Below the pieces are notes generated by a model, which had not been told where the DNA came from, did not search any database, and saw nothing but the letters and a program-made list of their open reading frames with translations. A DNA stretch of 64,000 nucleotides from Paenibacillus pinihumi DSM 23905 = JCM 16419. Its GTDB lineage: Bacteria; Bacillota; Bacilli; Paenibacillales; Paenibacillaceae. Position 1 is the stretch's first letter. The number at the start of each line of letters is the position of its first letter. The position numbers were made by a program, and so were the translations under genes. Positions 1-64,000 of the stretch are shown here, in pieces. The DNA is taken from positions 186,001 to 250,000 of the forward strand of contig NZ_AULX01000012.1 in the NCBI RefSeq assembly GCF_000422505.1, written 5' to 3'.

Positions 1-41
1 CCGAGCAAGCTGAATTGCTGGAGAAGGAAAATCTGGCTTAA
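1..41 (+). CDS. prfA: C-terminal end of an upstream gene, probably prfA (peptide chain release factor 1)
   Basis: The frame starting at base 3 reads EQAELLEKENLA followed by TAA at 39-41. Only these last residues are visible, so the sequence alone does not identify the protein. The call rests on gene order: in Bacillales prfA sits directly upstream of prmC, whose product modifies release factors, and the acidic helical tail is compatible with a release factor C-terminus. It could be another gene. Confidence 0.45.
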   Translation, partial: EQAELLEKENLA

Positions 42-78
42 TGCTTGCGGACAGCAGCATAGTCTGGGGGTAAAGACG

Positions 79-1128
79 ATGAGTGAGAAGGGGAATGCAG
101 CCGCATTGTCCCATCATCCCGGCATGACCCTGAGAGAAGCCTGCTTGCAGGCTTCTTCTTTTTTATCCGGGGCAGGCGTGGATGAAGCAAGAGCCAATGC
201 CGAGCTGCTGCTGATGCATTTGCTCGGCATGGAACGGGCCGAGCTAATCAGGGATTGGAGCGAGCCGATGCCTGGCGGCGTGTGGGAGCAATGGAGCGGG
301 CTGGTGAGCCGCAAGGCGGCAGGCGAGCCTGTGCAGTATATTATAGGGGAGCAGTGGTTCTACGGGCTCCCCTTCACGGTGCGGCCGGGCGTGCTTATTC
401 CGCGCCCGGAGACGGAGCTGCTCGTCGAGGCGGTGCTGGCCGCCGCTGACGGGCTATGGCCGGAGGCCAGCGGCGCGCAGGCTGGCCGCGCCGCTGGCGG
501 GGATGCTGGCGCAGGCGAAGCCGCCAGCATGGATGGGACTGGCCCTGCGGCTGTGCAGCAGGGCCGGGTCGTGCCGACGGTCATTGACGTCGGCACCGGC
601 AGCGGCGCCATCGCCGTGACGCTGGCTGCGCAGCGTCACGCGTGGCGCGTGTGCGCGTCCGACTTATCGGAGGACGCGCTGGCGGTCGCCCGCACGAACG
701 CTGCCCGCCACGGCGTGGGCGGGCGCGTGCAGTTCGTGCAGGGCGACCTGCTCGGGCCGTTCGCGCAGCAACGGCCCGGCAGCGGCGGCAGCCCCGGCGA
801 ATTGGCCGGGCTGCGTGCCGATGTGCTTGTCTCCAACCCGCCTTATATTCCGGCGGGCGATCTTCCCCATCTGCAGCGCGAGGTGCGGGACTACGAGCCG
901 CACCTCGCGCTGGATGGCGGCGCCGACGGGCTGGACCCATACTGCCGCATGCTTGAGCAATTGCCGGAGCTTGCACAGCTCCCGCGAATTGTTGCCTTTG
1001 AGCTGGGAATGGGCCAGGCACAGCAGGTTGCACGTTTGCTGAGGGATTATGGCGCCTGGGATGATGTGCGGATCATTACGGATTATGGCGGGATTGAACG
1101 CCATGTCATCGCAGTGTCAACAGAATAG
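79..1128 (+). CDS. prmC: Peptide chain release factor N5-glutamine methyltransferase PrmC
   Basis: Cytosolic S-adenosylmethionine-dependent enzyme that methylates the GGQ glutamine of release factors RF1 and RF2. The N-terminal helical substrate domain covers about residues 15-110. The SAM-binding Rossmann domain begins with VIDVGTGSGAIAV (about 167-179), and the catalytic NPPY motif (VSNPPYIP) is near residue 255. The ATG at 79 follows a GGGGGTAAA ribosome site. At 349 residues it exceeds the usual ~280-290; the excess is mainly an Ala/Gly-rich insertion at about residues 122-165, between RPETELLVEAVL and the SAM motif, encoded by unusually GC-rich DNA. A strong terminator follows, so the prfA-prmC transcript ends here instead of continuing to spoIIR. 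Confidence 0.95.
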   Translation: MSEKGNAAALSHHPGMTLREACLQASSFLSGAGVDEARANAELLLMHLLGMERAELIRDWSEPMPGGVWEQWSGLVSRKAAGEPVQYIIGEQWFYGLPFTVRPGVLIPRPETELLVEAVLAAADGLWPEASGAQAGRAAGGDAGAGEAASMDGTGPAAVQQGRVVPTVIDVGTGSGAIAVTLAAQRHAWRVCASDLSEDALAVARTNAARHGVGGRVQFVQGDLLGPFAQQRPGSGGSPGELAGLRADVLVSNPPYIPAGDLPHLQREVRDYEPHLALDGGADGLDPYCRMLEQLPELAQLPRIVAFELGMGQAQQVARLLRDYGAWDDVRIITDYGGIERHVIAVSTE

Positions 1129-1138
1129 CAGCAACAGA

Positions 1139-1190
1139 AACCCCTGAATCTTTCACTTTTGCGAAAGATTCAGGGGTTAATTATTTTTCG
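1139..1190 (+). terminator. Rho-independent terminator after prmC
   Basis: A perfect 16-bp inverted repeat (arms 1139-1154 and 1163-1178, 8-nt loop) is followed by TTAATTATTTTTC. It lies 10 bases after the prmC stop and separates the conserved operon from the accessory block. Confidence 0.9.
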
Positions 1191-1201
1191 AAAAAGAACA
1201 T

Positions 1202-1230
1202 TTGTTCTTGTTTTTATTTAACGATATAAT
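1202..1230 (+). promoter_or_regulatory. Probable sigma-A promoter of the Rpn-family gene
   Basis: TTGTTC (1202-1207), a 17-base spacer and a perfect TATAAT (1225-1230) lie about 30 bases before the probable start codon. The -35 matches the consensus at four of six positions. Confidence 0.6.
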
Positions 1231-1260
1231 TATGGAAAAGAACTCAAAGAGGTGCATGCG

Positions 1261-2253
1261 TTGGTTCCCAATGAACGAGGAGATCAGATACATCAGCGTC
1301 ACGATACCTCGTATCGTTTTTTGCTGTCCAGCAAAAAGATTTTTGTAGAGTTGCTCCGTTCTTTTGTTCATAAGGGATGGGTCCAGGATATTGATGAAGC
1401 CAATGTGCAGGAGATTCCCCATTCTTTTGTCCTTCAGGATTTCAAGCGCAAAGAAGCTGATTTGGTCTACCGGGTTAAGCTGAATGGCGAGGATGTTGTG
1501 TTTTATTTGTTACTGGAGATGCAATCCAAAGTTGATTTCAGTATGCCGTACCGGTTATTGCTTTATCAGGTTGAGATTTGGCGCTATTTATTGCAAAATG
1601 AAGATAAGGCAAAGACGAGGCAGAAGTCATTCCGGCTGCCTGCAATCATTCCGATTGTTTTATACAATGGCAGACAGAGATGGAGCGTTCACCGTCAATT
1701 CCGCAAGATGATTGCCAATGAGCAAATGTTTGGTTCGGAACTTATTGATTTTGAATATATTTGTATTGATGTTGCAAGATATACGGAGGAAGAGCTTCTT
1801 CTTCTCTCCAACACAATCGGCTCTGTATTTTTAATGGATCAGACGGAAGACCAGGAGCAATTGCTGAAACGCCTGGGCAAGCTAATGGTTACGATTCAGC
1901 GGCTTCCGGAGGAAAGTCAACAGCAATTTGTTACCTGGATGGCGAATATTCTTACGCACAAGCTTCCGGGAAGTGAACAGCAGATTAGGGAACTGATCCA
2001 GGATGCCAAGGGAGGTATATCCATAATGGGACTGGAAAAAACGCTAAATGCGATTGAGCGAAAAGGTATTATCGAAGGCAAACGGGAAGGCAAACGAGAG
2101 GGCAAGCAGGAAGGCATTATTGAAGGTAAAGAGCAGGAAAAACGTGAGATAGCCCAGCGTTTGATTGCGATGGGAATGGAGACCTCTTCTATAGCTGTGG
2201 CTACCGGCTTTACCCTGGATCAGGTAGAGCAATTGCGAGGACGATTTGAATAG
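1261..2253 (+). CDS. Rpn family recombination-promoting nuclease / PD-(D/E)XK putative transposase
   Basis: The protein resembles the Rpn (RpnA-like) family, whose characterised members are DNA endonucleases promoting RecA-independent recombination and are related to transposase_31 proteins. Visible PD-(D/E)XK elements are KEADLVYRV (putative catalytic Asp) and FYLLLEMQSK (E-x-Q/K strand), followed by the family segment PYRLLLYQVEIWR. The C-terminus is a charged GKREGK/GIIEGKEQEK repeat and a short helix-turn-helix-like segment (about 40 residues). The TTG at 1261 is preferred: AGAGG ends 8 bases before it, whereas an upstream in-frame GTG (1252) overlaps that site. It is monocistronic, with its own promoter and terminator, and part of its 3' end is repeated downstream. 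Nuclease activity is inferred from family resemblance. Confidence 0.8.
   Translation: MVPNERGDQIHQRHDTSYRFLLSSKKIFVELLRSFVHKGWVQDIDEANVQEIPHSFVLQDFKRKEADLVYRVKLNGEDVVFYLLLEMQSKVDFSMPYRLLLYQVEIWRYLLQNEDKAKTRQKSFRLPAIIPIVLYNGRQRWSVHRQFRKMIANEQMFGSELIDFEYICIDVARYTEEELLLLSNTIGSVFLMDQTEDQEQLLKRLGKLMVTIQRLPEESQQQFVTWMANILTHKLPGSEQQIRELIQDAKGGISIMGLEKTLNAIERKGIIEGKREGKREGKQEGIIEGKEQEKREIAQRLIAMGMETSSIAVATGFTLDQVEQLRGRFE
1981..2250 (+). repeat. Direct repeat copy 1 (3' end of the Rpn gene)
   Basis: This segment encodes QIRELIQDAKGGISIMGLEK through the Lys/Glu/Gly tail and is repeated at 2310-2567 with near-identical DNA. Copy 1 has one extra 12-base unit (encoding an extra GKRE-type block) compared with copy 2. 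Confidence 0.85.
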
Positions 2254-2262
2254 AGTGAATCA

Positions 2263-2289
2263 GCCGTTCTGAAGGAACGGTTTTTTATT
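2263..2289 (+). terminator. Rho-independent terminator after the Rpn gene
   Basis: CCGTTC and GAACGG pair around a short loop and are followed by TTTTTTATTT, ten bases after the stop codon. Confidence 0.8.
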
Positions 2290-2309
2290 TAGCTTACGAA
2301 AATCAGCAT

Positions 2310-2573
2310 CAGATTAAGGAACTGATCCAGGATGCCAAGGGAGGTATATCCATAATGGGACTGGAAAAAACGCTAAATGCGATTGAGCGGAAAGGTATTA
2401 TCGAAGGCAAACGAGAGGGCAAGCAGGAAGGCATTATTGAAGGTAAAGAGCAGGAAAAACGTGAGATAGCCCGACGTCTGATTGCGATGGGAATGGGCAC
2501 CTCTGCGATTGCCGCTGCCACAGGATACACATTGGATCAGGTTGAACATTTACAGAAACAATGCCATAAATAA
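2310..2573 (+). pseudogene. Duplicated tail fragment of the Rpn-family gene
   Basis: The DNA copies bases 1981-2250 closely and stays in one frame, giving QIKELIQDAKGGISIMGLEK, the GKREGKQEG repeat and a related ending (TLDQVEHLQKQCHK) before TAA at 2571-2573. The nuclease core is absent and similarity stops abruptly near 2307. The ATG at 2355 could start a 72-residue peptide but has no good ribosome site. It is best read as a remnant of a tandem duplication or of a lost neighbouring paralogue. It has its own terminator just downstream, which suggests the ancestral unit included one. Confidence 0.8.
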
Positions 2574-2578
2574 TATCC

Positions 2579-2602
2579 GACCGCTGATTAGGCGGTTTTT
2601 TT
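2579..2602 (+). terminator. Rho-independent terminator after the Rpn tail fragment
   Basis: ACCGC (2580-2584) pairs with GCGGT (2592-2596), followed by a run of T residues. Confidence 0.7.
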
Positions 2603-3154
2603 ATTTCCCAATGTTCCTCATATTTGCCCTGCGCAGATTTTCCCCGCTTTAAAACTATAAAAATTCTGTATAGCCCCTCAGCCAGACTTCCCTCTGATAT
2701 GTCCAAGCCCACAGTCTGCTCAAGGCTTTTTTCCGTAAACCTGTTGTTCAGAAGTTGTATATATTCCTGTTATATACTGGATGAAGTTTGAATTTTGCTA
2801 CAAAGAGACGCATTTTGCAATGAACCTGCAAGCTTAAAGGAAACCGGTCATCTGTTGCTGTCCAGTTTGGAGGCGCGTAACTTGGGCTATTTTTGAAATA
2901 TAAGAATGGTGAATTCCAGTTCGCTTTTCATCTTATATTTCAGCGCAGAGATGTAGCGGTGGCCTATTAAGCATAAGGGCATTGTTCATGCATGCGTTCA
3001 TTCTAAAGTCATGACATTTTAATAGCTATCGCTGCTCTTTGTCATTTGGAGGTGGGGTCCATATTGATGCATGTGAAAAGATTCGTTTAGCGCTCTTTCC
3101 TTGCGAATGTTTTGTTCGCCCTGAAGGATCGTTTCAACGGGCTATTTTGCATGC
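2603..3154. other. Non-coding stretch upstream of the sortase gene
   Basis: No supportable gene was found. It contains a small 7-bp inverted repeat (2757-2777), the longer AT-rich inverted repeat listed separately (2895-2941), and a GGAGG-preceded mini-ORF at 3067-3090 (ATG, six more codons, TAG) that could be a leader peptide or chance. No convincing promoter for the sortase-adhesin pair was identified. Confidence 0.5.
2895..2941. repeat. Intergenic AT-rich inverted repeat, copy 1
   Basis: GAAATATAAGA (2895-2905) is exactly complementary to TCTTATATTTC (2931-2941), with a 25-base loop. A sister element with the same core lies at 51527-51572. Confidence 0.7.
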
Positions 3155-3175
3155 CGGAAGGAGTGTTTGAGATTG

Positions 3176-3769
3176 ATGAGACGGTTGATTGGCGCGACAC
3201 TGCTGCTGATAGGAATAGCGCTTGTCTTTTATCCGCATTTCAAGGGAAGGCAGGAACTGGACAAACAAGCCGAACTGGTAGCCAGCTTTGAGCAACTGGG
3301 AAACACGGAACGTCTGGAGGAGCTTTCGGGTCCGGTGCAGACCAGTGTTGACTCCAACAGGATGGAAGAACTGCAAGGTGCCCGGGGTGTTTTGCAAATT
3401 GCTGGGATTGACCTGGAGATCGTCATTTTTGAGGGCTCCAGCTTGAAGACGCTGAGTGAAGGCATCGGCATGATTGAGCCGGAAAAAGAAATCGGGGTTC
3501 ATAATGTCGGATTAGCCGGGCATCGCGCGTTAACCTACGGCAAGCAATTCAACCGTCTGGGTGAGCTTGTACCGGGGGATGTCATTGAAGTCAAAACCTA
3601 TGAGAAGAATCTGACCTTTATTGTAACGGACAGCTTTGTCGTACCTAAATCCAAGGTAGACGTTCTGGATGATAACGACAAGCCAATGTTGACATTAGTC
3701 ACCTGTACACCAGCTGGTAAGAAAAATCCGCCGGACCGGCTGATCATCACCGCAGAACTCCAAGAGTAG
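3176..3769 (+). CDS. Class D-like sortase
   Basis: Membrane-anchored cysteine transpeptidase that would attach LPXTG proteins to peptidoglycan. An N-terminal membrane segment (LIGATLLLIGIALVFYPHF) is followed by a linker and the sortase beta-barrel. The catalytic triad is visible: His in GLAGHRAL, Cys in TLVTCTP, and Arg in PDRLIITAEL near the C-terminus. The length of about 197 residues and the TCTP motif suit class D. A GGAAGGAG site at 3156-3163 serves ATG 3176 or the in-frame TTG codons at 3173 and 3167. The next gene, 53 bases downstream, encodes an LPRTG protein, so the two very likely form an enzyme-substrate pair. Class is by eye; a class A-like housekeeping role is not excluded. Confidence 0.9.
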   Translation: MRRLIGATLLLIGIALVFYPHFKGRQELDKQAELVASFEQLGNTERLEELSGPVQTSVDSNRMEELQGARGVLQIAGIDLEIVIFEGSSLKTLSEGIGMIEPEKEIGVHNVGLAGHRALTYGKQFNRLGELVPGDVIEVKTYEKNLTFIVTDSFVVPKSKVDVLDDNDKPMLTLVTCTPAGKKNPPDRLIITAELQE

Positions 3770-3822
3770 TGTTCGATGAAGGGTCAGGTTAGAGAATCAA
3801 TATTGTCGAGAGGAGCTTGACA

Positions 3823-6800
3823 GTGGGAAAGAAATTCAGGATGACAGCCATTGCACTTGTGCTGTTGCTGCAGAGCATTTTGTCCCCGTTATCCGTCATT
3901 TATGCGGAAGGTGCGAAAGGGATCGTGCTGAACGACGTGCAGCTTGAAGATGCCGATGGCAACATACTAGATGCGGAGCTTTACCCTGAGCGGGTGATTC
4001 AAAAGGATTCCATTTTCCGCGTGAAGTACAACTGGGCGCTTGCCAGCACCAGGGAGCACGAAGAAAGCTACATGTTCAAGCTTCCGGAGAACCTGCTTGC
4101 AGTCTCCGAGCAAGGGGAGCTGCTGACTTCGGATCATGTTGCAGCTGGGAGCTACCAAATTGGGGAAGATGGAACAGTACAGCTGACATTTGATGCTGTA
4201 AAGCCGCAGGCTCCGGAAGAAGCGCCAGCGGGTGAAGAAGTGGACCCGCCGGGGACAACGCCGGATAATGAACCGGACAATGGTGTGGATGCAGAGGAAC
4301 CTTCCAAGGAAGGCGCCTCGCCGGAAGAACAGCCTGTGGACGATGATGAAAAGTCCAATCCTGCTGAAACACCTGCCACACAGCCAGAGAACGAAGCTAA
4401 TCCGGGCGGACAAAATGCCGGAGAGGCTGATCTGCATACAGACACTGATCAAGCAGATCCAACCAGGCAGGAGCAGAAGGAAGACAAGGGCAAGGTTCGG
4501 GTCCTGTCAGCGACGGAGACAGATCAAACAGAGGGATCAACAGATGATCAAGCACCAATTGAAGACCAGGCATCAGCTGGTGATCTATCATCAACAGATG
4601 ATCTGACGACAGAACCATCTTCAAGCGGTTCAGAGCCTGATAAAGACCAGTCCGAAGCTGCTGGAGAGCAGCCTTCAAGTGAGCAGCCTTCACATGAGAA
4701 TGCTGCTGGATCAGAAGAACAGCCTGCTGGCGACAATGGTTCTTCTCCCCCTTCCGGGAATGAACAATCAGAAGAACAGGAAGATGCTCCAACCGGTGAC
4801 ATAGATTCGGACGAAGGCGGCGTAACAATTCCTGAGCATCCGGTAGAGGTGCTTCACGGAACGCTGGAGATCGAAGTGCGGCTGACAGATGAAGCGGCAG
4901 AACAAGTCGCTGAAGAACAGGCCGCTGCCGAATTCATTTTTCAGCTTACGCATCATGCCAAGAAAATCGTTATTCCGGTAGCAAATGACAAATTGAAGCT
5001 AGATAAGCTGGCCGGAATGATCGAGGAAAGCTTGCTTACAAGCGTCATTTTGAGAGATGCGAACGGCAATATCATTGATGCGGACGCTAATCCGGGAAAT
5101 CGGCCCAAACGCGGCGACGCGCTCACCGTCGAATACGAATGGAAGCTGGAGAACGGGCACGGATACAAAGCAGGGGACCAATTTATTTTCCAGCTCCCCG
5201 AGGCATTTGAGCTGTATAACGAATTTGACGGTCCTTTGAGCCAGTATGGTACCTATGAAGTTTCTATGGATGGAACAGTCGTATTTACATTTAATTCACT
5301 CATTGAAGTGAACTCCAATGTTTCCGGTACTTTTAAGGCCGAGACGAAATTCAGCGAGCAGACGATTGTCGGCAGCACCAAGCAGGTGCTTGAATTTCCG
5401 CTCAAAGACGGGCTGAAGAAAGTGCCTATTCATTTCCAGACAGATATCGGCTCAGAGATTGATAAGTCCGGCCTTCCGAACAAGCCGCTCAATCCGGATC
5501 AAATCCATTGGTCGATTGCATTCAACAAGGGAGAACGTTCTATTGAAAATGCAATTCTCTCCGAGCAGCTTCCGGCAGGCTTGGAGCTTGCTGCAGGAAC
5601 GGTTAAGCTGTATGGTCTGACCATGAACCTGGATGGAACCTCACAGAAGGGCGATCTCATTGATGAAGATGAGTATGAGGTTGTTCCAATGCCGGACGGC
5701 AGCTTTGAAATCCGGTTCAAGCATCCGATATCCGGGGCGTATATCGCAGAGTTCACGACCAACATTACCGACGAAGATCAGACCGAATTCCAAAACAAAG
5801 CCACACTAAAGGGCGATGGTGTGTCGGACTTGAACACGACAGCTACGGTGGAAGTCGGCTACGGAAAAGCGCTTGATAAAGCAGCTCTTGTCTACAGCGC
5901 TACTGATCAGACGATTCTGTGGTCGATCAAGTATAACTATAATGAGAAGCTGATTGTAAAAGATAAAGCAGTGCTGACCGACGTGTTTGACGGCAGCCAG
6001 GAGCTGGTAGACGGTTCATTCAAGCTGTATCCCATTACTTTTGACCGTGATGGAAAGCCTGTGCGTGGAACTGAGGTTCCGGGCGACCGCTATACGCTGG
6101 ATTCATCCGCGCCTGGAGGGTTTTCATTCCGGTTCCACGATGATGTGACCACCGCTTATGAACTGGTGTATCAGACCGCTATTCAGGATCGTGTCTACGA
6201 CGATGGCACCGTCAACAATACGGCATCCTGGGATGGAATGGATGTGACAACAGGCCAGCCCATCGGCCAGGTTGTCCTGAACAAGCGCAATGTATCTACA
6301 GATTATGCAGCGAAAACAACGAACTGGGAAATCCGCTTGAACGGAAACCATTTCCCAATGGAGAACCCGGTGATCACCGATTCCTTCGTAAACAGCCGGT
6401 TAGAGTTTTTGCCGGGTTCCTTGATCATTACGAATGAAGCCGGCAACCCGCTGAGATTGGATACGGATTACACGCTGGAGCCAGTGAACAGCTATACTGA
6501 AGGCTTTGTAATTCGCTTTTTGGGCACTTTTACGGAGAGCTATACGATTCGTTATACGACCCAATTCGATCCTACGGTAGGAGATGCCCATCGGTATGTG
6601 AATAAAGCACAGCTTGATTGGGTAGAAGACGGTGCTCACATGCCTGGCAAAGAATCACAGGCGATATTCGAGCCGGATACGTACACGAAGGCCAACGGAT
6701 TCAAGAACGGATCATACAATGCCCAAACGAAAGAGATTACGTGGATAATCGGGCTGAACTATAACAAGCAGTTTATCGGAGCTCCTGTCATCCAGGATTA

Positions 6801-9800
6801 CTACACAGGCGAGCAAAAAATGGTTGCCGGCTCTCTCAAAGTGTATGAGCTGGAGCTTACGGGTTCAACCGATGGCGTTGTTGTGAAGAACGAAGTGGAT
6901 AATTCGGACGGCAGTGTCTATCAGGTCGATTATAACCGGGTAGACGGCAATGGGAATCAAGGGTTTGAGTTCAAATTCAATTCATCCATTACGGCAGCCT
7001 ATCAAATTGAATATCGCACAAGTCTGAGTGATCAAATCATTGTAGACGAGTATCACAACAAGGCTGCTTTGCTTGACGGCACGACTCAGCTCACCGAGCT
7101 GAATGCGTCTGTAACTGTGAAGCACGGCAAGGAGTATGTCGCGAAAGAGGGCGTACAAAAAGGGAAGGCTGTTCACTGGAAGGTGGATATTAACCGCGGC
7201 CAGTCGAAGGTTTCGAATGTAGAAATCACTGATAAGCTGACACCTAACCAAATTCTTGTGGAAAATTCCTTCAAGCTCTATCAGGGTGAGGTTGAAGTGG
7301 ATGGCGATGTCCGCAAAGGAAGCCGACTGCTGGCAAAAGGAACCGACTATGATCTGGACATCACGACCGGAGCGGATGGTTCGCAGAGTTTTAGGCTTAA
7401 TTTTAAACAGGATATTGAAGTTCCTTATGTACTGGAATATCAATCCTTCATTAATGCGGCTAATGGCGCTACTGTAGGCAACAGTGTCAGCTTCAAGGGT
7501 GACCATATCCAGGAAGTCATCAAAGAGAGCAAGCAGAACATCGTCGTCCGTTTCTCAGCCGGCTCAGGCTCTGCTACCGGAGAGATCGGGAATTTGGAAA
7601 TTACCAAAGTGGATGCAGCAGACAATAGCAAAGTGTTAGACGGGGCCGTGTTCACACTATATGACAGCACAGGAACGATTGCGATTCGCACTGCGACTAC
7701 AGGAGCAGACGGGAAAATCGTGTTTGCCAACCTCGTATACGACAATTATGTGCTTAGAGAGGATACAGCTCCTGAAGGCTATGTAGTTGGAATTCAAGAC
7801 AAGCAGACCGTCAAGCTGGATGCGCCTGTGAGTCCGTTTATGATTCAAAACAAGAAGATCATTCGTGATGTGGAGCTCATCAAGACCGGTGAGGATACGC
7901 ACAACACCGGGCTGCCGGGAGCGGTCTTCAAGCTGCAGTTTGATGCGCAGGATGGCAGCGGGTATCAGGATGTGCCAGGCAAGACAAATCTGGTTACGGA
8001 TGCAGACGGGAAAATTCTGGTTCAGGAGCTGGACCCTGGAGCTTACCAATTCATTGAGGTTACAGCGCCCCAGGATTATCTCTTGAACACCCGTCCAATT
8101 ACGTTCACAATCGGAGAGAAGCAGACTGAGGTGCGAAGGCTTGCTCCATTCGTCAATGAGCTGACGCCGGGAGCTGTGGAACTGACCAAGCTGGATCAGG
8201 ACAACCGGACGGTTGCTCTTTCAGGAGCTGTTTTTAACCTGCTGAATGCCGCCAAGAACCAGACACTTCGCAGCAATCTGACCACAGATGCCAGCGGCAA
8301 GCTGCTTGTGGAGGGCTTGAAGCCGGGAACCTACTATTTGCAGGAGACACAGGCCCCGCAAGGGTATCTCGTGAACGCTGAGCCGATTGAGGTCGTCATC
8401 GACAGAGGACAGACGGCGCCGAAGCAGATTGCATTTACGAATGCTCTGATTCGCAACGCCTTGGAACTCACCAAGGCCGATGAATTTGACAATGCGCGAT
8501 TGGCAGGCGCGGAGTTTGAATTGCAGCATCGGAACGGTACGCCAGTTACACAAGATCAGAAAGGCAAAACCCTGCCAGCGACCTTTATAACGAACAATAA
8601 CGGTACATTTTTGATCAATGACTTGCCGAATGGCGACTATCAGCTGGTGGAAACTAAAGCACCGCAGCACTATGTACGTTTATCCGCACCAATTGAATTT
8701 AGCATTACAGCCGGAACAGGCATTGTGGCAGCGCCTGTCGCCCAAAACAAGCTGATTCCCGGCTCAGTTGAACTTATTAAAGAGGATTTCTATATCGGGA
8801 ATATCAAGCTAGAAAATGCCGAGTTTGAACTTCAATACGATAATGGAAGTCCGGTTCCTGGTGTTCCGGTTCCTCTGACGACGGATTCAGACGGCAAAAT
8901 CAGAGTCGATAACTTGAGACCGGGCAACTATCAGTTTGTGGAGAAGGTTGCGCCAGAGCATTACAGTCTGGATGCAACGCCGCGCAAATTTACAATTGTG
9001 AAGAGTCAGGCTGTTGCGCTTGGCCTTTCCGTCAAAAACAAACTGAAAGAAGGCTCATTCGAGCTGACGAAGGTGGATGCGGCATATGCAGACATCAAAC
9101 TTGATGGGGCCGTGTTTAGGCTGGAAGATGCAGCGGGGAACACAGTACGTTCCAATTTGCAAACGGCTGACGGTGGTAAACTCACAATTAACACTCTTCA
9201 ACCCGGCCATTACAAGCTGATTGAAACAAAAGCTCCATTTGGTTACAAGCTCGACAGTACGCCAATTGCCTTTGAAATTGAAAAGAGCCAGACGGTAACG
9301 GTTCAGCGTACCAAGAGCAATGTCATTCAGCCTGGCGATGTCGAGATGGTCAAGGTAGATGACCAGGATGGCAGCATCAAGCTGGAGGATGCCAAGTTTA
9401 AGCTGGAGCGAATGGATCATGTAACAAAAGATTGGGCATTGCAGCAAGACAATCTGGTTACGAATGATGAAGGTAAAATTACCGTCACGAACCTGCGTCC
9501 TGGCGATTACCGGTTTGTAGAAACCGAGGCGCCGCAATATTACAAGCTGTTGAACCAGCCGGTTGAGTTCAAGATTGACCTTGGACAACAGCAGATCAAG
9601 ACAGTTGAAATCAAAAATACGCTCATCCCCGGCAATCTGGAGCTGACAAAAGAAGATAGTGCGGATTCCACACGCAAGCTGCCGGGAGCGGCATTTAAAA
9701 TTGTAGACAACCAAAATCGTGAGGTTGCAACGAATTTGGTAACCGGAGCAAACGGAATCGCTATTTCCGGCAATTTGCAACCGGGAAGCTACTATCTGAT

Positions 9801-12800
9801 TGAGACACAACCACCAGCCGGATATGCACCGAATAGCACGCCGATTCCTTTTACAATTGATAAGGGAACAACAGAGACTGTTCGCAAGCAGCTTACGGTG
9901 AAGAATGAGTGGGCGGACGGTGCTGTCGAACTGACCAAGGTTGATTCCGATAACCCTGGCCAAGTGCTGGCAGGAGCAGAGTTTAATCTTATTGACGAAG
10001 CCGGCAATATCATTCGTACAGGACTTACAACAGATCAATATGGCAAGCTTCAGGCAAGCGGGTTGAAGGCTGGAAGCTACAGTCTTGTGGAAACAAAAGC
10101 TCCATTCGGGTATAAGCCGGATGCAAGTCCCGTTACCTTTACCGTAACCCGCTTCAAAACGGCAGCAGAAACCGTGCAAAAATCCAATGAGGTTCTGCGA
10201 GGCGCTGTCAAACTTACCAAAGTAGAGACAGGCAACACATCCGAGAAGCTGGAAGGCGCTTTATTCAAGCTGGCGGATGAACAAGGAACGCTTGTTCAGG
10301 GTAACCTTGCGTCAGACGCGAACGGTGAACTGACCGTAACCGATTTGAAGCCGGGCAAGTACCAATTTGTAGAGACTGCCGCTCCGGCAGGCTATCAGTT
10401 GGATGCGACACCTGTTCAGTTTGAAATTGTTTTGGGGCATACCGGAGTTGTCCTTGTCCAAAAGGAAAACATACTCACGCCAGGTTCAGTAGAGCTGACG
10501 AAGGTGGACGCGGACAACAATAGCATTGTTCTTGAAGATGCGGAATTTGAACTGCGCGATGCTCAGAACAATGTGCTGCAGTCGGGCTTGACGACAAACG
10601 CCAACGGCAAGCTGGTTGTCAACAATCTTCCACCGGGCAGTTACAGCTTTGTAGAGACGAAAGCTCCGGCAGATTATGTGTTATCCAATCAGCCTATTCC
10701 GTTCACCATTGTGAAGAATCAGCAGGCAATCGCCAAAGTAACAGCGCAGAATGAGCTGATTAATGGTGCTGTTGAGTTCACGAAGGTGGATGCCCAAGAT
10801 AACACGCTGCTGCTTCCAGATGCAGAGTTTAAACTGTTGAGCGCATCGGGTACAGAGCTGCTCACTGGACTCACTACAAACATCAGCGGCAAACTGGTCA
10901 TAAATAATTTGAAGCCGGGAACCTACCAATTGGTTGAAACGAAAGCCCCGGCAGATTACAAGCTGGACGTGAGGCCTGTAGGCTTCACGATCGAACGAAA
11001 TCAACAGGCAATGAAACAGATTCAGATAGAAAATGAACTGCTTCGGGGTTCAGTAGAGCTGACGAAGAAAGATGCCAATGACCTGTCTAAAGTTCTGCAA
11101 GGAGCAGAATTCGAGCTTCAGGACGCAGCAGGCCACCTGGTTAAAGACGGTCTGGTGACAAATACGGACGGCAAAATTTCTGTAGAGGAGCTTCTCCCTG
11201 GAAACTATCAGTTTGTAGAGACCAAGGCGCCGTTTGGTTATGAACTGGACGCGACTCCTCAACCATTTACCATTGTGAAAAGCCAGACAGGCAAGCTTGA
11301 GCTTGTGATGACGAATGAACCGGTACCAGGTTCAGTTGCATTAACAAAGGTTGATGCAGATAATCTTGTATTGAAGCTGGAGGGTGCCGAGTTTGAGCTT
11401 CAGGATGCTTTGGGCAATGTGCTGGAAGCAAGCTTGACCACTGATGCGGACGGGGAGATCGTCGTCACAGGATTAAAACCGGGCTTCTATCAATTTGTGG
11501 AAAAGAAAGCTCCGAAGTATTATGAACTCAATCCTTCACAACGAGTATTTGAAATTGAACTGGGTCAAAGCACCCGCTTGGAACTGCAAGCGGCCAACCA
11601 GCTCATCAAAGGCTCAGTGAAACTGACCAAAGTGGAAAAGGGGCAAGATGCGATTACCTTGGAAGGTGCTGTATTCAAGCTGCTTGCGGCTGACAATACA
11701 GTGGTTCAAGATAACCTGACAACCGATGAAAATGGTGAACTTGTAGTCGTTAATCTGAAGCCGGGAACCTACCAATTTGTAGAGACCAAGGCGCCAGAGC
11801 ATTATGAATTGGACTCCACACCAATCGGATTTACGATTGTGAAGAATGAGACCGCAGGTACAGTCATTGATGTGAAAGCTGAAAATGAGCTGATCCGCGG
11901 AGGAGTGGAGCTCGTGAAAACCGATGCGGATGCAGCAGGCCAGGTCATTGCCGGAGCAGTCTTTGAGCTGCGGAATGCCACAGGTCAAGTCATCCAATCG
12001 GGACTGACGACGGATAGTGAAGGTAAGATCACCGTCGGAAATCTGTTGCCGGGCAGCTACCGGTTCGTAGAAACGGCAGCAGCACCGGGTTACAGGCTGG
12101 ATACTGCGCCGGTTATCTTCACAATTGACAGAGGACCAACCCAAACGGTCCAGGTAACCAAGCAAAATGAACGCCTGACAGGCGCAGCAGAACTGACCAA
12201 GGTAGATGCTGTCGATCACAGCATCACCCTGCAAGGGGCAACATTCGAGCTGCGCAGTCAGAACGGGCAGGTACTGCGTACCGGACTGACAACGAATAGC
12301 GAAGGCAAACTGCTTATTCCGGCTCTGAAACCGGGCGTGTACTCTCTAGTAGAAACTGCGGCGCCGGAGCATTATAACCGTTCAACTCAGCCGCTGGTAT
12401 TCACCATTGCGTTTAATCCGCAGCAAGTTGTGGAGCTGACGATGGAAAATACCTTGATTAAGGGCGGCGTTGAACTGACCAAAGTGGACTCGGAAAATGC
12501 GGTACGTGTGCTTCAGGGAGCGGAATTCAAGCTTCTGGATGCACAGGGCGGCCTGCTGCAAGGCGGGCTTGCGACAACTGCATCAGGGAAGCTGTTCATT
12601 GGTGATCTTGCACCAGGCAGCTATCAGCTGATCGAGACCAAAGCGCCGGAGCATTATGAACTCAATGCTGCTCCGATCAACTTTGAGATTGTGAAGAGTC
12701 AGCCGGAAGTGTTGAAGCTCGTATTTGCCAATACGCTGACGCCGGGTGCGGTACAACTTATTAAAGTGGATGAAGACCATCCGAATGAGCTTCTGGCAGG

Positions 12801-15800
12801 TGCGGTGTTTACTCTTGCCGATGCACAAGGCACGGAGCTGCAAACGGGCTTGACGACAGGTCAGGACGGCAAGATTCTGGTTGAGAACTTACAGCCGGGC
12901 GGCTACCAATTCATTGAAACGACAGCGCCATTTGGCTATCTGCTATTAACAGCTCCAATTCCATTTACCATTGTAGAGGGACAACAGCGGACACTGGAGC
13001 TTCAAGTATCCAACAAGCAGAAGCCGGGCACAGTTGAATTGACCAAGGTAGATGCAGGTGATTCTAACCTGGTACTTGAGGGTGCTGAATTCAGTCTGAA
13101 GGATATGAACGGCAATGCCATTCATACCGGTCTTGTTACGGACGCGAATGGCAAACTGATTGTTGACGGATTGAAGCCTGGCAATTATCAGTTGGTTGAA
13201 ACTGCAGCTCCAACGGGCTATCTGCTGGATACGACACCGGTTGTATTCGAAATCGTACTCGGCCAGTCCGCAGCAGTTGCTGTTCACAAGACGAACACAC
13301 TGAAGCCAGGTTCAGTTGAACTGACCAAGGTAGACGCGGACGACAATAGCATTGTGCTCCCAGGGGCTGAATTTGAGCTTCGGGATGCAAATGGAATTAC
13401 GTTGCAGAACAATCTTATAACCGATGCAGACGGGAAGCTGGTTGTAAACAATCTGCCGCCGGGCAACTACAGCTTTGTAGAGACCAAGGCACCGGTAGAC
13501 TATGTATTATCTAATCTTGAAATTCCGTTTGCGATTGTTAAAAATCAACAGTCAGCTGCCAAAGTAACAGCAGAGAACGAGCTGATCAATGGTGCATTGG
13601 AAATCAGCAAGATAGACGCACAAGACCACACACTGACACTTCCGGGAGCGGAATTCAAATTGCTGAGTGCAGATGGCACAGAGCTGCAAACGGGACTCAC
13701 AACGAATAGCAGCGGCAAGCTGGTCATTAACAATTTGAAGCCGGGAACCTATCAATTGGCAGAAACGAAGGCTCCAGCAAATTATAAGCTGAACACAAAA
13801 CCTGTCAGCTTCACGATTGTTCGCAATCAGCAGACCATCGAGCAGGTTCAAATTACGAATGAGCTGCTCCGCGGTTCCGCAGAACTGGTGAAGCTGGATG
13901 CTGACGATTCATCGGTGACATTGCAGGGAGCAGAATTTGAGCTTCAAGATGCCGCCGGACGGACTTTACTGACCGATCTGGTGACTGATGCCGATGGCAA
14001 AATTACGGCAGGTAATTTGCTCCCGGGAAATTATCAATTTGTAGAGACCAAAGCACCGTTTGGTTATGAACTGGACGCGACTCCTCAGCCATTCACAATT
14101 GTGAAAAGCCAGGCGGGCGTACTAAAGCTTACGATGACGAATGAGCCATTACCGGGTTCTGCTGTATTGACGAAGGTCGATGCAGACAATACGTCATTGA
14201 AGCTGGAGGGTGCAGAGTTCGACCTTGCAGATGCAACAGGCCATGTGCTAATAAGCAACCTGACGACCGATGGGAATGGTGAAATTACAGTAGCAGGCTT
14301 GAAGCCAGGCTTCTATCGTTTCATTGAGAAGAAGGCGCCGAAGTATTATCAACTGAATGCCGCGCCGATTACATTTGAAATCAAGCTCGGTGAAAACACA
14401 CCTGTGGAGCTTGAGGCAGTCAATCAGCTCATCAAAGGGTCAGTGAAACTGACCAAGGTGGAAAAGGGGCAGGATGCGATTACCTTGGAAGGTGCTGTAT
14501 TCAAGCTGCTAGCGGCTGACAGTACAGTTGTTCAAAATAATCTGGCCACCGATGAAAATGGTGAACTTGTGGTCACAAATCTGAAGCCAGGAACCTATCA
14601 ATTTGTAGAGACCAGGGCGCCAGAGCATTATGAGCTGGATTCCACACCAATCGGATTTACGATTGTGAAGAATGAGACCGCAGGTACAGTCGTTGATGTG
14701 AAAGCTGAAAACGGGCTGATCCGTGGAGATGTTCAGCTTGTGAAGACCGATGCGGATGCAGCGGGTCAAGTCATTGCGGGAGCAGAATTTGAGCTTCGTG
14801 ATGCACAAGGTCAAGTCGTTCAGTCGGGACTGAAGACGGATCGCGAAGGTAAAATTGCCGTTGGAAATCTGCTGCCGGGCAACTACCGGTTCGTAGAAAC
14901 AACAGCAGCACCAGGCTACAGACTGGATACTGCTCCGGTTACCTTCACGATTGACAGAGGATCAAACCAAACGGTTCAGGTAACCAAGCAAAATGAACGC
15001 CTTACAGGCGCGGCAGAACTGACCAAGGTAGACGCTGTCGATCACAGCATTACCCTGCAAGGGGCGATTTTCGAACTGCGCAGTCAGAGCGGGCAGGTAC
15101 TGCGTACCGGACTGACAACGAATAGCGAAGGCAAACTGCTTATTCCGGCTCTGAAGCCGGGCGTATACTCCCTGGTAGAAACTGCAGCGCCGGAGCATTA
15201 CAGCCGTTCCGCTCAGCCGCTGGTATTCACCATTGCGTTTAATCCGCAGCAGGTTGTGGAACTGACGATGGAAAATACCTTGATTAAAGGTGCAGTAGAA
15301 CTGACCAAAGTAGACTCAGAAACTGCGGTACGTGTGCTACTGGGAGCGGAGTTCAAACTTCTGGATGCGCAGGGCGGCCTGCTGCAAGATGAGCTTACGA
15401 CAGATGCAGACGGGAAGCTGTTCATTGGTGATCTTGTACCAGGCAGCTATCAGCTGATCGAGACCAAAGCGCCGGAGCATTATGAGTTGAATGCTGCTCC
15501 GATCAACTTTGAGATTGTGAAGAGTCAGCCGGAAGTGCTGAAGCTCGTATTTGCCAATACGTTAACGCCGGGTGCAGTACAGCTCGTTAAAGTGGATGAA
15601 GACTATCCGAATGAGCTTTTGGCAGGTGCGGTATTTACCCTTGCTGATACACAGGGCAATGAACTGCAAACGGGATTGACGACAGGTCAGGACGGCAAGC
15701 TTCTAATTGAGAACTTACAGCCGGGCAGCTATCTATTTATTGAAACAAAAGCTCCGGAAGGTTATCAGCTGAAGAATTCGCCGGTTCCGTTCACCATTAC

Positions 15801-16740
15801 AGAGGGTCAGCAGAAGACACTGGAGATTGAAGTGTCCAATCAGCAAAAAACAGGCTCTGTACAATTGATCAAGGTGGACACAGACAACCATAACCGGACC
15901 CTAAAGGGCGCTGAGTTCAGTCTGAAGGATATGAGCGGCAATGTCATTCACGCTGGTCTTGTGACGGATCAGGACGGTAAGCTGGCTGTTCATGGACTGA
16001 AGCCGGGCAACTATCAATTCGTAGAGACCAAGGCACCGGCCGGCTATAGCCTAGATCGGACACCAATTGAATTTACAATTCATTTCAATCAGGCTGATAC
16101 ACTGGAATTAACGGTAACCAACAAGTTAAGCACATACTATCCATCAGAACCAAATCCGCCAGGTCCAGGGAACCCTGAGAGCCCTGAGAACCCTGGACAG
16201 GGTGAAAATCCGGACCAGGGACAAAAACCTCCTGGCCCAGATAAGCCTGTCACTGAACATCCAGGCCAGAAGCCTGGAGATAAGCCGGACAATCCTGATG
16301 AGTCAGGAGATGGAGGCACAACGCCGGAGAACCCTGACAGTCCGGATAAACCGGACAGCGGCCACCCGGGCAAACCTGATAACGGCGCTGGTAATCCATC
16401 TGTCAAACCAGACGGCAAAGGTGGTAAAGATGGCGGCAAACAGCCGGGCGATTCTGAAGCTGGCGACTCCGGTAATAATCCGCATGGTACGGAGGAGTCG
16501 GGCAACGGATTGAATGGCACAGATCATTCCCGCGGCGGCACGGGCGGTTCGGAGCACTCGGGAGCAGGAACAAATGGTACCGATCCGGGTAAGGCTAAGC
16601 CTCTGGGCAGTGGCAAGGAGCTTCCAAGAACGGGTGAAGAAGCTTCCTACACGAATGTGATCATGGGATTGCTCGCGATAGCAGCCGGATCATGGTTGTT
16701 ATTCAATAAACGTTCCAGATTAAGAAGAGCAGACAAATAG
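3823..16740 (+). CDS. Giant LPXTG cell-wall adhesin with Cna-B/SpaA-like repeats
   Basis: A 4305-residue secreted stalk protein. Domains in order: signal peptide (1-28, ending VIYA); a short adhesive-type beta domain; a Pro/Glu/Ser-rich acidic segment (about 127-334); a second similar domain (from about 403); several collagen-binding/SpaA-head-like beta domains to about 1250; 30 tandem ~94-residue Cna-B-like repeats (about 1256-4102) with recurring ELTKVD, GAEFEL, LxPGxYxFVETKAP and xNEL motifs; a Pro/Gly-rich wall-spanning linker; and LPRTG at 4267-4271, a membrane helix and a basic tail. The Lys of LTK, Glu of VETKAP and the late Asn are candidates for the intramolecular isopeptide bonds known in this family. 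GTG 3823 is chosen because GAGAGGAG ends 7 bases upstream; the TTG at 3817 is too close. Likely anchored by the preceding sortase. The ligand is unknown. Confidence 0.93.
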   Translation: MGKKFRMTAIALVLLLQSILSPLSVIYAEGAKGIVLNDVQLEDADGNILDAELYPERVIQKDSIFRVKYNWALASTREHEESYMFKLPENLLAVSEQGELLTSDHVAAGSYQIGEDGTVQLTFDAVKPQAPEEAPAGEEVDPPGTTPDNEPDNGVDAEEPSKEGASPEEQPVDDDEKSNPAETPATQPENEANPGGQNAGEADLHTDTDQADPTRQEQKEDKGKVRVLSATETDQTEGSTDDQAPIEDQASAGDLSSTDDLTTEPSSSGSEPDKDQSEAAGEQPSSEQPSHENAAGSEEQPAGDNGSSPPSGNEQSEEQEDAPTGDIDSDEGGVTIPEHPVEVLHGTLEIEVRLTDEAAEQVAEEQAAAEFIFQLTHHAKKIVIPVANDKLKLDKLAGMIEESLLTSVILRDANGNIIDADANPGNRPKRGDALTVEYEWKLENGHGYKAGDQFIFQLPEAFELYNEFDGPLSQYGTYEVSMDGTVVFTFNSLIEVNSNVSGTFKAETKFSEQTIVGSTKQVLEFPLKDGLKKVPIHFQTDIGSEIDKSGLPNKPLNPDQIHWSIAFNKGERSIENAILSEQLPAGLELAAGTVKLYGLTMNLDGTSQKGDLIDEDEYEVVPMPDGSFEIRFKHPISGAYIAEFTTNITDEDQTEFQNKATLKGDGVSDLNTTATVEVGYGKALDKAALVYSATDQTILWSIKYNYNEKLIVKDKAVLTDVFDGSQELVDGSFKLYPITFDRDGKPVRGTEVPGDRYTLDSSAPGGFSFRFHDDVTTAYELVYQTAIQDRVYDDGTVNNTASWDGMDVTTGQPIGQVVLNKRNVSTDYAAKTTNWEIRLNGNHFPMENPVITDSFVNSRLEFLPGSLIITNEAGNPLRLDTDYTLEPVNSYTEGFVIRFLGTFTESYTIRYTTQFDPTVGDAHRYVNKAQLDWVEDGAHMPGKESQAIFEPDTYTKANGFKNGSYNAQTKEITWIIGLNYNKQFIGAPVIQDYYTGEQKMVAGSLKVYELELTGSTDGVVVKNEVDNSDGSVYQVDYNRVDGNGNQGFEFKFNSSITAAYQIEYRTSLSDQIIVDEYHNKAALLDGTTQLTELNASVTVKHGKEYVAKEGVQKGKAVHWKVDINRGQSKVSNVEITDKLTPNQILVENSFKLYQGEVEVDGDVRKGSRLLAKGTDYDLDITTGADGSQSFRLNFKQDIEVPYVLEYQSFINAANGATVGNSVSFKGDHIQEVIKESKQNIVVRFSAGSGSATGEIGNLEITKVDAADNSKVLDGAVFTLYDSTGTIAIRTATTGADGKIVFANLVYDNYVLREDTAPEGYVVGIQDKQTVKLDAPVSPFMIQNKKIIRDVELIKTGEDTHNTGLPGAVFKLQFDAQDGSGYQDVPGKTNLVTDADGKILVQELDPGAYQFIEVTAPQDYLLNTRPITFTIGEKQTEVRRLAPFVNELTPGAVELTKLDQDNRTVALSGAVFNLLNAAKNQTLRSNLTTDASGKLLVEGLKPGTYYLQETQAPQGYLVNAEPIEVVIDRGQTAPKQIAFTNALIRNALELTKADEFDNARLAGAEFELQHRNGTPVTQDQKGKTLPATFITNNNGTFLINDLPNGDYQLVETKAPQHYVRLSAPIEFSITAGTGIVAAPVAQNKLIPGSVELIKEDFYIGNIKLENAEFELQYDNGSPVPGVPVPLTTDSDGKIRVDNLRPGNYQFVEKVAPEHYSLDATPRKFTIVKSQAVALGLSVKNKLKEGSFELTKVDAAYADIKLDGAVFRLEDAAGNTVRSNLQTADGGKLTINTLQPGHYKLIETKAPFGYKLDSTPIAFEIEKSQTVTVQRTKSNVIQPGDVEMVKVDDQDGSIKLEDAKFKLERMDHVTKDWALQQDNLVTNDEGKITVTNLRPGDYRFVETEAPQYYKLLNQPVEFKIDLGQQQIKTVEIKNTLIPGNLELTKEDSADSTRKLPGAAFKIVDNQNREVATNLVTGANGIAISGNLQPGSYYLIETQPPAGYAPNSTPIPFTIDKGTTETVRKQLTVKNEWADGAVELTKVDSDNPGQVLAGAEFNLIDEAGNIIRTGLTTDQYGKLQASGLKAGSYSLVETKAPFGYKPDASPVTFTVTRFKTAAETVQKSNEVLRGAVKLTKVETGNTSEKLEGALFKLADEQGTLVQGNLASDANGELTVTDLKPGKYQFVETAAPAGYQLDATPVQFEIVLGHTGVVLVQKENILTPGSVELTKVDADNNSIVLEDAEFELRDAQNNVLQSGLTTNANGKLVVNNLPPGSYSFVETKAPADYVLSNQPIPFTIVKNQQAIAKVTAQNELINGAVEFTKVDAQDNTLLLPDAEFKLLSASGTELLTGLTTNISGKLVINNLKPGTYQLVETKAPADYKLDVRPVGFTIERNQQAMKQIQIENELLRGSVELTKKDANDLSKVLQGAEFELQDAAGHLVKDGLVTNTDGKISVEELLPGNYQFVETKAPFGYELDATPQPFTIVKSQTGKLELVMTNEPVPGSVALTKVDADNLVLKLEGAEFELQDALGNVLEASLTTDADGEIVVTGLKPGFYQFVEKKAPKYYELNPSQRVFEIELGQSTRLELQAANQLIKGSVKLTKVEKGQDAITLEGAVFKLLAADNTVVQDNLTTDENGELVVVNLKPGTYQFVETKAPEHYELDSTPIGFTIVKNETAGTVIDVKAENELIRGGVELVKTDADAAGQVIAGAVFELRNATGQVIQSGLTTDSEGKITVGNLLPGSYRFVETAAAPGYRLDTAPVIFTIDRGPTQTVQVTKQNERLTGAAELTKVDAVDHSITLQGATFELRSQNGQVLRTGLTTNSEGKLLIPALKPGVYSLVETAAPEHYNRSTQPLVFTIAFNPQQVVELTMENTLIKGGVELTKVDSENAVRVLQGAEFKLLDAQGGLLQGGLATTASGKLFIGDLAPGSYQLIETKAPEHYELNAAPINFEIVKSQPEVLKLVFANTLTPGAVQLIKVDEDHPNELLAGAVFTLADAQGTELQTGLTTGQDGKILVENLQPGGYQFIETTAPFGYLLLTAPIPFTIVEGQQRTLELQVSNKQKPGTVELTKVDAGDSNLVLEGAEFSLKDMNGNAIHTGLVTDANGKLIVDGLKPGNYQLVETAAPTGYLLDTTPVVFEIVLGQSAAVAVHKTNTLKPGSVELTKVDADDNSIVLPGAEFELRDANGITLQNNLITDADGKLVVNNLPPGNYSFVETKAPVDYVLSNLEIPFAIVKNQQSAAKVTAENELINGALEISKIDAQDHTLTLPGAEFKLLSADGTELQTGLTTNSSGKLVINNLKPGTYQLAETKAPANYKLNTKPVSFTIVRNQQTIEQVQITNELLRGSAELVKLDADDSSVTLQGAEFELQDAAGRTLLTDLVTDADGKITAGNLLPGNYQFVETKAPFGYELDATPQPFTIVKSQAGVLKLTMTNEPLPGSAVLTKVDADNTSLKLEGAEFDLADATGHVLISNLTTDGNGEITVAGLKPGFYRFIEKKAPKYYQLNAAPITFEIKLGENTPVELEAVNQLIKGSVKLTKVEKGQDAITLEGAVFKLLAADSTVVQNNLATDENGELVVTNLKPGTYQFVETRAPEHYELDSTPIGFTIVKNETAGTVVDVKAENGLIRGDVQLVKTDADAAGQVIAGAEFELRDAQGQVVQSGLKTDREGKIAVGNLLPGNYRFVETTAAPGYRLDTAPVTFTIDRGSNQTVQVTKQNERLTGAAELTKVDAVDHSITLQGAIFELRSQSGQVLRTGLTTNSEGKLLIPALKPGVYSLVETAAPEHYSRSAQPLVFTIAFNPQQVVELTMENTLIKGAVELTKVDSETAVRVLLGAEFKLLDAQGGLLQDELTTDADGKLFIGDLVPGSYQLIETKAPEHYELNAAPINFEIVKSQPEVLKLVFANTLTPGAVQLVKVDEDYPNELLAGAVFTLADTQGNELQTGLTTGQDGKLLIENLQPGSYLFIETKAPEGYQLKNSPVPFTITEGQQKTLEIEVSNQQKTGSVQLIKVDTDNHNRTLKGAEFSLKDMSGNVIHAGLVTDQDGKLAVHGLKPGNYQFVETKAPAGYSLDRTPIEFTIHFNQADTLELTVTNKLSTYYPSEPNPPGPGNPESPENPGQGENPDQGQKPPGPDKPVTEHPGQKPGDKPDNPDESGDGGTTPENPDSPDKPDSGHPGKPDNGAGNPSVKPDGKGGKDGGKQPGDSEAGDSGNNPHGTEESGNGLNGTDHSRGGTGGSEHSGAGTNGTDPGKAKPLGSGKELPRTGEEASYTNVIMGLLAIAAGSWLLFNKRSRLRRADK
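10483..13308 (+). repeat. Ten-repeat block, copy A (Cna-B units 11-20)
   Basis: The ten units open in the order DADNNSIVL, DAQDNTLLL, DANDLSKVL, DADNLVLKL, EKGQDAITL, DADAAGQVI, DAVDHSITL, DSENAVRVL, DEDHPNELL and DAGDSNLVL. Copy B repeats this order exactly, which indicates a single segmental duplication of about 2.8 kb. Confidence 0.9.
13309..16128 (+). repeat. Ten-repeat block, copy B (Cna-B units 21-30)
   Basis: Each unit is the counterpart of one in copy A (for example DADDNSIVL, DAQDHTLTL, EKGQDAITL, DAVDHSITL, DSETAVRVL, DEDYPNELL). The most alike pairs (15/25, 17/27, 18/28) share long identical DNA stretches; others have drifted. Confidence 0.9.
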
Positions 16741-16801
16741 AGAAGCATTTTAGTATAAAAAGGGAAGACATATAAAGAGAACGCATAGACAATTATTCCA
16801 A

Positions 16802-16848
16802 AACAGCCGGTCACAGGAATCCCGTTTGCCTGTTGGCCGGCTGTTTGA
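16802..16848 (+). terminator. Probable terminator hairpin after the adhesin gene
   Basis: AACAGCCGG (16802-16810) pairs with CCGGCTGTT (16837-16845). The trailing TGTTTGATTT is a weak T tract, so efficiency is uncertain. Confidence 0.6.
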
Positions 16849-16907
16849 TTTGGATTCCGTTTTCAACTCTATCTATTTTTAATAGAAATTACTGATCCAT
16901 ATTTTAA

Positions 16908-16935
16908 TTGAATTTTTCGGGAATTATAGTATACT
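16908..16935 (+). promoter_or_regulatory. Sigma-A promoter of the cobalamin riboswitch transcript
   Basis: TTGAAT (16908-16913), a 16-base spacer and TATACT (16930-16935) lie about 50 bases before the aptamer. Confidence 0.6.
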
Positions 16936-16984
16936 CTAATTCGGTTGGAAATATTGCACAACTTCATATCCTCCATAATGGTGC

Positions 16985-17170
16985 CTATCTTCCTTGCCTG
17001 TCAGCGGGAAGCCATAGGCTTAATAGGGAAGTCCGGTGCAAAACCGGCGCGGTCCCGCCACTGTAAAGCGGAGCAGGCTGTATACACCCACTGTGCAAAC
17101 GGGAAGGGACGGCCTTAGCGATGACGCTGAGCCAGGAGACCTGCCGCTATGGAACATTACCGCACTCACG
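16985..17170 (+). ncRNA. Cobalamin (adenosylcobalamin-type) riboswitch
   Basis: Two hallmark segments of the class are present: a central block at about 17023-17065 (GGGAAGTCCGGTGCAAAACC, then the GGTCCCGCCACTGTAA portion) and the B12 box GAGCCAGGAGACCTGCC at about 17129-17145. They lie in a ~355-base leader before the first DUF4430 gene. A possible expression-platform hairpin (GACCA/TGGTC at 17202-17225, then TCTTTT) follows the aptamer. It is expected to reduce expression of the downstream genes when cobalamin is abundant. Aptamer edges are approximate. Confidence 0.93.
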
Positions 17171-17339
17171 AGGATGAGAAGGAGGTGAACGGGACTACAT
17201 AGACCACGCAGATATGCTTTGGTCCGGCTGTCTTTTGCATCCGCATCTTTCTTCGCAGAGGAAAGGTGTATTTGTGCATGATGGAGGTTATAGCTTTTCA
17301 GGTTAACAACAACTTTGATTGACGAAAGGAAAGTGAAAT

Positions 17340-18137
17340 ATGAAGACAAATGTATGGAAAAAGACGCTGGCCTTATGGTTTAGTTTATTACTATTAATCT
17401 CCGTCGCCCAGCCTGCTCTTGTAGCGACTGCCAGTGCGAACTCCGCACAAGCAGCAAGCATATCCGTTCAAGTTCGAATTGAAGGATGGAATCAGACAGT
17501 TATTCCGCTGAAGCAGATTGCGATTGCTCCTTATGATATTACCAACGTTGTAGGAAATAACAGTGTGGGCAACTGGCATCAAACGAATTCCACGCCGTTG
17601 GTTATACATGCTATTTTGAAGGCTATGGAACTGGAAGGCTATGATGTAACAGATGAGGACGCTATAGATGTTGGTTACGGTGGTAACTATATCCGTGGAA
17701 TTGCTGGAGAATGGGAGATTGATCAAGGCCCGAATTCCGGTTGGATGTATAAAGTAAATGGTGTACTTCCTTTGTTAGGGGTTGGCCAGCAGACACTGCA
17801 GGCAAATGATCTTTTGGAAGTGTTTTATATTGGTGACTACTCAACTTATGATTTTGGAAAAATAACAGCTTCTTCTACTTCCGTCCGGACAGGCCAAAGT
17901 GTTACTTTCACCGTCTCCGGACAACCATCAAGCTGGGGGACACCGCTTCCGTTTGCTCCAATTTCAGGTGCGACCCTTTCCATTAATGGATCTCCGACTA
18001 CCTATACTACGAACACTAGCGGCCAGGCAACAATTACTTTTAGCACGCCAGGAACTTATAAAATAACTGCTAATAAATTCGGTAGCAATTCCTACAACTT
18101 GGTTCGTCCGATTCCTGTTGTTATTCAAGTGAATTAG
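17340..18137 (+). CDS. Secreted DUF4430 (transcobalamin C-terminal-like) protein
   Basis: A 265-residue exported protein with a signal peptide (MKTNVWKKTLALW...ATASA, residues 1-33). Residues about 40-170 form a DUF4430 domain like the beta domain of transcobalamin/intrinsic factor, with the hallmark GPNSGWMYKVNGVLP and a closing NDLLEVFY strand. A C-terminal Ig-like beta segment (about 178-265) follows. No LPXTG, SLH or lipobox is present, so it is probably released or held by partners. A GAAAGGAAAGTG site precedes the ATG. It is the first gene after the cobalamin riboswitch, and its signal peptide shares KKTLALW with the next protein. Corrinoid binding is inferred from the domain and the riboswitch; other ligands are possible. 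Confidence 0.85.
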   Translation: MKTNVWKKTLALWFSLLLLISVAQPALVATASANSAQAASISVQVRIEGWNQTVIPLKQIAIAPYDITNVVGNNSVGNWHQTNSTPLVIHAILKAMELEGYDVTDEDAIDVGYGGNYIRGIAGEWEIDQGPNSGWMYKVNGVLPLLGVGQQTLQANDLLEVFYIGDYSTYDFGKITASSTSVRTGQSVTFTVSGQPSSWGTPLPFAPISGATLSINGSPTTYTTNTSGQATITFSTPGTYKITANKFGSNSYNLVRPIPVVIQVN

Positions 18138-18163
18138 ACTTTTTTGAGGTCAGTAAGAAGACT

Positions 18164-18203
18164 AACAAGTCACGGTGTAGTTTAGCTGTGACTTGTTCTT
18201 TTC
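18164..18203 (+). terminator. Terminator between the two DUF4430 genes
   Basis: AACAAGTCAC (18164-18173) and GTGACTTGTT (18188-18197) form a 10-bp stem followed by CTTTTC. The downstream gene therefore needs read-through or its own promoter; none is obvious in 18204-18348. Confidence 0.8.
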
Positions 18204-18348
18204 GCACTTTATAAGGCATAATTGAATATTTAGATTGTTTTTATAGTAGGGCCAACAATTCCCTTACAAGAGGATTCATTCATAGATTATTTTGATCTTT
18301 ATATATTAAAGGTTGAATCGTACATATGAGATAAAAGGAGAAAGGATC

Positions 18349-21300
18349 GTGAGTATGAAAGCAACATTTATGAAAAAAACATTAGCGCTATGGTTAACTA
18401 TTCACTTGCTGCTGGCAGCCCTGTATCCTGTGGCAGCTTTTGCTTCAGATTTAAAAACAGACTCGTTGGCATTAAGTAATCTGGAGGGCGAGTCGACGAG
18501 GGCGGCACAGCAAATAGAGCTGCGTACCTGGATGGACAAAGCAGCCGGCTGGATTTATAAAAATCGTAATTTTAAAGTTCAGAACAATTTTAATGATTGG
18601 GATATTGCCGCTCTCTCAAGGGCAGGATACGATTTGCCTGAGGATTACTACCCGGTTCTAGAGAGTTATATTGTAAGCAAAAATGGTATTTTCAATGTGG
18701 CAACCGATGTAGAGAGAATGGTTATTGGCATTACGGCGGCTGGTCAGGACCCGGCAAACATTGCAGGGTTTAATTTTATTGAAGGTATCTACAATCATGC
18801 GAACATCACAAGCCAGCCTGCGAATGCGGCGACTTATGCATTGATCGCGTTGGATTTGAAAAAATCTCCTGTTCCTGATGATGCTTTATGGACAAGAGAG
18901 AAGCTTGTTACACGCCTTTTGAGCTTTCAACAAGTCGATGGAAGCTTCTCGCGAGACGTAGATATAACTGCAATGGCATTGCAGGCATTATCCAACTATA
19001 TGGATGATGATCTCGTGAAGACTAGTGTAGGGCGTGCGATTGCCTGGCTTTCTACAGCGCAACAGGCCAACGGCGGGTTCAAATCCTGGGGGTCAGAAAG
19101 CAGTGAGAGTATTTCTCAGGTTATTATTGCGTTAACAAGCCTCGGGTTAGATCCGTTAGATCCCCAGTTTGTCAAACCAAACGGAAATATGGCGGAAGCT
19201 CTTATCCGTTTTTTTGCTGAAGATGATGGAATTAAACATACTTTAGATGGCAGAAGCAATTATATGGCGACTCATCAGGGGCTTATGGCATTAAGTGCCT
19301 ATGACCGTTTCTTGAATGGCGAAAACAAGTTGTATGATATGACAGATATATTACCTATACAGGAACCTTCGACTCCTGAGGAAGAGGCTGAGCCCCCGAC
19401 TATCCGCGAGCGCATTAACAAGGCTGGCGAGTGGATACTGACGAACCGGAATTTTAAACAACAGGATAATTTTAATGATTGGGATGCAGTCGCTCTTTCC
19501 AGAGCGGGAATTAAAGTTCCGGATGATTACTACCCGGTATTAGAAAGCTATATTGTTGGCAAAAAAGGTTCTTTCCGGAATGCAACGGATGTAGAGCGAA
19601 TGGTTATTGGAATTACCGCTACAGGATTTGACCCTGAAAATATAGCAGGTTATAACTTTATAGCGGGTGTGTATAACCACGACCGTCTCGACAAGCAGGC
19701 GGCGAACGCAACGACCTATGCGTTGATTGCCCTTGACTTAAAAAACTCATTTGTACCTGATGATGCGTTATGGACGAGGGATAAGCTTATTGAGCGCCTG
19801 CTAAGCTATCAGCAGGAAGACGGGGGCTTTGCTCTTAGCAGTGCTGGTGATGTTGATACAACGGCTATGGCTTTACAGGCATTATCAAATTATATCAGTC
19901 GGGATGAGGTCAAGTCGGCAGCTGAGAGCGCAGTTGAATGGCTGTCTAAAGCTCAAACAAGCAATGGCGGTTTTGAATTTGGGAATGTTGAAAGCAGTGA
20001 AAGTTCGGCACAGGTTATTATTGCCCTAACCAGCTTAGGGATTGATCCACTGGATGAAAGGTTTGTAAAAAAAGAAGGTAATGTATTAGACGCCCTTATT
20101 AAACATATTTCTTCTGATGGTGGTTTTGAGCATATAGTGGGACAACAGAGCAATTATATTGCTACTCACCAAGGCTTGATGGCACTTAGTGCCTATGAGC
20201 GTTTTCTAAATGGGCAGAACAAGCTTTATGATATGACGGATATAACAGAACCTGAGGAGCCACAGGAGTCTGTTCTTAATGTAACAGAACAATATGCGAA
20301 TCTGGACCTCGATGCTGAACAAATAGGCACAAAACTTGTGCTTAATATTGGAAATAATGTGGAGACACTGAATATCACACTGCCACAAGACAATAATAGT
20401 CCCGTTTATATTAGACCTTTAAGTACCACACTGCCTGCAATCGAGGTGAACTATGGTACTATTGGCTTGAATATGCCGCCGGTTGAGGTGCTTTCTGAGG
20501 ATTGGAACGGAAAGTTGCTTTTGCCAGTCAAGGCGGTACTGGATTTGGAACCAATTAAAGAGCAAATTGAAAAGCAATCAGGAACAGCAAAAGTTAATGA
20601 AATTAAAACAGCAATCCGTGTTGGCGGCTCTTCTCCTATTAATTTCAATGAGACGGTGACCCTGACTTTCAAAGGACAAGAGAAACTTCTTGCAGGATAT
20701 GTGGACTCTGCTGGGAAGTTTCATAATATACCGAAAGGTCCGGGTAGTTCTCTTAACGAGTATGCGTATGCGGAAAATGGTAATTTAATCGTTAAGACAA
20801 ATCATTTTACAGATTTTATCACCTACAGTCTAAAGGATATTCCGTCCGAACCAGGACCGGGTACTCCATCTCCGGGGGGCGGGAATGGTGGCAGTTCCGC
20901 ATCGGTAAAGCTATCTATCGAAAAAATATCGATCGGTCAAGGTTATATTACTGAACCTGTCAACGTTTCGCTTCAAACCGGCGACACAGCTTTTACTTTA
21001 ATGAAGCGGTATGCTTCGGAGAAAGGAGTCTCTGTTAGTTCAATAGGCTCCGGTGAATCTCTCTATGTTCAAGGTATTGACGGGCTTTATGAATTTGATC
21101 ATGGTCTTTATAGCGGTTGGATGTATTCGGTAAATGACATTTATCCTTCACATAGCGCGGGCACCAAGTATCTGCGGGATGGTGACATCTTAAGATGGAG
21201 ATATACAAAAGATCTGGGGAAGGATATCGGAGGGTATGACTCTGTTATCGGACCTCAAAACAAAGAGGCGCTAAAAAAGAAAATAAACGAGCTTAAAGGT

Positions 21301-22977
21301 CTGACTGAGTCGGATTACACGGCTTCGTCATGGAGTGAGCTGCTAAGAGTAATTTCGTTGGCAGAAAAAGCGGTTAATGAGAGTGATGATCAGAGTCTTG
21401 AACTTGTAAAACTTCTAAAAGAGTTAAGTGCAGCTCAGAAAAAATTAGTTTTAGTGAAAAATAACGGGACCGAGGAAAAGCCTAATCCCTCTAAACCGGA
21501 TATCAAAACGCAATTACCTGAAAAGATTATCGAAACGATCAATAAATCAGCTGATTGGATTTTGAAAAATACGGATTTTGGAACCTATGATCCGTTTCAT
21601 GACTGGGATGTCATGGCTTTAGTACGTTCTGGCAAGGTGGTTCCGGCCATATATCTTACTACACTGGAGAATTACGTACGAGAAGTGGAAGGCAAATTCC
21701 GTAAGGTAACGGACTATGAGCGTACTGTAATGGCGGTAGCTGCAATTGGCAAGGATCCCTCTTCGATCGCGGGATATGATTTTCTTGAAAAGATTTATAA
21801 CAATGAGCGGATGACGGCTCAAGGGTCTAATGGCGTAATCTATGCTCTTATTGCACTCGATGCTAGCGGTGTTATTATACCGTCTAATGCCAAATGGGAT
21901 CGTGAACGTCTAGTCGATTGGCTTCTGACCCAACAAAATGAAGACGGCGGCTTCCCGCTCAGCAAGGAGCAGGATGGTGATAGCGATGTGGATGTCACGG
22001 CAATGGCCCTTCAAGCGCTTGCGGGCTATCAGCAGCAAGATAAGGTAAAGCAAGCTACAGATAAAGCCCTGGAATGGCTGTCCAAGCAGCAATTGCAAAA
22101 CGGCGGCATGAATGCTTGGGGCAAAGAAAACAGTGAAAGTGTATCTCAGGTCATCATAGCCTTGTCTGCACTGGGAATTCCACTGGATGACAAACGTTTC
22201 GTGAAGGAAAAAGGCAACTTGTACAGCAATCTGCTTGGCTTCGTAAATGCGGATGGCGGAATCGCGCATAATGTTGGCGGAGACAGCAACTACATGGCGA
22301 CCCATCAGGGACTGCTGGGCTTGCTTGCCCATAAGCGTTTCTTGCAAAAGGAAAAGGCGCTCTATGACTTTTCGGATATTCGCAAGACCGGTACTGGAGG
22401 CGAAGGGCAGCCAGACACATCCAAGGCATTTAAGGATGAAACGGGTATCTCAACATGGGCAGTCGATGCGGTCCGCAAGGCAGCAGCAGCAGGATTTGTG
22501 CAGGGAACAGGTGCTTCTGCGCAATTTATGCCTCAGCATGAAATGACGCGTGCTGAGTTTGCAGCTGTACTGGTTCGCTATTTGGGATTAAAGATTGAAG
22601 AGCAGGCGGATTCGGTATACACTGATGTAATGAAAGGCCGCTGGTATACAGGATCCATTGTTGCAGCCGGCAAGGCCGGAATTGTTACGGGCTCTGGAAC
22701 AGGCGCTTTCAGGCCGGATGAAGCGATCACGCGTGAGGAAATGGCGGTTATGCTGGGCCGGGCATTAGGCTTTGCTGATGCAAGGCAGACAAATGCCAAG
22801 CTGCCCGCGGATTTGCTGAAGGTATCCCCATGGGCCGCTCCGGCAGTTACTTATCTCTATGAGGCAGGCATTATGGCCGGGGAGAACGGTGCATTTAATC
22901 CGGCAGGACATGTATCCCGCGAACTTGCAGTGTTCATTCTGATGCAATTCTACCAGTCTGATCAACAGGCCGCTTAG
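18349..22977 (+). CDS. SLH-anchored protein with three alpha/alpha-toroid domains and DUF4430 (transcobalamin-like)
   Basis: A 1542-residue surface protein. Domains: signal peptide (to about 32); toroid 1 (57-334) and toroid 2 (351-631), near duplicates; a beta region (about 645-835); DUF4430 (about 852-968, with LYSGWMYSVN and ILRWRYTKDLG); a helical linker; toroid 3 (about 1054-1347); and three SLH domains (about 1358-1542) binding secondary wall polymer. The toroids resemble the prenyltransferase/squalene-cyclase repeat fold but replace the cyclase DxDD motif with DVDITAM, DVDTTAM and DVDVTAM, close to the VDTAAM-type motif of the transcobalamin helical barrel, so ligand binding is likelier than catalysis. 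GTG 18349 lies 8 bases after AAAAGGAG; ATG 18355 is an alternative, and the TTG at 18313 precedes the ribosome site. The combination of folds and the upstream B12 riboswitch suggest a corrinoid-capture protein (inferred). Confidence 0.88.
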   Translation: MSMKATFMKKTLALWLTIHLLLAALYPVAAFASDLKTDSLALSNLEGESTRAAQQIELRTWMDKAAGWIYKNRNFKVQNNFNDWDIAALSRAGYDLPEDYYPVLESYIVSKNGIFNVATDVERMVIGITAAGQDPANIAGFNFIEGIYNHANITSQPANAATYALIALDLKKSPVPDDALWTREKLVTRLLSFQQVDGSFSRDVDITAMALQALSNYMDDDLVKTSVGRAIAWLSTAQQANGGFKSWGSESSESISQVIIALTSLGLDPLDPQFVKPNGNMAEALIRFFAEDDGIKHTLDGRSNYMATHQGLMALSAYDRFLNGENKLYDMTDILPIQEPSTPEEEAEPPTIRERINKAGEWILTNRNFKQQDNFNDWDAVALSRAGIKVPDDYYPVLESYIVGKKGSFRNATDVERMVIGITATGFDPENIAGYNFIAGVYNHDRLDKQAANATTYALIALDLKNSFVPDDALWTRDKLIERLLSYQQEDGGFALSSAGDVDTTAMALQALSNYISRDEVKSAAESAVEWLSKAQTSNGGFEFGNVESSESSAQVIIALTSLGIDPLDERFVKKEGNVLDALIKHISSDGGFEHIVGQQSNYIATHQGLMALSAYERFLNGQNKLYDMTDITEPEEPQESVLNVTEQYANLDLDAEQIGTKLVLNIGNNVETLNITLPQDNNSPVYIRPLSTTLPAIEVNYGTIGLNMPPVEVLSEDWNGKLLLPVKAVLDLEPIKEQIEKQSGTAKVNEIKTAIRVGGSSPINFNETVTLTFKGQEKLLAGYVDSAGKFHNIPKGPGSSLNEYAYAENGNLIVKTNHFTDFITYSLKDIPSEPGPGTPSPGGGNGGSSASVKLSIEKISIGQGYITEPVNVSLQTGDTAFTLMKRYASEKGVSVSSIGSGESLYVQGIDGLYEFDHGLYSGWMYSVNDIYPSHSAGTKYLRDGDILRWRYTKDLGKDIGGYDSVIGPQNKEALKKKINELKGLTESDYTASSWSELLRVISLAEKAVNESDDQSLELVKLLKELSAAQKKLVLVKNNGTEEKPNPSKPDIKTQLPEKIIETINKSADWILKNTDFGTYDPFHDWDVMALVRSGKVVPAIYLTTLENYVREVEGKFRKVTDYERTVMAVAAIGKDPSSIAGYDFLEKIYNNERMTAQGSNGVIYALIALDASGVIIPSNAKWDRERLVDWLLTQQNEDGGFPLSKEQDGDSDVDVTAMALQALAGYQQQDKVKQATDKALEWLSKQQLQNGGMNAWGKENSESVSQVIIALSALGIPLDDKRFVKEKGNLYSNLLGFVNADGGIAHNVGGDSNYMATHQGLLGLLAHKRFLQKEKALYDFSDIRKTGTGGEGQPDTSKAFKDETGISTWAVDAVRKAAAAGFVQGTGASAQFMPQHEMTRAEFAAVLVRYLGLKIEEQADSVYTDVMKGRWYTGSIVAAGKAGIVTGSGTGAFRPDEAITREEMAVMLGRALGFADARQTNAKLPADLLKVSPWAAPAVTYLYEAGIMAGENGAFNPAGHVSRELAVFILMQFYQSDQQAA

Positions 22978-23025
22978 GCGATTAATCTTTTGCGAAATTT
23001 ACAATTATGCAAGTATAGAGTCCAC

Positions 23026-23055
23026 AGGAAAAGAGACGAAATGTCTCTTTTTCCT
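23026..23055 (+). terminator. Hairpin between the SLH protein and the lipoprotein gene
   Basis: AGGAAAAGAGAC (23026-23037) is complementary to the segment at 23043-23055, with a 5-base loop. The T-rich tract is inside the stem and no T run follows, so partial termination or an mRNA-end stabilising role is possible. Confidence 0.55.
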
Positions 23056-23106
23056 GGTTCATCAGGTTTATCGACTACAAACTCAAGAATGGAGGCGACT
23101 ACGAAA

Positions 23107-24117
23107 TTGCATAGAATAGAACGACGCTACCTCCTTCTCACAGCAGTTCTTATCCTGTTGATAGCCATATTGGCAGGCTGCTCTGCCGGACAGCCGGAGC
23201 CATTATCCGGCCGGGACAATCAGGTGACCAATGCTGCTGTTGACGGGCAAGAATTGCAACAGGGCGATGATCAGAGAGGTAATAGCGGCAGCGGGGACCA
23301 GCAGAAGGCAGCTGGCGGCTCTGATACCATGTCTGACGAGCAGCCTGCAAAAGGGACAGGGGATAAGGCTGTAAACACAGAGGAAACCCCGGTTTCGTCT
23401 GGTCAGCAGGCCGTTAACGACTCAAAAGAATCACCGGAGGGGAATAAAGAGGCATTAGTTGGCGGAAAAAACGGCGGCTCCCCTGCACAAGGTGAACCAG
23501 CGAAAGAGGGGGCAAAATCCTCCGAAAATCATACAGGCTCCGCAAGCGGAACCTCCAAGCCGGCAGATCAGTCAGCCCCTGCTTCTTCTGAAAAACCAGC
23601 CTCCGGGACAGTAAAAACGTCCAAGCCTGCAGATTCAACAGCCCCGGCTGACACCAATACAGGCAAGCCAGGGAGCACCAATGCCGGTACTAAGCCGTCC
23701 CAAACTTCCGGCGGCAAAGAAACAAAGCCACCAGCAGCCGTTAAGCAGGATACGGTGCTTTTCACCATAGTTGGCCCTTCCGATGTCGGGGAAATCCTGA
23801 AGACAACCGAGGTCAAGATGGAGAAGGACGATACGGTGCTGGATGTGCTCAAGCGGGTCACGCGCGCGAACAAGATTCATATGGAGTTCCGCGGCAGAGG
23901 CGCAACCGCCTATATTGAAGGCATCGACAATATTTACGAATTTGATTACGGCTCCGGCAGCGGGTGGATGTTCAACATGAACGGCAAATATCCAAACCGC
24001 GGCGCGGGTGTATGGCCAGTCAAGCCGGGAGACAAAATTGAGTGGCGCTATACGGAAGATCTGGGCAAAGACCTTGGCGTAGAGATGGGCGGTTTATGGG
24101 ATGGAAAAGAAGAATAA
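23107..24117 (+). CDS. DUF4430 lipoprotein, candidate substrate-binding partner of the ECF transporter
   Basis: A 336-residue lipoprotein: hydrophobic signal segment with lipobox LAGC, a long Ser/Gly/Thr/Pro/Lys-rich flexible tether (about residues 20-210), then a DUF4430 domain (about 216-320) with DDTVLDVLK, YIEGIDNIYEF, SGSGWMFNMNGKYP and GDKIEWRYTEDLGKDLG. This pattern closely parallels the transcobalamin beta domain. The TTG at 23107 is preferred because GGAGG lies 11 bases upstream; ATG 23089 is an alternative with a poor ribosome site. The end overlaps ecfT by 17 bases, indicating translational coupling. It likely sits on the outer face of the membrane and delivers ligand to the S component (inferred). 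Confidence 0.85.
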   Translation: MHRIERRYLLLTAVLILLIAILAGCSAGQPEPLSGRDNQVTNAAVDGQELQQGDDQRGNSGSGDQQKAAGGSDTMSDEQPAKGTGDKAVNTEETPVSSGQQAVNDSKESPEGNKEALVGGKNGGSPAQGEPAKEGAKSSENHTGSASGTSKPADQSAPASSEKPASGTVKTSKPADSTAPADTNTGKPGSTNAGTKPSQTSGGKETKPPAAVKQDTVLFTIVGPSDVGEILKTTEVKMEKDDTVLDVLKRVTRANKIHMEFRGRGATAYIEGIDNIYEFDYGSGSGWMFNMNGKYPNRGAGVWPVKPGDKIEWRYTEDLGKDLGVEMGGLWDGKEE

Positions 24118-25006
24118 ATGGCCCGGCGGCTTCTATTCGCTTCATCCGGCCATAAGCTTCGTTTATTTTGTTTTCGTTTTTGGAGCGGCAGTCATGCTGA
24201 AGCATCCGCTCTATTTGTTGACAGTGCTGGCGGTGGCGATTGCCATTGCCATTTTGCAAGATGGAGGGCGCGGACTTGTTAAGCCGCTGCCCTATTACCT
24301 GCTGCTTGCGCTCATCATTTTTATCAGCAATCCGCTGCTAACCAGCCGTGGCAGGACAATATTGTTCTATTTCCGGGATTTGCCGGTTACGCTTGAGGCG
24401 ATTGCCTATGGAGCGTTGTTTGCAATGTCGCTGCTCGCTGTGCTTATCGGCTTTATCGGCTACAACAGCATTGTTACCCCGAACCGGTTCCTGTATTTGT
24501 TTGCGAGGTTTGCGCCGCGCACTGTATTTGTCATCACCGTAGCGATGCGGTTTGTCCCTTTGCTGAAGCGCCGGATTCAAGAGATTATCCGGGTGCAGAA
24601 ATCACAGGGATATTTTTTATATAAAAAGAAGAAATGGCTGCAAGCTAAAGAAGCCATGGAGACGATGCACACACTTGTCAGCTGGTCGCTGGAAGAAGCA
24701 CTTCAGACGGGTATGTCGATGCGCTCCAGGGGTTACGGGCTTGGCAAACGAAGCTCGGCAATCGTCTACCGGATGGAGCGGCGGGACTGGCAGGTGCTCG
24801 GCTGGATGGCTGCTACTGGGCTGTTGACCCTGGTTGGAGCCATGCTTGGCTGCGGACGCTATTCTGTATATCCCAAGCTGCTGCCCCCGGATGCTTCCTA
24901 TTTTACATTATTGCATTACGCCTGCTTTGCCGGCTTTTTACTGGTGCCGGTTGTAATGGATGTCAGAGAGGTGATGAGATGGCGCACTATCAGATCCAGG
25001 ATGTAA
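24101..25006 (+). CDS. ecfT: ECF transporter transmembrane component EcfT
   Basis: A 301-residue integral membrane protein with several hydrophobic segments (for example SFVYFVFVFGAAVML and YYLLLALIIFISNPLLTS). The cytoplasmic coupling region contains RRIQEIIRVQKSQGYF and EALQTGMSMRSRGYG, the Arg-Gly motif helices by which EcfT contacts the ATPases. It joins the S component to the A/A' pair. It overlaps the lipoprotein gene by 17 bases and the ATPase gene by 28 bases. Confidence 0.92.
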   Translation: MEKKNKWPGGFYSLHPAISFVYFVFVFGAAVMLKHPLYLLTVLAVAIAIAILQDGGRGLVKPLPYYLLLALIIFISNPLLTSRGRTILFYFRDLPVTLEAIAYGALFAMSLLAVLIGFIGYNSIVTPNRFLYLFARFAPRTVFVITVAMRFVPLLKRRIQEIIRVQKSQGYFLYKKKKWLQAKEAMETMHTLVSWSLEEALQTGMSMRSRGYGLGKRSSAIVYRMERRDWQVLGWMAATGLLTLVGAMLGCGRYSVYPKLLPPDASYFTLLHYACFAGFLLVPVVMDVREVMRWRTIRSRM

Positions 25007-26724
25007 CTTTTACGTTCCCTGAGCAGGAAACTTCTTCACTGAGCGGTATATCGATGGACATCGCAGAGGGGGAGTTCGTCGTTCTCTGCGGTTCGACCGG
25101 TTCGGGCAAGACCACCTTCATCCGGCACCTGAAGCGTGAAATCTGGCCGGAGGGCAAGCGGACCGGAGTCTTCCGATATGATGGCTTGCCGCTTGAAGAG
25201 CTTCCGCCACAGCGGGCAGCCTCAGAGATTGGCATGGTGTTTCAGGATCCGGAAGCCCAAATCGTAATGGGGACGGTGGAACAAGAGCTTGCTTTTGGAC
25301 TGGAAAATCTGGGCCTGCCCCCTGCCGTAATCCAGCGCCGGATGGCGGAGATGGTCTCCTTTCTGGGCATGGAAGGATGGCTTAGACAGTCTGTGCATGA
25401 GCTTTCCGGCGGGCAAAAACAGCTGCTTAATCTGGCTTCAGTGCTGATGTTGAGGCCGAAGGTACTGTTGCTGGATGAGCCTACTGCCCAGCTCGATCCG
25501 ATTGCAGCCAAGGAGTTTCTTCAAGTGCTGCACCGTCTTAATCAGGAGTTGTCTTTAACCGTTGTTATTGCAGAGCACCGACTGGAAGATGTTTTTCCAC
25601 TCGCGACACAGGTGTGCCTGTTCGACCACGGCCGGTTGAAATATGCCGGTTCTGCACGCCAGGTTATTGCAAATGTGTGGAGTAGTGGCGATGAGGAAGC
25701 AAGGGCTTTCCTTCCGGCTGTCAGCAGAATCGCATTGTTGTGGCCGGGTCAGCACTACGGGACCATTCCGCTTACCGTTAAGGAAGGAAAGACATGGATG
25801 GCGCAAATGGCAGGGGAGCATAGCGACCAAGCAACAACTGGAGATGATGATGTCCTTCCACTTTCGGCAATTACGCATGCCACAAGCAGAGAGCAGCTTC
25901 GCATTAGCAATTCTTCTCCTGCAAAGGACATTATGCTCGCGTGCCGGTCGCTCTTTTTTCAATATGAGAAGGACTCGCCCTTCCTGCTTCACGGCTGCTC
26001 CTTTGAGGTTCGCAAAGGGGAGATGATGGCGCTAATGGGGGGGAATGGAGCGGGGAAATCGACATTGCTGCGCGTGCTTGCCCATCTGCTTAAGCCACAA
26101 CGGGGCCAGGTAGAATTGGACGGAAAGCCGTTGTCCAAGTGGAAGGAGAAGGAGCGTATCGCCCGCATTGGCTATCTCGCGCAGAATCCGCTGCTTTATT
26201 TTAACCGGGATACAGTTCGGGAACTGCTGGAGGAACGGCTGCGTCGGCTTGACTTGCCTGAAGCGGAGCAGACACGACGTCTGGAGGAGATGGTATCACT
26301 GTTCGGACTGGAGCCGATACTGAACCATCATCCTTACGATATTAGCGGCGGCCAACAGCAAAAGACCGCTCTGGCGCTTGTTTTGCTCGCTGATCCTGAA
26401 CTGCTGCTGCTGGACGAACCGACCAAAGGGCTTGACCCGTATCAGAAGGAAACGTTTGCGGAGCTGTTAAAGAAATGGCTTCAAGGCAGCCGTACCATCT
26501 TGATGGTTAGCCATGATGTGGAGTTTGCTGCCCGCCATGCAACCCGGAGCGCGATGCTGTTTAACGGAACAGTGATCGGACCGGAAGATACAGCCTCCTT
26601 CTTTCAGCAAAATTATTTCTACACAACGGTAATCCAGCGTGTGGCTGGGGAGCATTGGCCAAAGCTGGTTACGGAAGAGGATGTGATTAACAGGTGGCAG
26701 GCATTCGCCGGGCGCTCTATTTAA
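24979..26724 (+). CDS. Fused ECF transporter ATPase (EcfA-EcfA')
   Basis: A 581-residue protein with two ABC ATPase domains in one chain. Domain 1 has Walker A GSTGSGKTT, signature LSGGQKQ and Walker B LLLDEPTAQLD. Domain 2 (from about residue 320) has GGNGAGKST, ISGGQQQK, LLLDEPTKGLD and the switch His in SHDVEF. An intact set of motifs in both halves suggests both sites bind ATP. Such fused A/A' subunits occur in dedicated (group I-like) ECF cassettes, which fits an S component encoded beside it rather than a shared module. The start overlaps ecfT by 28 bases and the end overlaps the S component gene by 31. Confidence 0.95.
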   Translation: MAHYQIQDVTFTFPEQETSSLSGISMDIAEGEFVVLCGSTGSGKTTFIRHLKREIWPEGKRTGVFRYDGLPLEELPPQRAASEIGMVFQDPEAQIVMGTVEQELAFGLENLGLPPAVIQRRMAEMVSFLGMEGWLRQSVHELSGGQKQLLNLASVLMLRPKVLLLDEPTAQLDPIAAKEFLQVLHRLNQELSLTVVIAEHRLEDVFPLATQVCLFDHGRLKYAGSARQVIANVWSSGDEEARAFLPAVSRIALLWPGQHYGTIPLTVKEGKTWMAQMAGEHSDQATTGDDDVLPLSAITHATSREQLRISNSSPAKDIMLACRSLFFQYEKDSPFLLHGCSFEVRKGEMMALMGGNGAGKSTLLRVLAHLLKPQRGQVELDGKPLSKWKEKERIARIGYLAQNPLLYFNRDTVRELLEERLRRLDLPEAEQTRRLEEMVSLFGLEPILNHHPYDISGGQQQKTALALVLLADPELLLLDEPTKGLDPYQKETFAELLKKWLQGSRTILMVSHDVEFAARHATRSAMLFNGTVIGPEDTASFFQQNYFYTTVIQRVAGEHWPKLVTEEDVINRWQAFAGRSI

Positions 26725-27386
26725 GCGGTTTTGCGATCGCTTTTGTGCTGCTCATTGCGGCATTGTGGCGGGAGGAATATTACCTTCCGCTGAGTATCAT
26801 CATGATTCTGGCTGTAATGATCCCCTTCTGGGTCCGCTTCGAGCGCAAGTCATTTCATGCCGAAAGCATGGTCATGATTGCGATGATGGCGGCAATTGCC
26901 GCTGTGGGAAGAGTCCCGTTCGTATCGCTCCCCAGTGTCCAGCCGACCTCCTTTGTTATCATTGTCAGCGCGCTGGTGCTGGGGCCGGAGGTAGGCTTTA
27001 TTGTCGGCAGTGTCGCCGCAGTGGTATCCAATTTGTTTCTGGGGCAGGGGCCGTGGACGCCCTGGCAAATGTTTTGCTGGGGCATGATGGGCTTTAGCGC
27101 CGGACTGCTGCGCCATCAGCTTTGGATGGGGACGCGCTTTGGCAGAGTGGCGTTTGGCTTTGTCTGGGGTTTTCTGTTCGGCTGGATTATGAACATCTGG
27201 TATATCATCGGCTATTTTGGAGAGATGACCTGGCATACCTTTGCCATGGCTTATGCGGCGAGCTTTTATTTTGACCTGGCACACGCGCTGAGCAATGTCT
27301 TTTTCCTGGGACTCTTTGCCGCACGATGGATCAAGATTTTGACCCGGATGAAGGTCAAGTACGGGGTGCTTCAAGAGGATTCGTGA
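26694..27386 (+). CDS. ECF transporter S component, probable corrinoid-specific
   Basis: A 230-residue membrane protein. Two N-terminal hydrophobic segments (YLSGFAIAFVLLIAALW and YLPLSIIMILAVMIPFWV) precede an S-component core with AAIAAVGRVPF, PSVQPTSFVIIVSALVLGP, GSVAAVVSNLFLGQGPWTPWQM and late helices. This is the pattern of the ECF_trnsprt (riboflavin/cobalamin-type) S family; CbrT/CblS-like proteins are the B12 members predicted by others. The GTG at 26694 overlaps the ATPase gene by 31 bases. Substrate is inferred from the riboswitch and the DUF4430 proteins upstream; sequence alone does not fix it. It is the last gene of the accessory block, and a sigma-F promoter follows within 25 bases. 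Confidence 0.85.
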   Translation: MAGIRRALYLSGFAIAFVLLIAALWREEYYLPLSIIMILAVMIPFWVRFERKSFHAESMVMIAMMAAIAAVGRVPFVSLPSVQPTSFVIIVSALVLGPEVGFIVGSVAAVVSNLFLGQGPWTPWQMFCWGMMGFSAGLLRHQLWMGTRFGRVAFGFVWGFLFGWIMNIWYIIGYFGEMTWHTFAMAYAASFYFDLAHALSNVFFLGLFAARWIKILTRMKVKYGVLQEDS

Positions 27387-27409
27387 TTGAAAGTTTTTGA
27401 GATTGATAG

Positions 27410-27438
27410 GTTTAAAGAACAGGCAGGCGGACATACTA
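27410..27438 (+). promoter_or_regulatory. Sigma-F promoter of spoIIR
   Basis: GTTTA (27410-27414) matches the -35 consensus GYWTA and GGACATACTA (27429-27438) matches every fixed position of the -10 consensus GGNNANAHTR, with a 14-base spacer. The identical spacing occurs at spoIIQ. spoIIR is a sigma-F gene in B. subtilis. Confidence 0.85.
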
Positions 27439-27506
27439 GGGACATAGACGTTCCGGAACGCAAGCGGCGCACCGACGGGTGCGGATGAGAGGAGCTTGTG
27501 TGTCAT

Positions 27507-28175
27507 ATGGTAATCCGCAATCATACCCGTAATTCTTTTCGCAAGTCGTTCGGCCTTCTGGTATTTGTTCTTGCTATTCTTTTGATGAGCTGGGAAGGGC
27601 ATCGTATCGATGCGGCAGTGGTGAATGGAGATATCCCCGAGGAGTCGATCCGGCTGCGTGTGCTGGCGAACTCGGACTCTCCCCAGGATCAGGCTGTAAA
27701 ACGTCATGTCCGTGATGCAATCGTAGAGCAAATGACAAGCTGGGCCCAAGGCCCGCAGACGATCGAACAGGCACGCCTGACGATTAAATCCCGTCTTCAT
27801 GAGCTGGAGCAAATTGTTGGCAAAGTGCTGGAGGCCCGCGGCTTCAAGTACGGATATCAGGTAGAGCTCGGGGTCGTGCCGTTCCCTACCAAAATGTACG
27901 GTAAAACCGTCTATCCGGCTGGAGATTACGAGGCTTTGCGGATTACGCTTGGCAGCGGTGATGGACAGAACTGGTGGTGCGTCCTGTTTCCGCCCCTCTG
28001 CTTTGTAGATGGTGTAAGCGGCGAGGCGACGGCCTCGGCAGCGGCTCTCGAGTCCCAAGATGGTGTTGCAGCAGATCATGCTGCGGACGCATCCGAAGCA
28101 CAAGCGCCGGAAGTGAAGTTTTTCTTCGTGGAAATGATAGAGTCGGTTGCAGATTTTTTTAAAAATCTTTTCTAG
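27507..28175 (+). CDS. spoIIR: Stage II sporulation protein R
   Basis: Forespore-made signalling protein that is exported to the intermembrane space and triggers SpoIIGA processing of pro-sigma-E in the mother cell. The 222-residue product has an N-terminal membrane/signal segment (FGLLVFVLAILLMSW), the family region IPEESIRLRVLANSDSPQDQ, and the conserved VPFPTKMYGKTVYPAG and NWWCVLFPPLCFVD blocks. After this, an Ala-rich stretch leads to a hydrophobic end (FFVEMIESVADFFKNLF). ATG 27507 lies 12 bases after GAGAGGAG; the in-frame GTG at 27498 is only 3 bases from it. Its sigma-F promoter is visible upstream. Confidence 0.95.
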   Translation: MVIRNHTRNSFRKSFGLLVFVLAILLMSWEGHRIDAAVVNGDIPEESIRLRVLANSDSPQDQAVKRHVRDAIVEQMTSWAQGPQTIEQARLTIKSRLHELEQIVGKVLEARGFKYGYQVELGVVPFPTKMYGKTVYPAGDYEALRITLGSGDGQNWWCVLFPPLCFVDGVSGEATASAAALESQDGVAADHAADASEAQAPEVKFFFVEMIESVADFFKNLF

Positions 28176-28644
28176 ACGTACCGGCGGTGTTGGTAGTCTA
28201 AACTGTTAATTGGCGATGCATCAGGCCGACTGCTGGCAGCTCCAAAAGCAGATATTGCGTTTAGCACTAAGGCGGACAACGTCTTCGTTCCATCAGACGA
28301 GCCGCCTTTACGGTTGGAAGCCAGCCCCTAGTGTGATCAAAACTCCGGTTACAACAACAGTTACTATCCTGGAGCCAGCAGCCTTGGTTATGAGCCGGAC
28401 AAGGTTTGCCGGCCATATTGCCGTTTAGCCGCGAAGGACCCTTATTTATGATATAATTACTACTTGTTAACCGATCATAGATGCCAGAGTTTTCTGGCTT
28501 AATCCATACAGTCAGCAGCAACCCTAAGCAAAATTCAATGAATTCAACTGAAGTTTTATACGATATATCTGCGTAAAACAAGACTGTCCCTTTATGGAGG
28601 CAGTCTTTACGATTGTATTTTTAATATAAAAGGATGAGTGCGAA
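28176..28644. other. Intergenic stretch with possible coding remnants
   Basis: No intact gene was found. Two short frames look compositionally protein-like: one ending at a TAG near 28331 (ADIAFSTKADNVFVPSDEPP...) and one after it (NSGYNNSYYPGASSLGYEPD...) ending near 28450. They could be fragments of a decayed gene, but neither has a start and ribosome site. A hairpin sits at 28580-28607. Confidence 0.35.
28580..28612 (+). terminator. Hairpin before ywlC, possible terminator or leader structure
   Basis: AAGACTG (28580-28586) pairs with CAGTCTT (28601-28607). A proper T run does not follow directly (TACGATTGTATTTTTAA), so function is uncertain. It lies 38 bases before the ywlC start. Confidence 0.45.
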
Positions 28645-29721
28645 GTGGAACCAATAAATACCCGCATCTGGCAGCTCCATCAGGACGGGGAGTCGAACAG
28701 GCAGGCGATCGCAGAGGCAGCGGTTATGCTCAAGAACGGTAAAACTGTTGCTTTTCCTACGGAAACGGTCTATGGCCTTGGAGCGGATGCGCGCAATCCG
28801 GATGCTGTAGCCAAAATATTTCAGGCCAAAGGGCGGCCATCAGATAATCCGCTTATTGTCCACATTGCATCGTCCAGTCAGCTTCTGCCGCTGGTGGAGC
28901 CATGGGGGGCGCTGGCAGACCAGCTGATGAAGCGGTTTTGGCCGGGGCCCTTAACTATTGTGCTTCCGGTGAAGGAGGGGGCTGTATCGCATTTGGTTAC
29001 GGCCGGACTAGACACATTAGGCGTGCGGATGCCTCAGCATGAGACGGCGCTTCGCCTTATTGAGGCATCCGGCTGCCCGATCGCTGCGCCGAGCGCAAAT
29101 CGTTCAGGACGTCCGAGTCCTACGCTTGCAGAGCATGTAGCCGAGGACTTGTCCGGCAGTATCGACGGCCTGGTAGACGGGGGAGCTGCAGGTGTCGGGC
29201 TGGAATCTACAGTTGTTGAAATTGCACAAGGACCGTCTGGGGAAGCGATCCGTATTCTGCGCCCTGGAGGGATATCGCGCGAGGCGCTGCAGGAGATTGG
29301 GACGGTTCTTGAGGAGGATGACGCTGCCTCCCCTCCGGGAGCTGAAGCGGCCCCGCGCTCTCCCGGCATGAAGTACAAGCATTATGCGCCGCGAGGGAGT
29401 GTACGGGTCGTGGACGGAGAGCCGGAGCGGGTACAAAGGCATATTCGGCGCGAGCTTGCTGCTGCCCGGATTCGTGGCGAACGAACCGGTGTGCTCGCAT
29501 TTGACGAACATACGCATAATTATGAAGCTGATCTGGTCATCTCCTGCGGCAGCTTGTCCGACCTTGAGTCTGCAGCCAGAGGACTGTACGCGGCACTTCG
29601 TGAATTTGATACCCGGAACATCGATTTAATCTGGGCAGAGGCTTGCAAGACGGAAGGAATCGGCGAGGCCTTAATGAACCGTCTTCTCAAAGCCGCCTCC
29701 AATCAGGTCCAGCTTGTCTAA
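28645..29721 (+). CDS. ywlC: L-threonylcarbamoyladenylate synthase (Sua5/YwlC)
   Basis: Makes threonylcarbamoyl-AMP from threonine, bicarbonate and ATP for the t6A37 modification of ANN-decoding tRNAs. The YrdC domain (about residues 15-215) contains the signature FPTETVYGLGADA, then GRPSDNPLIVHI, TLGVRMPQH and APSANRSGRPSPT. The C-terminal Sua5 domain (from about 240) begins PRSPGMKYKHYAP. The length of 358 residues marks the long Sua5 form. GTG 28645 follows AAAAGGATGAG. Position after spoIIR matches B. subtilis. Confidence 0.95.
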   Translation: MEPINTRIWQLHQDGESNRQAIAEAAVMLKNGKTVAFPTETVYGLGADARNPDAVAKIFQAKGRPSDNPLIVHIASSSQLLPLVEPWGALADQLMKRFWPGPLTIVLPVKEGAVSHLVTAGLDTLGVRMPQHETALRLIEASGCPIAAPSANRSGRPSPTLAEHVAEDLSGSIDGLVDGGAAGVGLESTVVEIAQGPSGEAIRILRPGGISREALQEIGTVLEEDDAASPPGAEAAPRSPGMKYKHYAPRGSVRVVDGEPERVQRHIRRELAAARIRGERTGVLAFDEHTHNYEADLVISCGSLSDLESAARGLYAALREFDTRNIDLIWAEACKTEGIGEALMNRLLKAASNQVQLV

Positions 29722-29749
29722 ACCTGCTGCATCGTCATGATCCCCAACC

Positions 29750-29780
29750 TGTCCGCATATGAATGAGAGAGAAGCGGACA
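29750..29780 (+). promoter_or_regulatory. Hairpin directly before the mntP ribosome site
   Basis: TGTCCGC (29750-29756) pairs with GCGGACA (29774-29780), and AAGGGGG starts at the end of the stem. It could end the ywlC message or tune mntP translation. It does not resemble the yybP-ykoY manganese riboswitch. Confidence 0.45.
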
Positions 29781-29793
29781 AGGGGGAATACAG

Positions 29794-30354
29794 ATGATAG
29801 AAGCAAACGCGTATGCGGGCCAATTTTTGACCATACTTTTTATGGCTGTTGCGCTTGGCATGGACGCTTTCTCGCTTGGGATCGGCATAGGGATGAAAGG
29901 AATCCGTCTCCTCGATATTTTGAAGCTTAGTTTCATAATTGGCCTGTTTCATATTTTAATGCCGCTGGCGGGGATTTTTACCGGTGGTTATATGAGCTCA
30001 ATCCTTGGGGATGTGACCGTGGTGGCAGCCGGCGGGCTGCTTATTTTGCTTGGGGGCCATATGATATACAGCTCTCTCCGCGGGGATGCGGTGCCTTCTT
30101 TTAATCACCGTACACTGTGGGGCATGCTCATATTTGCCCTCAGTGTAAGTATAGATTCGTTCTCGGTGGGCGTTTCACTTGGGATGTTTAATACGGATAT
30201 GATGATGACTGTGATCCTGTTCGGGCTGTTTGGCGGGCTGATGTCCGTACTGGGTCTGCTTCTGGGCAGACGCGTAAGCCACAATTTGGGCGAGTACGGG
30301 GAGGCGTGCGGGGGGATTGTTTTGCTCGCTTTCGGGGTCATGTTTTTATTATAA
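29794..30354 (+). CDS. mntP: Manganese efflux pump MntP (YwlD)
   Basis: A 186-residue membrane protein of the MntP family, which exports Mn(II). Six hydrophobic helices are visible and the two conserved Asp-containing family motifs are intact: ALGMDAFSLGIGIGM in the first helix and LSVSIDSFSVGVSLGM in the fourth. ATG 29794 follows AAGGGGG. Location between ywlC and ywlE is the same as in B. subtilis. Confidence 0.93.
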   Translation: MIEANAYAGQFLTILFMAVALGMDAFSLGIGIGMKGIRLLDILKLSFIIGLFHILMPLAGIFTGGYMSSILGDVTVVAAGGLLILLGGHMIYSSLRGDAVPSFNHRTLWGMLIFALSVSIDSFSVGVSLGMFNTDMMMTVILFGLFGGLMSVLGLLLGRRVSHNLGEYGEACGGIVLLAFGVMFLL

Positions 30355-30405
30355 TAAAAAGGGTAAGATGATAATAAATGATGGAACAAGAAGGGGGCGC
30401 GCAGC

Positions 30406-30990
30406 GTGAAACGCATCTTGTTTGTATGTACAGGTAATACATGCCGGAGCCCGATGGCGGAGGCGCTGCTCAGACATAAGGCCGCTGCCGCAGGGCTGTC
30501 TGTCGAAACCCGATCTGCAGGCGTATCAACGGTGGATGGGCTTCCCGTATCCCCTAATGCCGTGCAGACACTCTCTGCGATGAAAGTCTCCCATTCAGGT
30601 TCGTCGAGAGCGGTGACCTCTGAATCAATTGCATGGGCGGATTTGATATTAACGATGACCACAGGGCATAAACGCCACCTGCTGGAACGATATCCGCAGG
30701 CTGTAGACAAGGCTTATACCTTAAAGGAGTATGTAGAGAACGATTCTGGAATATTGAATGATATTGCAGAGCTGGAGGCGCTATATACCGAGCTGCATAT
30801 GAATCAGGCTTTGGGCATAAAGCTTAGCGATGAGCAGCGGCAGCGCCTGCTTGAACTTGAAAGACGTATTCCCGGCTTCGATATTGCTGATCCTTTTGGG
30901 GGTTCACTCACCCGTTATGGGCAGGCAGCGAATGAAATTGCACAATTGCTTGAGCGTCTGCTGATTAAGCTTCGCACTGGGGAAAATTAG
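30406..30990 (+). CDS. ywlE: Low-molecular-weight protein arginine phosphatase YwlE
   Basis: LMW-PTP fold phosphatase. The P-loop is CTGNTCRS, with the Thr that in B. subtilis YwlE gives phosphoarginine selectivity; this enzyme reverses McsB arginine phosphorylation. The general acid Asp is in DIADPFGGS. At 194 residues it is longer than the ~150-residue B. subtilis protein because of an insertion at about residues 112-155 (EYVENDSGILND...LLELERRIPG) before the DPFGGS loop. AGAAGGGGG precedes ATG 30406. Confidence 0.92.
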   Translation: MKRILFVCTGNTCRSPMAEALLRHKAAAAGLSVETRSAGVSTVDGLPVSPNAVQTLSAMKVSHSGSSRAVTSESIAWADLILTMTTGHKRHLLERYPQAVDKAYTLKEYVENDSGILNDIAELEALYTELHMNQALGIKLSDEQRQRLLELERRIPGFDIADPFGGSLTRYGQAANEIAQLLERLLIKLRTGEN

Positions 30991-31044
30991 ACAGAAGAAA
31001 GATTGATTTTGATCCTGAATTCCGTTATGATGAAGAGAACAAAG

Positions 31045-31120
31045 ACAGATCCGGTGTAACTGGCGACGAGAGTGGGTAACCACGATGGAGCACCGGAATA
31101 TACGGCCGGTCGCCTGGGCA
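31045..31120 (+). ncRNA. ZTP (pfl) riboswitch aptamer
   Basis: The pfl signature is present: CCGGTG (31051-31056) pairing with CACCGG (31091-31096) around TAACTGGCG, the GTGGGTAACCAC hairpin and GGAGC, then the pseudoknot strand GGTCGCCTGGGCA (about 31108-31120). ZTP/ZMP signals shortage of 10-formyl-tetrahydrofolate, and the class usually controls purine and one-carbon genes such as glyA, which is third in the downstream gene set. Confidence 0.9.
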
Positions 31121-31122
31121 AA

Positions 31123-31160
31123 GAGCTTGCGTGTGCATTCTGCACGCTTGCTCTTTTTCG
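31123..31160 (+). terminator. Expression-platform terminator of the ZTP riboswitch
   Basis: GAGC-TT-GCGTG (31123-31133) pairs with CACGC-TT-GCTC (31143-31153) and is followed by TTTTTC. The stem starts two bases after the aptamer pseudoknot, the usual arrangement in which ligand binding prevents termination. Confidence 0.85.
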
Positions 31161-31300
31161 TCTTTTTGGGGCCTTTTTGCAGGTTCACAGCACGGGCTCG
31201 CCCGGTGACGGGGAAATGAGCCAGTAATTCTTGTCTTTTAAGATAGGATGAATCAGGTATAATAAGATCATATAACGCCAGAAGAAACTACCGGACTTAA

Positions 31301-31344
31301 AGCTTGGCGACAAGCCGCGGGTTCCCGATGCGGCAGCAAGCTGC
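31301..31344 (+). promoter_or_regulatory. Structured leader before rpiB
   Basis: AGCTTG (31301-31306) can pair with CAAGCT (31337-31342), enclosing GCCGC (31314-31318) paired with GCGGC (31330-31334); GCAGC-AA-GCTGC at 31333-31344 is a competing hairpin. A possible -10 (TATAAT, 31258-31263) lies upstream with a poorly spaced TTGTCT. Its function is unknown. Confidence 0.4.
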
Positions 31345-31383
31345 ATGCTCGTTTCAGGCAGATCTTATGAGGGGGATTTAGTG

Positions 31384-31842
31384 ATGAAAATCGCCATTGG
31401 AGCCGATCATGCCGGCTATCGGCTGAAGGATGTTATTGTGCCTTTTCTTCAGGAGCTTGGTCATGAAGTGGAGGATCTGGGATGCAATTGCGACCAGTCT
31501 GTCGATTATCCTGATTATGCGATTCCGGTTGCGGATCGCGTTACCCGGGGCACGGCTGAGCGCGGTATTCTCATCTGCGGTACCGGAATCGGCATGTCAA
31601 TCGCGGCGAACAAGGTTCCCGGCATCCGCTGTGCGCTTGTGCATGACCTATTTTCCGCCAAGGCTACACGTGAGCACAATGATACCAACATGCTGGCGCT
31701 TGGCGAGCGGGTAGTCGGCCCGGGTGTTGCCCAGGAGATTATCCGTATTTGGCTGGAGACGCCTTTCTCTGAGGGAGAGCGCCATGTCGGACGGGTCAAT
31801 AAGGTGAAAGAGCTGGAGAACCAGTTCAGCCTTCATCCGTAA
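31384..31842 (+). CDS. rpiB: Ribose 5-phosphate isomerase B
   Basis: Interconverts ribose 5-phosphate and ribulose 5-phosphate in the pentose phosphate pathway, supplying ribose for PRPP. Family motifs: GADHAGY near the N-terminus, SVDYPDYA, the catalytic Cys in GILICGTGIGMSIAANK, and NMLALGERVVG. Length 152 residues is normal. ATG 31384 is 8 bases after GAGGGGG; longer in-frame starts lack a ribosome site. It lies 14 bases before ywlG. A ZTP riboswitch is upstream, which makes sense for a set leading to nucleotide and one-carbon metabolism. Confidence 0.95.
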   Translation: MKIAIGADHAGYRLKDVIVPFLQELGHEVEDLGCNCDQSVDYPDYAIPVADRVTRGTAERGILICGTGIGMSIAANKVPGIRCALVHDLFSAKATREHNDTNMLALGERVVGPGVAQEIIRIWLETPFSEGERHVGRVNKVKELENQFSLHP

Positions 31843-31856
31843 AGGACGGTCAGATC

Positions 31857-32465
31857 ATGGATACCAAGCATCAGGAGATTGCCTTGCAGATGGAGACCCT
31901 GGTCCGTGAGCTTGCAGAAGCGGGCGGACTGAATTCCGGACAGCTCCTTGTAATTGGTGTCAGCACCAGTGAGGTGCTGGGCCGGCATATCGGAACGGCA
32001 GGAACGCTGGAGACAGCGCGGCTGATCTATGAAGGGGTTGCCGCCGCTCAGGCGGAACTTGGATTTTACCCGGTCTTTCAATGCTGTGAACATCTGAACA
32101 GAGCGCTCGTAGTGCCCCGTGAGGCGGCGGAGCGTTATGGGCTGGAGGAAGTTGCTGCGGTCCCGGTACCGGGAGCGGGCGGATCAATGGCAGCCTATGC
32201 TTATCGGCACTTGAGGAATGCATGTCTGGTCGAGACGGTACAGGCTCATGCGGGCATTGATATCGGAGATACGTTCATCGGAATGCATTTGCGAAAAGTA
32301 GCTGTGCCGCTCAGGCCTTCGATAAGGCAGTTGGGCGAGGCGCACGTAACGATGGCATGGACAAGGCCGAAACTGATCGGCGGGGCACGTGCGGTCTATA
32401 CAGCCGATAGTTCTGCCGATGCGAATTCACACACGGTGAATCATCGCGATGATACCTGTATGTAA
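31857..32465 (+). CDS. ywlG: TIGR01440 family protein (YwlG, UPF0340/DUF436)
   Basis: A 202-residue protein of the conserved YwlG family, of unknown function. Recognisable parts are GQLLVIGVSTSEVLG, the CCEHLNRALV block, VPVPGAGGSMA, and DIGDTFIGMHLRKVAVPLRP. It lies between rpiB and glyA exactly as in B. subtilis. AAGGACGGTCAG precedes ATG 31857. The last ~20 residues (TADSSADANSHTVNHRDD) look like a disordered extension. Confidence 0.9.
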   Translation: MDTKHQEIALQMETLVRELAEAGGLNSGQLLVIGVSTSEVLGRHIGTAGTLETARLIYEGVAAAQAELGFYPVFQCCEHLNRALVVPREAAERYGLEEVAAVPVPGAGGSMAAYAYRHLRNACLVETVQAHAGIDIGDTFIGMHLRKVAVPLRPSIRQLGEAHVTMAWTRPKLIGGARAVYTADSSADANSHTVNHRDDTCM

Positions 32466-32530
32466 TTTATTTTTAAATATATTGCTCATTTCGGGCACAC
32501 CACAACACGTATTCAGGAGGAGAATGAACA

Positions 32531-33778
32531 ATGGAAAACTTACGTAAACAAGACCCAGATATTTTACACGCTCTTAATCTGGAGCTGCAGCGCCAGCGCG
32601 ACAACATCGAACTGATTGCATCCGAGAATATTGTAAGTGAAGCAGTTCTGGAAGCAATGGGCTCCGCTCTGACGAACAAATATGCAGAAGGATACCCTGG
32701 CAAACGCTTCTATGGCGGTTGTGAGTATGTAGACATCGCTGAGGATATTGCACGCAAGCGCGCAATTGAGCTGTTCGGTGCTGAGCATGCCAACGTACAG
32801 CCCCACTCCGGTGCTCAAGCCAACATGGCAGTTTATCTGGCGGCACTCAAGCCTGGCGATACTGTACTTGGTATGAACCTCGCTCATGGCGGACACTTGA
32901 CACACGGCAGCCCGGTTAATGCTTCCGGCCTTCTGTACAACTTCGTTGAATACGGCGTAAGCCAAGACAGCTACACAATTGATTATGAAGAAGTACGCAA
33001 GGCAGCATTCAAGCATCGCCCTAAAATGATCGTTGCAGGCGCAAGCGCATATCCGCGCATTATCGACTTCGAAAAGCTTGGCCAAATTGCAAACGATGTA
33101 GGCGCGCTGTTCATGGTAGATATGGCGCATATCGCAGGTCTGGTTGCTTCCGGGCATCATCCAAGCCCGGTTCCGCATGCGCATTTTGTAACTACAACTA
33201 CACACAAAACATTGCGCGGGCCACGTGGCGGTCTGATCCTGTGCCGCAAAGCATGGGCGCAAGCAATTGATAAAGCTGTATTCCCGGGAACACAAGGCGG
33301 TCCATTGATGCACATCGTGGCAGCAAAAGCAGTTGCTTTTGGCGAGGCGCTTCAGCCTTCCTTCAAAACCTACGGCGAAAATGTGGTTAAAAACGCGAAG
33401 GTGCTCGCAGAAGAGCTGATCTCCCGCGGCCTGAACATCGTATCCGGCGGTACAGACAATCACCTGATGCTGATTGACACCCGCAGCCTGAACATCACAG
33501 GTAAAGAAGCAGAGCATGTGCTCGACTCAGTAGGCATCACCGTTAATAAAAATGCGATTCCATTTGATCCGACCAGTCCGTTTGTAACAAGCGGTATCCG
33601 TTTGGGGACGCCTGCTGCTACTTCCCGCGGCATGGATGAGAAAGCAATGAAAGTTATTGCCGAAGTGATTTCTGATGTGCTTCACAACACCAAAGATGAA
33701 GCGGTTCTGGCAGCAGCCAAAACCAAGGTTCGCGAGTTGACAGCGCAATACCCGCTGTACCCGACATTGAAATACTAA
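32531..33778 (+). CDS. glyA: Serine hydroxymethyltransferase
   Basis: PLP enzyme converting serine and tetrahydrofolate to glycine and 5,10-methylene-THF. The PLP lysine is in [13 protein letters not shown]; other motifs are [50 protein letters not shown] and [11 protein letters not shown]. Length 415 residues is typical. AGGAGG lies 8-12 bases before ATG 32531. It is the likely physiological reason for the ZTP riboswitch upstream of rpiB, if transcription runs through ywlG. Confidence 0.97.
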
Positions 33779-33793
33779 CTTTACTCTAACTGG

Positions 33794-33842
33794 GCGCTGC
33801 CCTAAGTGCGGGGAACCGCACTTTCCGGGCGGCGCTTTTTTA
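33794..33842 (+). terminator. Terminator after glyA
   Basis: GCGCTGCCC (33794-33802) pairs with GGGCGGCGC, with a second nested stem AAGTGCGG/CCGCACTT, followed by TTTTTT. Confidence 0.9.
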
Positions 33843-33967
33843 CTACTCCCCATTCTTCCCTTCAACTTCTGCCAATAACGGCCGGCTCTGTCATTCATAC
33901 ATGTGGTTTAAAGCCTTGCTCCTGTTAAAAAGTTCTCAAATTGTTTTTCGTGCAGCCTTGTCCTGAC

Positions 33968-33978
33968 AATGCTATAAT
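33968..33978 (+). promoter_or_regulatory. Extended -10 promoter of upp
   Basis: AATGCTATAAT includes the TGn extension and a perfect TATAAT (33973-33978), about 45 bases before the upp start. No good -35 is seen, which fits an extended -10 promoter. Confidence 0.55.
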
Positions 33979-34024
33979 AGTTGGGATAAAAAAGTTGAAC
34001 AGATGTTTTAAGGAGGACGAACAC

Positions 34025-34660
34025 ATGGGCAGATTGATCGTTTGCGATCATCCGCTAATTCAGCATAAGATGACATTTATCCGGGATAAGAATACGAACA
34101 CCAAGGATTTCCGGGAACTGGTCGATGAGGTTGCGACACTGATGGCCTATGAAATTACCCGTGATGTACCGCTGGACAGCATCAAGGTTGAGACGCCTGT
34201 AGCGGTAGCGGATAGCAAGGTGGTATCCGGGCGTATGGTAGGGCTTATCCCAATCCTGCGTGCTGGCCTGGGAATGGTGGAAGGAATGCTGAAGCTGATT
34301 CCATCAGCCAAGGTTGGACATATCGGGCTGGCCCGCAATCCGGAGACGCTCCAACCGGTGGAGTATTATATTAACCTGCCTACGGATGCAACAGAACGTC
34401 TGCTTATTGTTCTTGATCCGATGCTGGCGACCGGCGGGTCAGCCAATGCGGCGATCGAATCCCTCAAAAATCGCGGATGCAAGCAGATCAAACTGATGTG
34501 CCTGATTGCTGCGCCGGAAGGTGTGGAAGCCGTTCAAAAAGCTCATCCAGACGTGGATATCTATTTGGCAGCGCTTGACAGTCATCTCGATGAGCACGGC
34601 TACATTATCCCCGGCCTGGGTGACGCTGGAGACCGCTTGTTTGGAACCATGCATAATTAG
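34025..34660 (+). CDS. upp: Uracil phosphoribosyltransferase
   Basis: Salvages uracil to UMP using PRPP. The PRPP-binding loop is [15 protein letters not shown]; other family parts are the N-terminal [17 protein letters not shown] and the C-terminal [17 protein letters not shown]. Length 211 residues is standard. AAGGAGGA precedes ATG 34025 by about 6 bases. It is followed by mnaA with a 26-base gap, as in related genomes. Confidence 0.97.
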
Positions 34661-34686
34661 GGGCTACTTGATTAGGAGTGATCATT

Positions 34687-35835
34687 TTGTCAAAACTGAA
34701 AATTATGACGATATTTGGGACACGTCCGGAAGCAGTTAAAATGGCGCCGCTTGTACTGGAGCTTCAGAAGCATGGCGAGCATATTGAACCGCTGGTTTGT
34801 GTTACCGCACAGCATCGTCAGATGCTCGATCAAGTGCTGGAATTTTTCAAGATCCGGCCGGATTATGATTTGAATGTCATGAAGGAACGTCAGACCCTGA
34901 CGGAGACTACGGTTCGCGTGCTGGAGGGGCTTGAGCCTATCCTGAGCGAGTCGAAGCCGGATATGGTGCTCGTCCACGGCGATACGCAAACCGCGTTTCT
35001 GGCGAGCTATGCTTCGTTTCTCCAACAGATTCAAGTCGGGCATGTGGAGGCTGGTCTGCGCACGTGGAACAAGCTGTCGCCATATCCGGAGGAAATGAAC
35101 CGCCAGCTTGCGGGCGTGTTGTCGGATATTCATTTTGCGCCTACGAATCGTTCAGCGGGTAACTTGCTCAAGGAGAACAAGCCGGAGCCTGACATTTATA
35201 TTACAGGCAACACGGCGACGGATGTATTCCAATATACCGTCAGCAAGGATTTTACTCATCCTGAATTGGAATGGGCAAAGGGCAAGCGCCTGATCCTCAT
35301 GACCGCTCATCGCAGGGAATCGCTTGGCGAACCGCACCGCAATGTGTTCCGTGCAGTCAAACGGATTGCCGATGAGTATGAAGATGTAGCCATTGTTTAC
35401 GCGGTCCATCCGAATCCGGCGGTTCGGGAGCCGGCTAATGAAATACTGGGCGGGCATCCGCGTATTCGACTGATTGAACCGCTTGATGTGTTTGAATTCC
35501 ACAATTTCTATCCTCATACCTACATGATTATGACGGACTCTGGCGGACTGCAGGAGGAAGCGCCTTCCTTTGGCGTACCGACCCTCGTGCTGCGTGACAC
35601 TACGGAGCGTCCGGAAGGTATTGATGCCGGTACGCTTGAACTGGTAGGTACAGACGAAACCGTTATTTATGAACGGGCCAAGGCGCTTCTGGATGACACG
35701 GAGCTTTACAGCCGGATGAGCAACGCAGCCAACCCGTATGGGGATGGACAGGCTTCAGTCCGTATCGTTCAAGCCATTCTCCATCATTTTGGCAAAGTCT
35801 CTTCGCCTCCGGAAGCGTTCACAGAACGTTCATAA
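34687..35835 (+). CDS. mnaA: UDP-N-acetylglucosamine 2-epimerase (non-hydrolysing)
   Basis: Converts UDP-GlcNAc to UDP-ManNAc, the precursor of teichoic-acid linkage units and of pyruvylated secondary wall polysaccharides that SLH domains bind. Motifs: MTIFGTRPEAVKMAPL, VHGDTQTAFLASY, HVEAGLRT, MTAHRRE, VHPNPAVRE, and the UDP-binding DSGGLQEEAP. TTG 34687 is chosen because AGGAG ends 8 bases earlier and the product starts MSKLKIMTIFGTRPEA; GTG 34678 overlaps that site. Length 382 residues is normal. Several SLH proteins in this window would depend on this pathway (inference). Confidence 0.93.
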   Translation: MSKLKIMTIFGTRPEAVKMAPLVLELQKHGEHIEPLVCVTAQHRQMLDQVLEFFKIRPDYDLNVMKERQTLTETTVRVLEGLEPILSESKPDMVLVHGDTQTAFLASYASFLQQIQVGHVEAGLRTWNKLSPYPEEMNRQLAGVLSDIHFAPTNRSAGNLLKENKPEPDIYITGNTATDVFQYTVSKDFTHPELEWAKGKRLILMTAHRRESLGEPHRNVFRAVKRIADEYEDVAIVYAVHPNPAVREPANEILGGHPRIRLIEPLDVFEFHNFYPHTYMIMTDSGGLQEEAPSFGVPTLVLRDTTERPEGIDAGTLELVGTDETVIYERAKALLDDTELYSRMSNAANPYGDGQASVRIVQAILHHFGKVSSPPEAFTERS

Positions 35836-35865
35836 TTCAACATTGGGTCAGGGAATGCCTGCAAA

Positions 35866-35901
35866 CCTCACAGCATACAGTTGTACTGTATGGTTGTGAG
35901 G
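35866..35901 (+). terminator. Large hairpin after mnaA
   Basis: CCTCACA and ATACAG in the left arm pair with CTGTAT and TGTGAGG in the right, with a TTGTA loop. No T run follows directly; a second small repeat (AACCC...GGGTT, about 35909-35930) ends in TTCTTAGTTT and may complete termination. Confidence 0.6.
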
Positions 35902-35968
35902 TGCTCTGAACCCATAGCCATCAAGGGTTTCTTAGTTTGCGTTCACCAAATGTTTAAATTTATATTGA

Positions 35969-35998
35969 TTGACAAACCTTGCGTCGCTTCGATAAAAT
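35969..35998 (+). promoter_or_regulatory. Sigma-A promoter of the ATP synthase operon
   Basis: A perfect TTGACA (35969-35974), 18-base spacer and TAAAAT (35993-35998) lie 27 bases before the first gene. Confidence 0.8.
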
Positions 35999-36025
35999 AT
36001 ATGAGGATTGACAGGGGTATAAGCC

Positions 36026-36247
36026 ATGAATCCAAAGAATAAGAGGGACAATCCGTTGCTTGCCGCCGGTATGGTTGGCGTGCTGGGACTTAATGTCGCA
36101 ATATGCATGTGCTTAGGTTATTTCGTCGGAAGCTGGCTCGGCGGCTCAAAGGGCTGGACTGTCCTGGGTCTTCTTACCGGATTGGCGGTCGGTATTCTGT
36201 CCTGCGTGTTGCTTGTTAAAAAGGTTCTGGAGGATACCGATGGATGA
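36026..36247 (+). CDS. atpZ: AtpZ/AtpI-family small membrane protein
   Basis: A 73-residue protein with two hydrophobic helices (AAGMVGVLGLNVAICMCLGYFVGSWLG is the first region, then VLGLLTGLAVGILSCVLLV) and a short charged N-terminus. This is the AtpZ/AtpI family found at the head of F-ATPase operons; AtpZ proteins assist assembly or metal supply of the Fo part. ATG 36026 is preceded by AGGGG. It overlaps atpI by 8 bases. Confidence 0.8.
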   Translation: MNPKNKRDNPLLAAGMVGVLGLNVAICMCLGYFVGSWLGGSKGWTVLGLLTGLAVGILSCVLLVKKVLEDTDG

Positions 36248-36620
36248 AATTGTAAGGCGTGCGGTGCGCTCCGCCCTTTTTTTGGTGGCTGCTTGCCTGG
36301 TTGTCCGTTTCATGGTTCCTGACGGCAGAACAATAGCCGCAGGTATCATCTTGGGCTTGATGGCAAGTCTTATGAATGCGCTTTTGTTGCGCAGAAGAAT
36401 TAATTTGTTGGACAAGGCGCTCCAGCAGGAACGCCCGAAGAGAGTCAGTATCGGTTTAGGCGCACGGGTGGCAACGGTGCTGATTGTTGTCATGATAGCG
36501 ATTAAGTTTCCGGATCAGTTCAATGTGTCGTCTACTCTGATTTCATGTTTTTATGTACAATTTGTAGTTCTCATTATTGCTTTTGTTCAAAATTTGAGAG
36601 ATTCCAGTGGAAAGGGGTGA
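36240..36620 (+). CDS. atpI: ATP synthase subunit I
   Basis: A 126-residue membrane protein with four hydrophobic helices, starting MDEIVRRAVRSALFLVAAC. AtpI proteins help assemble the c-ring. ATG 36240 has GGAGG 7 bases upstream and overlaps the end of atpZ. It sits just before atpB, the usual place. Confidence 0.85.
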   Translation: MDEIVRRAVRSALFLVAACLVVRFMVPDGRTIAAGIILGLMASLMNALLLRRRINLLDKALQQERPKRVSIGLGARVATVLIVVMIAIKFPDQFNVSSTLISCFYVQFVVLIIAFVQNLRDSSGKG

Positions 36621-36630
36621 AAAAACTAAT

Positions 36631-37404
36631 ATGCATGAATTCCCGATAATTGAGCTCGGGGGGCTGAGTTTCGATCTCTCTTCCATTATCGCGATTGTAG
36701 TATCCACCGTAATCTGTATGGTTCTGGGTGTTCTGGCGACGAGAAAATTGTCGGTTGCCAATCCTTCCAAGATGCAAAACTTTATGGAATGGACCCTTGA
36801 GTTTGTGCACAACACGGTCGCAAGCACAATGCCGCTGGACAAGGCGAAGAAATTCATAAATTTGGCAGCGACGCTAATCATGTTCATTTTTGTTTCCAAC
36901 CTTTTGGGATTGCCATTCGGTGTAACATTCGATGCCCATCATGAAGTGAAATGGGGAAACGTGGTTGTCGTTTCGCAAGAGCTTGTTGATGAAAAAGGTG
37001 GAGCCGCTCACATTGCTTTCTGGAAATCTCCAACCGCTGACATTGCAGTGACATCAGGTCTGGCAATTGTCTCATTCTTCCTTATCCATTTTCTCGGACT
37101 TAAGATGAATGCGAAGCACTATATCAAGCACTACTTCAAGCCATTCTGGATATTCTTCCCGCTCAACATTGTTGAACAGGTCGCACGGCCCGTTTCACTG
37201 GCACTCCGGCTCTACGCCAATATCTTCGCCGGTGAGGTTCTAATCTCAACTATTCTTATGCTGAAGTGGTTCGGTATTCCGCTCCTTGCTGTATGGCAGG
37301 GCTTCAGTATTTTCGTAGGCGCAATTCAGGCCTTCCTGTTTACGGTTCTTACCATGGTATACATCTCACAGGCAATTGTCCATGAAGAACACGAAGAACA
37401 TTGA
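36631..37404 (+). CDS. atpB: F1Fo ATP synthase subunit a
   Basis: Stator proton-channel subunit, 257 residues. The essential Arg lies in ARPVSLALRLYANIFAGEVL, and the last helices (FLFTVLTMVYISQAIVHEE) carry the conserved Gln region. ATG 36631 follows AAAGGGGTGA and gives MHEFPIIELGG; the longer frame start at 36607 overlaps the ribosome site. Confidence 0.97.
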   Translation: MHEFPIIELGGLSFDLSSIIAIVVSTVICMVLGVLATRKLSVANPSKMQNFMEWTLEFVHNTVASTMPLDKAKKFINLAATLIMFIFVSNLLGLPFGVTFDAHHEVKWGNVVVVSQELVDEKGGAAHIAFWKSPTADIAVTSGLAIVSFFLIHFLGLKMNAKHYIKHYFKPFWIFFPLNIVEQVARPVSLALRLYANIFAGEVLISTILMLKWFGIPLLAVWQGFSIFVGAIQAFLFTVLTMVYISQAIVHEEHEEH

Positions 37405-37462
37405 TTACCCGTATGAACCTGAATAGAGATACTTCTCTTTAATCAGGATTAGCAATATATAA

Positions 37463-37717
<255 letters not shown>

Positions 37718-37827
37718 TAATTAAACGATATCATTTCAAGGCGGGGAAGGCCTTTGCCTCCACGCCTTCGTTATGATTGGCGTCCCCTGAATTACTAGGA
37801 AACCATATGCGGAAAGGAGTGTCAGCA

Positions 37828-38313
37828 TTGAGTTTTGTACCGTCATCGACAATCATTGCGATAATTTCATTTATCTTATTGTATTGGTTCCTCAGCAAGT
37901 ACGCTTTCGGGCCGTTATTCGGCATTATGGAGAAGCGCAGAGAACTCGTACAGGAACAAATCACCACAGCAGAGCAAAATCGTAAGCAATCCGAACAGCA
38001 ACTGGCTGAGCAAAAGCAAGCGCTCCAGGACGCTCGCAAGGAAGCTTACGAAATCATAGAGCAAGCAAGATTGACAAGCACGAAACAGGCAGATGACATT
38101 ATGGATACTGCCAAATCCGAGGCTTCCCGTATGAAAAATGAAGCTGTTAAGGATATTGAAACCGAGAAAAACAAAGCGATCGCAGCCCTTCGTGGTGAAG
38201 TTAGCGGCATGTCCGTTAAAATCGCTTCCAAAATTATTGAAAAACAGATTGATGAAAAATCCCAGGAGCAGCTGGTAGACAAATACCTCAAAGAGGTAGG
38301 AGGCAAATCATGA
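37828..38313 (+). CDS. atpF: F1Fo ATP synthase subunit b
   Basis: Peripheral stalk subunit: one N-terminal membrane helix (TIIAIISFILLYWFLSKYAF) followed by a long charged, Gln/Glu/Lys/Ala-rich coiled coil. TTG 37828 is preferred because AAGGAG lies 8 bases upstream and the product starts MSFVPSSTIIAI, 161 residues. It overlaps atpH by 4 bases (ATGA). Confidence 0.95.
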   Translation: MSFVPSSTIIAIISFILLYWFLSKYAFGPLFGIMEKRRELVQEQITTAEQNRKQSEQQLAEQKQALQDARKEAYEIIEQARLTSTKQADDIMDTAKSEASRMKNEAVKDIETEKNKAIAALRGEVSGMSVKIASKIIEKQIDEKSQEQLVDKYLKEVGGKS

Positions 38314-38849
38314 GCCGCGATAATGTCGTAGCGAAGCGATATGCCAAAGCGTTGTTCGAGCTGGCGCAGCAAAGCAATGCTGTTGCTGGTGTTGAGAGCG
38401 AGCTGAGTCTTGTTGCCCAGGCAATAGCTGGCGACGAGCAGGTCTCCAAATTTCTCGGAACTCCGAATATAGCTTCGGACGCAAAGTCCGAATTGTTAAA
38501 ATCCGCGCTGAATGGACATGTATCCGATGATGTGCTGAGAAGTGTTGAATTGCTGATCAGCCGCGGCCGGATCGGAATCATCAGCGAGTTGTACGAAGCT
38601 TACAAGAAAATCGCCGGTGATGCGCTTGGCCAGGCTGATGCAATCGTGTATACAGCCCAGAAGCTCTCTGAAGAAGAGCTCGGCAAAGTTGCTGCACAAT
38701 TCGGCGCATTGATCGGCAAGAAGATTCGTGCAACACAAATCGAAGAGCCTGCATTGCTCGGCGGCATTCAAGTGCGTATAGGCGACCGCCTGTATGACGG
38801 AAGCTTGTCCGGCAAGCTGGAGCGTCTCGAAAAATCGTTGAAAGCATAA
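38310..38849 (+). CDS. atpH: F1Fo ATP synthase subunit delta
   Basis: Connects the peripheral stalk to F1. The 179-residue product begins MSRDNVVAKRYAKALFELAQQ, typical of delta/OSCP, and ends with the GGIQVRIGDRLYDGSLSGKL motif. The start overlaps the atpF stop, suggesting coupled translation. Confidence 0.96.
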   Translation: MSRDNVVAKRYAKALFELAQQSNAVAGVESELSLVAQAIAGDEQVSKFLGTPNIASDAKSELLKSALNGHVSDDVLRSVELLISRGRIGIISELYEAYKKIAGDALGQADAIVYTAQKLSEEELGKVAAQFGALIGKKIRATQIEEPALLGGIQVRIGDRLYDGSLSGKLERLEKSLKA

Positions 38850-40391
<1,542 letters not shown>

Positions 40392-40420
40392 TATATAAAC
40401 AAACACCAGGCCCAGGGGCT

Positions 40421-40465
40421 AAAGTGGAGTCCTGTCCTGCTTAAGCGAGGAACAGGCTCCACTTT
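40421..40465 (+). promoter_or_regulatory. Intra-operon hairpin between atpA and atpG
   Basis: AAAGTGGAG (40421-40429) pairs with CTCCACTTT (40457-40465), with CCTGT/ACAGG nested. No T run follows, so an mRNA processing or stabilising element is more likely than a terminator. It may help set subunit stoichiometry. Confidence 0.6.
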
Positions 40466-40494
40466 GGACCGGGCAATAAAGGCGGGTGAAATGA

Positions 40495-42790
<2,296 letters not shown>

Positions 42791-42813
42791 GGCGAAAGGC
42801 AGGAGGATTTCAC

Positions 42814-43215
42814 ATGAGCACCTTTTTATTGGAAATTGTAACGCCTGAGCGCAAAGTCTATGCTCAGGATGTTGATATGGTAAGTGTAAAGGGGATTGAA
42901 GGAGAATTCGGTATTTTGCCGAATCACATTCCTTTTGTAACGCCATTGCAAATTGCGCCTGTGGTCATCAAAAAAGACAGACAGGAAGAATACATTGCAG
43001 TGAACGGCGGTTTTGTAGAAGTGCGCAAGGACAAGGTCGTTATTTTGGCTGAAAGTGCTGAACGCCAGAATGATATCGATCTCGATCGTGCCATGGCTGC
43101 AAAGAACCGTGCCGAGCAGCGTTTGAAAGCCAAACAGGACGAGTTCGATTTCCGTCGTTCCGAGCTTTCTATGCAGCGTGCCATGAACCGGATTAATGTA
43201 AAAAAACATCGTTAA
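42814..43215 (+). CDS. atpC: F1 ATP synthase subunit epsilon
   Basis: A 133-residue regulatory subunit: N-terminal beta-sandwich (STFLLEIVTPERKVY, GILPNHIPFVTPL, AVNGGFVEVR) and a C-terminal helical pair (RAMAAKNRAEQRLKAKQ...RAMNRINV) that can inhibit ATPase activity. AGGAGG is 7 bases before ATG. It ends the operon, followed by a strong terminator. Confidence 0.96.
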   Translation: MSTFLLEIVTPERKVYAQDVDMVSVKGIEGEFGILPNHIPFVTPLQIAPVVIKKDRQEEYIAVNGGFVEVRKDKVVILAESAERQNDIDLDRAMAAKNRAEQRLKAKQDEFDFRRSELSMQRAMNRINVKKHR

Positions 43216-43218
43216 TCA

Positions 43219-43257
43219 AATCGTCTTTCGCAGATTACTGCGGGGGACGATTTTTTT
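43219..43257 (+). terminator. Terminator of the ATP synthase operon
   Basis: AATCGTC and CGCAG in the left arm pair with CTGCG and GACGATT in the right, followed by seven T residues. Confidence 0.9.
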
Positions 43258-43467
43258 GTATGCAATGTCAATTAGTAAGGGCAAAATTCAAGTTTTGTCA
43301 GTAAGATCTGCAAATTGGAGGAGCAGAACATTTTTGGTTTTCGGCGGCAAAAAGTGTATAAGCGGAACTCTCCTTTCACAACCTATACATGTTTCGATTT
43401 CTGAGTGTCAGGGTAAACATAAGACAAGCACAGGAAGATAATGATGTATTAAAGGAGAGGATTTGCA

Positions 43468-43938
43468 ATGGCGACCAATGCCCCGGAAAAAAAGCAGCAT
43501 TCACTTGAAGTGATTGAAAAATTGAATAAACAGGTGGCAAACTGGAGTGTCTTGTACATGAAGCTCCACCACTTTCACTGGTATGTAAAAGGCCCTCATT
43601 TCTTTACACTGCATGAGAAATTTGAGGAGCTGTACAACGAAGCTACATTGATTCTGGACGAAGTTGCAGAAAGGGTTCTGACTCTTGGCGGCAAGCCGGT
43701 ATCGACACTTAAAGACCAATTATCGCTCGCTTCAATCCGTGAAGCAAAAGGCGGAGAATCCGCAGACGAAATGATTAAGCAACTCACGGATGATCTCCTG
43801 CAGCTTGCCGCTGAAAGCAAGGAACTTGCTGAGACGGCGGATGATGCTGGCGATGCGCCAACGGCGGATATGCTGGTAGGCAGACAGGAGTGGATCGAGA
43901 AGACAGTTTGGATGCTTAAGGCCTATCAGGAAACCTGA
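43468..43938 (+). CDS. Dps-family ferritin-like protein
   Basis: A 156-residue mini-ferritin that would store iron and protect DNA from peroxide. The N-terminal ferroxidase ligands are in KLHHFHWYVKGPHFF and the partner acidic residues in ILDEVAERVLTLGG, the standard Dps signature. AAAGGAGAGG lies 8 bases before ATG. It sits alone between the atp terminator and the nuo-like genes, where complete nuo clusters begin in some other Bacillales. No clear PerR box was found upstream. Confidence 0.92.
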   Translation: MATNAPEKKQHSLEVIEKLNKQVANWSVLYMKLHHFHWYVKGPHFFTLHEKFEELYNEATLILDEVAERVLTLGGKPVSTLKDQLSLASIREAKGGESADEMIKQLTDDLLQLAAESKELAETADDAGDAPTADMLVGRQEWIEKTVWMLKAYQET

Positions 43939-43991
43939 CCACTGAATGCTGAGGCCTCTGTGTGCCGTTCCCGTGTTAAACAGGAAAAATT

Positions 43992-44056
43992 AAAACACCT
44001 CCAAGGAAATCATGAATATCGACAGATACTTCATGACCCCTTGGGGTGTTTTTTGC
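43992..44056 (+). terminator. Terminator after the Dps gene
   Basis: AAAACACC-T-CCAAGG pairs with CCTTGG-G-GGTGTTTT, with an inner TCATGAA/TTCATGA stem, ending in TTTTTT. Confidence 0.85.
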
Positions 44057-44119
44057 TTTTGGGTAACATTGGCATTCATATGATGCTAATAGATTTAAAA
44101 CATTTTGGAAGAACGAAGT

Positions 44120-44125
44120 TATAAT
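44120..44125 (+). promoter_or_regulatory. Possible -10 element of the nuoL-like gene
   Basis: A perfect TATAAT lies 60 bases before the start; no well-spaced -35 was found. Confidence 0.35.
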
Positions 44126-44185
44126 AGACGCAGGAGACAGCATTTGTTAAACTTTTAAAAGGTGATTTCAAAGGAGGTGGAACCG

Positions 44186-45736
44186 ATGCCCACGATATTT
44201 TCGCAATATGCCTGGATTGTGCCTTTGCTGCCGCTAATGGCTTTTTTGTTCGTCACTGCTCTTGGGCGGCCCTCTGACCGAACAGCATCTTTATCCGGCG
44301 GTGTGGCATCAGTAACCGCCCTGATTCTTTCGATATTGATTTTAATGGAGCAACTTGCAGGTTCCAATAATGAATACAGTACAAGCTTTACCTGGTTTAA
44401 GACCGGCAGCTTCTCGTTAACTCTGGGTATTGAAGTGACTCCGCTCACTTCTTTGATTCTGACAGTGGTTAGTTTGATCTTTTTTCTTGTACAGCTTTTT
44501 TCTTATTCTTATATGCAAAATGACGACAGGGCAGCCGTTTTTCATGGGTATTTGTCACTACTGGCTTTTGCAATGTTTGGACTTGTCCTGTCAGTCAACC
44601 TGTTAACGCTATTTGTCGGGTGGCAGCTGCTTGGTGTGGCTGTCATGCTGTTGACGGGATTTTGGTATGACAAGGAAGGTGTGCGTGAGGCTGTCAAAAA
44701 AATCTTTATTATGAGCGGTATTGGTGATGCTGCCCTGCTTCTGGCACTGATGATGCTCTACTGGTATATGCCTGAGCATACACTGGATTTTTCCTCCATT
44801 CAAAATGTATTTGAAGGACAATCCACAAGTATCGCACTTGAAATTACAACGCTAATTGCCGGCCTGCTGCTAGTTGGGGCTGCTGCCAAATCCGGACTGT
44901 TTCCATTCCATATCTGGCTTCGGCATTCTGCGAAAGGGCCATTGCCTGCTATATCTCTTATACATACTGTGACTTTAGTCCCTGCGGGTTTCATTCTTAT
45001 TATCCGGACCTTTAATATTGTACAGGCTGCTCCTCTTATTTTGGCAGTGATGGCCTGGGCAGGGGCGATTGCAGCTCTGATAGGTGCAATCGCGGCTATG
45101 GTGCAAAACAATCTGATTAAGCTGGTGGTATATTCTTCAGCCAGTCAGCTTGGTTTGATATTTTTGGCGATCGGAGTCCACTCGCTTGAGGGGGCTGTTT
45201 ATCAATTTATCGTACATGCATTCGCCAATACGGCGCTGTTCTTGGTTATAGGCACGCTTGTCCAGGGAGGATTCGGATATCGGCAGTCTGGACAACGGTC
45301 ATTAGCCAGCATCCTTGTGCGTTGTGTTGTGGTAATTAGCCTAATCTCTTTATCCGGTTTGCCGCCATTCCCGGGGTTTTGGTCTATAAAGACTATTCTG
45401 GGGTCTGCACTGGATCAGCAGCTTCCGTTGTTTGCAGCAGGCTTGGCAGCTGTTATGCTGACGACTATGTATTCTGTACGTTTTTTCATCCTGTTGCAAA
45501 GACAGCAGAGAGGAAGCAAAGCTGAATCGGGGGCAAATGCAGCATCAGACAGTCAGTCCGGGTCAGCACGACTGCTGCAGGAAGTCTTCTACATAGAATA
45601 TTTTTTTGAACGAATTGCTGTATGCATGAAATGGCTTGGTAGTGTCATTCAAAAAATGGACCGCTTCCTGTTTGAAGGCACAGTTCCGCGGCTGATCAAG
45701 AAGGCTGCTCGCCTGGGCAGAAAGGGGTGGAAGTAA
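44186..45736 (+). CDS. NADH-quinone oxidoreductase subunit L-like (antiporter-type) membrane protein
   Basis: A 516-residue multi-helix protein of the NuoL/MrpA-type family. The TM7 Lys is present (GAAAKSGLFPFHIWL), the TM8 His in SLIHTVTLVPAG, and a TM12 Lys in FWSIKTIL. The TM5 Glu conserved in proton-pumping members is Gln here (LFVGWQLLGVAVML). It is shorter than the usual ~610 residues, lacking most of the long C-terminal lateral helix. AAGGAGGTGG lies 6 bases before ATG 44186. It overlaps the next gene by one base (TAATG). No nuoA-K genes are nearby, so a full complex I is not encoded here. Confidence 0.85.
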   Translation: MPTIFSQYAWIVPLLPLMAFLFVTALGRPSDRTASLSGGVASVTALILSILILMEQLAGSNNEYSTSFTWFKTGSFSLTLGIEVTPLTSLILTVVSLIFFLVQLFSYSYMQNDDRAAVFHGYLSLLAFAMFGLVLSVNLLTLFVGWQLLGVAVMLLTGFWYDKEGVREAVKKIFIMSGIGDAALLLALMMLYWYMPEHTLDFSSIQNVFEGQSTSIALEITTLIAGLLLVGAAAKSGLFPFHIWLRHSAKGPLPAISLIHTVTLVPAGFILIIRTFNIVQAAPLILAVMAWAGAIAALIGAIAAMVQNNLIKLVVYSSASQLGLIFLAIGVHSLEGAVYQFIVHAFANTALFLVIGTLVQGGFGYRQSGQRSLASILVRCVVVISLISLSGLPPFPGFWSIKTILGSALDQQLPLFAAGLAAVMLTTMYSVRFFILLQRQQRGSKAESGANAASDSQSGSARLLQEVFYIEYFFERIAVCMKWLGSVIQKMDRFLFEGTVPRLIKKAARLGRKGWK

Positions 45737-47328
45737 TGCTGACGGGAATGCCGATTTTATCATTAATCGTATGTACACCGCTGATTGGCATACTGGTCAT
45801 TCTTTTCATGCCGAAGGACCGTGGTTCCTGGATGCGTTACGGAGCGCTCACGGCTTCATTAATAACTCTGATTTTGTCATTCATCCTGTTTATATCTTAT
45901 CAGCCGGAGCGTGGTGGAGTCAGAGAGGTGAAAGATTGGCTTGAGCTTCCATGGGGCAAAAGCACGCTTCAACTGCAATACCATCTCGGTATTGACGGAC
46001 TGTCGTTATCCTTGCTTGTCCTGACTGCATTGATTTCTTTTGTGGCAGTATTGGCATCATTTGTGCATATTAAAAAGCGATGGAAAGCCTTTTACAGTTT
46101 ATCTTTATGGCTGGAGACAGGATTTCTTGGCCTTCTGCTGGCAAGAGACATCGGATTGTTCTATTTGTTTATGGAACTGACTCTTGTCGGGTTATTTTTG
46201 CTTATCGGCATCTGGGGCGGTGAACGGCGCGAACAGTCAGCCGGTTCTTTTTTATTTCACCATGGCCTGGGGTCGGTATTGTTGCTGAGTGCCTTTATTA
46301 TGCTATTGGCTGGAGGCTCAACAGGCGTGCATGGGTCTCAACCCGCTGTATATAGTGGAAGCTATGATGACCTTCAGAGCCATACCGCAGGTCAAGATAC
46401 TTGGGCTGCGCCAATGCTTGGGGAACCAGCGGAGGATGTAAATCCGCCATCTGGTATGGACGAAGGGATGAAGCGGCTGATTTTCGGTCTCTTTATTGCA
46501 GCTTTTTTCATCCGTCTGCCCATCGTGCCGCTGCATGGCTGGCTGCTCCGGTTGTATCAGCAGGCACCACCGGCAATTATTATGATGGTCATGGGAGGAA
46601 TGGTTCAAGCCGGATTTTACGGTATTCTCCGGTTTGGCCTTCTCTTGTTTCCTGAACAGGCAGCTGACATTTCCATTATCTTTACGGTATTCGGTCTTCT
46701 GAGCCTGTTGTATGGCGCATTGGCTGCCCTCGTACAGGACGATTTCAGACGTGTTCTTGCTTATGCTTCGGTCAGTCAGACAGGAATTGTATTGCTGGGT
46801 ATTGCCGCTATGAATCAGCTTGGATTAATGGGAGCTCTATTTACTGTAATCAGTCTCGGCCTCATTTCTTCCCTTCTGATTCTGATTTGCGGCAGCATTG
46901 CAGAGCGTACCGGAACAGTCCGGATTAAGGATTTGGGAGGTCTGGCACGCCTGATGCCGTATACGAGCGGCATTCTCACCGCTGCCGGACTTGCTGCGAT
47001 CAGCATGCCAGGCTTATCTGGTTTTAATGGTTCTTTATTGGTGCTGCTGGGAATGTTCGACATGATGAGGGGAGTCTCTGCGGTTATGGTTGCAGGTCTT
47101 CTTCTTGGTTTTGCTTATATGCTCCGTGCCATACTGGGGATAACATTCGGTCCGGCCCGGCAGCCTCATGCCGCCTTAAACGATGCCCGGTTAGTAGAGG
47201 CAATCCCAATGATTGTACTGCTTGCATTTATTATATTGCTGGGCTTGTATCCATCCCTCCTGACGGATATGGTTGGGCACAGCTTTAGCAATCTTTTGAG
47301 CTCTCTGAATACAAGGATAGGGGGCTAG
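45736..47328 (+). CDS. NADH-quinone oxidoreductase subunit M-like membrane protein
   Basis: A 530-residue NuoM-family protein. Landmarks are the DGLSLSLLVLTALISF segment, LFMELTLVGLFLLIGIWG (TM5 Glu retained), FIRLPIVPLHGWLL, and RVLAYASVSQTGIVLLG. Compared with canonical NuoM from memory, the TM7 Lys is Arg (FFIRLP), the TM8 Lys is Gln (GGMVQAGFYGILRF), and the TM12 Glu is Ser (GLSGFNGSLLVLLG). An insertion of about 45 polar residues (near residues 198-242) follows TM6. AAAGGGGTGG is 5 bases before ATG 45736. Whether it still moves protons is doubtful. Confidence 0.85.
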   Translation: MLTGMPILSLIVCTPLIGILVILFMPKDRGSWMRYGALTASLITLILSFILFISYQPERGGVREVKDWLELPWGKSTLQLQYHLGIDGLSLSLLVLTALISFVAVLASFVHIKKRWKAFYSLSLWLETGFLGLLLARDIGLFYLFMELTLVGLFLLIGIWGGERREQSAGSFLFHHGLGSVLLLSAFIMLLAGGSTGVHGSQPAVYSGSYDDLQSHTAGQDTWAAPMLGEPAEDVNPPSGMDEGMKRLIFGLFIAAFFIRLPIVPLHGWLLRLYQQAPPAIIMMVMGGMVQAGFYGILRFGLLLFPEQAADISIIFTVFGLLSLLYGALAALVQDDFRRVLAYASVSQTGIVLLGIAAMNQLGLMGALFTVISLGLISSLLILICGSIAERTGTVRIKDLGGLARLMPYTSGILTAAGLAAISMPGLSGFNGSLLVLLGMFDMMRGVSAVMVAGLLLGFAYMLRAILGITFGPARQPHAALNDARLVEAIPMIVLLAFIILLGLYPSLLTDMVGHSFSNLLSSLNTRIGG

Positions 47329-47333
47329 CTGAA

Positions 47334-47969
47334 ATGATCCATTTCATTTTGCAACTTCTGGCCGGGACAGCCATGGTGCTGGGAACTCTGGGAGCCTTGA
47401 GACAAGCCAATCTTAAACGGCTGCTTGCTTCAGGCATGGTCGTTCATGCCGGATATGTCCTGGGGGGTGCTTCTTTATCAGCGGGTGGAACTGCAACTGC
47501 GGGCTGGCAGATTCCTGTTTTTTATTTGTTAGCGGCAGTTCTCATGCATGCAGGTGTTTTCACTGCAAGTTTTGTTGTATGCAAGGCTTCCGGACGGGAG
47601 GGACTCAGTGCGCTTGCGGGTTTATATTACCGTGCACCGCTGGCTGCAGCGGCCCTCTTGATTCTAATCGTTTCACTTTGCGGCCTTCCTTTATCCGCAG
47701 GATGGATAGGGAAATGGATGCTGCTGACGGGTGCTGCGCAATCCGGTGACTATACACTCGTTGTAATGATGCTCATTTCAACGTTTCTTGCTTATTTCTA
47801 TTATTTTGGCCTTATCCGTCATATGTTCATGCGTACCTTTGACGGCAGGGAAGAAATACGCATCAACATTATGCCTCATAGCGCTATATGGATTTGTGCG
47901 CTGATGACGCTTGCCGGCGGTATTTTTCCATCACCGGTGATCAATCTATTGGAAAGGTTGTTTCCATAA
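47334..47969 (+). CDS. NuoN-like membrane protein, C-terminal half only
   Basis: A 211-residue protein corresponding to the C-terminal half of NuoN (normally ~480 residues): GTLGALRQANLKRLLASGMVVHAGY matches the mid-protein region of family members, and GLPLSAGWIGKWMLL carries the TM12 Lys. TM1-7, with their channel Glu and Lys, are absent. It is not a random truncation product: ATG 47334 follows ATAGGGGG with 9-base spacing and lies 5 bases after the nuoM-like stop. It could be a functional short subunit or a decayed gene given a new start. Confidence 0.8.
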   Translation: MIHFILQLLAGTAMVLGTLGALRQANLKRLLASGMVVHAGYVLGGASLSAGGTATAGWQIPVFYLLAAVLMHAGVFTASFVVCKASGREGLSALAGLYYRAPLAAAALLILIVSLCGLPLSAGWIGKWMLLTGAAQSGDYTLVVMMLISTFLAYFYYFGLIRHMFMRTFDGREEIRINIMPHSAIWICALMTLAGGIFPSPVINLLERLFP

Positions 47970-47989
47970 ATAGAAAATATATGGACATG

Positions 47990-48019
47990 TTGATATTTTG
48001 AAACAACATCCAATAGGAT
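47990..48019 (+). promoter_or_regulatory. Possible promoter of the subtilisin gene
   Basis: TTGATA (47990-47995), an 18-base spacer and TAGGAT (48014-48019). Transcription would begin near 48026, which argues for the downstream start codon at 48113. Confidence 0.4.
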
Positions 48020-48112
48020 TTCGTATAAAGGATGAATATAATAGATAGAAAGTCTTCATTATTTCAATCGAAACAGTCGTTTCAAACGGGGAATAAGAGG
48101 TTAAGGGCAATT

Positions 48113-51100
48113 ATGATGAATAAATGGACTACGGCATATTCTAATAACAGAAAAACAACAATTCGGACGGCATTCTCGGTAAACAGCAAGAGGGCGGTCC
48201 TCTTTCTGTTTGTCATGCAGTTTCTTCTGGTTTCACTGTTGTCTCCTTACAGTTATGCGGACGCTGCAAATCAGACAGTGAATCATGAAGCCGGTGATGT
48301 TACCACCCCGGGTCTGTCTACGAATTCGGAACCGGTGCTGCACACCGAAGCCGATGAGTCAACAGAATCGGAGCAGCCAAGAGTGGACAAGACCCGTCAA
48401 CCGGAACATGAGGCTGAAGAAGGGGCAATTCCAGAATCGGTAGACGGGACCTGGTTTTTGAAGTGGCGGAACCCGGATAAAGCGGTCACTCTTGCAAATA
48501 CCATTATTGTAGAACATAAAAGTGAAACAGGGGTCGAGCTGGTCCGTCCCAAGCCGGGAACGGATATGGAGGCTTGGCTGATTTCCCTGAGAGGGAATCC
48601 GGATATCGAGTATTTACAGGCCAATGGGAAGATCGAGCTGCTCTCTTCCGTTACCCCGGATGATCCTCTGCTGGACAAACAGACCTATCTGGACCAGATC
48701 GGCATGAAGAAGGCCTGGGAGAGTGTAACTTCACAGACCAAGCTGACTATAGCAGTGGTGGATACAGGAGCCGATTTGACCCATCCCGATCTGAAAGACA
48801 ATCTCGTCAAAGGAACGAATCTGGTCAGTCCCGGCAAGCAGCCTCAGGACGATAATGGGCACGGTACCCGGGTAGCAGGAGTGCTGGCAGCGGTCGGCAA
48901 TAACGGCAAAGGCACTTCAGGCGTGTTGTGGCGTGCCAAAATCATGCCGATTAAAGCACTTGACGAAGACGGCTACGGTGACGAAGACCGGCTGGGTGAA
49001 GCCATTCTCTATGCAGTTAAAAACGGGGCGAAAATCGTGGTATTGTCCGTCGGGCTTTACCGGGAATCCCCGTATATGTATGATATCGTTCAATATGCAG
49101 AAAAAAATGGTGTCCTGCTTGTTGCTGCTACAGGCAATGACGGGTTGCTGTTAAAATCCAAGGTTGCGGTTAAATATCCTGCCGCTTACCCGACAGTTCT
49201 TGCAGTTGGCGGAGCAAATGCCGGCGGCAAAGCGGAGCCCCGTTCGAATTCCGGTCCCGAAGTTGATATTGTAGCCCCGTGGACGGTCTATACTACGGCA
49301 TTAGGGGGAGGCTACACGCAGGAACAGGGAACCTCGATGTCTACTCCGCAGGTAGCGGGAGTAGCTGCTCTGATCTGGGCGAAGTATCCGGATATGAAGC
49401 CATATCAAATTAGGGAATTAATCAGGCAGACAGCCAAAAATATAGGTCAAAAGGGCTGGGATCCCCAAACCGGCTATGGACTGCTCCAAGCGGACGCAGC
49501 GTTGACTACCCCGTACAAGGTTGATTTCAGGGAGCCGAATGATAGTCGCAATTTAGCTTCTCCATTCTCCATTTCCAGCCAACTGGCAGGTCAATTGACA
49601 ACGGGGAAGGATAAAGATTATTTTAAACTCAATATTCCGTATGACGGGACTTTGGGCATCCAGTTTCAAGGCTTGCCTAAATCTGGCCAAGTAATGCCGC
49701 CGGTCAAAATTACGTACTATTCCGGCTCGCAAAAGCTTGATGAGAAGCTTGTGAAAATGGGAACGACCTCTGTGGATTTAAATGTGAAAAAGGGCCAAGG
49801 CTATCTGGAGGTCAAGTTTGACAATGATGCGCAGCAGGAGACAATTCCGTATTTGCTTACCTCAAGCTTCACAATTGCGCCCGATGACTTTGAAGACAAT
49901 GACAGTATCTTAAAGGCATTTACTCTGCCGCCACGCAGCCAGAAAATTACCGGTACCTTCCACCAGACGGGGGACCGGGACTGGTTCTCGATTACGTTTA
50001 CTCAGGCGGGCACTCTGAAGCTGAAGATGGATACGGATACGGTAAGGATCGACCCTGCGATGGCATTCGGCCGGGCGGGAGACCAAATGCTGGAGATTGA
50101 CGAGAATCGTGACGGGGAAGCGGAGGAGTCCCCAGTCATCAACGTTACACCCGGGAAGTATTATATTCGAACGAACAATGCAGCGGCTTCAAATGCAAGC
50201 CCTGTAGTCGGCACTTATACATTATCAATTGAATTTTTATCCGTCTATGAAGACCCGAATGAACCAAACAATAAGTCTTACGAAGCAACTTCTATACGTC
50301 CGAACAGCAACTATGTCGGCGTGATTGATCCGGCTAATGACGAAGACTGGTTCCAGGTGAGGCTGACTGGGGAAAGCATTGTGACCATCAGTCTGGGCGA
50401 TATTCCGGCAAACCGCACGATGAGGATGGAAGTGTTCGATAAGACCCAAAAATCTTTGTTTAACTTACGATCAGTCAGTGGTTCTACTTCTATTACGACG
50501 AACCGCAAACTGCAGGCAGGCACTTACTTTATCAAATTGACTGCAAACGGAGCCTTTAATCATCAATATTACCGGCTTTCTGTTAAGGTGGATAAGCTGG
50601 TAGCAGGCTTTAGAGATATCGACGGGCATTGGGCCAAAGATGCCATCGCTGCTCTCACCAAGGATGGCATCATTAACGGCACCGGCGGCTACCGCTTTGA
50701 GCCGAACCGGCAGATTACAAGAGCAGAGGCTATCGCCCTTCTTGTAAAGTCATTTCCGACAGGAAACAAGGGGGCAACACCTGTCAATGCAGTCTTCAAG
50801 GACCTGAAGTCCAGCCACTGGGCCTACAACTCAATCATGGAGGCTGTCAATGCAGGTTGGGTAAAGGGCTACAGCAACGCTACCTTTGCGCCGGACCGGT
50901 ATATAACGCGGGCAGAGATGGCCAACATGCTTGGAATGGCGATGAGGCTGAAGACCTATCAGGTTGCCTCCAGCCCGTTCAATGACGTCAAAGCCAATCA
51001 CTGGGCGGCGCCAATGATTTCCGCATTGAAGCAGTCCGGACTTATTGAGGGCTATGCAGACAATATTTTCAAGCCGAACGGGCAGGCCGTCAGGGCTGAA

Positions 51101-51133
51101 TTTGCTGTTATTCTGTATCGTGCCCTTCGTTAG
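48113..51133 (+). CDS. SLH-anchored subtilisin-like serine peptidase (S8 family)
   Basis: An exported protease of about 1006 residues. Domains: signal segment (RAVLFLFVMQFLLVSLLSPYSYA), acidic pro-region, S8 catalytic domain with Asp in AVVDTGADLTHPDL, His in DDNGHGTRVAG, oxyanion Asn in VAATGND and Ser in GTSMSTPQVAG; then pre-peptidase-type beta domains (repeated DFEDNDS/DPNEPNN starts and DYFKLNIP, DWFSITF, DWFQVRL strands); and three SLH domains at the C-terminus (FRDIDGHWAKDAI, FKDLKSSHWAYNSI, FNDVKANHWAAPMI). ATG 48113 has AAGGG upstream; ATG 48032 is in frame but its ribosome site abuts it. The protein would remain on the cell surface. Substrates are unknown. Confidence 0.9.
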   Translation: MMNKWTTAYSNNRKTTIRTAFSVNSKRAVLFLFVMQFLLVSLLSPYSYADAANQTVNHEAGDVTTPGLSTNSEPVLHTEADESTESEQPRVDKTRQPEHEAEEGAIPESVDGTWFLKWRNPDKAVTLANTIIVEHKSETGVELVRPKPGTDMEAWLISLRGNPDIEYLQANGKIELLSSVTPDDPLLDKQTYLDQIGMKKAWESVTSQTKLTIAVVDTGADLTHPDLKDNLVKGTNLVSPGKQPQDDNGHGTRVAGVLAAVGNNGKGTSGVLWRAKIMPIKALDEDGYGDEDRLGEAILYAVKNGAKIVVLSVGLYRESPYMYDIVQYAEKNGVLLVAATGNDGLLLKSKVAVKYPAAYPTVLAVGGANAGGKAEPRSNSGPEVDIVAPWTVYTTALGGGYTQEQGTSMSTPQVAGVAALIWAKYPDMKPYQIRELIRQTAKNIGQKGWDPQTGYGLLQADAALTTPYKVDFREPNDSRNLASPFSISSQLAGQLTTGKDKDYFKLNIPYDGTLGIQFQGLPKSGQVMPPVKITYYSGSQKLDEKLVKMGTTSVDLNVKKGQGYLEVKFDNDAQQETIPYLLTSSFTIAPDDFEDNDSILKAFTLPPRSQKITGTFHQTGDRDWFSITFTQAGTLKLKMDTDTVRIDPAMAFGRAGDQMLEIDENRDGEAEESPVINVTPGKYYIRTNNAAASNASPVVGTYTLSIEFLSVYEDPNEPNNKSYEATSIRPNSNYVGVIDPANDEDWFQVRLTGESIVTISLGDIPANRTMRMEVFDKTQKSLFNLRSVSGSTSITTNRKLQAGTYFIKLTANGAFNHQYYRLSVKVDKLVAGFRDIDGHWAKDAIAALTKDGIINGTGGYRFEPNRQITRAEAIALLVKSFPTGNKGATPVNAVFKDLKSSHWAYNSIMEAVNAGWVKGYSNATFAPDRYITRAEMANMLGMAMRLKTYQVASSPFNDVKANHWAAPMISALKQSGLIEGYADNIFKPNGQAVRAEFAVILYRALR

Positions 51134-51182
51134 CCGGCTGCCTCTTATTACCTCATAAAGCACAAGGAGGCTGTCACCCATA

Positions 51183-51431
51183 ATGGTTGAAAATGTAGGC
51201 ACTACTATAGGTTTGAACGGTTTGATCTCGATTGTGGTGACGCTGCTCAGCATTACTTTTGCATGGTATGTAATTCAGGATTTGAAGCTCGATGCTTTCC
51301 TGAAGCGTCCCCGGGCGCCACAGGCCCGAATGCTTCAAATCTTGCTGGCAGTTGTACTGGGGCACGGATTTTCCCGATTTTTTCTGGATTACCTGGAATG
51401 GTTCAATAAGTTGAGATGGTTTGTCGAATAA
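51183..51431 (+). CDS. ywzB: DUF1146 family small membrane protein (YwzB)
   Basis: An 82-residue protein with two hydrophobic helices (LISIVVTLLSITFAWYVI and LQILLAVVLGHGFSRFFLDYL). The family is conserved upstream of murA in Bacillales and has no assigned role. AAGGAGG lies 11 bases before ATG 51183. Confidence 0.88.
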   Translation: MVENVGTTIGLNGLISIVVTLLSITFAWYVIQDLKLDAFLKRPRAPQARMLQILLAVVLGHGFSRFFLDYLEWFNKLRWFVE

Positions 51432-51526
51432 CCTGTGCGGATTAAGCAAACAATGGGTAATACAGGTTTAACAAGCGTAATCGGCCGTCATTATCCTTGT
51501 CAGCGGCAGCAATCGTTATCGCCTAA

Positions 51527-51572
51527 AAATATAAGAATATTCATTACAATAAATTAATACATTCTTATATTT
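51527..51572. repeat. Intergenic AT-rich inverted repeat, copy 2
   Basis: AAATATAAGAAT (51527-51538) is exactly complementary to ATTCTTATATTT (51561-51572) with a 22-base loop. The core AAATATAAGA matches the inverted repeat at 2895-2941, suggesting a dispersed family or a shared factor-binding site. Confidence 0.75.
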
Positions 51573-51647
51573 GCCAAAAAATGCAGCTGGGACAACGACC
51601 TTGGTACCCGGACATGCAGCAAGGGAGCTTGTTCAAAAAAATAACGC

Positions 51648-51677
51648 TTGTCGATCTGCAAAGGAAAGTGCTAAGAT
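51648..51677 (+). promoter_or_regulatory. Possible sigma-A promoter of murA
   Basis: TTGTCG (51648-51653), an 18-base spacer and TAAGAT (51672-51677) preceded by TGC, about 80 bases before murA. Confidence 0.45.
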
Positions 51678-51755
51678 GAAGTTTGTGATATTAGCTTCGT
51701 ACCATTTTCTAACTGGAAAAGGAAATGAATTCGCAGCGCGCGGGGGGAATACTAA

Positions 51756-53189
51756 ATGAGCAAAATCATCGTCCGCGGTGGCCAAAGATTGACGGGAACC
51801 GTAAAAGTCAGCGGTGCAAAAAACTCTGTTCTCCCGATACTTGCAGCTTCGCTGCTGGCATCGGAGGGTGAGAGCGTCATTCATGACGTGCCGCTTCTTG
51901 ATGATGTAATTACGATACAGAAAGTGTTGGGTTCGCTTGGCGCGGGCTTGACCTACCAAAGTGAAACGATGCGTATCCATGCTTCTCAATTAACTTCGGT
52001 TGAAGCCCCCTACGACCTCGTTCGTAAAATGCGCGCATCCTTTCTGGTGATGGGTCCGTTGTTAGCAAGACTCGGCTCTGCCAAAATTTACTTGCCAGGC
52101 GGCTGTGCGATCGGTACAAGACCGATTGACCAGCATTTGAAAGGCTTTGAAGCTATGGGCGCAGAGATTAATCTGGGCCAGGGCTGTATTGAAGCAAAAG
52201 CAAACGGCAGGTTGCGCGGTGCGAAGATTTATCTGGATGTAGCCAGCGTAGGCGCGACCGAGAATATAATGATGGCAGCTGCATTGGCAGAGGGTACAAC
52301 TACCATTGAAAATGCAGCCAAAGAGCCTGAGATTGTAGACCTTGCGAATTATTTGAATGCCATGGGTGCCAAAGTGCGCGGCGCGGGAACGGGCTTGATC
52401 CGTATCGAAGGCGTTGAATCGCTCAAAGGCGCAACCCATACTGTAATTCCGGATCGTGTTGAAGCTGGAACGTACATAATTGCGGCAGCCATTACCGGCG
52501 GTGATGTATACGTGGAAGGTGCAATTTCAGATCATCTTGCTCCGGTTATCTCCAAGCTTCAGGAGATGGGCGTGGAAATTACTGAGGGCGACAACGGGCT
52601 TCATGTTAAAGCTGAAAATCCATTGCGCTCAGTAGATGTCAAAACATTGCCTTATCCGGGCTTCCCTACAGATATGCAGTCTCAGATGATGGCGTTGCTG
52701 ATGGTATCGGAAGGTACCAGCGTTGTTACGGAAACGGTGTTTGAAAACCGCTTCATGCATGTAGAGGAGTTCAAGAAGCTGCAAGGACAAATCAAGGTAG
52801 AGGGACGCAGTGCGATCGTAAACGGAAATGCTCCGCTTGTTGGAGCAAAGGTTTGTGCGACGGACTTGCGTGCTGGTGCCGCATTGATTTGTGCAGCATT
52901 AAAAGCTGAAGGCGAATCGGAAATTACAGGTACGCATCATGTGGACCGCGGGTATGTGGATCTCACCAGAAAGCTGGCAGGACTTGGAGCGGATATTCGC
53001 CGGGAGGAACTGGAGACAGTTGTCTTGCCGCAGGAGGAATCCGTCACCGAGATCATCTCCGAAGTGAATCAGGAGGTTGCTGCCATGGCTTCTGCGGAAG
53101 CAGCAGAGCAGGCTTCGGCTGAGGCAGCCGCAAGCTATAAACGGGATAAAGAGATGCCTGTACTGAAAGTACAGCCTACATGGGCTTAA
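51756..53189 (+). CDS. murA: UDP-N-acetylglucosamine 1-carboxyvinyltransferase
   Basis: First committed step of peptidoglycan synthesis: adds enolpyruvate from PEP to UDP-GlcNAc. Catalytic Cys is in [15 protein letters not shown]; other parts are [24 protein letters not shown] and [10 protein letters not shown]. At 477 residues it exceeds the usual ~420-435 by a Glu/Ala-rich tail (about residues 422-477: [20 protein letters not shown] and onward). AGCGCGCGGGGGG provides the ribosome site. The location after DUF1146 and before spoIID matches other Bacillales. Confidence 0.96.
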
Positions 53190-53208
53190 TTGAAAATATG
53201 GAAAAAGC

Positions 53209-53247
53209 AACGGGAATCGGCCATTTATGGGCTGATGCCCGTTTTTT
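53209..53247 (+). terminator. Terminator after murA
   Basis: AACGGG (53209-53214) pairs with CCCGTT, with an inner ATCGGCC/GGGCTGAT pairing, followed by TTTTTT. Confidence 0.85.
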
Positions 53248-53372
53248 GTATGCAGTCGAAACTTCCACCCTTTGTTCTATCCTATTAATCCGGTTCATAG
53301 AATGTACTATCTCGTTCACAGAGAGAGTCTAGCATGTGCTTTAGAGCCTCATGCACCGGAGGGGGAACAATA

Positions 53373-54470
53373 TTGAAAATCGTAGGATACAAGGTTTGGT
53401 TTGTCATCTTTTTGGCCGTAATGATGGGAGTCATTATACTTCTCCGGGGACAAGCATCCTTGCCCCCACAGTCTGCATCTAATCACGATCCAGTCTCCAA
53501 TCCCCGTCCTGTAGCAATCAAGCCCCCGTCTTCTGCTGTGCCAAACCCAGGAAAGACTGGAACGACAGCTCCGCAAGAGCCTTCGGCCGAAATTAGGCAG
53601 CAGGAAGCACAAGCAGCGGCTGCACTTGCCAAAATTAATATATCGGTTCAGCTTGTGAGCATGAAGCGGACGGAGGAAGTCCCGCTGGAGCTTTATGTCC
53701 GGGGCGTTCTTGCAGGTGAAATGCCTGCTGATTTCGAGCTTGAGGCGTTAAAGGCTCAGGCGATAGCGGCCAGAACCTATATCGTCCGGCACATGTCCAA
53801 AGGACTGGAAGAACCCGTGAAGATAACGGATACTGTGCAGGATCAGGTATATATTCCATTAAAGGAGCTGAAAAAGCGTTGGGGAGCGGACACGGAAGAG
53901 AAGCTGGCCAAGCTGACCCAAGCAGTCGAAGAAACAGCAGGACAGATCATTACCTACAAGGGCGAGCCTATTGAAGCGTTATTTTTCTCTACCAGCAATG
54001 GCTATACGGAAAATTCAGAGGATTACTGGGGCAATCCGCTTCCTTATCTCAAAAGTGTTGCCAGCCCATGGGATGTTGCGGCTTCACCCAAATATAAACA
54101 GAGGGTGACGATGAAGTTATCAGAATTCTACTCCCGGCTTGGCGTAAAGAAGGGAGCGGAAAAGACGCTAAGCATCTTAGGTTATACAGAAGGCAGAAGG
54201 GTAAAAAAAGTAAAAGTCGGCAGTAAGGAGTTTACCGGAAGAGAGTTTCGGGAAAAGCTTGCTCTTGGCTCCAGCCAGTTCACATGGGACATCAACGGGA
54301 ACCAGATCGAATTGACGACGTACGGGTATGGGCATGGGGTAGGTATGAGTCAATGGGGAGCGGATGCGATGGCCAAGCGCGGCCGGTCGGCCAAGCAGAT
54401 TATAGCCCACTACTATTCGGGTACGAAGGTAGAAGCGGCTCCTGCATGGCTCCGTAGATTTGAAAGTTAG
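53373..54470 (+). CDS. spoIID: Stage II sporulation protein D
   Basis: Lytic transglycosylase of the SpoIID-SpoIIM-SpoIIP engulfment machinery in the mother cell. It has an N-terminal membrane anchor (VWFVIFLAVMMGVIILL), then the SpoIID domain: VPLELYVRGVLAGEMPADF (with the catalytic Glu), LKAQAIAARTYI, ALFFSTSNGYTENSEDYW, YLKSVASPWD, and the closing GYGHGVGMSQWGA. TTG 53373 lies 7 bases after GGAGGGGGA. A sigma-E-like -10 (CATAGAAT, 53296-53303) lies upstream, but its -35 is poor. Length is 365 residues. Confidence 0.95.
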   Translation: MKIVGYKVWFVIFLAVMMGVIILLRGQASLPPQSASNHDPVSNPRPVAIKPPSSAVPNPGKTGTTAPQEPSAEIRQQEAQAAAALAKINISVQLVSMKRTEEVPLELYVRGVLAGEMPADFELEALKAQAIAARTYIVRHMSKGLEEPVKITDTVQDQVYIPLKELKKRWGADTEEKLAKLTQAVEETAGQIITYKGEPIEALFFSTSNGYTENSEDYWGNPLPYLKSVASPWDVAASPKYKQRVTMKLSEFYSRLGVKKGAEKTLSILGYTEGRRVKKVKVGSKEFTGREFREKLALGSSQFTWDINGNQIELTTYGYGHGVGMSQWGADAMAKRGRSAKQIIAHYYSGTKVEAAPAWLRRFES

Positions 54471-54498
54471 CAATCTTATAAATTAGCAATCACCTCAC

Positions 54499-54527
54499 GT
54501 ATAAAAGATTCCGATCTGGCAACAATG
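54499..54527 (+). promoter_or_regulatory. Sigma-F promoter of spoIIQ
   Basis: GTATA (54499-54503) matches GYWTA and GGCAACAATG (54518-54527) matches GGNNANAHTR at all fixed positions, spacer 14. The upstream in-frame ATG (54525) lies inside this -10, which supports starting spoIIQ at 54546. Confidence 0.85.
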
Positions 54528-54545
54528 GCTACTGAGGTGATCAAT

Positions 54546-55289
54546 ATGAATGAACAAAACAAATCCAAACCAAAGCAGGAGGAAACTCCCAAATCGATGC
54601 AGGGAGCACCATCTGCTGTTAAGGCCTCTTCATGGAAAAGGCTGCTGTCGAAAAAATGGGTAACACCGGCAGCTTTTATGGCCGCGGCAGCAATTATCGT
54701 AACCTTAATGTGGGTCTATCAAGGAGCGCAGCAGCAAGATCTGCCGACTCAGACAAGCGAAATCTCCGAAGAGAAGCCAGGGGACGATACCGTTGTAAGC
54801 CCTACAGCAGAAGAGACGAAGGAAGTTGTCGTCGGGGAAGAGGAAATCCAGTGGCCGGTTCTGAAGCCGGAGGAAGCGCAAGTACTGATGCCGTTCTATG
54901 ATGCGAAGGCAACCAATGAGGAGCGCCAGGCAGCGCTGGTACAGTACGACAATACATTTATGCCGAATATGGGGATTGATATTGGCGGTTCGAATGAGCA
55001 GGCATTTGACGTTGTAGCTGCTTTAAGCGGAAAAATAACCCATGTTGAGAACCACCCGCTCAATGGCCATGTGGTGGAAATTACGCATCCGGGCGGTTAC
55101 GTCACAATCTACCAAAGCTTGTCTGATGTGATGGTGAAAAACGGTGACGAGGTCAAACAGGGAACGCTGATTGCCAAATCCGGTACCAGTGAGCTGAAAA
55201 AAGAGCTTGGCAACCACATTCATTTCGAAGTTCGTGAAGAAGGCAAGGCGGTTAACCCGCTCGCAGTCCTTCCGCAGGATCATCAATAA
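54546..55289 (+). CDS. spoIIQ: Stage II sporulation protein Q (M23 family)
   Basis: Forespore membrane protein that binds SpoIIIAH across the intermembrane space during engulfment. It has a single N-terminal membrane helix (AAFMAAAAIIVTLMWVY), an acidic linker, and a LytM/M23 domain at about residues 135-240 (GIDIGG, GHVVEITHPGGYVTIYQSL, GNHIHFEVREEG). The HIH zinc motif and Asp remain, but the first zinc ligand His of the HxGxD motif is Asn (NMGID), so peptidase activity is probably lost, as in B. subtilis SpoIIQ where a different residue is substituted. GAGGTGAT precedes ATG 54546. Confidence 0.93.
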   Translation: MNEQNKSKPKQEETPKSMQGAPSAVKASSWKRLLSKKWVTPAAFMAAAAIIVTLMWVYQGAQQQDLPTQTSEISEEKPGDDTVVSPTAEETKEVVVGEEEIQWPVLKPEEAQVLMPFYDAKATNEERQAALVQYDNTFMPNMGIDIGGSNEQAFDVVAALSGKITHVENHPLNGHVVEITHPGGYVTIYQSLSDVMVKNGDEVKQGTLIAKSGTSELKKELGNHIHFEVREEGKAVNPLAVLPQDHQ

Positions 55290-55293
55290 CAGT

Positions 55294-55327
55294 AAGGAAG
55301 GGCGGGGGAAACCCTGCCCTTTCTTTA
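55294..55327 (+). terminator. Terminator after spoIIQ
   Basis: AAGGAAGGGC-GGG pairs with CCC-TGCCCTTTCTTT around a GAAA-type loop, ending T-rich. Confidence 0.8.
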
Positions 55328-55421
55328 TGATTCTGTCTCTTGAGAGTGCATGTATTCAAGGGGATTTGGCCGATTCAGGAAAATAAATGCAGCAAAATAG
55401 CTTGTCACGCTTGGCAACAAA

Positions 55422-55449
55422 GAATATCTACCCGCTCCACTCATATAAT
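55422..55449 (+). promoter_or_regulatory. Sigma-E promoter of spoIIID
   Basis: GAATATC (55422-55428) matches six of seven positions of the sigma-E -35 (KMATATT) and CATATAAT (55442-55449) seven of eight positions of the -10 (CATACAMT), spacer 13. spoIIID is a sigma-E gene in B. subtilis. Confidence 0.75.
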
Positions 55450-55482
55450 GTACCAAACTATCTCGAGTAGGGAGGCGGGAAC

Positions 55483-55770
55483 GTGCACGATTACATCAAA
55501 GAAAGAACGATAAAAATCGGCCGCTGCATCGTGGAGACCAAAAACACGGTTCGGACGATCGCCAAAGAATTCGGTGTTTCCAAAAGCACGGTGCATAAGG
55601 ACTTAACCGAGCGGCTTCCGGAAATAAATCCTGATCTGGCGGATCAGGTGAAGCACATTCTCGAATACCACAAGTCGATCCGGCATTTGAGGGGAGGAGA
55701 AGCAACCAAAATCAAATATAAAAAAACCAGCGGAAAAAAAAGAGAGGCGATTGCAATAGGGAAGATTTAA
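55483..55770 (+). CDS. spoIIID: Sporulation transcriptional regulator SpoIIID
   Basis: Mother-cell DNA-binding regulator that modifies the sigma-E and sigma-K programmes. The 95-residue product begins HDYIKERTIKIGRCIVETK and contains the helix-turn-helix TVRTIAKEFGVSKSTVHKDL, then a basic C-terminal tail (KIKYKKTSGKKREA). GTG 55483 follows AGGGAGGCGGG. A sigma-E promoter is visible upstream and mbl follows, as in B. subtilis. Confidence 0.96.
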   Translation: MHDYIKERTIKIGRCIVETKNTVRTIAKEFGVSKSTVHKDLTERLPEINPDLADQVKHILEYHKSIRHLRGGEATKIKYKKTSGKKREAIAIGKI

Positions 55771-55899
55771 CGTTTTTTTCTACAAAAATAGAGGATTTTC
55801 GCTTTTTATAGCGAATTAAGATCTAGATATTCGGAAGTTCCGTTTTGCATGTTATTTGAGATGAAATAACACCGGATTTATTACAAATTAAAAACTGAT

Positions 55900-55905
55900 T
55901 ATAAT
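55900..55905 (+). promoter_or_regulatory. Possible -10 element of mbl
   Basis: TATAAT lies 21 bases before the mbl start codon; no clear -35 was found, so mbl may also be read from spoIIID. Confidence 0.35.
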
Positions 55906-55926
55906 AGTGTGGGGGATTTGCGCCTT

Positions 55927-56925
55927 ATGTTGAGCAATGATATCGGAATCGATCTCGGAACGGCTAATGTATCCATTCATGTTAAAGGGAGAGGCGTAGT
56001 TCTGGATGAGCCTTCAGTTGTAGCCATTGAAAATGACACAAAGAGGGTTTTGGCCGTCGGTGAGGAAGCTCACCGCATGGTGGGACGTACGCCAGGCAAT
56101 ATTGTTGCCATCCGCCCTTTGAAAGACGGTGTTATCGCCGACTTTGAAATTACAGAAATTATGTTGAAAGCATTTATTGACCGGGTTGGCGCCCGTAAGT
56201 GGTACAGTCGGCCGAGAATTCTGATTTGTGCTCCTACCAATATCACTTCTGTCGAGCAAAAGGCGATCCGTGAAGCGGCTGAGCGCAGCGGTGCCAGAGA
56301 AGTGTTTTTGGAAGAAGAACCTAAGGCGGCGGCTATCGGGGCTGGAATGGATATATTCCAGCCTAGCGGTAATATGGTGGTAGATATCGGCGGGGGAACG
56401 ACGGACGTTGCAGTTCTATCTATGGGCGACGTCGTTACCGCCTCTTCTATTAAGGTTGCAGGGGACAAGTTTGACTCCGCCATTATGAAATTTATCAAGA
56501 ACAAATATAAGCTGCTGATCGGTGAGCGGACAAGCGAGGACATTAAAATCAAGATCGGCACGGTCTATCAGAGCGGGCGCAAGGAGAAGATGGACATCCG
56601 GGGCCGTGATATGGTAACAGGTCTGCCGCTTACGATTTCAATCCATTCCGATGAAGTGCGCGAAGCATTGTGGGATTCGGTGCTTTCCATCGTTGCAGCT
56701 GCAAAATCAGTGCTGGAACGGACACCGCCTGAACTGTCGGCAGATATTATTGACCGCGGGGTCATTCTGACCGGGGGCGGCGCCCTGCTGGACGGGCTGG
56801 ATACACTGCTCGCTGAAGAACTCAAGGTGCCTGTACTCATTGCAGAAAATCCGATGCATTGCGTGGTGAAAGGTACCGGCATTATGCTGGACAACCTCGA
56901 CAAAGTAGCCAAAAAGATGCTTTAA
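55927..56925 (+). CDS. mbl: MreB-like cell-shape actin (Mbl)
   Basis: Actin-fold ATPase guiding side-wall synthesis. Phosphate-binding motifs are DIGIDLGTANVSIHVKG and VVDIGGGTTDVAV, with VAGDKFD, the adenosine motif TGGGALLDGLD, and the family block RMVGRTPGNIVAIRPLKDG. It is called Mbl rather than MreB because it follows spoIIID and precedes flhO, as in B. subtilis. ATG 55927 (product starts MLSNDIGIDLG) fits family starts; the GTG at 55909 lies within the GTGGGGGA ribosome site. Length is 332 residues. Confidence 0.93.
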   Translation: MLSNDIGIDLGTANVSIHVKGRGVVLDEPSVVAIENDTKRVLAVGEEAHRMVGRTPGNIVAIRPLKDGVIADFEITEIMLKAFIDRVGARKWYSRPRILICAPTNITSVEQKAIREAAERSGAREVFLEEEPKAAAIGAGMDIFQPSGNMVVDIGGGTTDVAVLSMGDVVTASSIKVAGDKFDSAIMKFIKNKYKLLIGERTSEDIKIKIGTVYQSGRKEKMDIRGRDMVTGLPLTISIHSDEVREALWDSVLSIVAAAKSVLERTPPELSADIIDRGVILTGGGALLDGLDTLLAEELKVPVLIAENPMHCVVKGTGIMLDNLDKVAKKML

Positions 56926-57043
56926 GCCGCAGTAAAGTTAACAATTCCCCTCTTTTCACGAGTGAAGCTAATGAAACGGCACCGGGATTCCGATAATTAG
57001 GATAGTATAATTTCGGATACGACTTTAGAGGAGGATAAGCTTC

Positions 57044-57910
57044 ATGTTAAGAGGACTCTATACCGCTGCGGCTGGCATGGTGACACAACAGCGCCGCCAT
57101 GATACCGTAACGAACAATATATCCAACTTGAATACTCCGGGCTTCAAGCAGGTAAACGCGATCTCCCGCTCTTTCCCCGATATGCTGATTTCTTTAACGG
57201 GAATTGAGCCGGAGCACAATAAGCGCCTGGGAGCTGTCAACACCGGGGTATTTGCGGAGGAGAGCCTGTCCATTCACCTGCAGGGGGATTTGTCTTCCAC
57301 GGACCGCGCTTCGGATTTTGCGATTTTATCCGATATTGATGTTCCTGGCATGAGCTTTGACTCCTCAGGCAAATATGTAAATGAGAATGGTGAAATTACG
57401 TTTCAGCCCCAGGTGTTTTTTACACTTCAGGACCGTAATGGGGAGACCAGATATACGCGTGACGGGAAATTTACGTTGAATGAAGAGGGGTTCCTGGTAA
57501 CGGGAGACGGTTCCTTTGTACTTGGTACAAACAATAACCCGATCCAGTTTGCCCCGAACATTGCAATTGATCAGTTGGTGCTGAATGCGAATCAGCAGTT
57601 CATTGATAATCTGACCGGGGACAATACAGGCGAGCAACTGATGCTCACCCGGATTGAGAACCCGAACATGCTAGTGCGTGAAGGAAACAGCAAATTTCAG
57701 CTTGCAGGGGAGAACAATCAGTTCCGCCCAGTCAATGCGGATGACCGCTTTGAGGTCCGTCAAGGATATGTGGAGCGTTCAAATGTAGACCCTTCACAAT
57801 CCATGATTGATATAATGGCAGCACTTCGCGCTTATGAAGCGAACCAGAAGGTCGTTCAATATTATGACCGCAGTCTGGAGAAGGCCGTCAACGAAGTAGG
57901 ACGCGTATAG
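57044..57910 (+). CDS. flhO: Flagellar basal-body rod/hook protein FlhO
   Basis: A rod protein of the FlgF/FlgG family, 288 residues. The N-terminal flagellar rod motif is LYTAAAGMVTQQRRHDTVTNNISNLNTPGFKQ (seen in two parts) and the C-terminal motif is DIMAALRAYEANQKVVQYYDRS, both typical of axial proteins. AGAGGAGG lies 8 bases before ATG. A TATAAT at 57006-57011 may be a promoter. It is 14 bases before flhP, the same pair that follows mbl in B. subtilis. Confidence 0.92.
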   Translation: MLRGLYTAAAGMVTQQRRHDTVTNNISNLNTPGFKQVNAISRSFPDMLISLTGIEPEHNKRLGAVNTGVFAEESLSIHLQGDLSSTDRASDFAILSDIDVPGMSFDSSGKYVNENGEITFQPQVFFTLQDRNGETRYTRDGKFTLNEEGFLVTGDGSFVLGTNNNPIQFAPNIAIDQLVLNANQQFIDNLTGDNTGEQLMLTRIENPNMLVREGNSKFQLAGENNQFRPVNADDRFEVRQGYVERSNVDPSQSMIDIMAALRAYEANQKVVQYYDRSLEKAVNEVGRV

Positions 57911-57924
57911 GAGGCGGCTAATCC

Positions 57925-58758
57925 ATGAACAGTTCCATGATCAATGCGATGGTCTCAATGAACGGCATGCAGCAAAAGCTTGATGTGCTGGCGGATAATA
58001 TCGCAAATGTAAATACAGTTGGCTATAAGCGCAAAGAAGCCTCATTCGAGGATCTATTGACGAATATGAAGCAGCAGGATGCGGCATTCCGTCAACCTGT
58101 TCGCCTGACACCGCTCGGCTTTAACCAGGGTTGGGGCTCCAGATTGACGATGGTGCAGCCAGACCTGGCTCAGGGACCGATTCAACCAACCGATAATCCG
58201 TATGATATTGCGATTGAGGGAGATGCCCTGTTTGAGGTTCAGACGGGCCCTGCGGGCAACAGAGCCTATACGCGCAGCGGTTCTTTCCAAATGACGCTGG
58301 ATGCCAATGGAGATACACAACTGACTACACCGGATGGTTATCCGGTTATCGCCCAGCTTCCGAATGGCCAGGAAGGACCGATTCGGCTCCCTGACGGCTA
58401 CACGCTTCGTGTGAAGGATAACGGCGTGCTGGAGGGAGTGTCTGCGGATGGCTTCACAACGGTTCAGCTTGGCCGTATGAAGCTGGTTCAGGTGATGAAG
58501 CCCGGAGTTTTGACTCCTGTAGCGGATAATCTTTTTGTAGTGGCCGAAGGTCTGGATGCCGATGGGGTGGTCCGGACGGTAGCGCCCGATGATAATAATC
58601 GGATCAGCTTGATGCAGGGGTACTTGGAGCAGTCCAATGTAAATCTGACGAATGAAATGGCTGAACTGATGATTGTACAGCGGGCATATCAAATGAGCGC
58701 GCGGGCATTGACCTCCAGCGATACAATGATGGGGCTTGCCAATAGCTTGCGCGGTTAA
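57925..58758 (+). CDS. flhP: Flagellar basal-body rod/hook protein FlhP
   Basis: Second FlgG-like rod protein, 277 residues. N-terminal MQQKLDVLADNIANVNTVGYKRKE, middle NPYDIAIEGDALFEVQTG and C-terminal EMAELMIVQRAYQMSARALT are the family signatures. GGAGGCGG precedes ATG 57925. It forms a two-gene unit with flhO. Confidence 0.93.
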   Translation: MNSSMINAMVSMNGMQQKLDVLADNIANVNTVGYKRKEASFEDLLTNMKQQDAAFRQPVRLTPLGFNQGWGSRLTMVQPDLAQGPIQPTDNPYDIAIEGDALFEVQTGPAGNRAYTRSGSFQMTLDANGDTQLTTPDGYPVIAQLPNGQEGPIRLPDGYTLRVKDNGVLEGVSADGFTTVQLGRMKLVQVMKPGVLTPVADNLFVVAEGLDADGVVRTVAPDDNNRISLMQGYLEQSNVNLTNEMAELMIVQRAYQMSARALTSSDTMMGLANSLRG

Positions 58759-58777
58759 TGAGATTGGAAGGATTGCA

Positions 58778-59119
58778 ATGAGCATAGATCAAGATGGAGT
58801 ACAGACACGCCGGTCTTCCGCAGGAGGCGGGGGATTCGAGCCGCGCCGCGTCGCAAAGGAAGAGGACGTGCAGAGCGGGCAAAGCGGAAACGGGGAAAAG
58901 GGCAAGAAGAAGCAGGCAAGTGCGAAAAAGCAAAGGCCGCTTCCTGTCCGGATTCTCCTTTTCCTGCTTCGCAAAAGCATAGTGCCGCTTATTTTGGTTA
59001 TCGCGTTAATCGCGGGCCTTTATGCCGGCTATGTCATGCTTGGCAAAGGGCCGGAAGGCGATGTATGGGATTTGCAGACGTGGCGTCATATGTACGATCT
59101 TATTTTTTCAGATTCGTAG
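58778..59119 (+). CDS. EpuA-like small membrane protein (annotated in some genomes as RNA polymerase subunit beta)
   Basis: A 113-residue protein with a charged, disordered N-terminal half (GGGFEPRRVAKEEDV...GKKKQASAKKQ), one membrane helix (IVPLILVIALIAGLYAGYVML) and the C-terminal pattern GPEGDVWDLQTWRHMYDLIF of the EpuA family. Proteins of this family are often mislabelled as DNA-directed RNA polymerase subunit beta; nothing here suggests an enzyme. GGAAGGA is 5 bases before ATG 58778. Role unknown. Confidence 0.75.
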   Translation: MSIDQDGVQTRRSSAGGGGFEPRRVAKEEDVQSGQSGNGEKGKKKQASAKKQRPLPVRILLFLLRKSIVPLILVIALIAGLYAGYVMLGKGPEGDVWDLQTWRHMYDLIFSDS

Positions 59120-59216
59120 GACACTCTTGCTCAATAGGGGTGTCATGATCGGGTTTGATGCTTGGGAAATAGGCACCGGCTTCGGGAGAATCTCCCGGGG
59201 ACGCGGTGTCTATTTC
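59120..59216 (+). terminator. Two hairpins after the flhO-flhP-epuA group
   Basis: GACAC...GGTGTC lies at about 59120-59145. A larger one pairs GAAATAG-CACCG (59166 onward) with CGGTGT-CTATTTC (ending 59216), enclosing GGGAGA/TCTCCC. Only a weak T tract follows (TATTTCTGCTTCT). The rest of the gap to 59478 shows nothing recognisable. Confidence 0.55.
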
Positions 59217-59478
59217 TGCTTCTGGCATTAAGTATTGCAGTATACGAAATGCCAAATGTGAAAAATGTCGAAATTGTCTTCATTATTGCCTGCTGGCGGC
59301 CGATGTAATAAATAGAGTTGTAAACGGATGTCGAAGTTTGAGATTTTTGAGAGATTGTTGGCATAAACCGCCTGTGAAAGGAGAAGCGAGAAGGCATTGC
59401 CGGACAAGTAGCCTTAACCTGTCCCTGCATGTGTGGAAATTCAGATTCAAATGTGTATGACAAGGAGGAAATGAATTT

Positions 59479-62079
59479 ATGTTAAGCAGATTCCGTCCCG
59501 TAGCCATGGCACTATTGATTATGGTGCTTATTATACAGAGTGCAGGCAGCATATTTGCTGCTGAAGCTGAAATCTCCCGTCTTGTATTGAACAAGAATGA
59601 AGTTTCGTTGGAAGCAGGCGAAGCCGTTTCCTTGACGGCAACGGCAGTGTATGTAACCGGCAGCACAAGCGATGTGACGATCAAGACAGACTGGAGCAGC
59701 GGCAGTCCTGAGGTTGCAACGGTATACGCGGGTACAATCACGGCGAAGAAGGAAGGTACAGCTGTAATTACGGCGACCTACCTCGGCAAGACCGTTATTG
59801 TCAATGTGACTGTCAGCAAGAAGGTTAAGGCGCTTACGATGAACGTCAATGATTTTGATCTTCGTGTAGGCAAGGAAAAGCAAATTGAATTAACAGCAAT
59901 CTACGAGGACGGTACAAGCGAGGCTGTAACCAAGAAAGCGGCTTGGTCTGTAGACAACTACTCTGTTGCCACTGTGGTCAACGGCCTCGTAACAGGAAAG
60001 AAATCCGGGAATGCCAAAGTCACAGCAAAGTACGGAAATCAATCGGTCACAGTAGAAGCGGCCGTAGAGATTGCCCGCCGTCTTGATGTGGCACAAACAG
60101 AGCTTAATTTGCTCCTGAATGAAGAGAAGCAAATTGTATTGACTGCCACCTATCCGGACGGGTCTACAGATAATGTAGCCGATAAGGCGGAATGGAAAAG
60201 TGACAATGAGAAGGTTGCCGATGCGATTAACGGAACCATCAAAGCTTACAAGGCAGGTACAGCGACCATCACAGCTACCTATGGCACCAAGTCTGCTACC
60301 ATTGAAGTGAGCGTAGACGCATCCAGAAAGCTGGAAGCAAGCAAGCAGGAGTTGTTCCTGCGGACAGGCACATCTGAGAAGCTGACACTCACCCTTACTT
60401 ATATGGACGGTACAAAAGCCGACATCACGGACAAAGCGAAATGGAGCTCTTCCAACGAAGCGGTTGCGTTCGCGACCAATGGAGAAATCTCTGCCTATAA
60501 GTCCGGTGAAGCGGAAATTACCGCAACCTATGGAGACAAAAGCGTGAAAATCCATGTCGATGTTGAGGTTCCAAAACGTCTCGATTTGGATACCGATACG
60601 ATTGATGTAGAATTGAATGCTTCCAAGGATCTTAAGCTGTATGCTACATTTGCGGACGGAAAAAAAGAATTGATTACAGATAAAGCACAGTGGAGCTCTG
60701 AGAATAAAGAGATTGCCGATGTGACGCTTGGCAAAGTAACAGGTTATAAATCCGGAACTACACAAGTGAAGGCCGCTTATGGCGGCAAGCAGATTTCCGC
60801 TACTGTAAGGGTTGATGTGCCGAACCAGATCACGATTGACAAGGACTCTGTTGATATGCAAGCCGGAGCTACACTATCTTTGATAGCCAACGCCAATTAC
60901 AACAATAATCGTGTTGTCAATATTACACAAATGGCGGATTGGACCTCGTCCAGTCCTGAGATTGTGGAAGTGAATAAAGGGACAATTACAGCAATCAAGA
61001 GCGGAACCTCAACAATTACTGTTAAATATGGCACCCGGACGGCAACTACTGTTGTATCGGTAGGTGTTATTGAGAAGTTGACACCTAGCCAGAAAAAGAT
61101 TGTTCTTCGCAAAAACGAAGAATCGGCTATTGCGCTGACAACAAAATACAAGGATGGCACCACGAAAGATGTCACGTCATCTGCCGAGTGGCAATCATCC
61201 AAGCCGGATGTTGCATCTGTGCATAAAGGGCATGTTACGGCTAATGGCAGTGGTACAGCTGTGATTTCAGCTAGTTTTGGCGGAGAAAAGGTCACCATTA
61301 ATGTGGAGGTTGATGTAGCGGACAAGCTGACCGCGGACACCTACACCGTGCTGCTTGAACTTTCGGAGACCAAGCAGGTAACGTTGACGGCTTCGGACAG
61401 CCTCGGCAACAAAACCGATGTAACAGATGCAGCTGAATGGTCTATAAGCTCGAAGACCGTAGCCGATGTGAACAACGGCTTAATTAGCGCGCTTGCAGTG
61501 GGCAAAACGAACGTTACAGCTAAATTTGGCGGAAAAACCATCACGATTAGTGTTGAAGTAGGCTCTGTACAAAAGCTGGAAGCCAATAATGAGATATTGA
61601 CGATGCAATCAGGAACAACAGAACCTCTGAAGCTCACAGCGACTCTGCCTGACGGCAGAACGAAGGATGTAACGTCTCTGGCAGAGTGGAAATCCGGAAA
61701 TGTGAAAATTGCATCCGTTAATCAAGGTAAAGTTACTGCGCAAGGGTATGGAAAGACAAAGATTACTGCCAGGTACAACGGTAAAACCGTAACGATCAGC
61801 GTTGATGTGGACATGTTGAAATACTTGGATATTTATAATAACAGCAAGCCGGTTACTCAGCTTGTTCTTAAGAGCGACCAGACGATTCAGCTCGAAGGAA
61901 TCGCTACTTACATGGATAATAAAGAAAGAAATATCTCATCAGATGGAATCTGGAGTTCATCCAGAGCAACTGTTGCACATGTGAAGCATGGCCTTATTAC
62001 AGCACAAGGTAAAGGAAAAGCAACGGTGACGGTGAAATTCGGCAATAAATCGGCGAAAATCCAGATTACTGTCGAATAA
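59479..62079 (+). CDS. Secreted protein of ten Big_2 (bacterial Ig-like) repeats
   Basis: An 866-residue protein with a signal peptide (to about residue 27, SAGSIFA) followed by ten ~85-residue Ig-like repeats. Each shows the Big_2 pattern: an opening L-x(n)-V/L strand, SLTATA-like strand, D-V/I-T-x-x-A-x-W-S-S, V-A-x-V-x-x-G-x-I-x-A, and K-S-G-x-A-x-I-T-A-x-Y-G closing strands. No LPXTG, SLH, lipobox or enzymatic domain was found, so the attachment is unclear. AAGGAGG lies 10 bases before ATG 59479. It is monocistronic. Probably a structural or adhesive surface or matrix protein. Confidence 0.88.
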   Translation: MLSRFRPVAMALLIMVLIIQSAGSIFAAEAEISRLVLNKNEVSLEAGEAVSLTATAVYVTGSTSDVTIKTDWSSGSPEVATVYAGTITAKKEGTAVITATYLGKTVIVNVTVSKKVKALTMNVNDFDLRVGKEKQIELTAIYEDGTSEAVTKKAAWSVDNYSVATVVNGLVTGKKSGNAKVTAKYGNQSVTVEAAVEIARRLDVAQTELNLLLNEEKQIVLTATYPDGSTDNVADKAEWKSDNEKVADAINGTIKAYKAGTATITATYGTKSATIEVSVDASRKLEASKQELFLRTGTSEKLTLTLTYMDGTKADITDKAKWSSSNEAVAFATNGEISAYKSGEAEITATYGDKSVKIHVDVEVPKRLDLDTDTIDVELNASKDLKLYATFADGKKELITDKAQWSSENKEIADVTLGKVTGYKSGTTQVKAAYGGKQISATVRVDVPNQITIDKDSVDMQAGATLSLIANANYNNNRVVNITQMADWTSSSPEIVEVNKGTITAIKSGTSTITVKYGTRTATTVVSVGVIEKLTPSQKKIVLRKNEESAIALTTKYKDGTTKDVTSSAEWQSSKPDVASVHKGHVTANGSGTAVISASFGGEKVTINVEVDVADKLTADTYTVLLELSETKQVTLTASDSLGNKTDVTDAAEWSISSKTVADVNNGLISALAVGKTNVTAKFGGKTITISVEVGSVQKLEANNEILTMQSGTTEPLKLTATLPDGRTKDVTSLAEWKSGNVKIASVNQGKVTAQGYGKTKITARYNGKTVTISVDVDMLKYLDIYNNSKPVTQLVLKSDQTIQLEGIATYMDNKERNISSDGIWSSSRATVAHVKHGLITAQGKGKATVTVKFGNKSAKIQITVE

Positions 62080-62187
62080 GAAGTTTCTCATCTTTTCGTA
62101 TATCCGTATGCTGCAAGCCCAGTAAAACAAGGGAAGTCGACAGATTGCCCAGGGAAATAAATCCGATATTTTGTCATCTTATGAAGA

Positions 62188-62218
62188 AGCCACCCGACCC
62201 AGGGTGGTTTTTTTTTTG
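62188..62218 (+). terminator. Terminator after the Big_2 protein gene
   Basis: CCACCC (62190-62195) pairs with GGGTGG (62202-62207), followed by ten T residues. No other feature was recognised in 62080-62420. Confidence 0.9.
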
Positions 62219-62420
62219 GTTGGGGAGAGGTATAATGATTGGGAAGCTCTGTCAAGAAAGGAACAAGGCATAATAAAGAAACATCCGTTCTTCATCAGCC
62301 CTGTTCCCTTATCTTAACCCTCATGACTGCAGTTCATGAAGGGATACTTATAGTATTACTACTTGAGCATCATTTTATTACATAGATATGCTACAAAATT
62401 TGTAGAAGGAGCTGGAATTT

Positions 62421-62873
62421 ATGATGGATATTGTACAAATTCAAGAAACGATCCCGCATCGCCACCCATTTTTGCTGGTTGACCGCATTTTGGAAATGGA
62501 GGAGGGAGTTCGTGCAGTTGGCATAAAATGTGTGACTTATAATGAGCCCTTTTTCACAGGGCATTTTCCTGGACATCCTGTAATGCCGGGGGTGCTTATT
62601 GTTGAGGCGCTTGCACAGGTAGGTGCTGCAGCAATTTTGAAAGTTGAACAATTCAAAAATAAACTCGGGTTTCTGGCAGGTGTTGATGGCTTCCGTTTCC
62701 GTGGTCAAGTCGTTCCCGGAGACACGCTGCGTCTTGAAGTGGAAATTATTCGCCTGAAAGGAACAATTGGCAAAGGGAAAGCAACTGCCAGCGTAGACGG
62801 CAAGGTCGTCGCTTCAGGAGAAATTATGTTTGCCTTAGTTGATAAATCAAGCACAGAAGAGGTGGCACCATGA
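62421..62873 (+). CDS. fabZ: 3-hydroxyacyl-[acyl-carrier-protein] dehydratase FabZ
   Basis: Hot-dog fold enzyme of the fatty-acid elongation cycle. N-terminal [17 protein letters not shown], catalytic His in [14 protein letters not shown] with the following VEALAQ Glu, and [17 protein letters not shown] are diagnostic. Length is 150 residues. AGAAGGAGC precedes ATG 62421; ATG 62424 is an alternative. It overlaps the next gene by four bases (ATGA). Confidence 0.96.
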
Positions 62874-64000
62874 CACAAATGAAGCAGGCGTTGGAGCGTT
62901 ATGAAGCATGGATCAAGGATCCGGTTATTGATGAAGCGACCAAGACTGAATTAAGCGGGATTTCAGGTCAAGAAAAGGAAATCGAGGATCGTTTCTACCG
63001 TGAGCTGGAATTCGGTACTGGAGGCCTGCGCGGCGTAATGGGTGCGGGAACGAACCGGTTGAACCGTTACACCGTAGGTAAAGCGACACAAGGTCTTGCT
63101 GATTGGCTGCTAAAGCATAATGACAAGCCGTCAGTGGTTATTGCCCATGATTCACGTAACCAGTCCCCGGAGTTTTCGTTGGAATCTGCTCAGGTACTTG
63201 CGGCTAATGGAATCATCACTTATCTATTCAAAGGGCTTCGTCCGACGCCGCAGCTTTCTTTCAGCGTGAGACATCTGAATGCGAGTGGCGGAATTGTCAT
63301 TACTGCGAGCCACAATCCTCCTGAATATAACGGATATAAAGTATATGGTTCAGACGGATGCCAGCTGGTCCCGGCAGATGCAGAACAAGTTATTGCTTCC
63401 ATTGGAGAAATTACAGGCTTTGATCAGATTAAACGGATTTCCCAGGAAGAAGCTGAGGCGGCTGGACTAATTCGCTGGCTTGGAGAAGATGAAGACAACG
63501 CTTATATCGATACTGTAGCTGCTCAGAGTGTGAACAGCAAGTTATTGAAGGACGAGCTGGGTGATTCAATAAGCGTCGTATTTACGCCTCTGCATGGGGC
63601 TGCTAATATGCCTGTCCTTGAAGTTTTGAAGACTGTCGGCTTTAAACAGGTGCATATTGTCGCCGAGCAAGAGCAGCCGGACGGTTATTTCAGCACGGTC
63701 AAATCGCCTAACCCTGAGGAGCGTGAAGCCTTCACTTTGGCTATCAAGCTTGGCCAGGAGAAGAATGCAGACATTATTATCGGTACAGATCCGGATGGCG
63801 ACCGTATGGGAGCTGTAGTGAAGAACAATGAAGGCGAATATGTAGTTCTCACAGGCAACCAGTCCGGCGCGCTTATGGTCCATTACTTGCTCAGCCAGTT
63901 GAAGGAGCAGGGACGTTTGCCGGAAAACGGTGTAGTGGTCAAAACCATTGTAACCAGCGAAATGGGAGCGGATATTGCAGAGTCCTTCGGTGCTCAGGTT
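62870..64000 (+). CDS. Phospho-sugar mutase (phosphoglucomutase/phosphomannomutase), 3' end outside the window
   Basis: Alpha-D-phosphohexomutase, cut after 377 codons by the window end. ATG 62870 overlaps the fabZ stop and has GAGGTGG upstream. Features: [18 protein letters not shown], active-site phosphoserine loop [11 protein letters not shown], and metal-binding [10 protein letters not shown]. The N-terminus ([14 protein letters not shown]) matches the long PgcA-type phosphoglucomutases of Bacillales (about 570-580 residues) that make glucose 1-phosphate for wall and lipid glycosylation. The exact substrate cannot be fixed from this part. Confidence 0.93.

Follow-up and report, generated by a model that had tools for sequence, protein, structure and literature searches.

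The operon described here, from Paenibacillus pinihumi DSM 23905 = JCM 16419, probably serves to scavenge corrinoids under repression by B12. It lies within a stretch of 64,000 nucleotides, referred to as the window, and is composed of a cobalamin riboswitch followed by genes for a secreted, an S-layer-anchored, and a lipoprotein DUF4430 protein, then by ecfT, a fused ecfA, and the gene for an S component resembling CbrT (Table 1). Among relatives, the conserved unit consists of the riboswitch, the DUF4430 lipoprotein, the ECF module, and the CbrT-like S component.

The original prediction presented such an arrangement as new, but its core idea is already found in the work of Burroughs, Balaji, Iyer and Aravind (2007, PMC1796856), which, in its passages on an SLBB-superfamily clade, transcobalamin-like and present in low-GC Gram-positives, predicts surface B12 scavengers made of toroid and DUF4430-type domains in CbiO/CbiQ operons and proposes Gram-positive bacteria as the source of animal transcobalamin. 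As described there, these surface proteins carry signal peptides, fuse the beta-grasp and the alpha/alpha toroid in either order, are joined by a second extracellular paralog, and are encoded in operons with a CbiO-like ATPase and a CbiQ-like membrane protein. The window likewise encodes exported DUF4430 and toroid domains together with an ECF ATPase and an EcfT/CbiQ-like protein in one operon. The B12 riboswitch and the CbrT S component are, however, not named in those passages (PMC1796856). New beyond that account are the quantification of the B12 link, the lipoprotein as the conserved partner, and the presence of three differently located DUF4430 proteins in one operon.

The operon and its ECF transporter

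Table 1. Features of the corrinoid operon in the window, with the match on which each assignment is based.
Feature	Position	Strand	Evidence
Cobalamin riboswitch aptamer (RF00174)	16962..17162	+	109.1 bits, E 2e-26
Secreted protein of 265 aa with signal peptide, DUF4430, and an Ig-like region at the C terminus	17340..18137	+	PF14478 49.3 bits
Wall-anchored 1542-aa protein	18349..22977	+	PF00432 x3, PF14478 49.4 bits, PF00395 x3
DUF4430 lipoprotein: lipobox ILAGC, then a long spacer of low complexity and, at the C terminus, DUF4430 (23806-24090)	22990..24117	+	PF14478 68.9 bits
ecfT, transmembrane coupling subunit, divergent	24101..25006	+	phmmer match with EcfT chains of known structure, E 4e-4
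ecfA, two fused ABC ATPases	24979..26724	+	PF00005 x2; TIGR04520 above cut-off
CbrT-like S component, predicted corrinoid-specificity subunit	26694..27386	+	phmmer to 6fnp_A, E 2.4e-14

The riboswitch that had been predicted ahead of three exported DUF4430 proteins is indeed present, one of only two cobalamin riboswitches in the genome (the other lies upstream of metE), and PF14478 exceeds the Pfam cut-off in all three proteins. Between the aptamer and the first gene, no terminator-like site was found on the + strand, and the fold of 17120-17360, where an expression platform was sought, is no better than that of shuffled sequences (z -0.8). The three locations proposed for the exported proteins (soluble, SLH wall-anchored, and lipid-anchored) agree with their signal-peptide-like N termini, the SLH stretches, and the lipobox, all visible in the sequences. 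No anchor is seen in the secreted protein, and its matches to Big_3_5 and CarboxypepD_reg are weak and under the Pfam cut-off. The lipoprotein had been placed at 23107; its lipobox and DUF4430 domain stand, but its start is uncertain, with TTG 22990, ATG 23089, and TTG 23107 as candidates. The wall protein carries the predicted alpha/alpha-toroid domains, three stretches in all (PF00432, E 1.2e-27), arranged as toroid, toroid, an intervening region, DUF4430, a helical linker, toroid, and three SLH domains, of which the SLH region matches the S-layer protein Sap.

Downstream, reading-frame coordinates and domain matches support the predicted overlapping run of ecfT, fused ecfA, and S component, the frames overlapping at the lipoprotein/ecfT (stop 24117, start 24101), ecfT/ecfA (stop 25006, start 24979), and ecfA/S component (stop 26724, start 26694) junctions. 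EcfT has no Pfam match, and EcfA is nearest to ECF ATPases. With Pfam alone, the S component is labeled no more precisely than as an ECF S family of generic or riboflavin type. An S component outside the corrinoid family had been named beforehand as evidence against the prediction; the family profile instead finds CbrT (6fnp_A, E 3.7e-24; next PDB match, 0.007), its only close relative among solved structures. A CbrT-nearest S component is thus accompanied by EcfT, two ATPase domains, and a B12-linked genetic context, as in corrinoid ECF transporters of the CbrT type. A cobalamin ECF transporter, CbrTUV, was reportedly described by Rodionov in 2009. The structure 6FNP is that of the B12 transporter ECF-CbrT, which carries cobalamin and cobinamide and in vitro transports without any binding lipoprotein (PMC5997447). 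The window's S protein is homologous across the whole 174-residue CbrT core, and EcfT and EcfA are present as well; unlike CbrT of L. delbrueckii, which uses a shared module, it has ecfT and a fused ecfA in its own operon, about 50 additional N-terminal residues, and DUF4430 proteins alongside.

Fold relationships of the exported proteins

The toroid and DUF4430 domains had been proposed as kin of the mammalian B12 carriers, which in humans serve in blood and stomach, and this holds for relatives of the wall protein better than for the protein of the window. In the relatives, a toroid is followed after about 20 residues by DUF4430, the layout of transcobalamin. For a model of one such pair (L110, pLDDT 90.9), the best 13 Foldseek matches in the PDB are transcobalamin, haptocorrin, and intrinsic factor, with E values to 2.9e-9, and these matches span both domains. 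The ligand-free model deviates from transcobalamin by an rmsd of about 18 Å over the whole chain and about 3.5 Å over the toroid alone, with no joint superposition of both domains. In the window protein a DUF4430 precedes toroid 3 with the helical linker between them, and the modeled segment (20947-22416, DUF4430-linker-toroid 3 only, pLDDT 87.5) takes a generic toroid fold, with transcobalamin among the matches at about 1e-4 and with squalene cyclases and prenyltransferases matching toroid 3 equally well or better. VIA-align likewise ranked cyclases over transcobalamin for the toroid alone. The toroid fold on its own is not diagnostic, and neither is the window's toroid 3.

By sequence, the DUF4430 profile aligns to the C-terminal domain of haptocorrin (E 0.07 in the PDB scan; hhalign 83 %), and the toroid profile finds no transcobalamin (hhalign 1 %). 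In the comparison of cobalamin-contacting residues, hhalign sets an Asp of the DVDxTAM motif on human Asp176, but at 1 % probability. The combined toroid and DUF4430 profile, run by sequence against the PDB, retrieves only cyclases, alpha-2-macroglobulin, and prenyltransferases but not transcobalamin. Cobalamin_bind, the mammalian Pfam model, scores 18.8 bits on toroid 2 of the wall protein, under its cut-off of 25, and a search of a viral structure library gave no significant match. Toroids as enzymes were considered as a candidate and rejected, the cyclase DxDD motif and the CGEQ thioester each occurring in 0 of 139 toroids. Relative to the animal carriers, in which toroid and beta-grasp have similar lengths and spacing to those of the relatives' wall proteins, the bacterial proteins are SLH- or lipid-anchored, often repeat DUF4430 or reverse the domain order, and share a sequence identity of about 15 %.

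Distribution among genomes and B12 use in the host

DUF4430, found in 77 of the 249 Bacillota genomes sampled, occurs almost exclusively together with the CbrT-like S component: 73 genomes have both, four DUF4430 alone, two the S component alone, and 170 neither, the corresponding numbers for the 150 genomes of the family being 62, 3, 2, and 83. This near-perfect co-occurrence, together with the riboswitch and the CbrT-type S component, argues for corrinoids as the substrate class, as originally predicted. A search for DUF4430 beside ECF S components under B12 riboswitches had been suggested as a check, and it places the two on one contig, at most 8 kb apart, in 64 of 75. The same riboswitch stands at the cassette in 38 of the 39 complete loci of relatives (L078 lacks it; L059, cut by a contig end, is left out of the count). 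Several DUF4430 genes distant from the S locus are under a B12 riboswitch of their own (for example, in G013, G055, G095, G098, and G047). Gene order is kept across Bacillales, Lactobacillales, Clostridia, and one Armatimonadota MAG, ecfT lying between the lipoprotein and ecfA genes in nearly all loci and being adjoined by a DUF4430-only gene in 105 of 117 (some loci counted twice).

The set of three exported proteins, by contrast, is not conserved as a unit. The wall protein with toroids is widespread, yet some lineages lack it in the vicinity of the operon, and it would seem to be an accessory, because some genomes have only the lipoprotein and the ECF genes. Among the family loci examined, the secreted protein has counterparts only in two close relatives (L041 and L042) and is, therefore, a local addition.

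Searched one protein family at a time, the host genome encodes MetH, has a riboswitched metE, and lacks CobS, and thus needs complete cobamides. The 2007 statement that owners of such proteins are usually without B12 synthesis, as given in that account (PMC1796856), fails in the present family: CobS is retained in 46 of 64 S-positive family genomes and shows no association with the cassette. A reading of the cassette as one of auxotrophs only was, therefore, dropped.

Proposed capture pathway and its alternatives

In the mechanism we favor, a low internal level of coenzyme B12 would leave the riboswitch open and the operon expressed. Surface proteins built of transcobalamin modules, with toroid and DUF4430 beta-grasp both predicted to bind corrinoid, would catch cobamides at the S-layer; the membrane-tethered lipoprotein, the transporter's conserved partner, would hold or receive the corrinoid beside the membrane and present it to the CbrT-like S component, and the EcfT/EcfA module would drive its passage, supplying MetH. 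A more specific version, possible but somewhat short of evenly likely, has the lipoprotein receive its corrinoid from wall-bound toroids, perhaps in an intermolecular transcobalamin-like sandwich, before loading the S component; such a sandwich fits the loci, L122 among them, in which toroid and DUF4430 are on separate genes.

Rather unlikely, in our view, is that the lipoprotein is a structural or gating accessory like CbiN or NikN of the metal ECF importers, with the S component taking up corrinoid without an intermediary and the wall proteins doing no more than raise its local level. CbiN-like subunits are small membrane proteins, which counts against this, as does the long flexible spacer that bears the lipoprotein's DUF4430. 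The close association of its gene with ecfT, which it overlaps in the window, would suit an accessory, and ECF importers normally have no binding protein, ECF-CbrT transporting without one (PMC5997447), but its domain is the one repeated in the wall proteins, and in the animal carriers this domain touches B12 according to the 2007 account (PMC1796856). The imported substrate might instead be a precursor, cobinamide or cobyrinate diamide, which we regard as improbable: cobinamide is also accepted by CbrT (PMC5997447), a review lists CbrUVT under 'cobyrinate diamide uptake' (PMC8123684), and many relatives keep CobS, but the present host, without CobS, is unable to finish a precursor, and its B12 user is MetH.

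There is very little to recommend the view that the surface proteins bind other ligands, such as cell-wall glycans or glycoproteins, or are toroid-class enzymes, co-expressed only for B12 scarcity. Multi-domain SLH proteins are often adhesive, and the toroids strongly match glycoside-processing enzymes and terpene cyclases by fold, both in its favor; DUF4430, however, is nearly confined to genomes with the CbrT-like S component, and the adjacent toroid and DUF4430 pair is closest in structure to B12 carriers. Hardly credible is a chance cluster or mis-annotation, with an ordinary importer for another vitamin beside unrelated surface proteins, as the Pfam label of the S component might suggest; the CbrT profile match exceeds that to the next solved S component by more than 20 orders of magnitude, and the gene order kept from Bacillales to an Armatimonadota MAG already contradicts it.

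If corrinoid scavenging proceeds by way of the lipoprotein, the importer would be an ECF system with a dedicated extracytoplasmic binding lipoprotein, an exception to the usual rule that these importers have none. Corrinoid binding by the DUF4430 proteins would mean that a large part of the Bacillota possesses a functional counterpart of the animal B12 carriers; it would also add a binding-protein variant to ECF transport and open the bacteria-to-animal origin proposed in 2007 (PMC1796856, in the passages on this clade) to biochemistry. No experimental test of B12 capture outside the membrane in Gram-positives, including the 2007 arrangement, was found in the literature. One proteome table (PMC9963975) already has an entry annotated as the lipoprotein component of a B12-ECF system. 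By analogy, the BtuG surface lipoproteins of gut Bacteroides (PMC6143338) also capture B12 at the surface ahead of a dedicated importer, although they belong to the Gram-negative outer-membrane BtuB system and the likeness implies no homology.

Composition of the operon and host B12 economy

The elements named in the original prediction, namely a cobalamin riboswitch, three DUF4430 (transcobalamin C-terminal-like) proteins, ecfT, a fused ecfA and an S component, are all present in the window. The upstream neighbor, a very large, repeat-rich adhesin-like gene, and the downstream neighbor, spoIIR, appear to lie outside the uptake unit. Among solved proteins, the window S component has one good match, 6fnp_A (E 2.4e-14), which is CbrT of the B12 transporter ECF-CbrT (PMC5997447); the profile of its family matches 6fnp_A at E 3.7e-24, and the next solved S component at E 0.007. 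The nearest solved relative is thus a transporter of cobalamin and cobinamide (PMC5997447) and not a member of a non-corrinoid family, in keeping with the predicted substrate. That this is a real corrinoid uptake operon is well supported.

Features of the operon, its neighbors and selected related loci
Feature	Source	Position	Remarks
Adhesin-like gene	window	3817-16740 (+)	just 5' of the riboswitch; 4307 residues; dozens of SpaA/prealbumin-like repeats; C-terminal LPRTG sortase-type motif
Cobalamin riboswitch	window	from 16962	ahead of operon; 109.1 bits
Secreted DUF4430 protein	window	from 17340	
Wall protein	window	from 18349	1542 residues; three alpha/alpha toroids, one DUF4430, three SLH domains
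DUF4430 lipoprotein	window	22990, 23089 or 23107 (alternative starts) to 24117	
ecfT, fused ecfA, S component	window		after lipoprotein, in that order; reading frames overlap each other
ZMP/ZTP riboswitch	window	31046-31126 (+)	RF01750; 55.8 bits
Further host DUF4430 protein	L010, another contig	7003-12258 (+)	toroid, four DUF4430-like domains, toroid, three SLH
ECF ATPase pair and CbrT-like S	L067	7137-9824	apparently fused; one 895-residue frame
Wall protein	L103, Calidifontibacillus oryziterrae	from 408 (+)	ten DUF4430-like copies, two toroids
DUF4430 and toroid genes	L122, Secundilactobacillus kimchicus	5562-7242	two neighboring genes ahead of ecfT, like split transcobalamin
Divergent S with short DUF4430 protein	G210:C52	5670-6367	
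Divergent S with short DUF4430 protein	G248:C80	11699-12396	
Divergent S with short DUF4430 protein	G311:C3	95453-96153	

The host genome contains two cobalamin riboswitches, one at the operon and one ahead of metE, which encodes the B12-independent methionine synthase. MetH is also present, with its DVHDIGKN motif, and no CobS was found in the host genome by a search that was positive in control genomes. The simplest reading is that the host cannot complete cobamides and makes methionine via MetE at low B12 and via MetH once B12 has been imported. The further host DUF4430 protein, on another contig, has no cobalamin riboswitch nearby.

Conservation of the cassette and its core

A family-wide search with the S component, with gene content assigned by profile HMMs, revealed a recurring order of wall protein, DUF4430 lipoprotein, ecfT, ecfA and S. 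A cobalamin riboswitch lies upstream in 38 of 39 complete family loci, a count that leaves out L059, which is interrupted by a contig end; at L078, none is present within 16.7 kb. A sample of 80 named loci from other taxa extends the cassette to Paenibacillus, Cohnella, Bacillus-type genera, Sporosarcina, Oceanobacillus, lactobacilli, Desulfosporosinus, Moorella and one Armatimonadota MAG. A DUF4430-only gene adjoins ecfT in 105/117 loci, a set in which at least five loci are counted twice (once unnamed, once named). Exceptions are some clostridial and MAG loci, with a toroid gene between the two, and several lactobacilli, with the DUF4430 gene elsewhere; two loci of this set have no DUF4430 gene.

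DUF4430 and a CbrT-like S occur together in 62 of 150 family genomes; three of the 150 have DUF4430 only (weak matches), two S only (one partial, one with stops) and 83 neither. For 249 Bacillota genomes, the numbers are 73, 4, 2 and 170. Fisher's P is tiny, but the sampled genomes are related, and the raw counts are therefore the evidence. Several genomes carry extra DUF4430 genes that are not at the S locus, and for some of these a separate B12 riboswitch lies a few kb upstream. One Bacillota family has a DUF4430 protein of 100-150 residues encoded next to a divergent S component, at a distance of ~18 bases; the ligand there may differ.

In closed or nearly closed genomes such as G080 and G060, the sole DUF4430 match is the lipoprotein beside ecfT, directly under the riboswitch, although a protein with a toroid and no DUF4430 may be encoded elsewhere in them. 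For this reason the core seems to consist of the lipoprotein and the ECF complex, with the wall protein as an addition and the secreted protein as a local extra. This modifies the proposed three-step relay, whose three-protein set is present in the window but is not the conserved unit.

Kinship with transcobalamin and proposed mechanism

On the favored reading, the operon would mediate B12-repressed corrinoid capture and import, in which toroid/DUF4430 proteins would act at the wall and the DUF4430 lipoprotein at the membrane, with CbrT-type import as the putative final step. Homology and context suggest corrinoid binding and transfer. At some loci, such as L122, toroid and DUF4430 are encoded by different genes, which suggests that the halves can work as separate proteins.

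The wall proteins of relatives such as L110, L053, L054 and L060 have a toroid, ~20 residues, DUF4430 and then SLH. For a model of the L110 toroid plus DUF4430 unit (pLDDT 90.9), the first 13 Foldseek PDB matches are all B12 carriers of rat, bovine or human origin, namely transcobalamin, haptocorrin and intrinsic factor (E 2.9e-9 to 3e-6, alignments spanning both domains). The two domains do not superpose jointly on transcobalamin (rmsd ~18 A), a result that ligand-free modeling can give. Taken by itself, the toroid gives ~3.5 A across 240 residues, but cyclases are a better fit. For the window wall protein, DUF4430-linker-toroid3, covering one of its three toroids, gave a confident model (pLDDT 87.5) whose matches are led by prenyltransferases, with transcobalamin at ~1e-4.

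The chief alternative is a lipoprotein that serves the transporter as an accessory and binds no corrinoid. In sequence comparison, the DUF4430 family of the lipoprotein has a weak match to the C-terminal domain of haptocorrin (E 0.07; pairwise hhalign 83 %). Comparison at the B12 site, with a human transcobalamin fragment that matched 2bb5_A over all 120 residues, yielded no firm conservation of individual residues. A proteomics table for L. rhamnosus lists an "additional lipoprotein component of putative cobalamin ECF transporter" (PMC9963975), and CbrTUV is covered in reviews (PMC8123684). No experimental study of DUF4430 proteins was found in the open-access literature searched, beyond which papers may exist. 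For specialists, the remaining surprise would be an ECF importer with a candidate dedicated binding lipoprotein, now open to direct testing.

The operon is a member of a kind already predicted. Burroughs et al. 2007 (PMC1796856) describe bacterial surface proteins that fuse toroid and transcobalamin-type beta-grasp in either order, a second extracellular paralogue, and operons with a CbiO-like ATPase and a CbiQ-like protein, and propose B12 scavenging and animal acquisition from low-GC Gram-positives. They also remark that owners of such proteins usually lack key B12 synthesis enzymes, which is contradicted in the family, where CobS is kept in 46/64 S-positive genomes.
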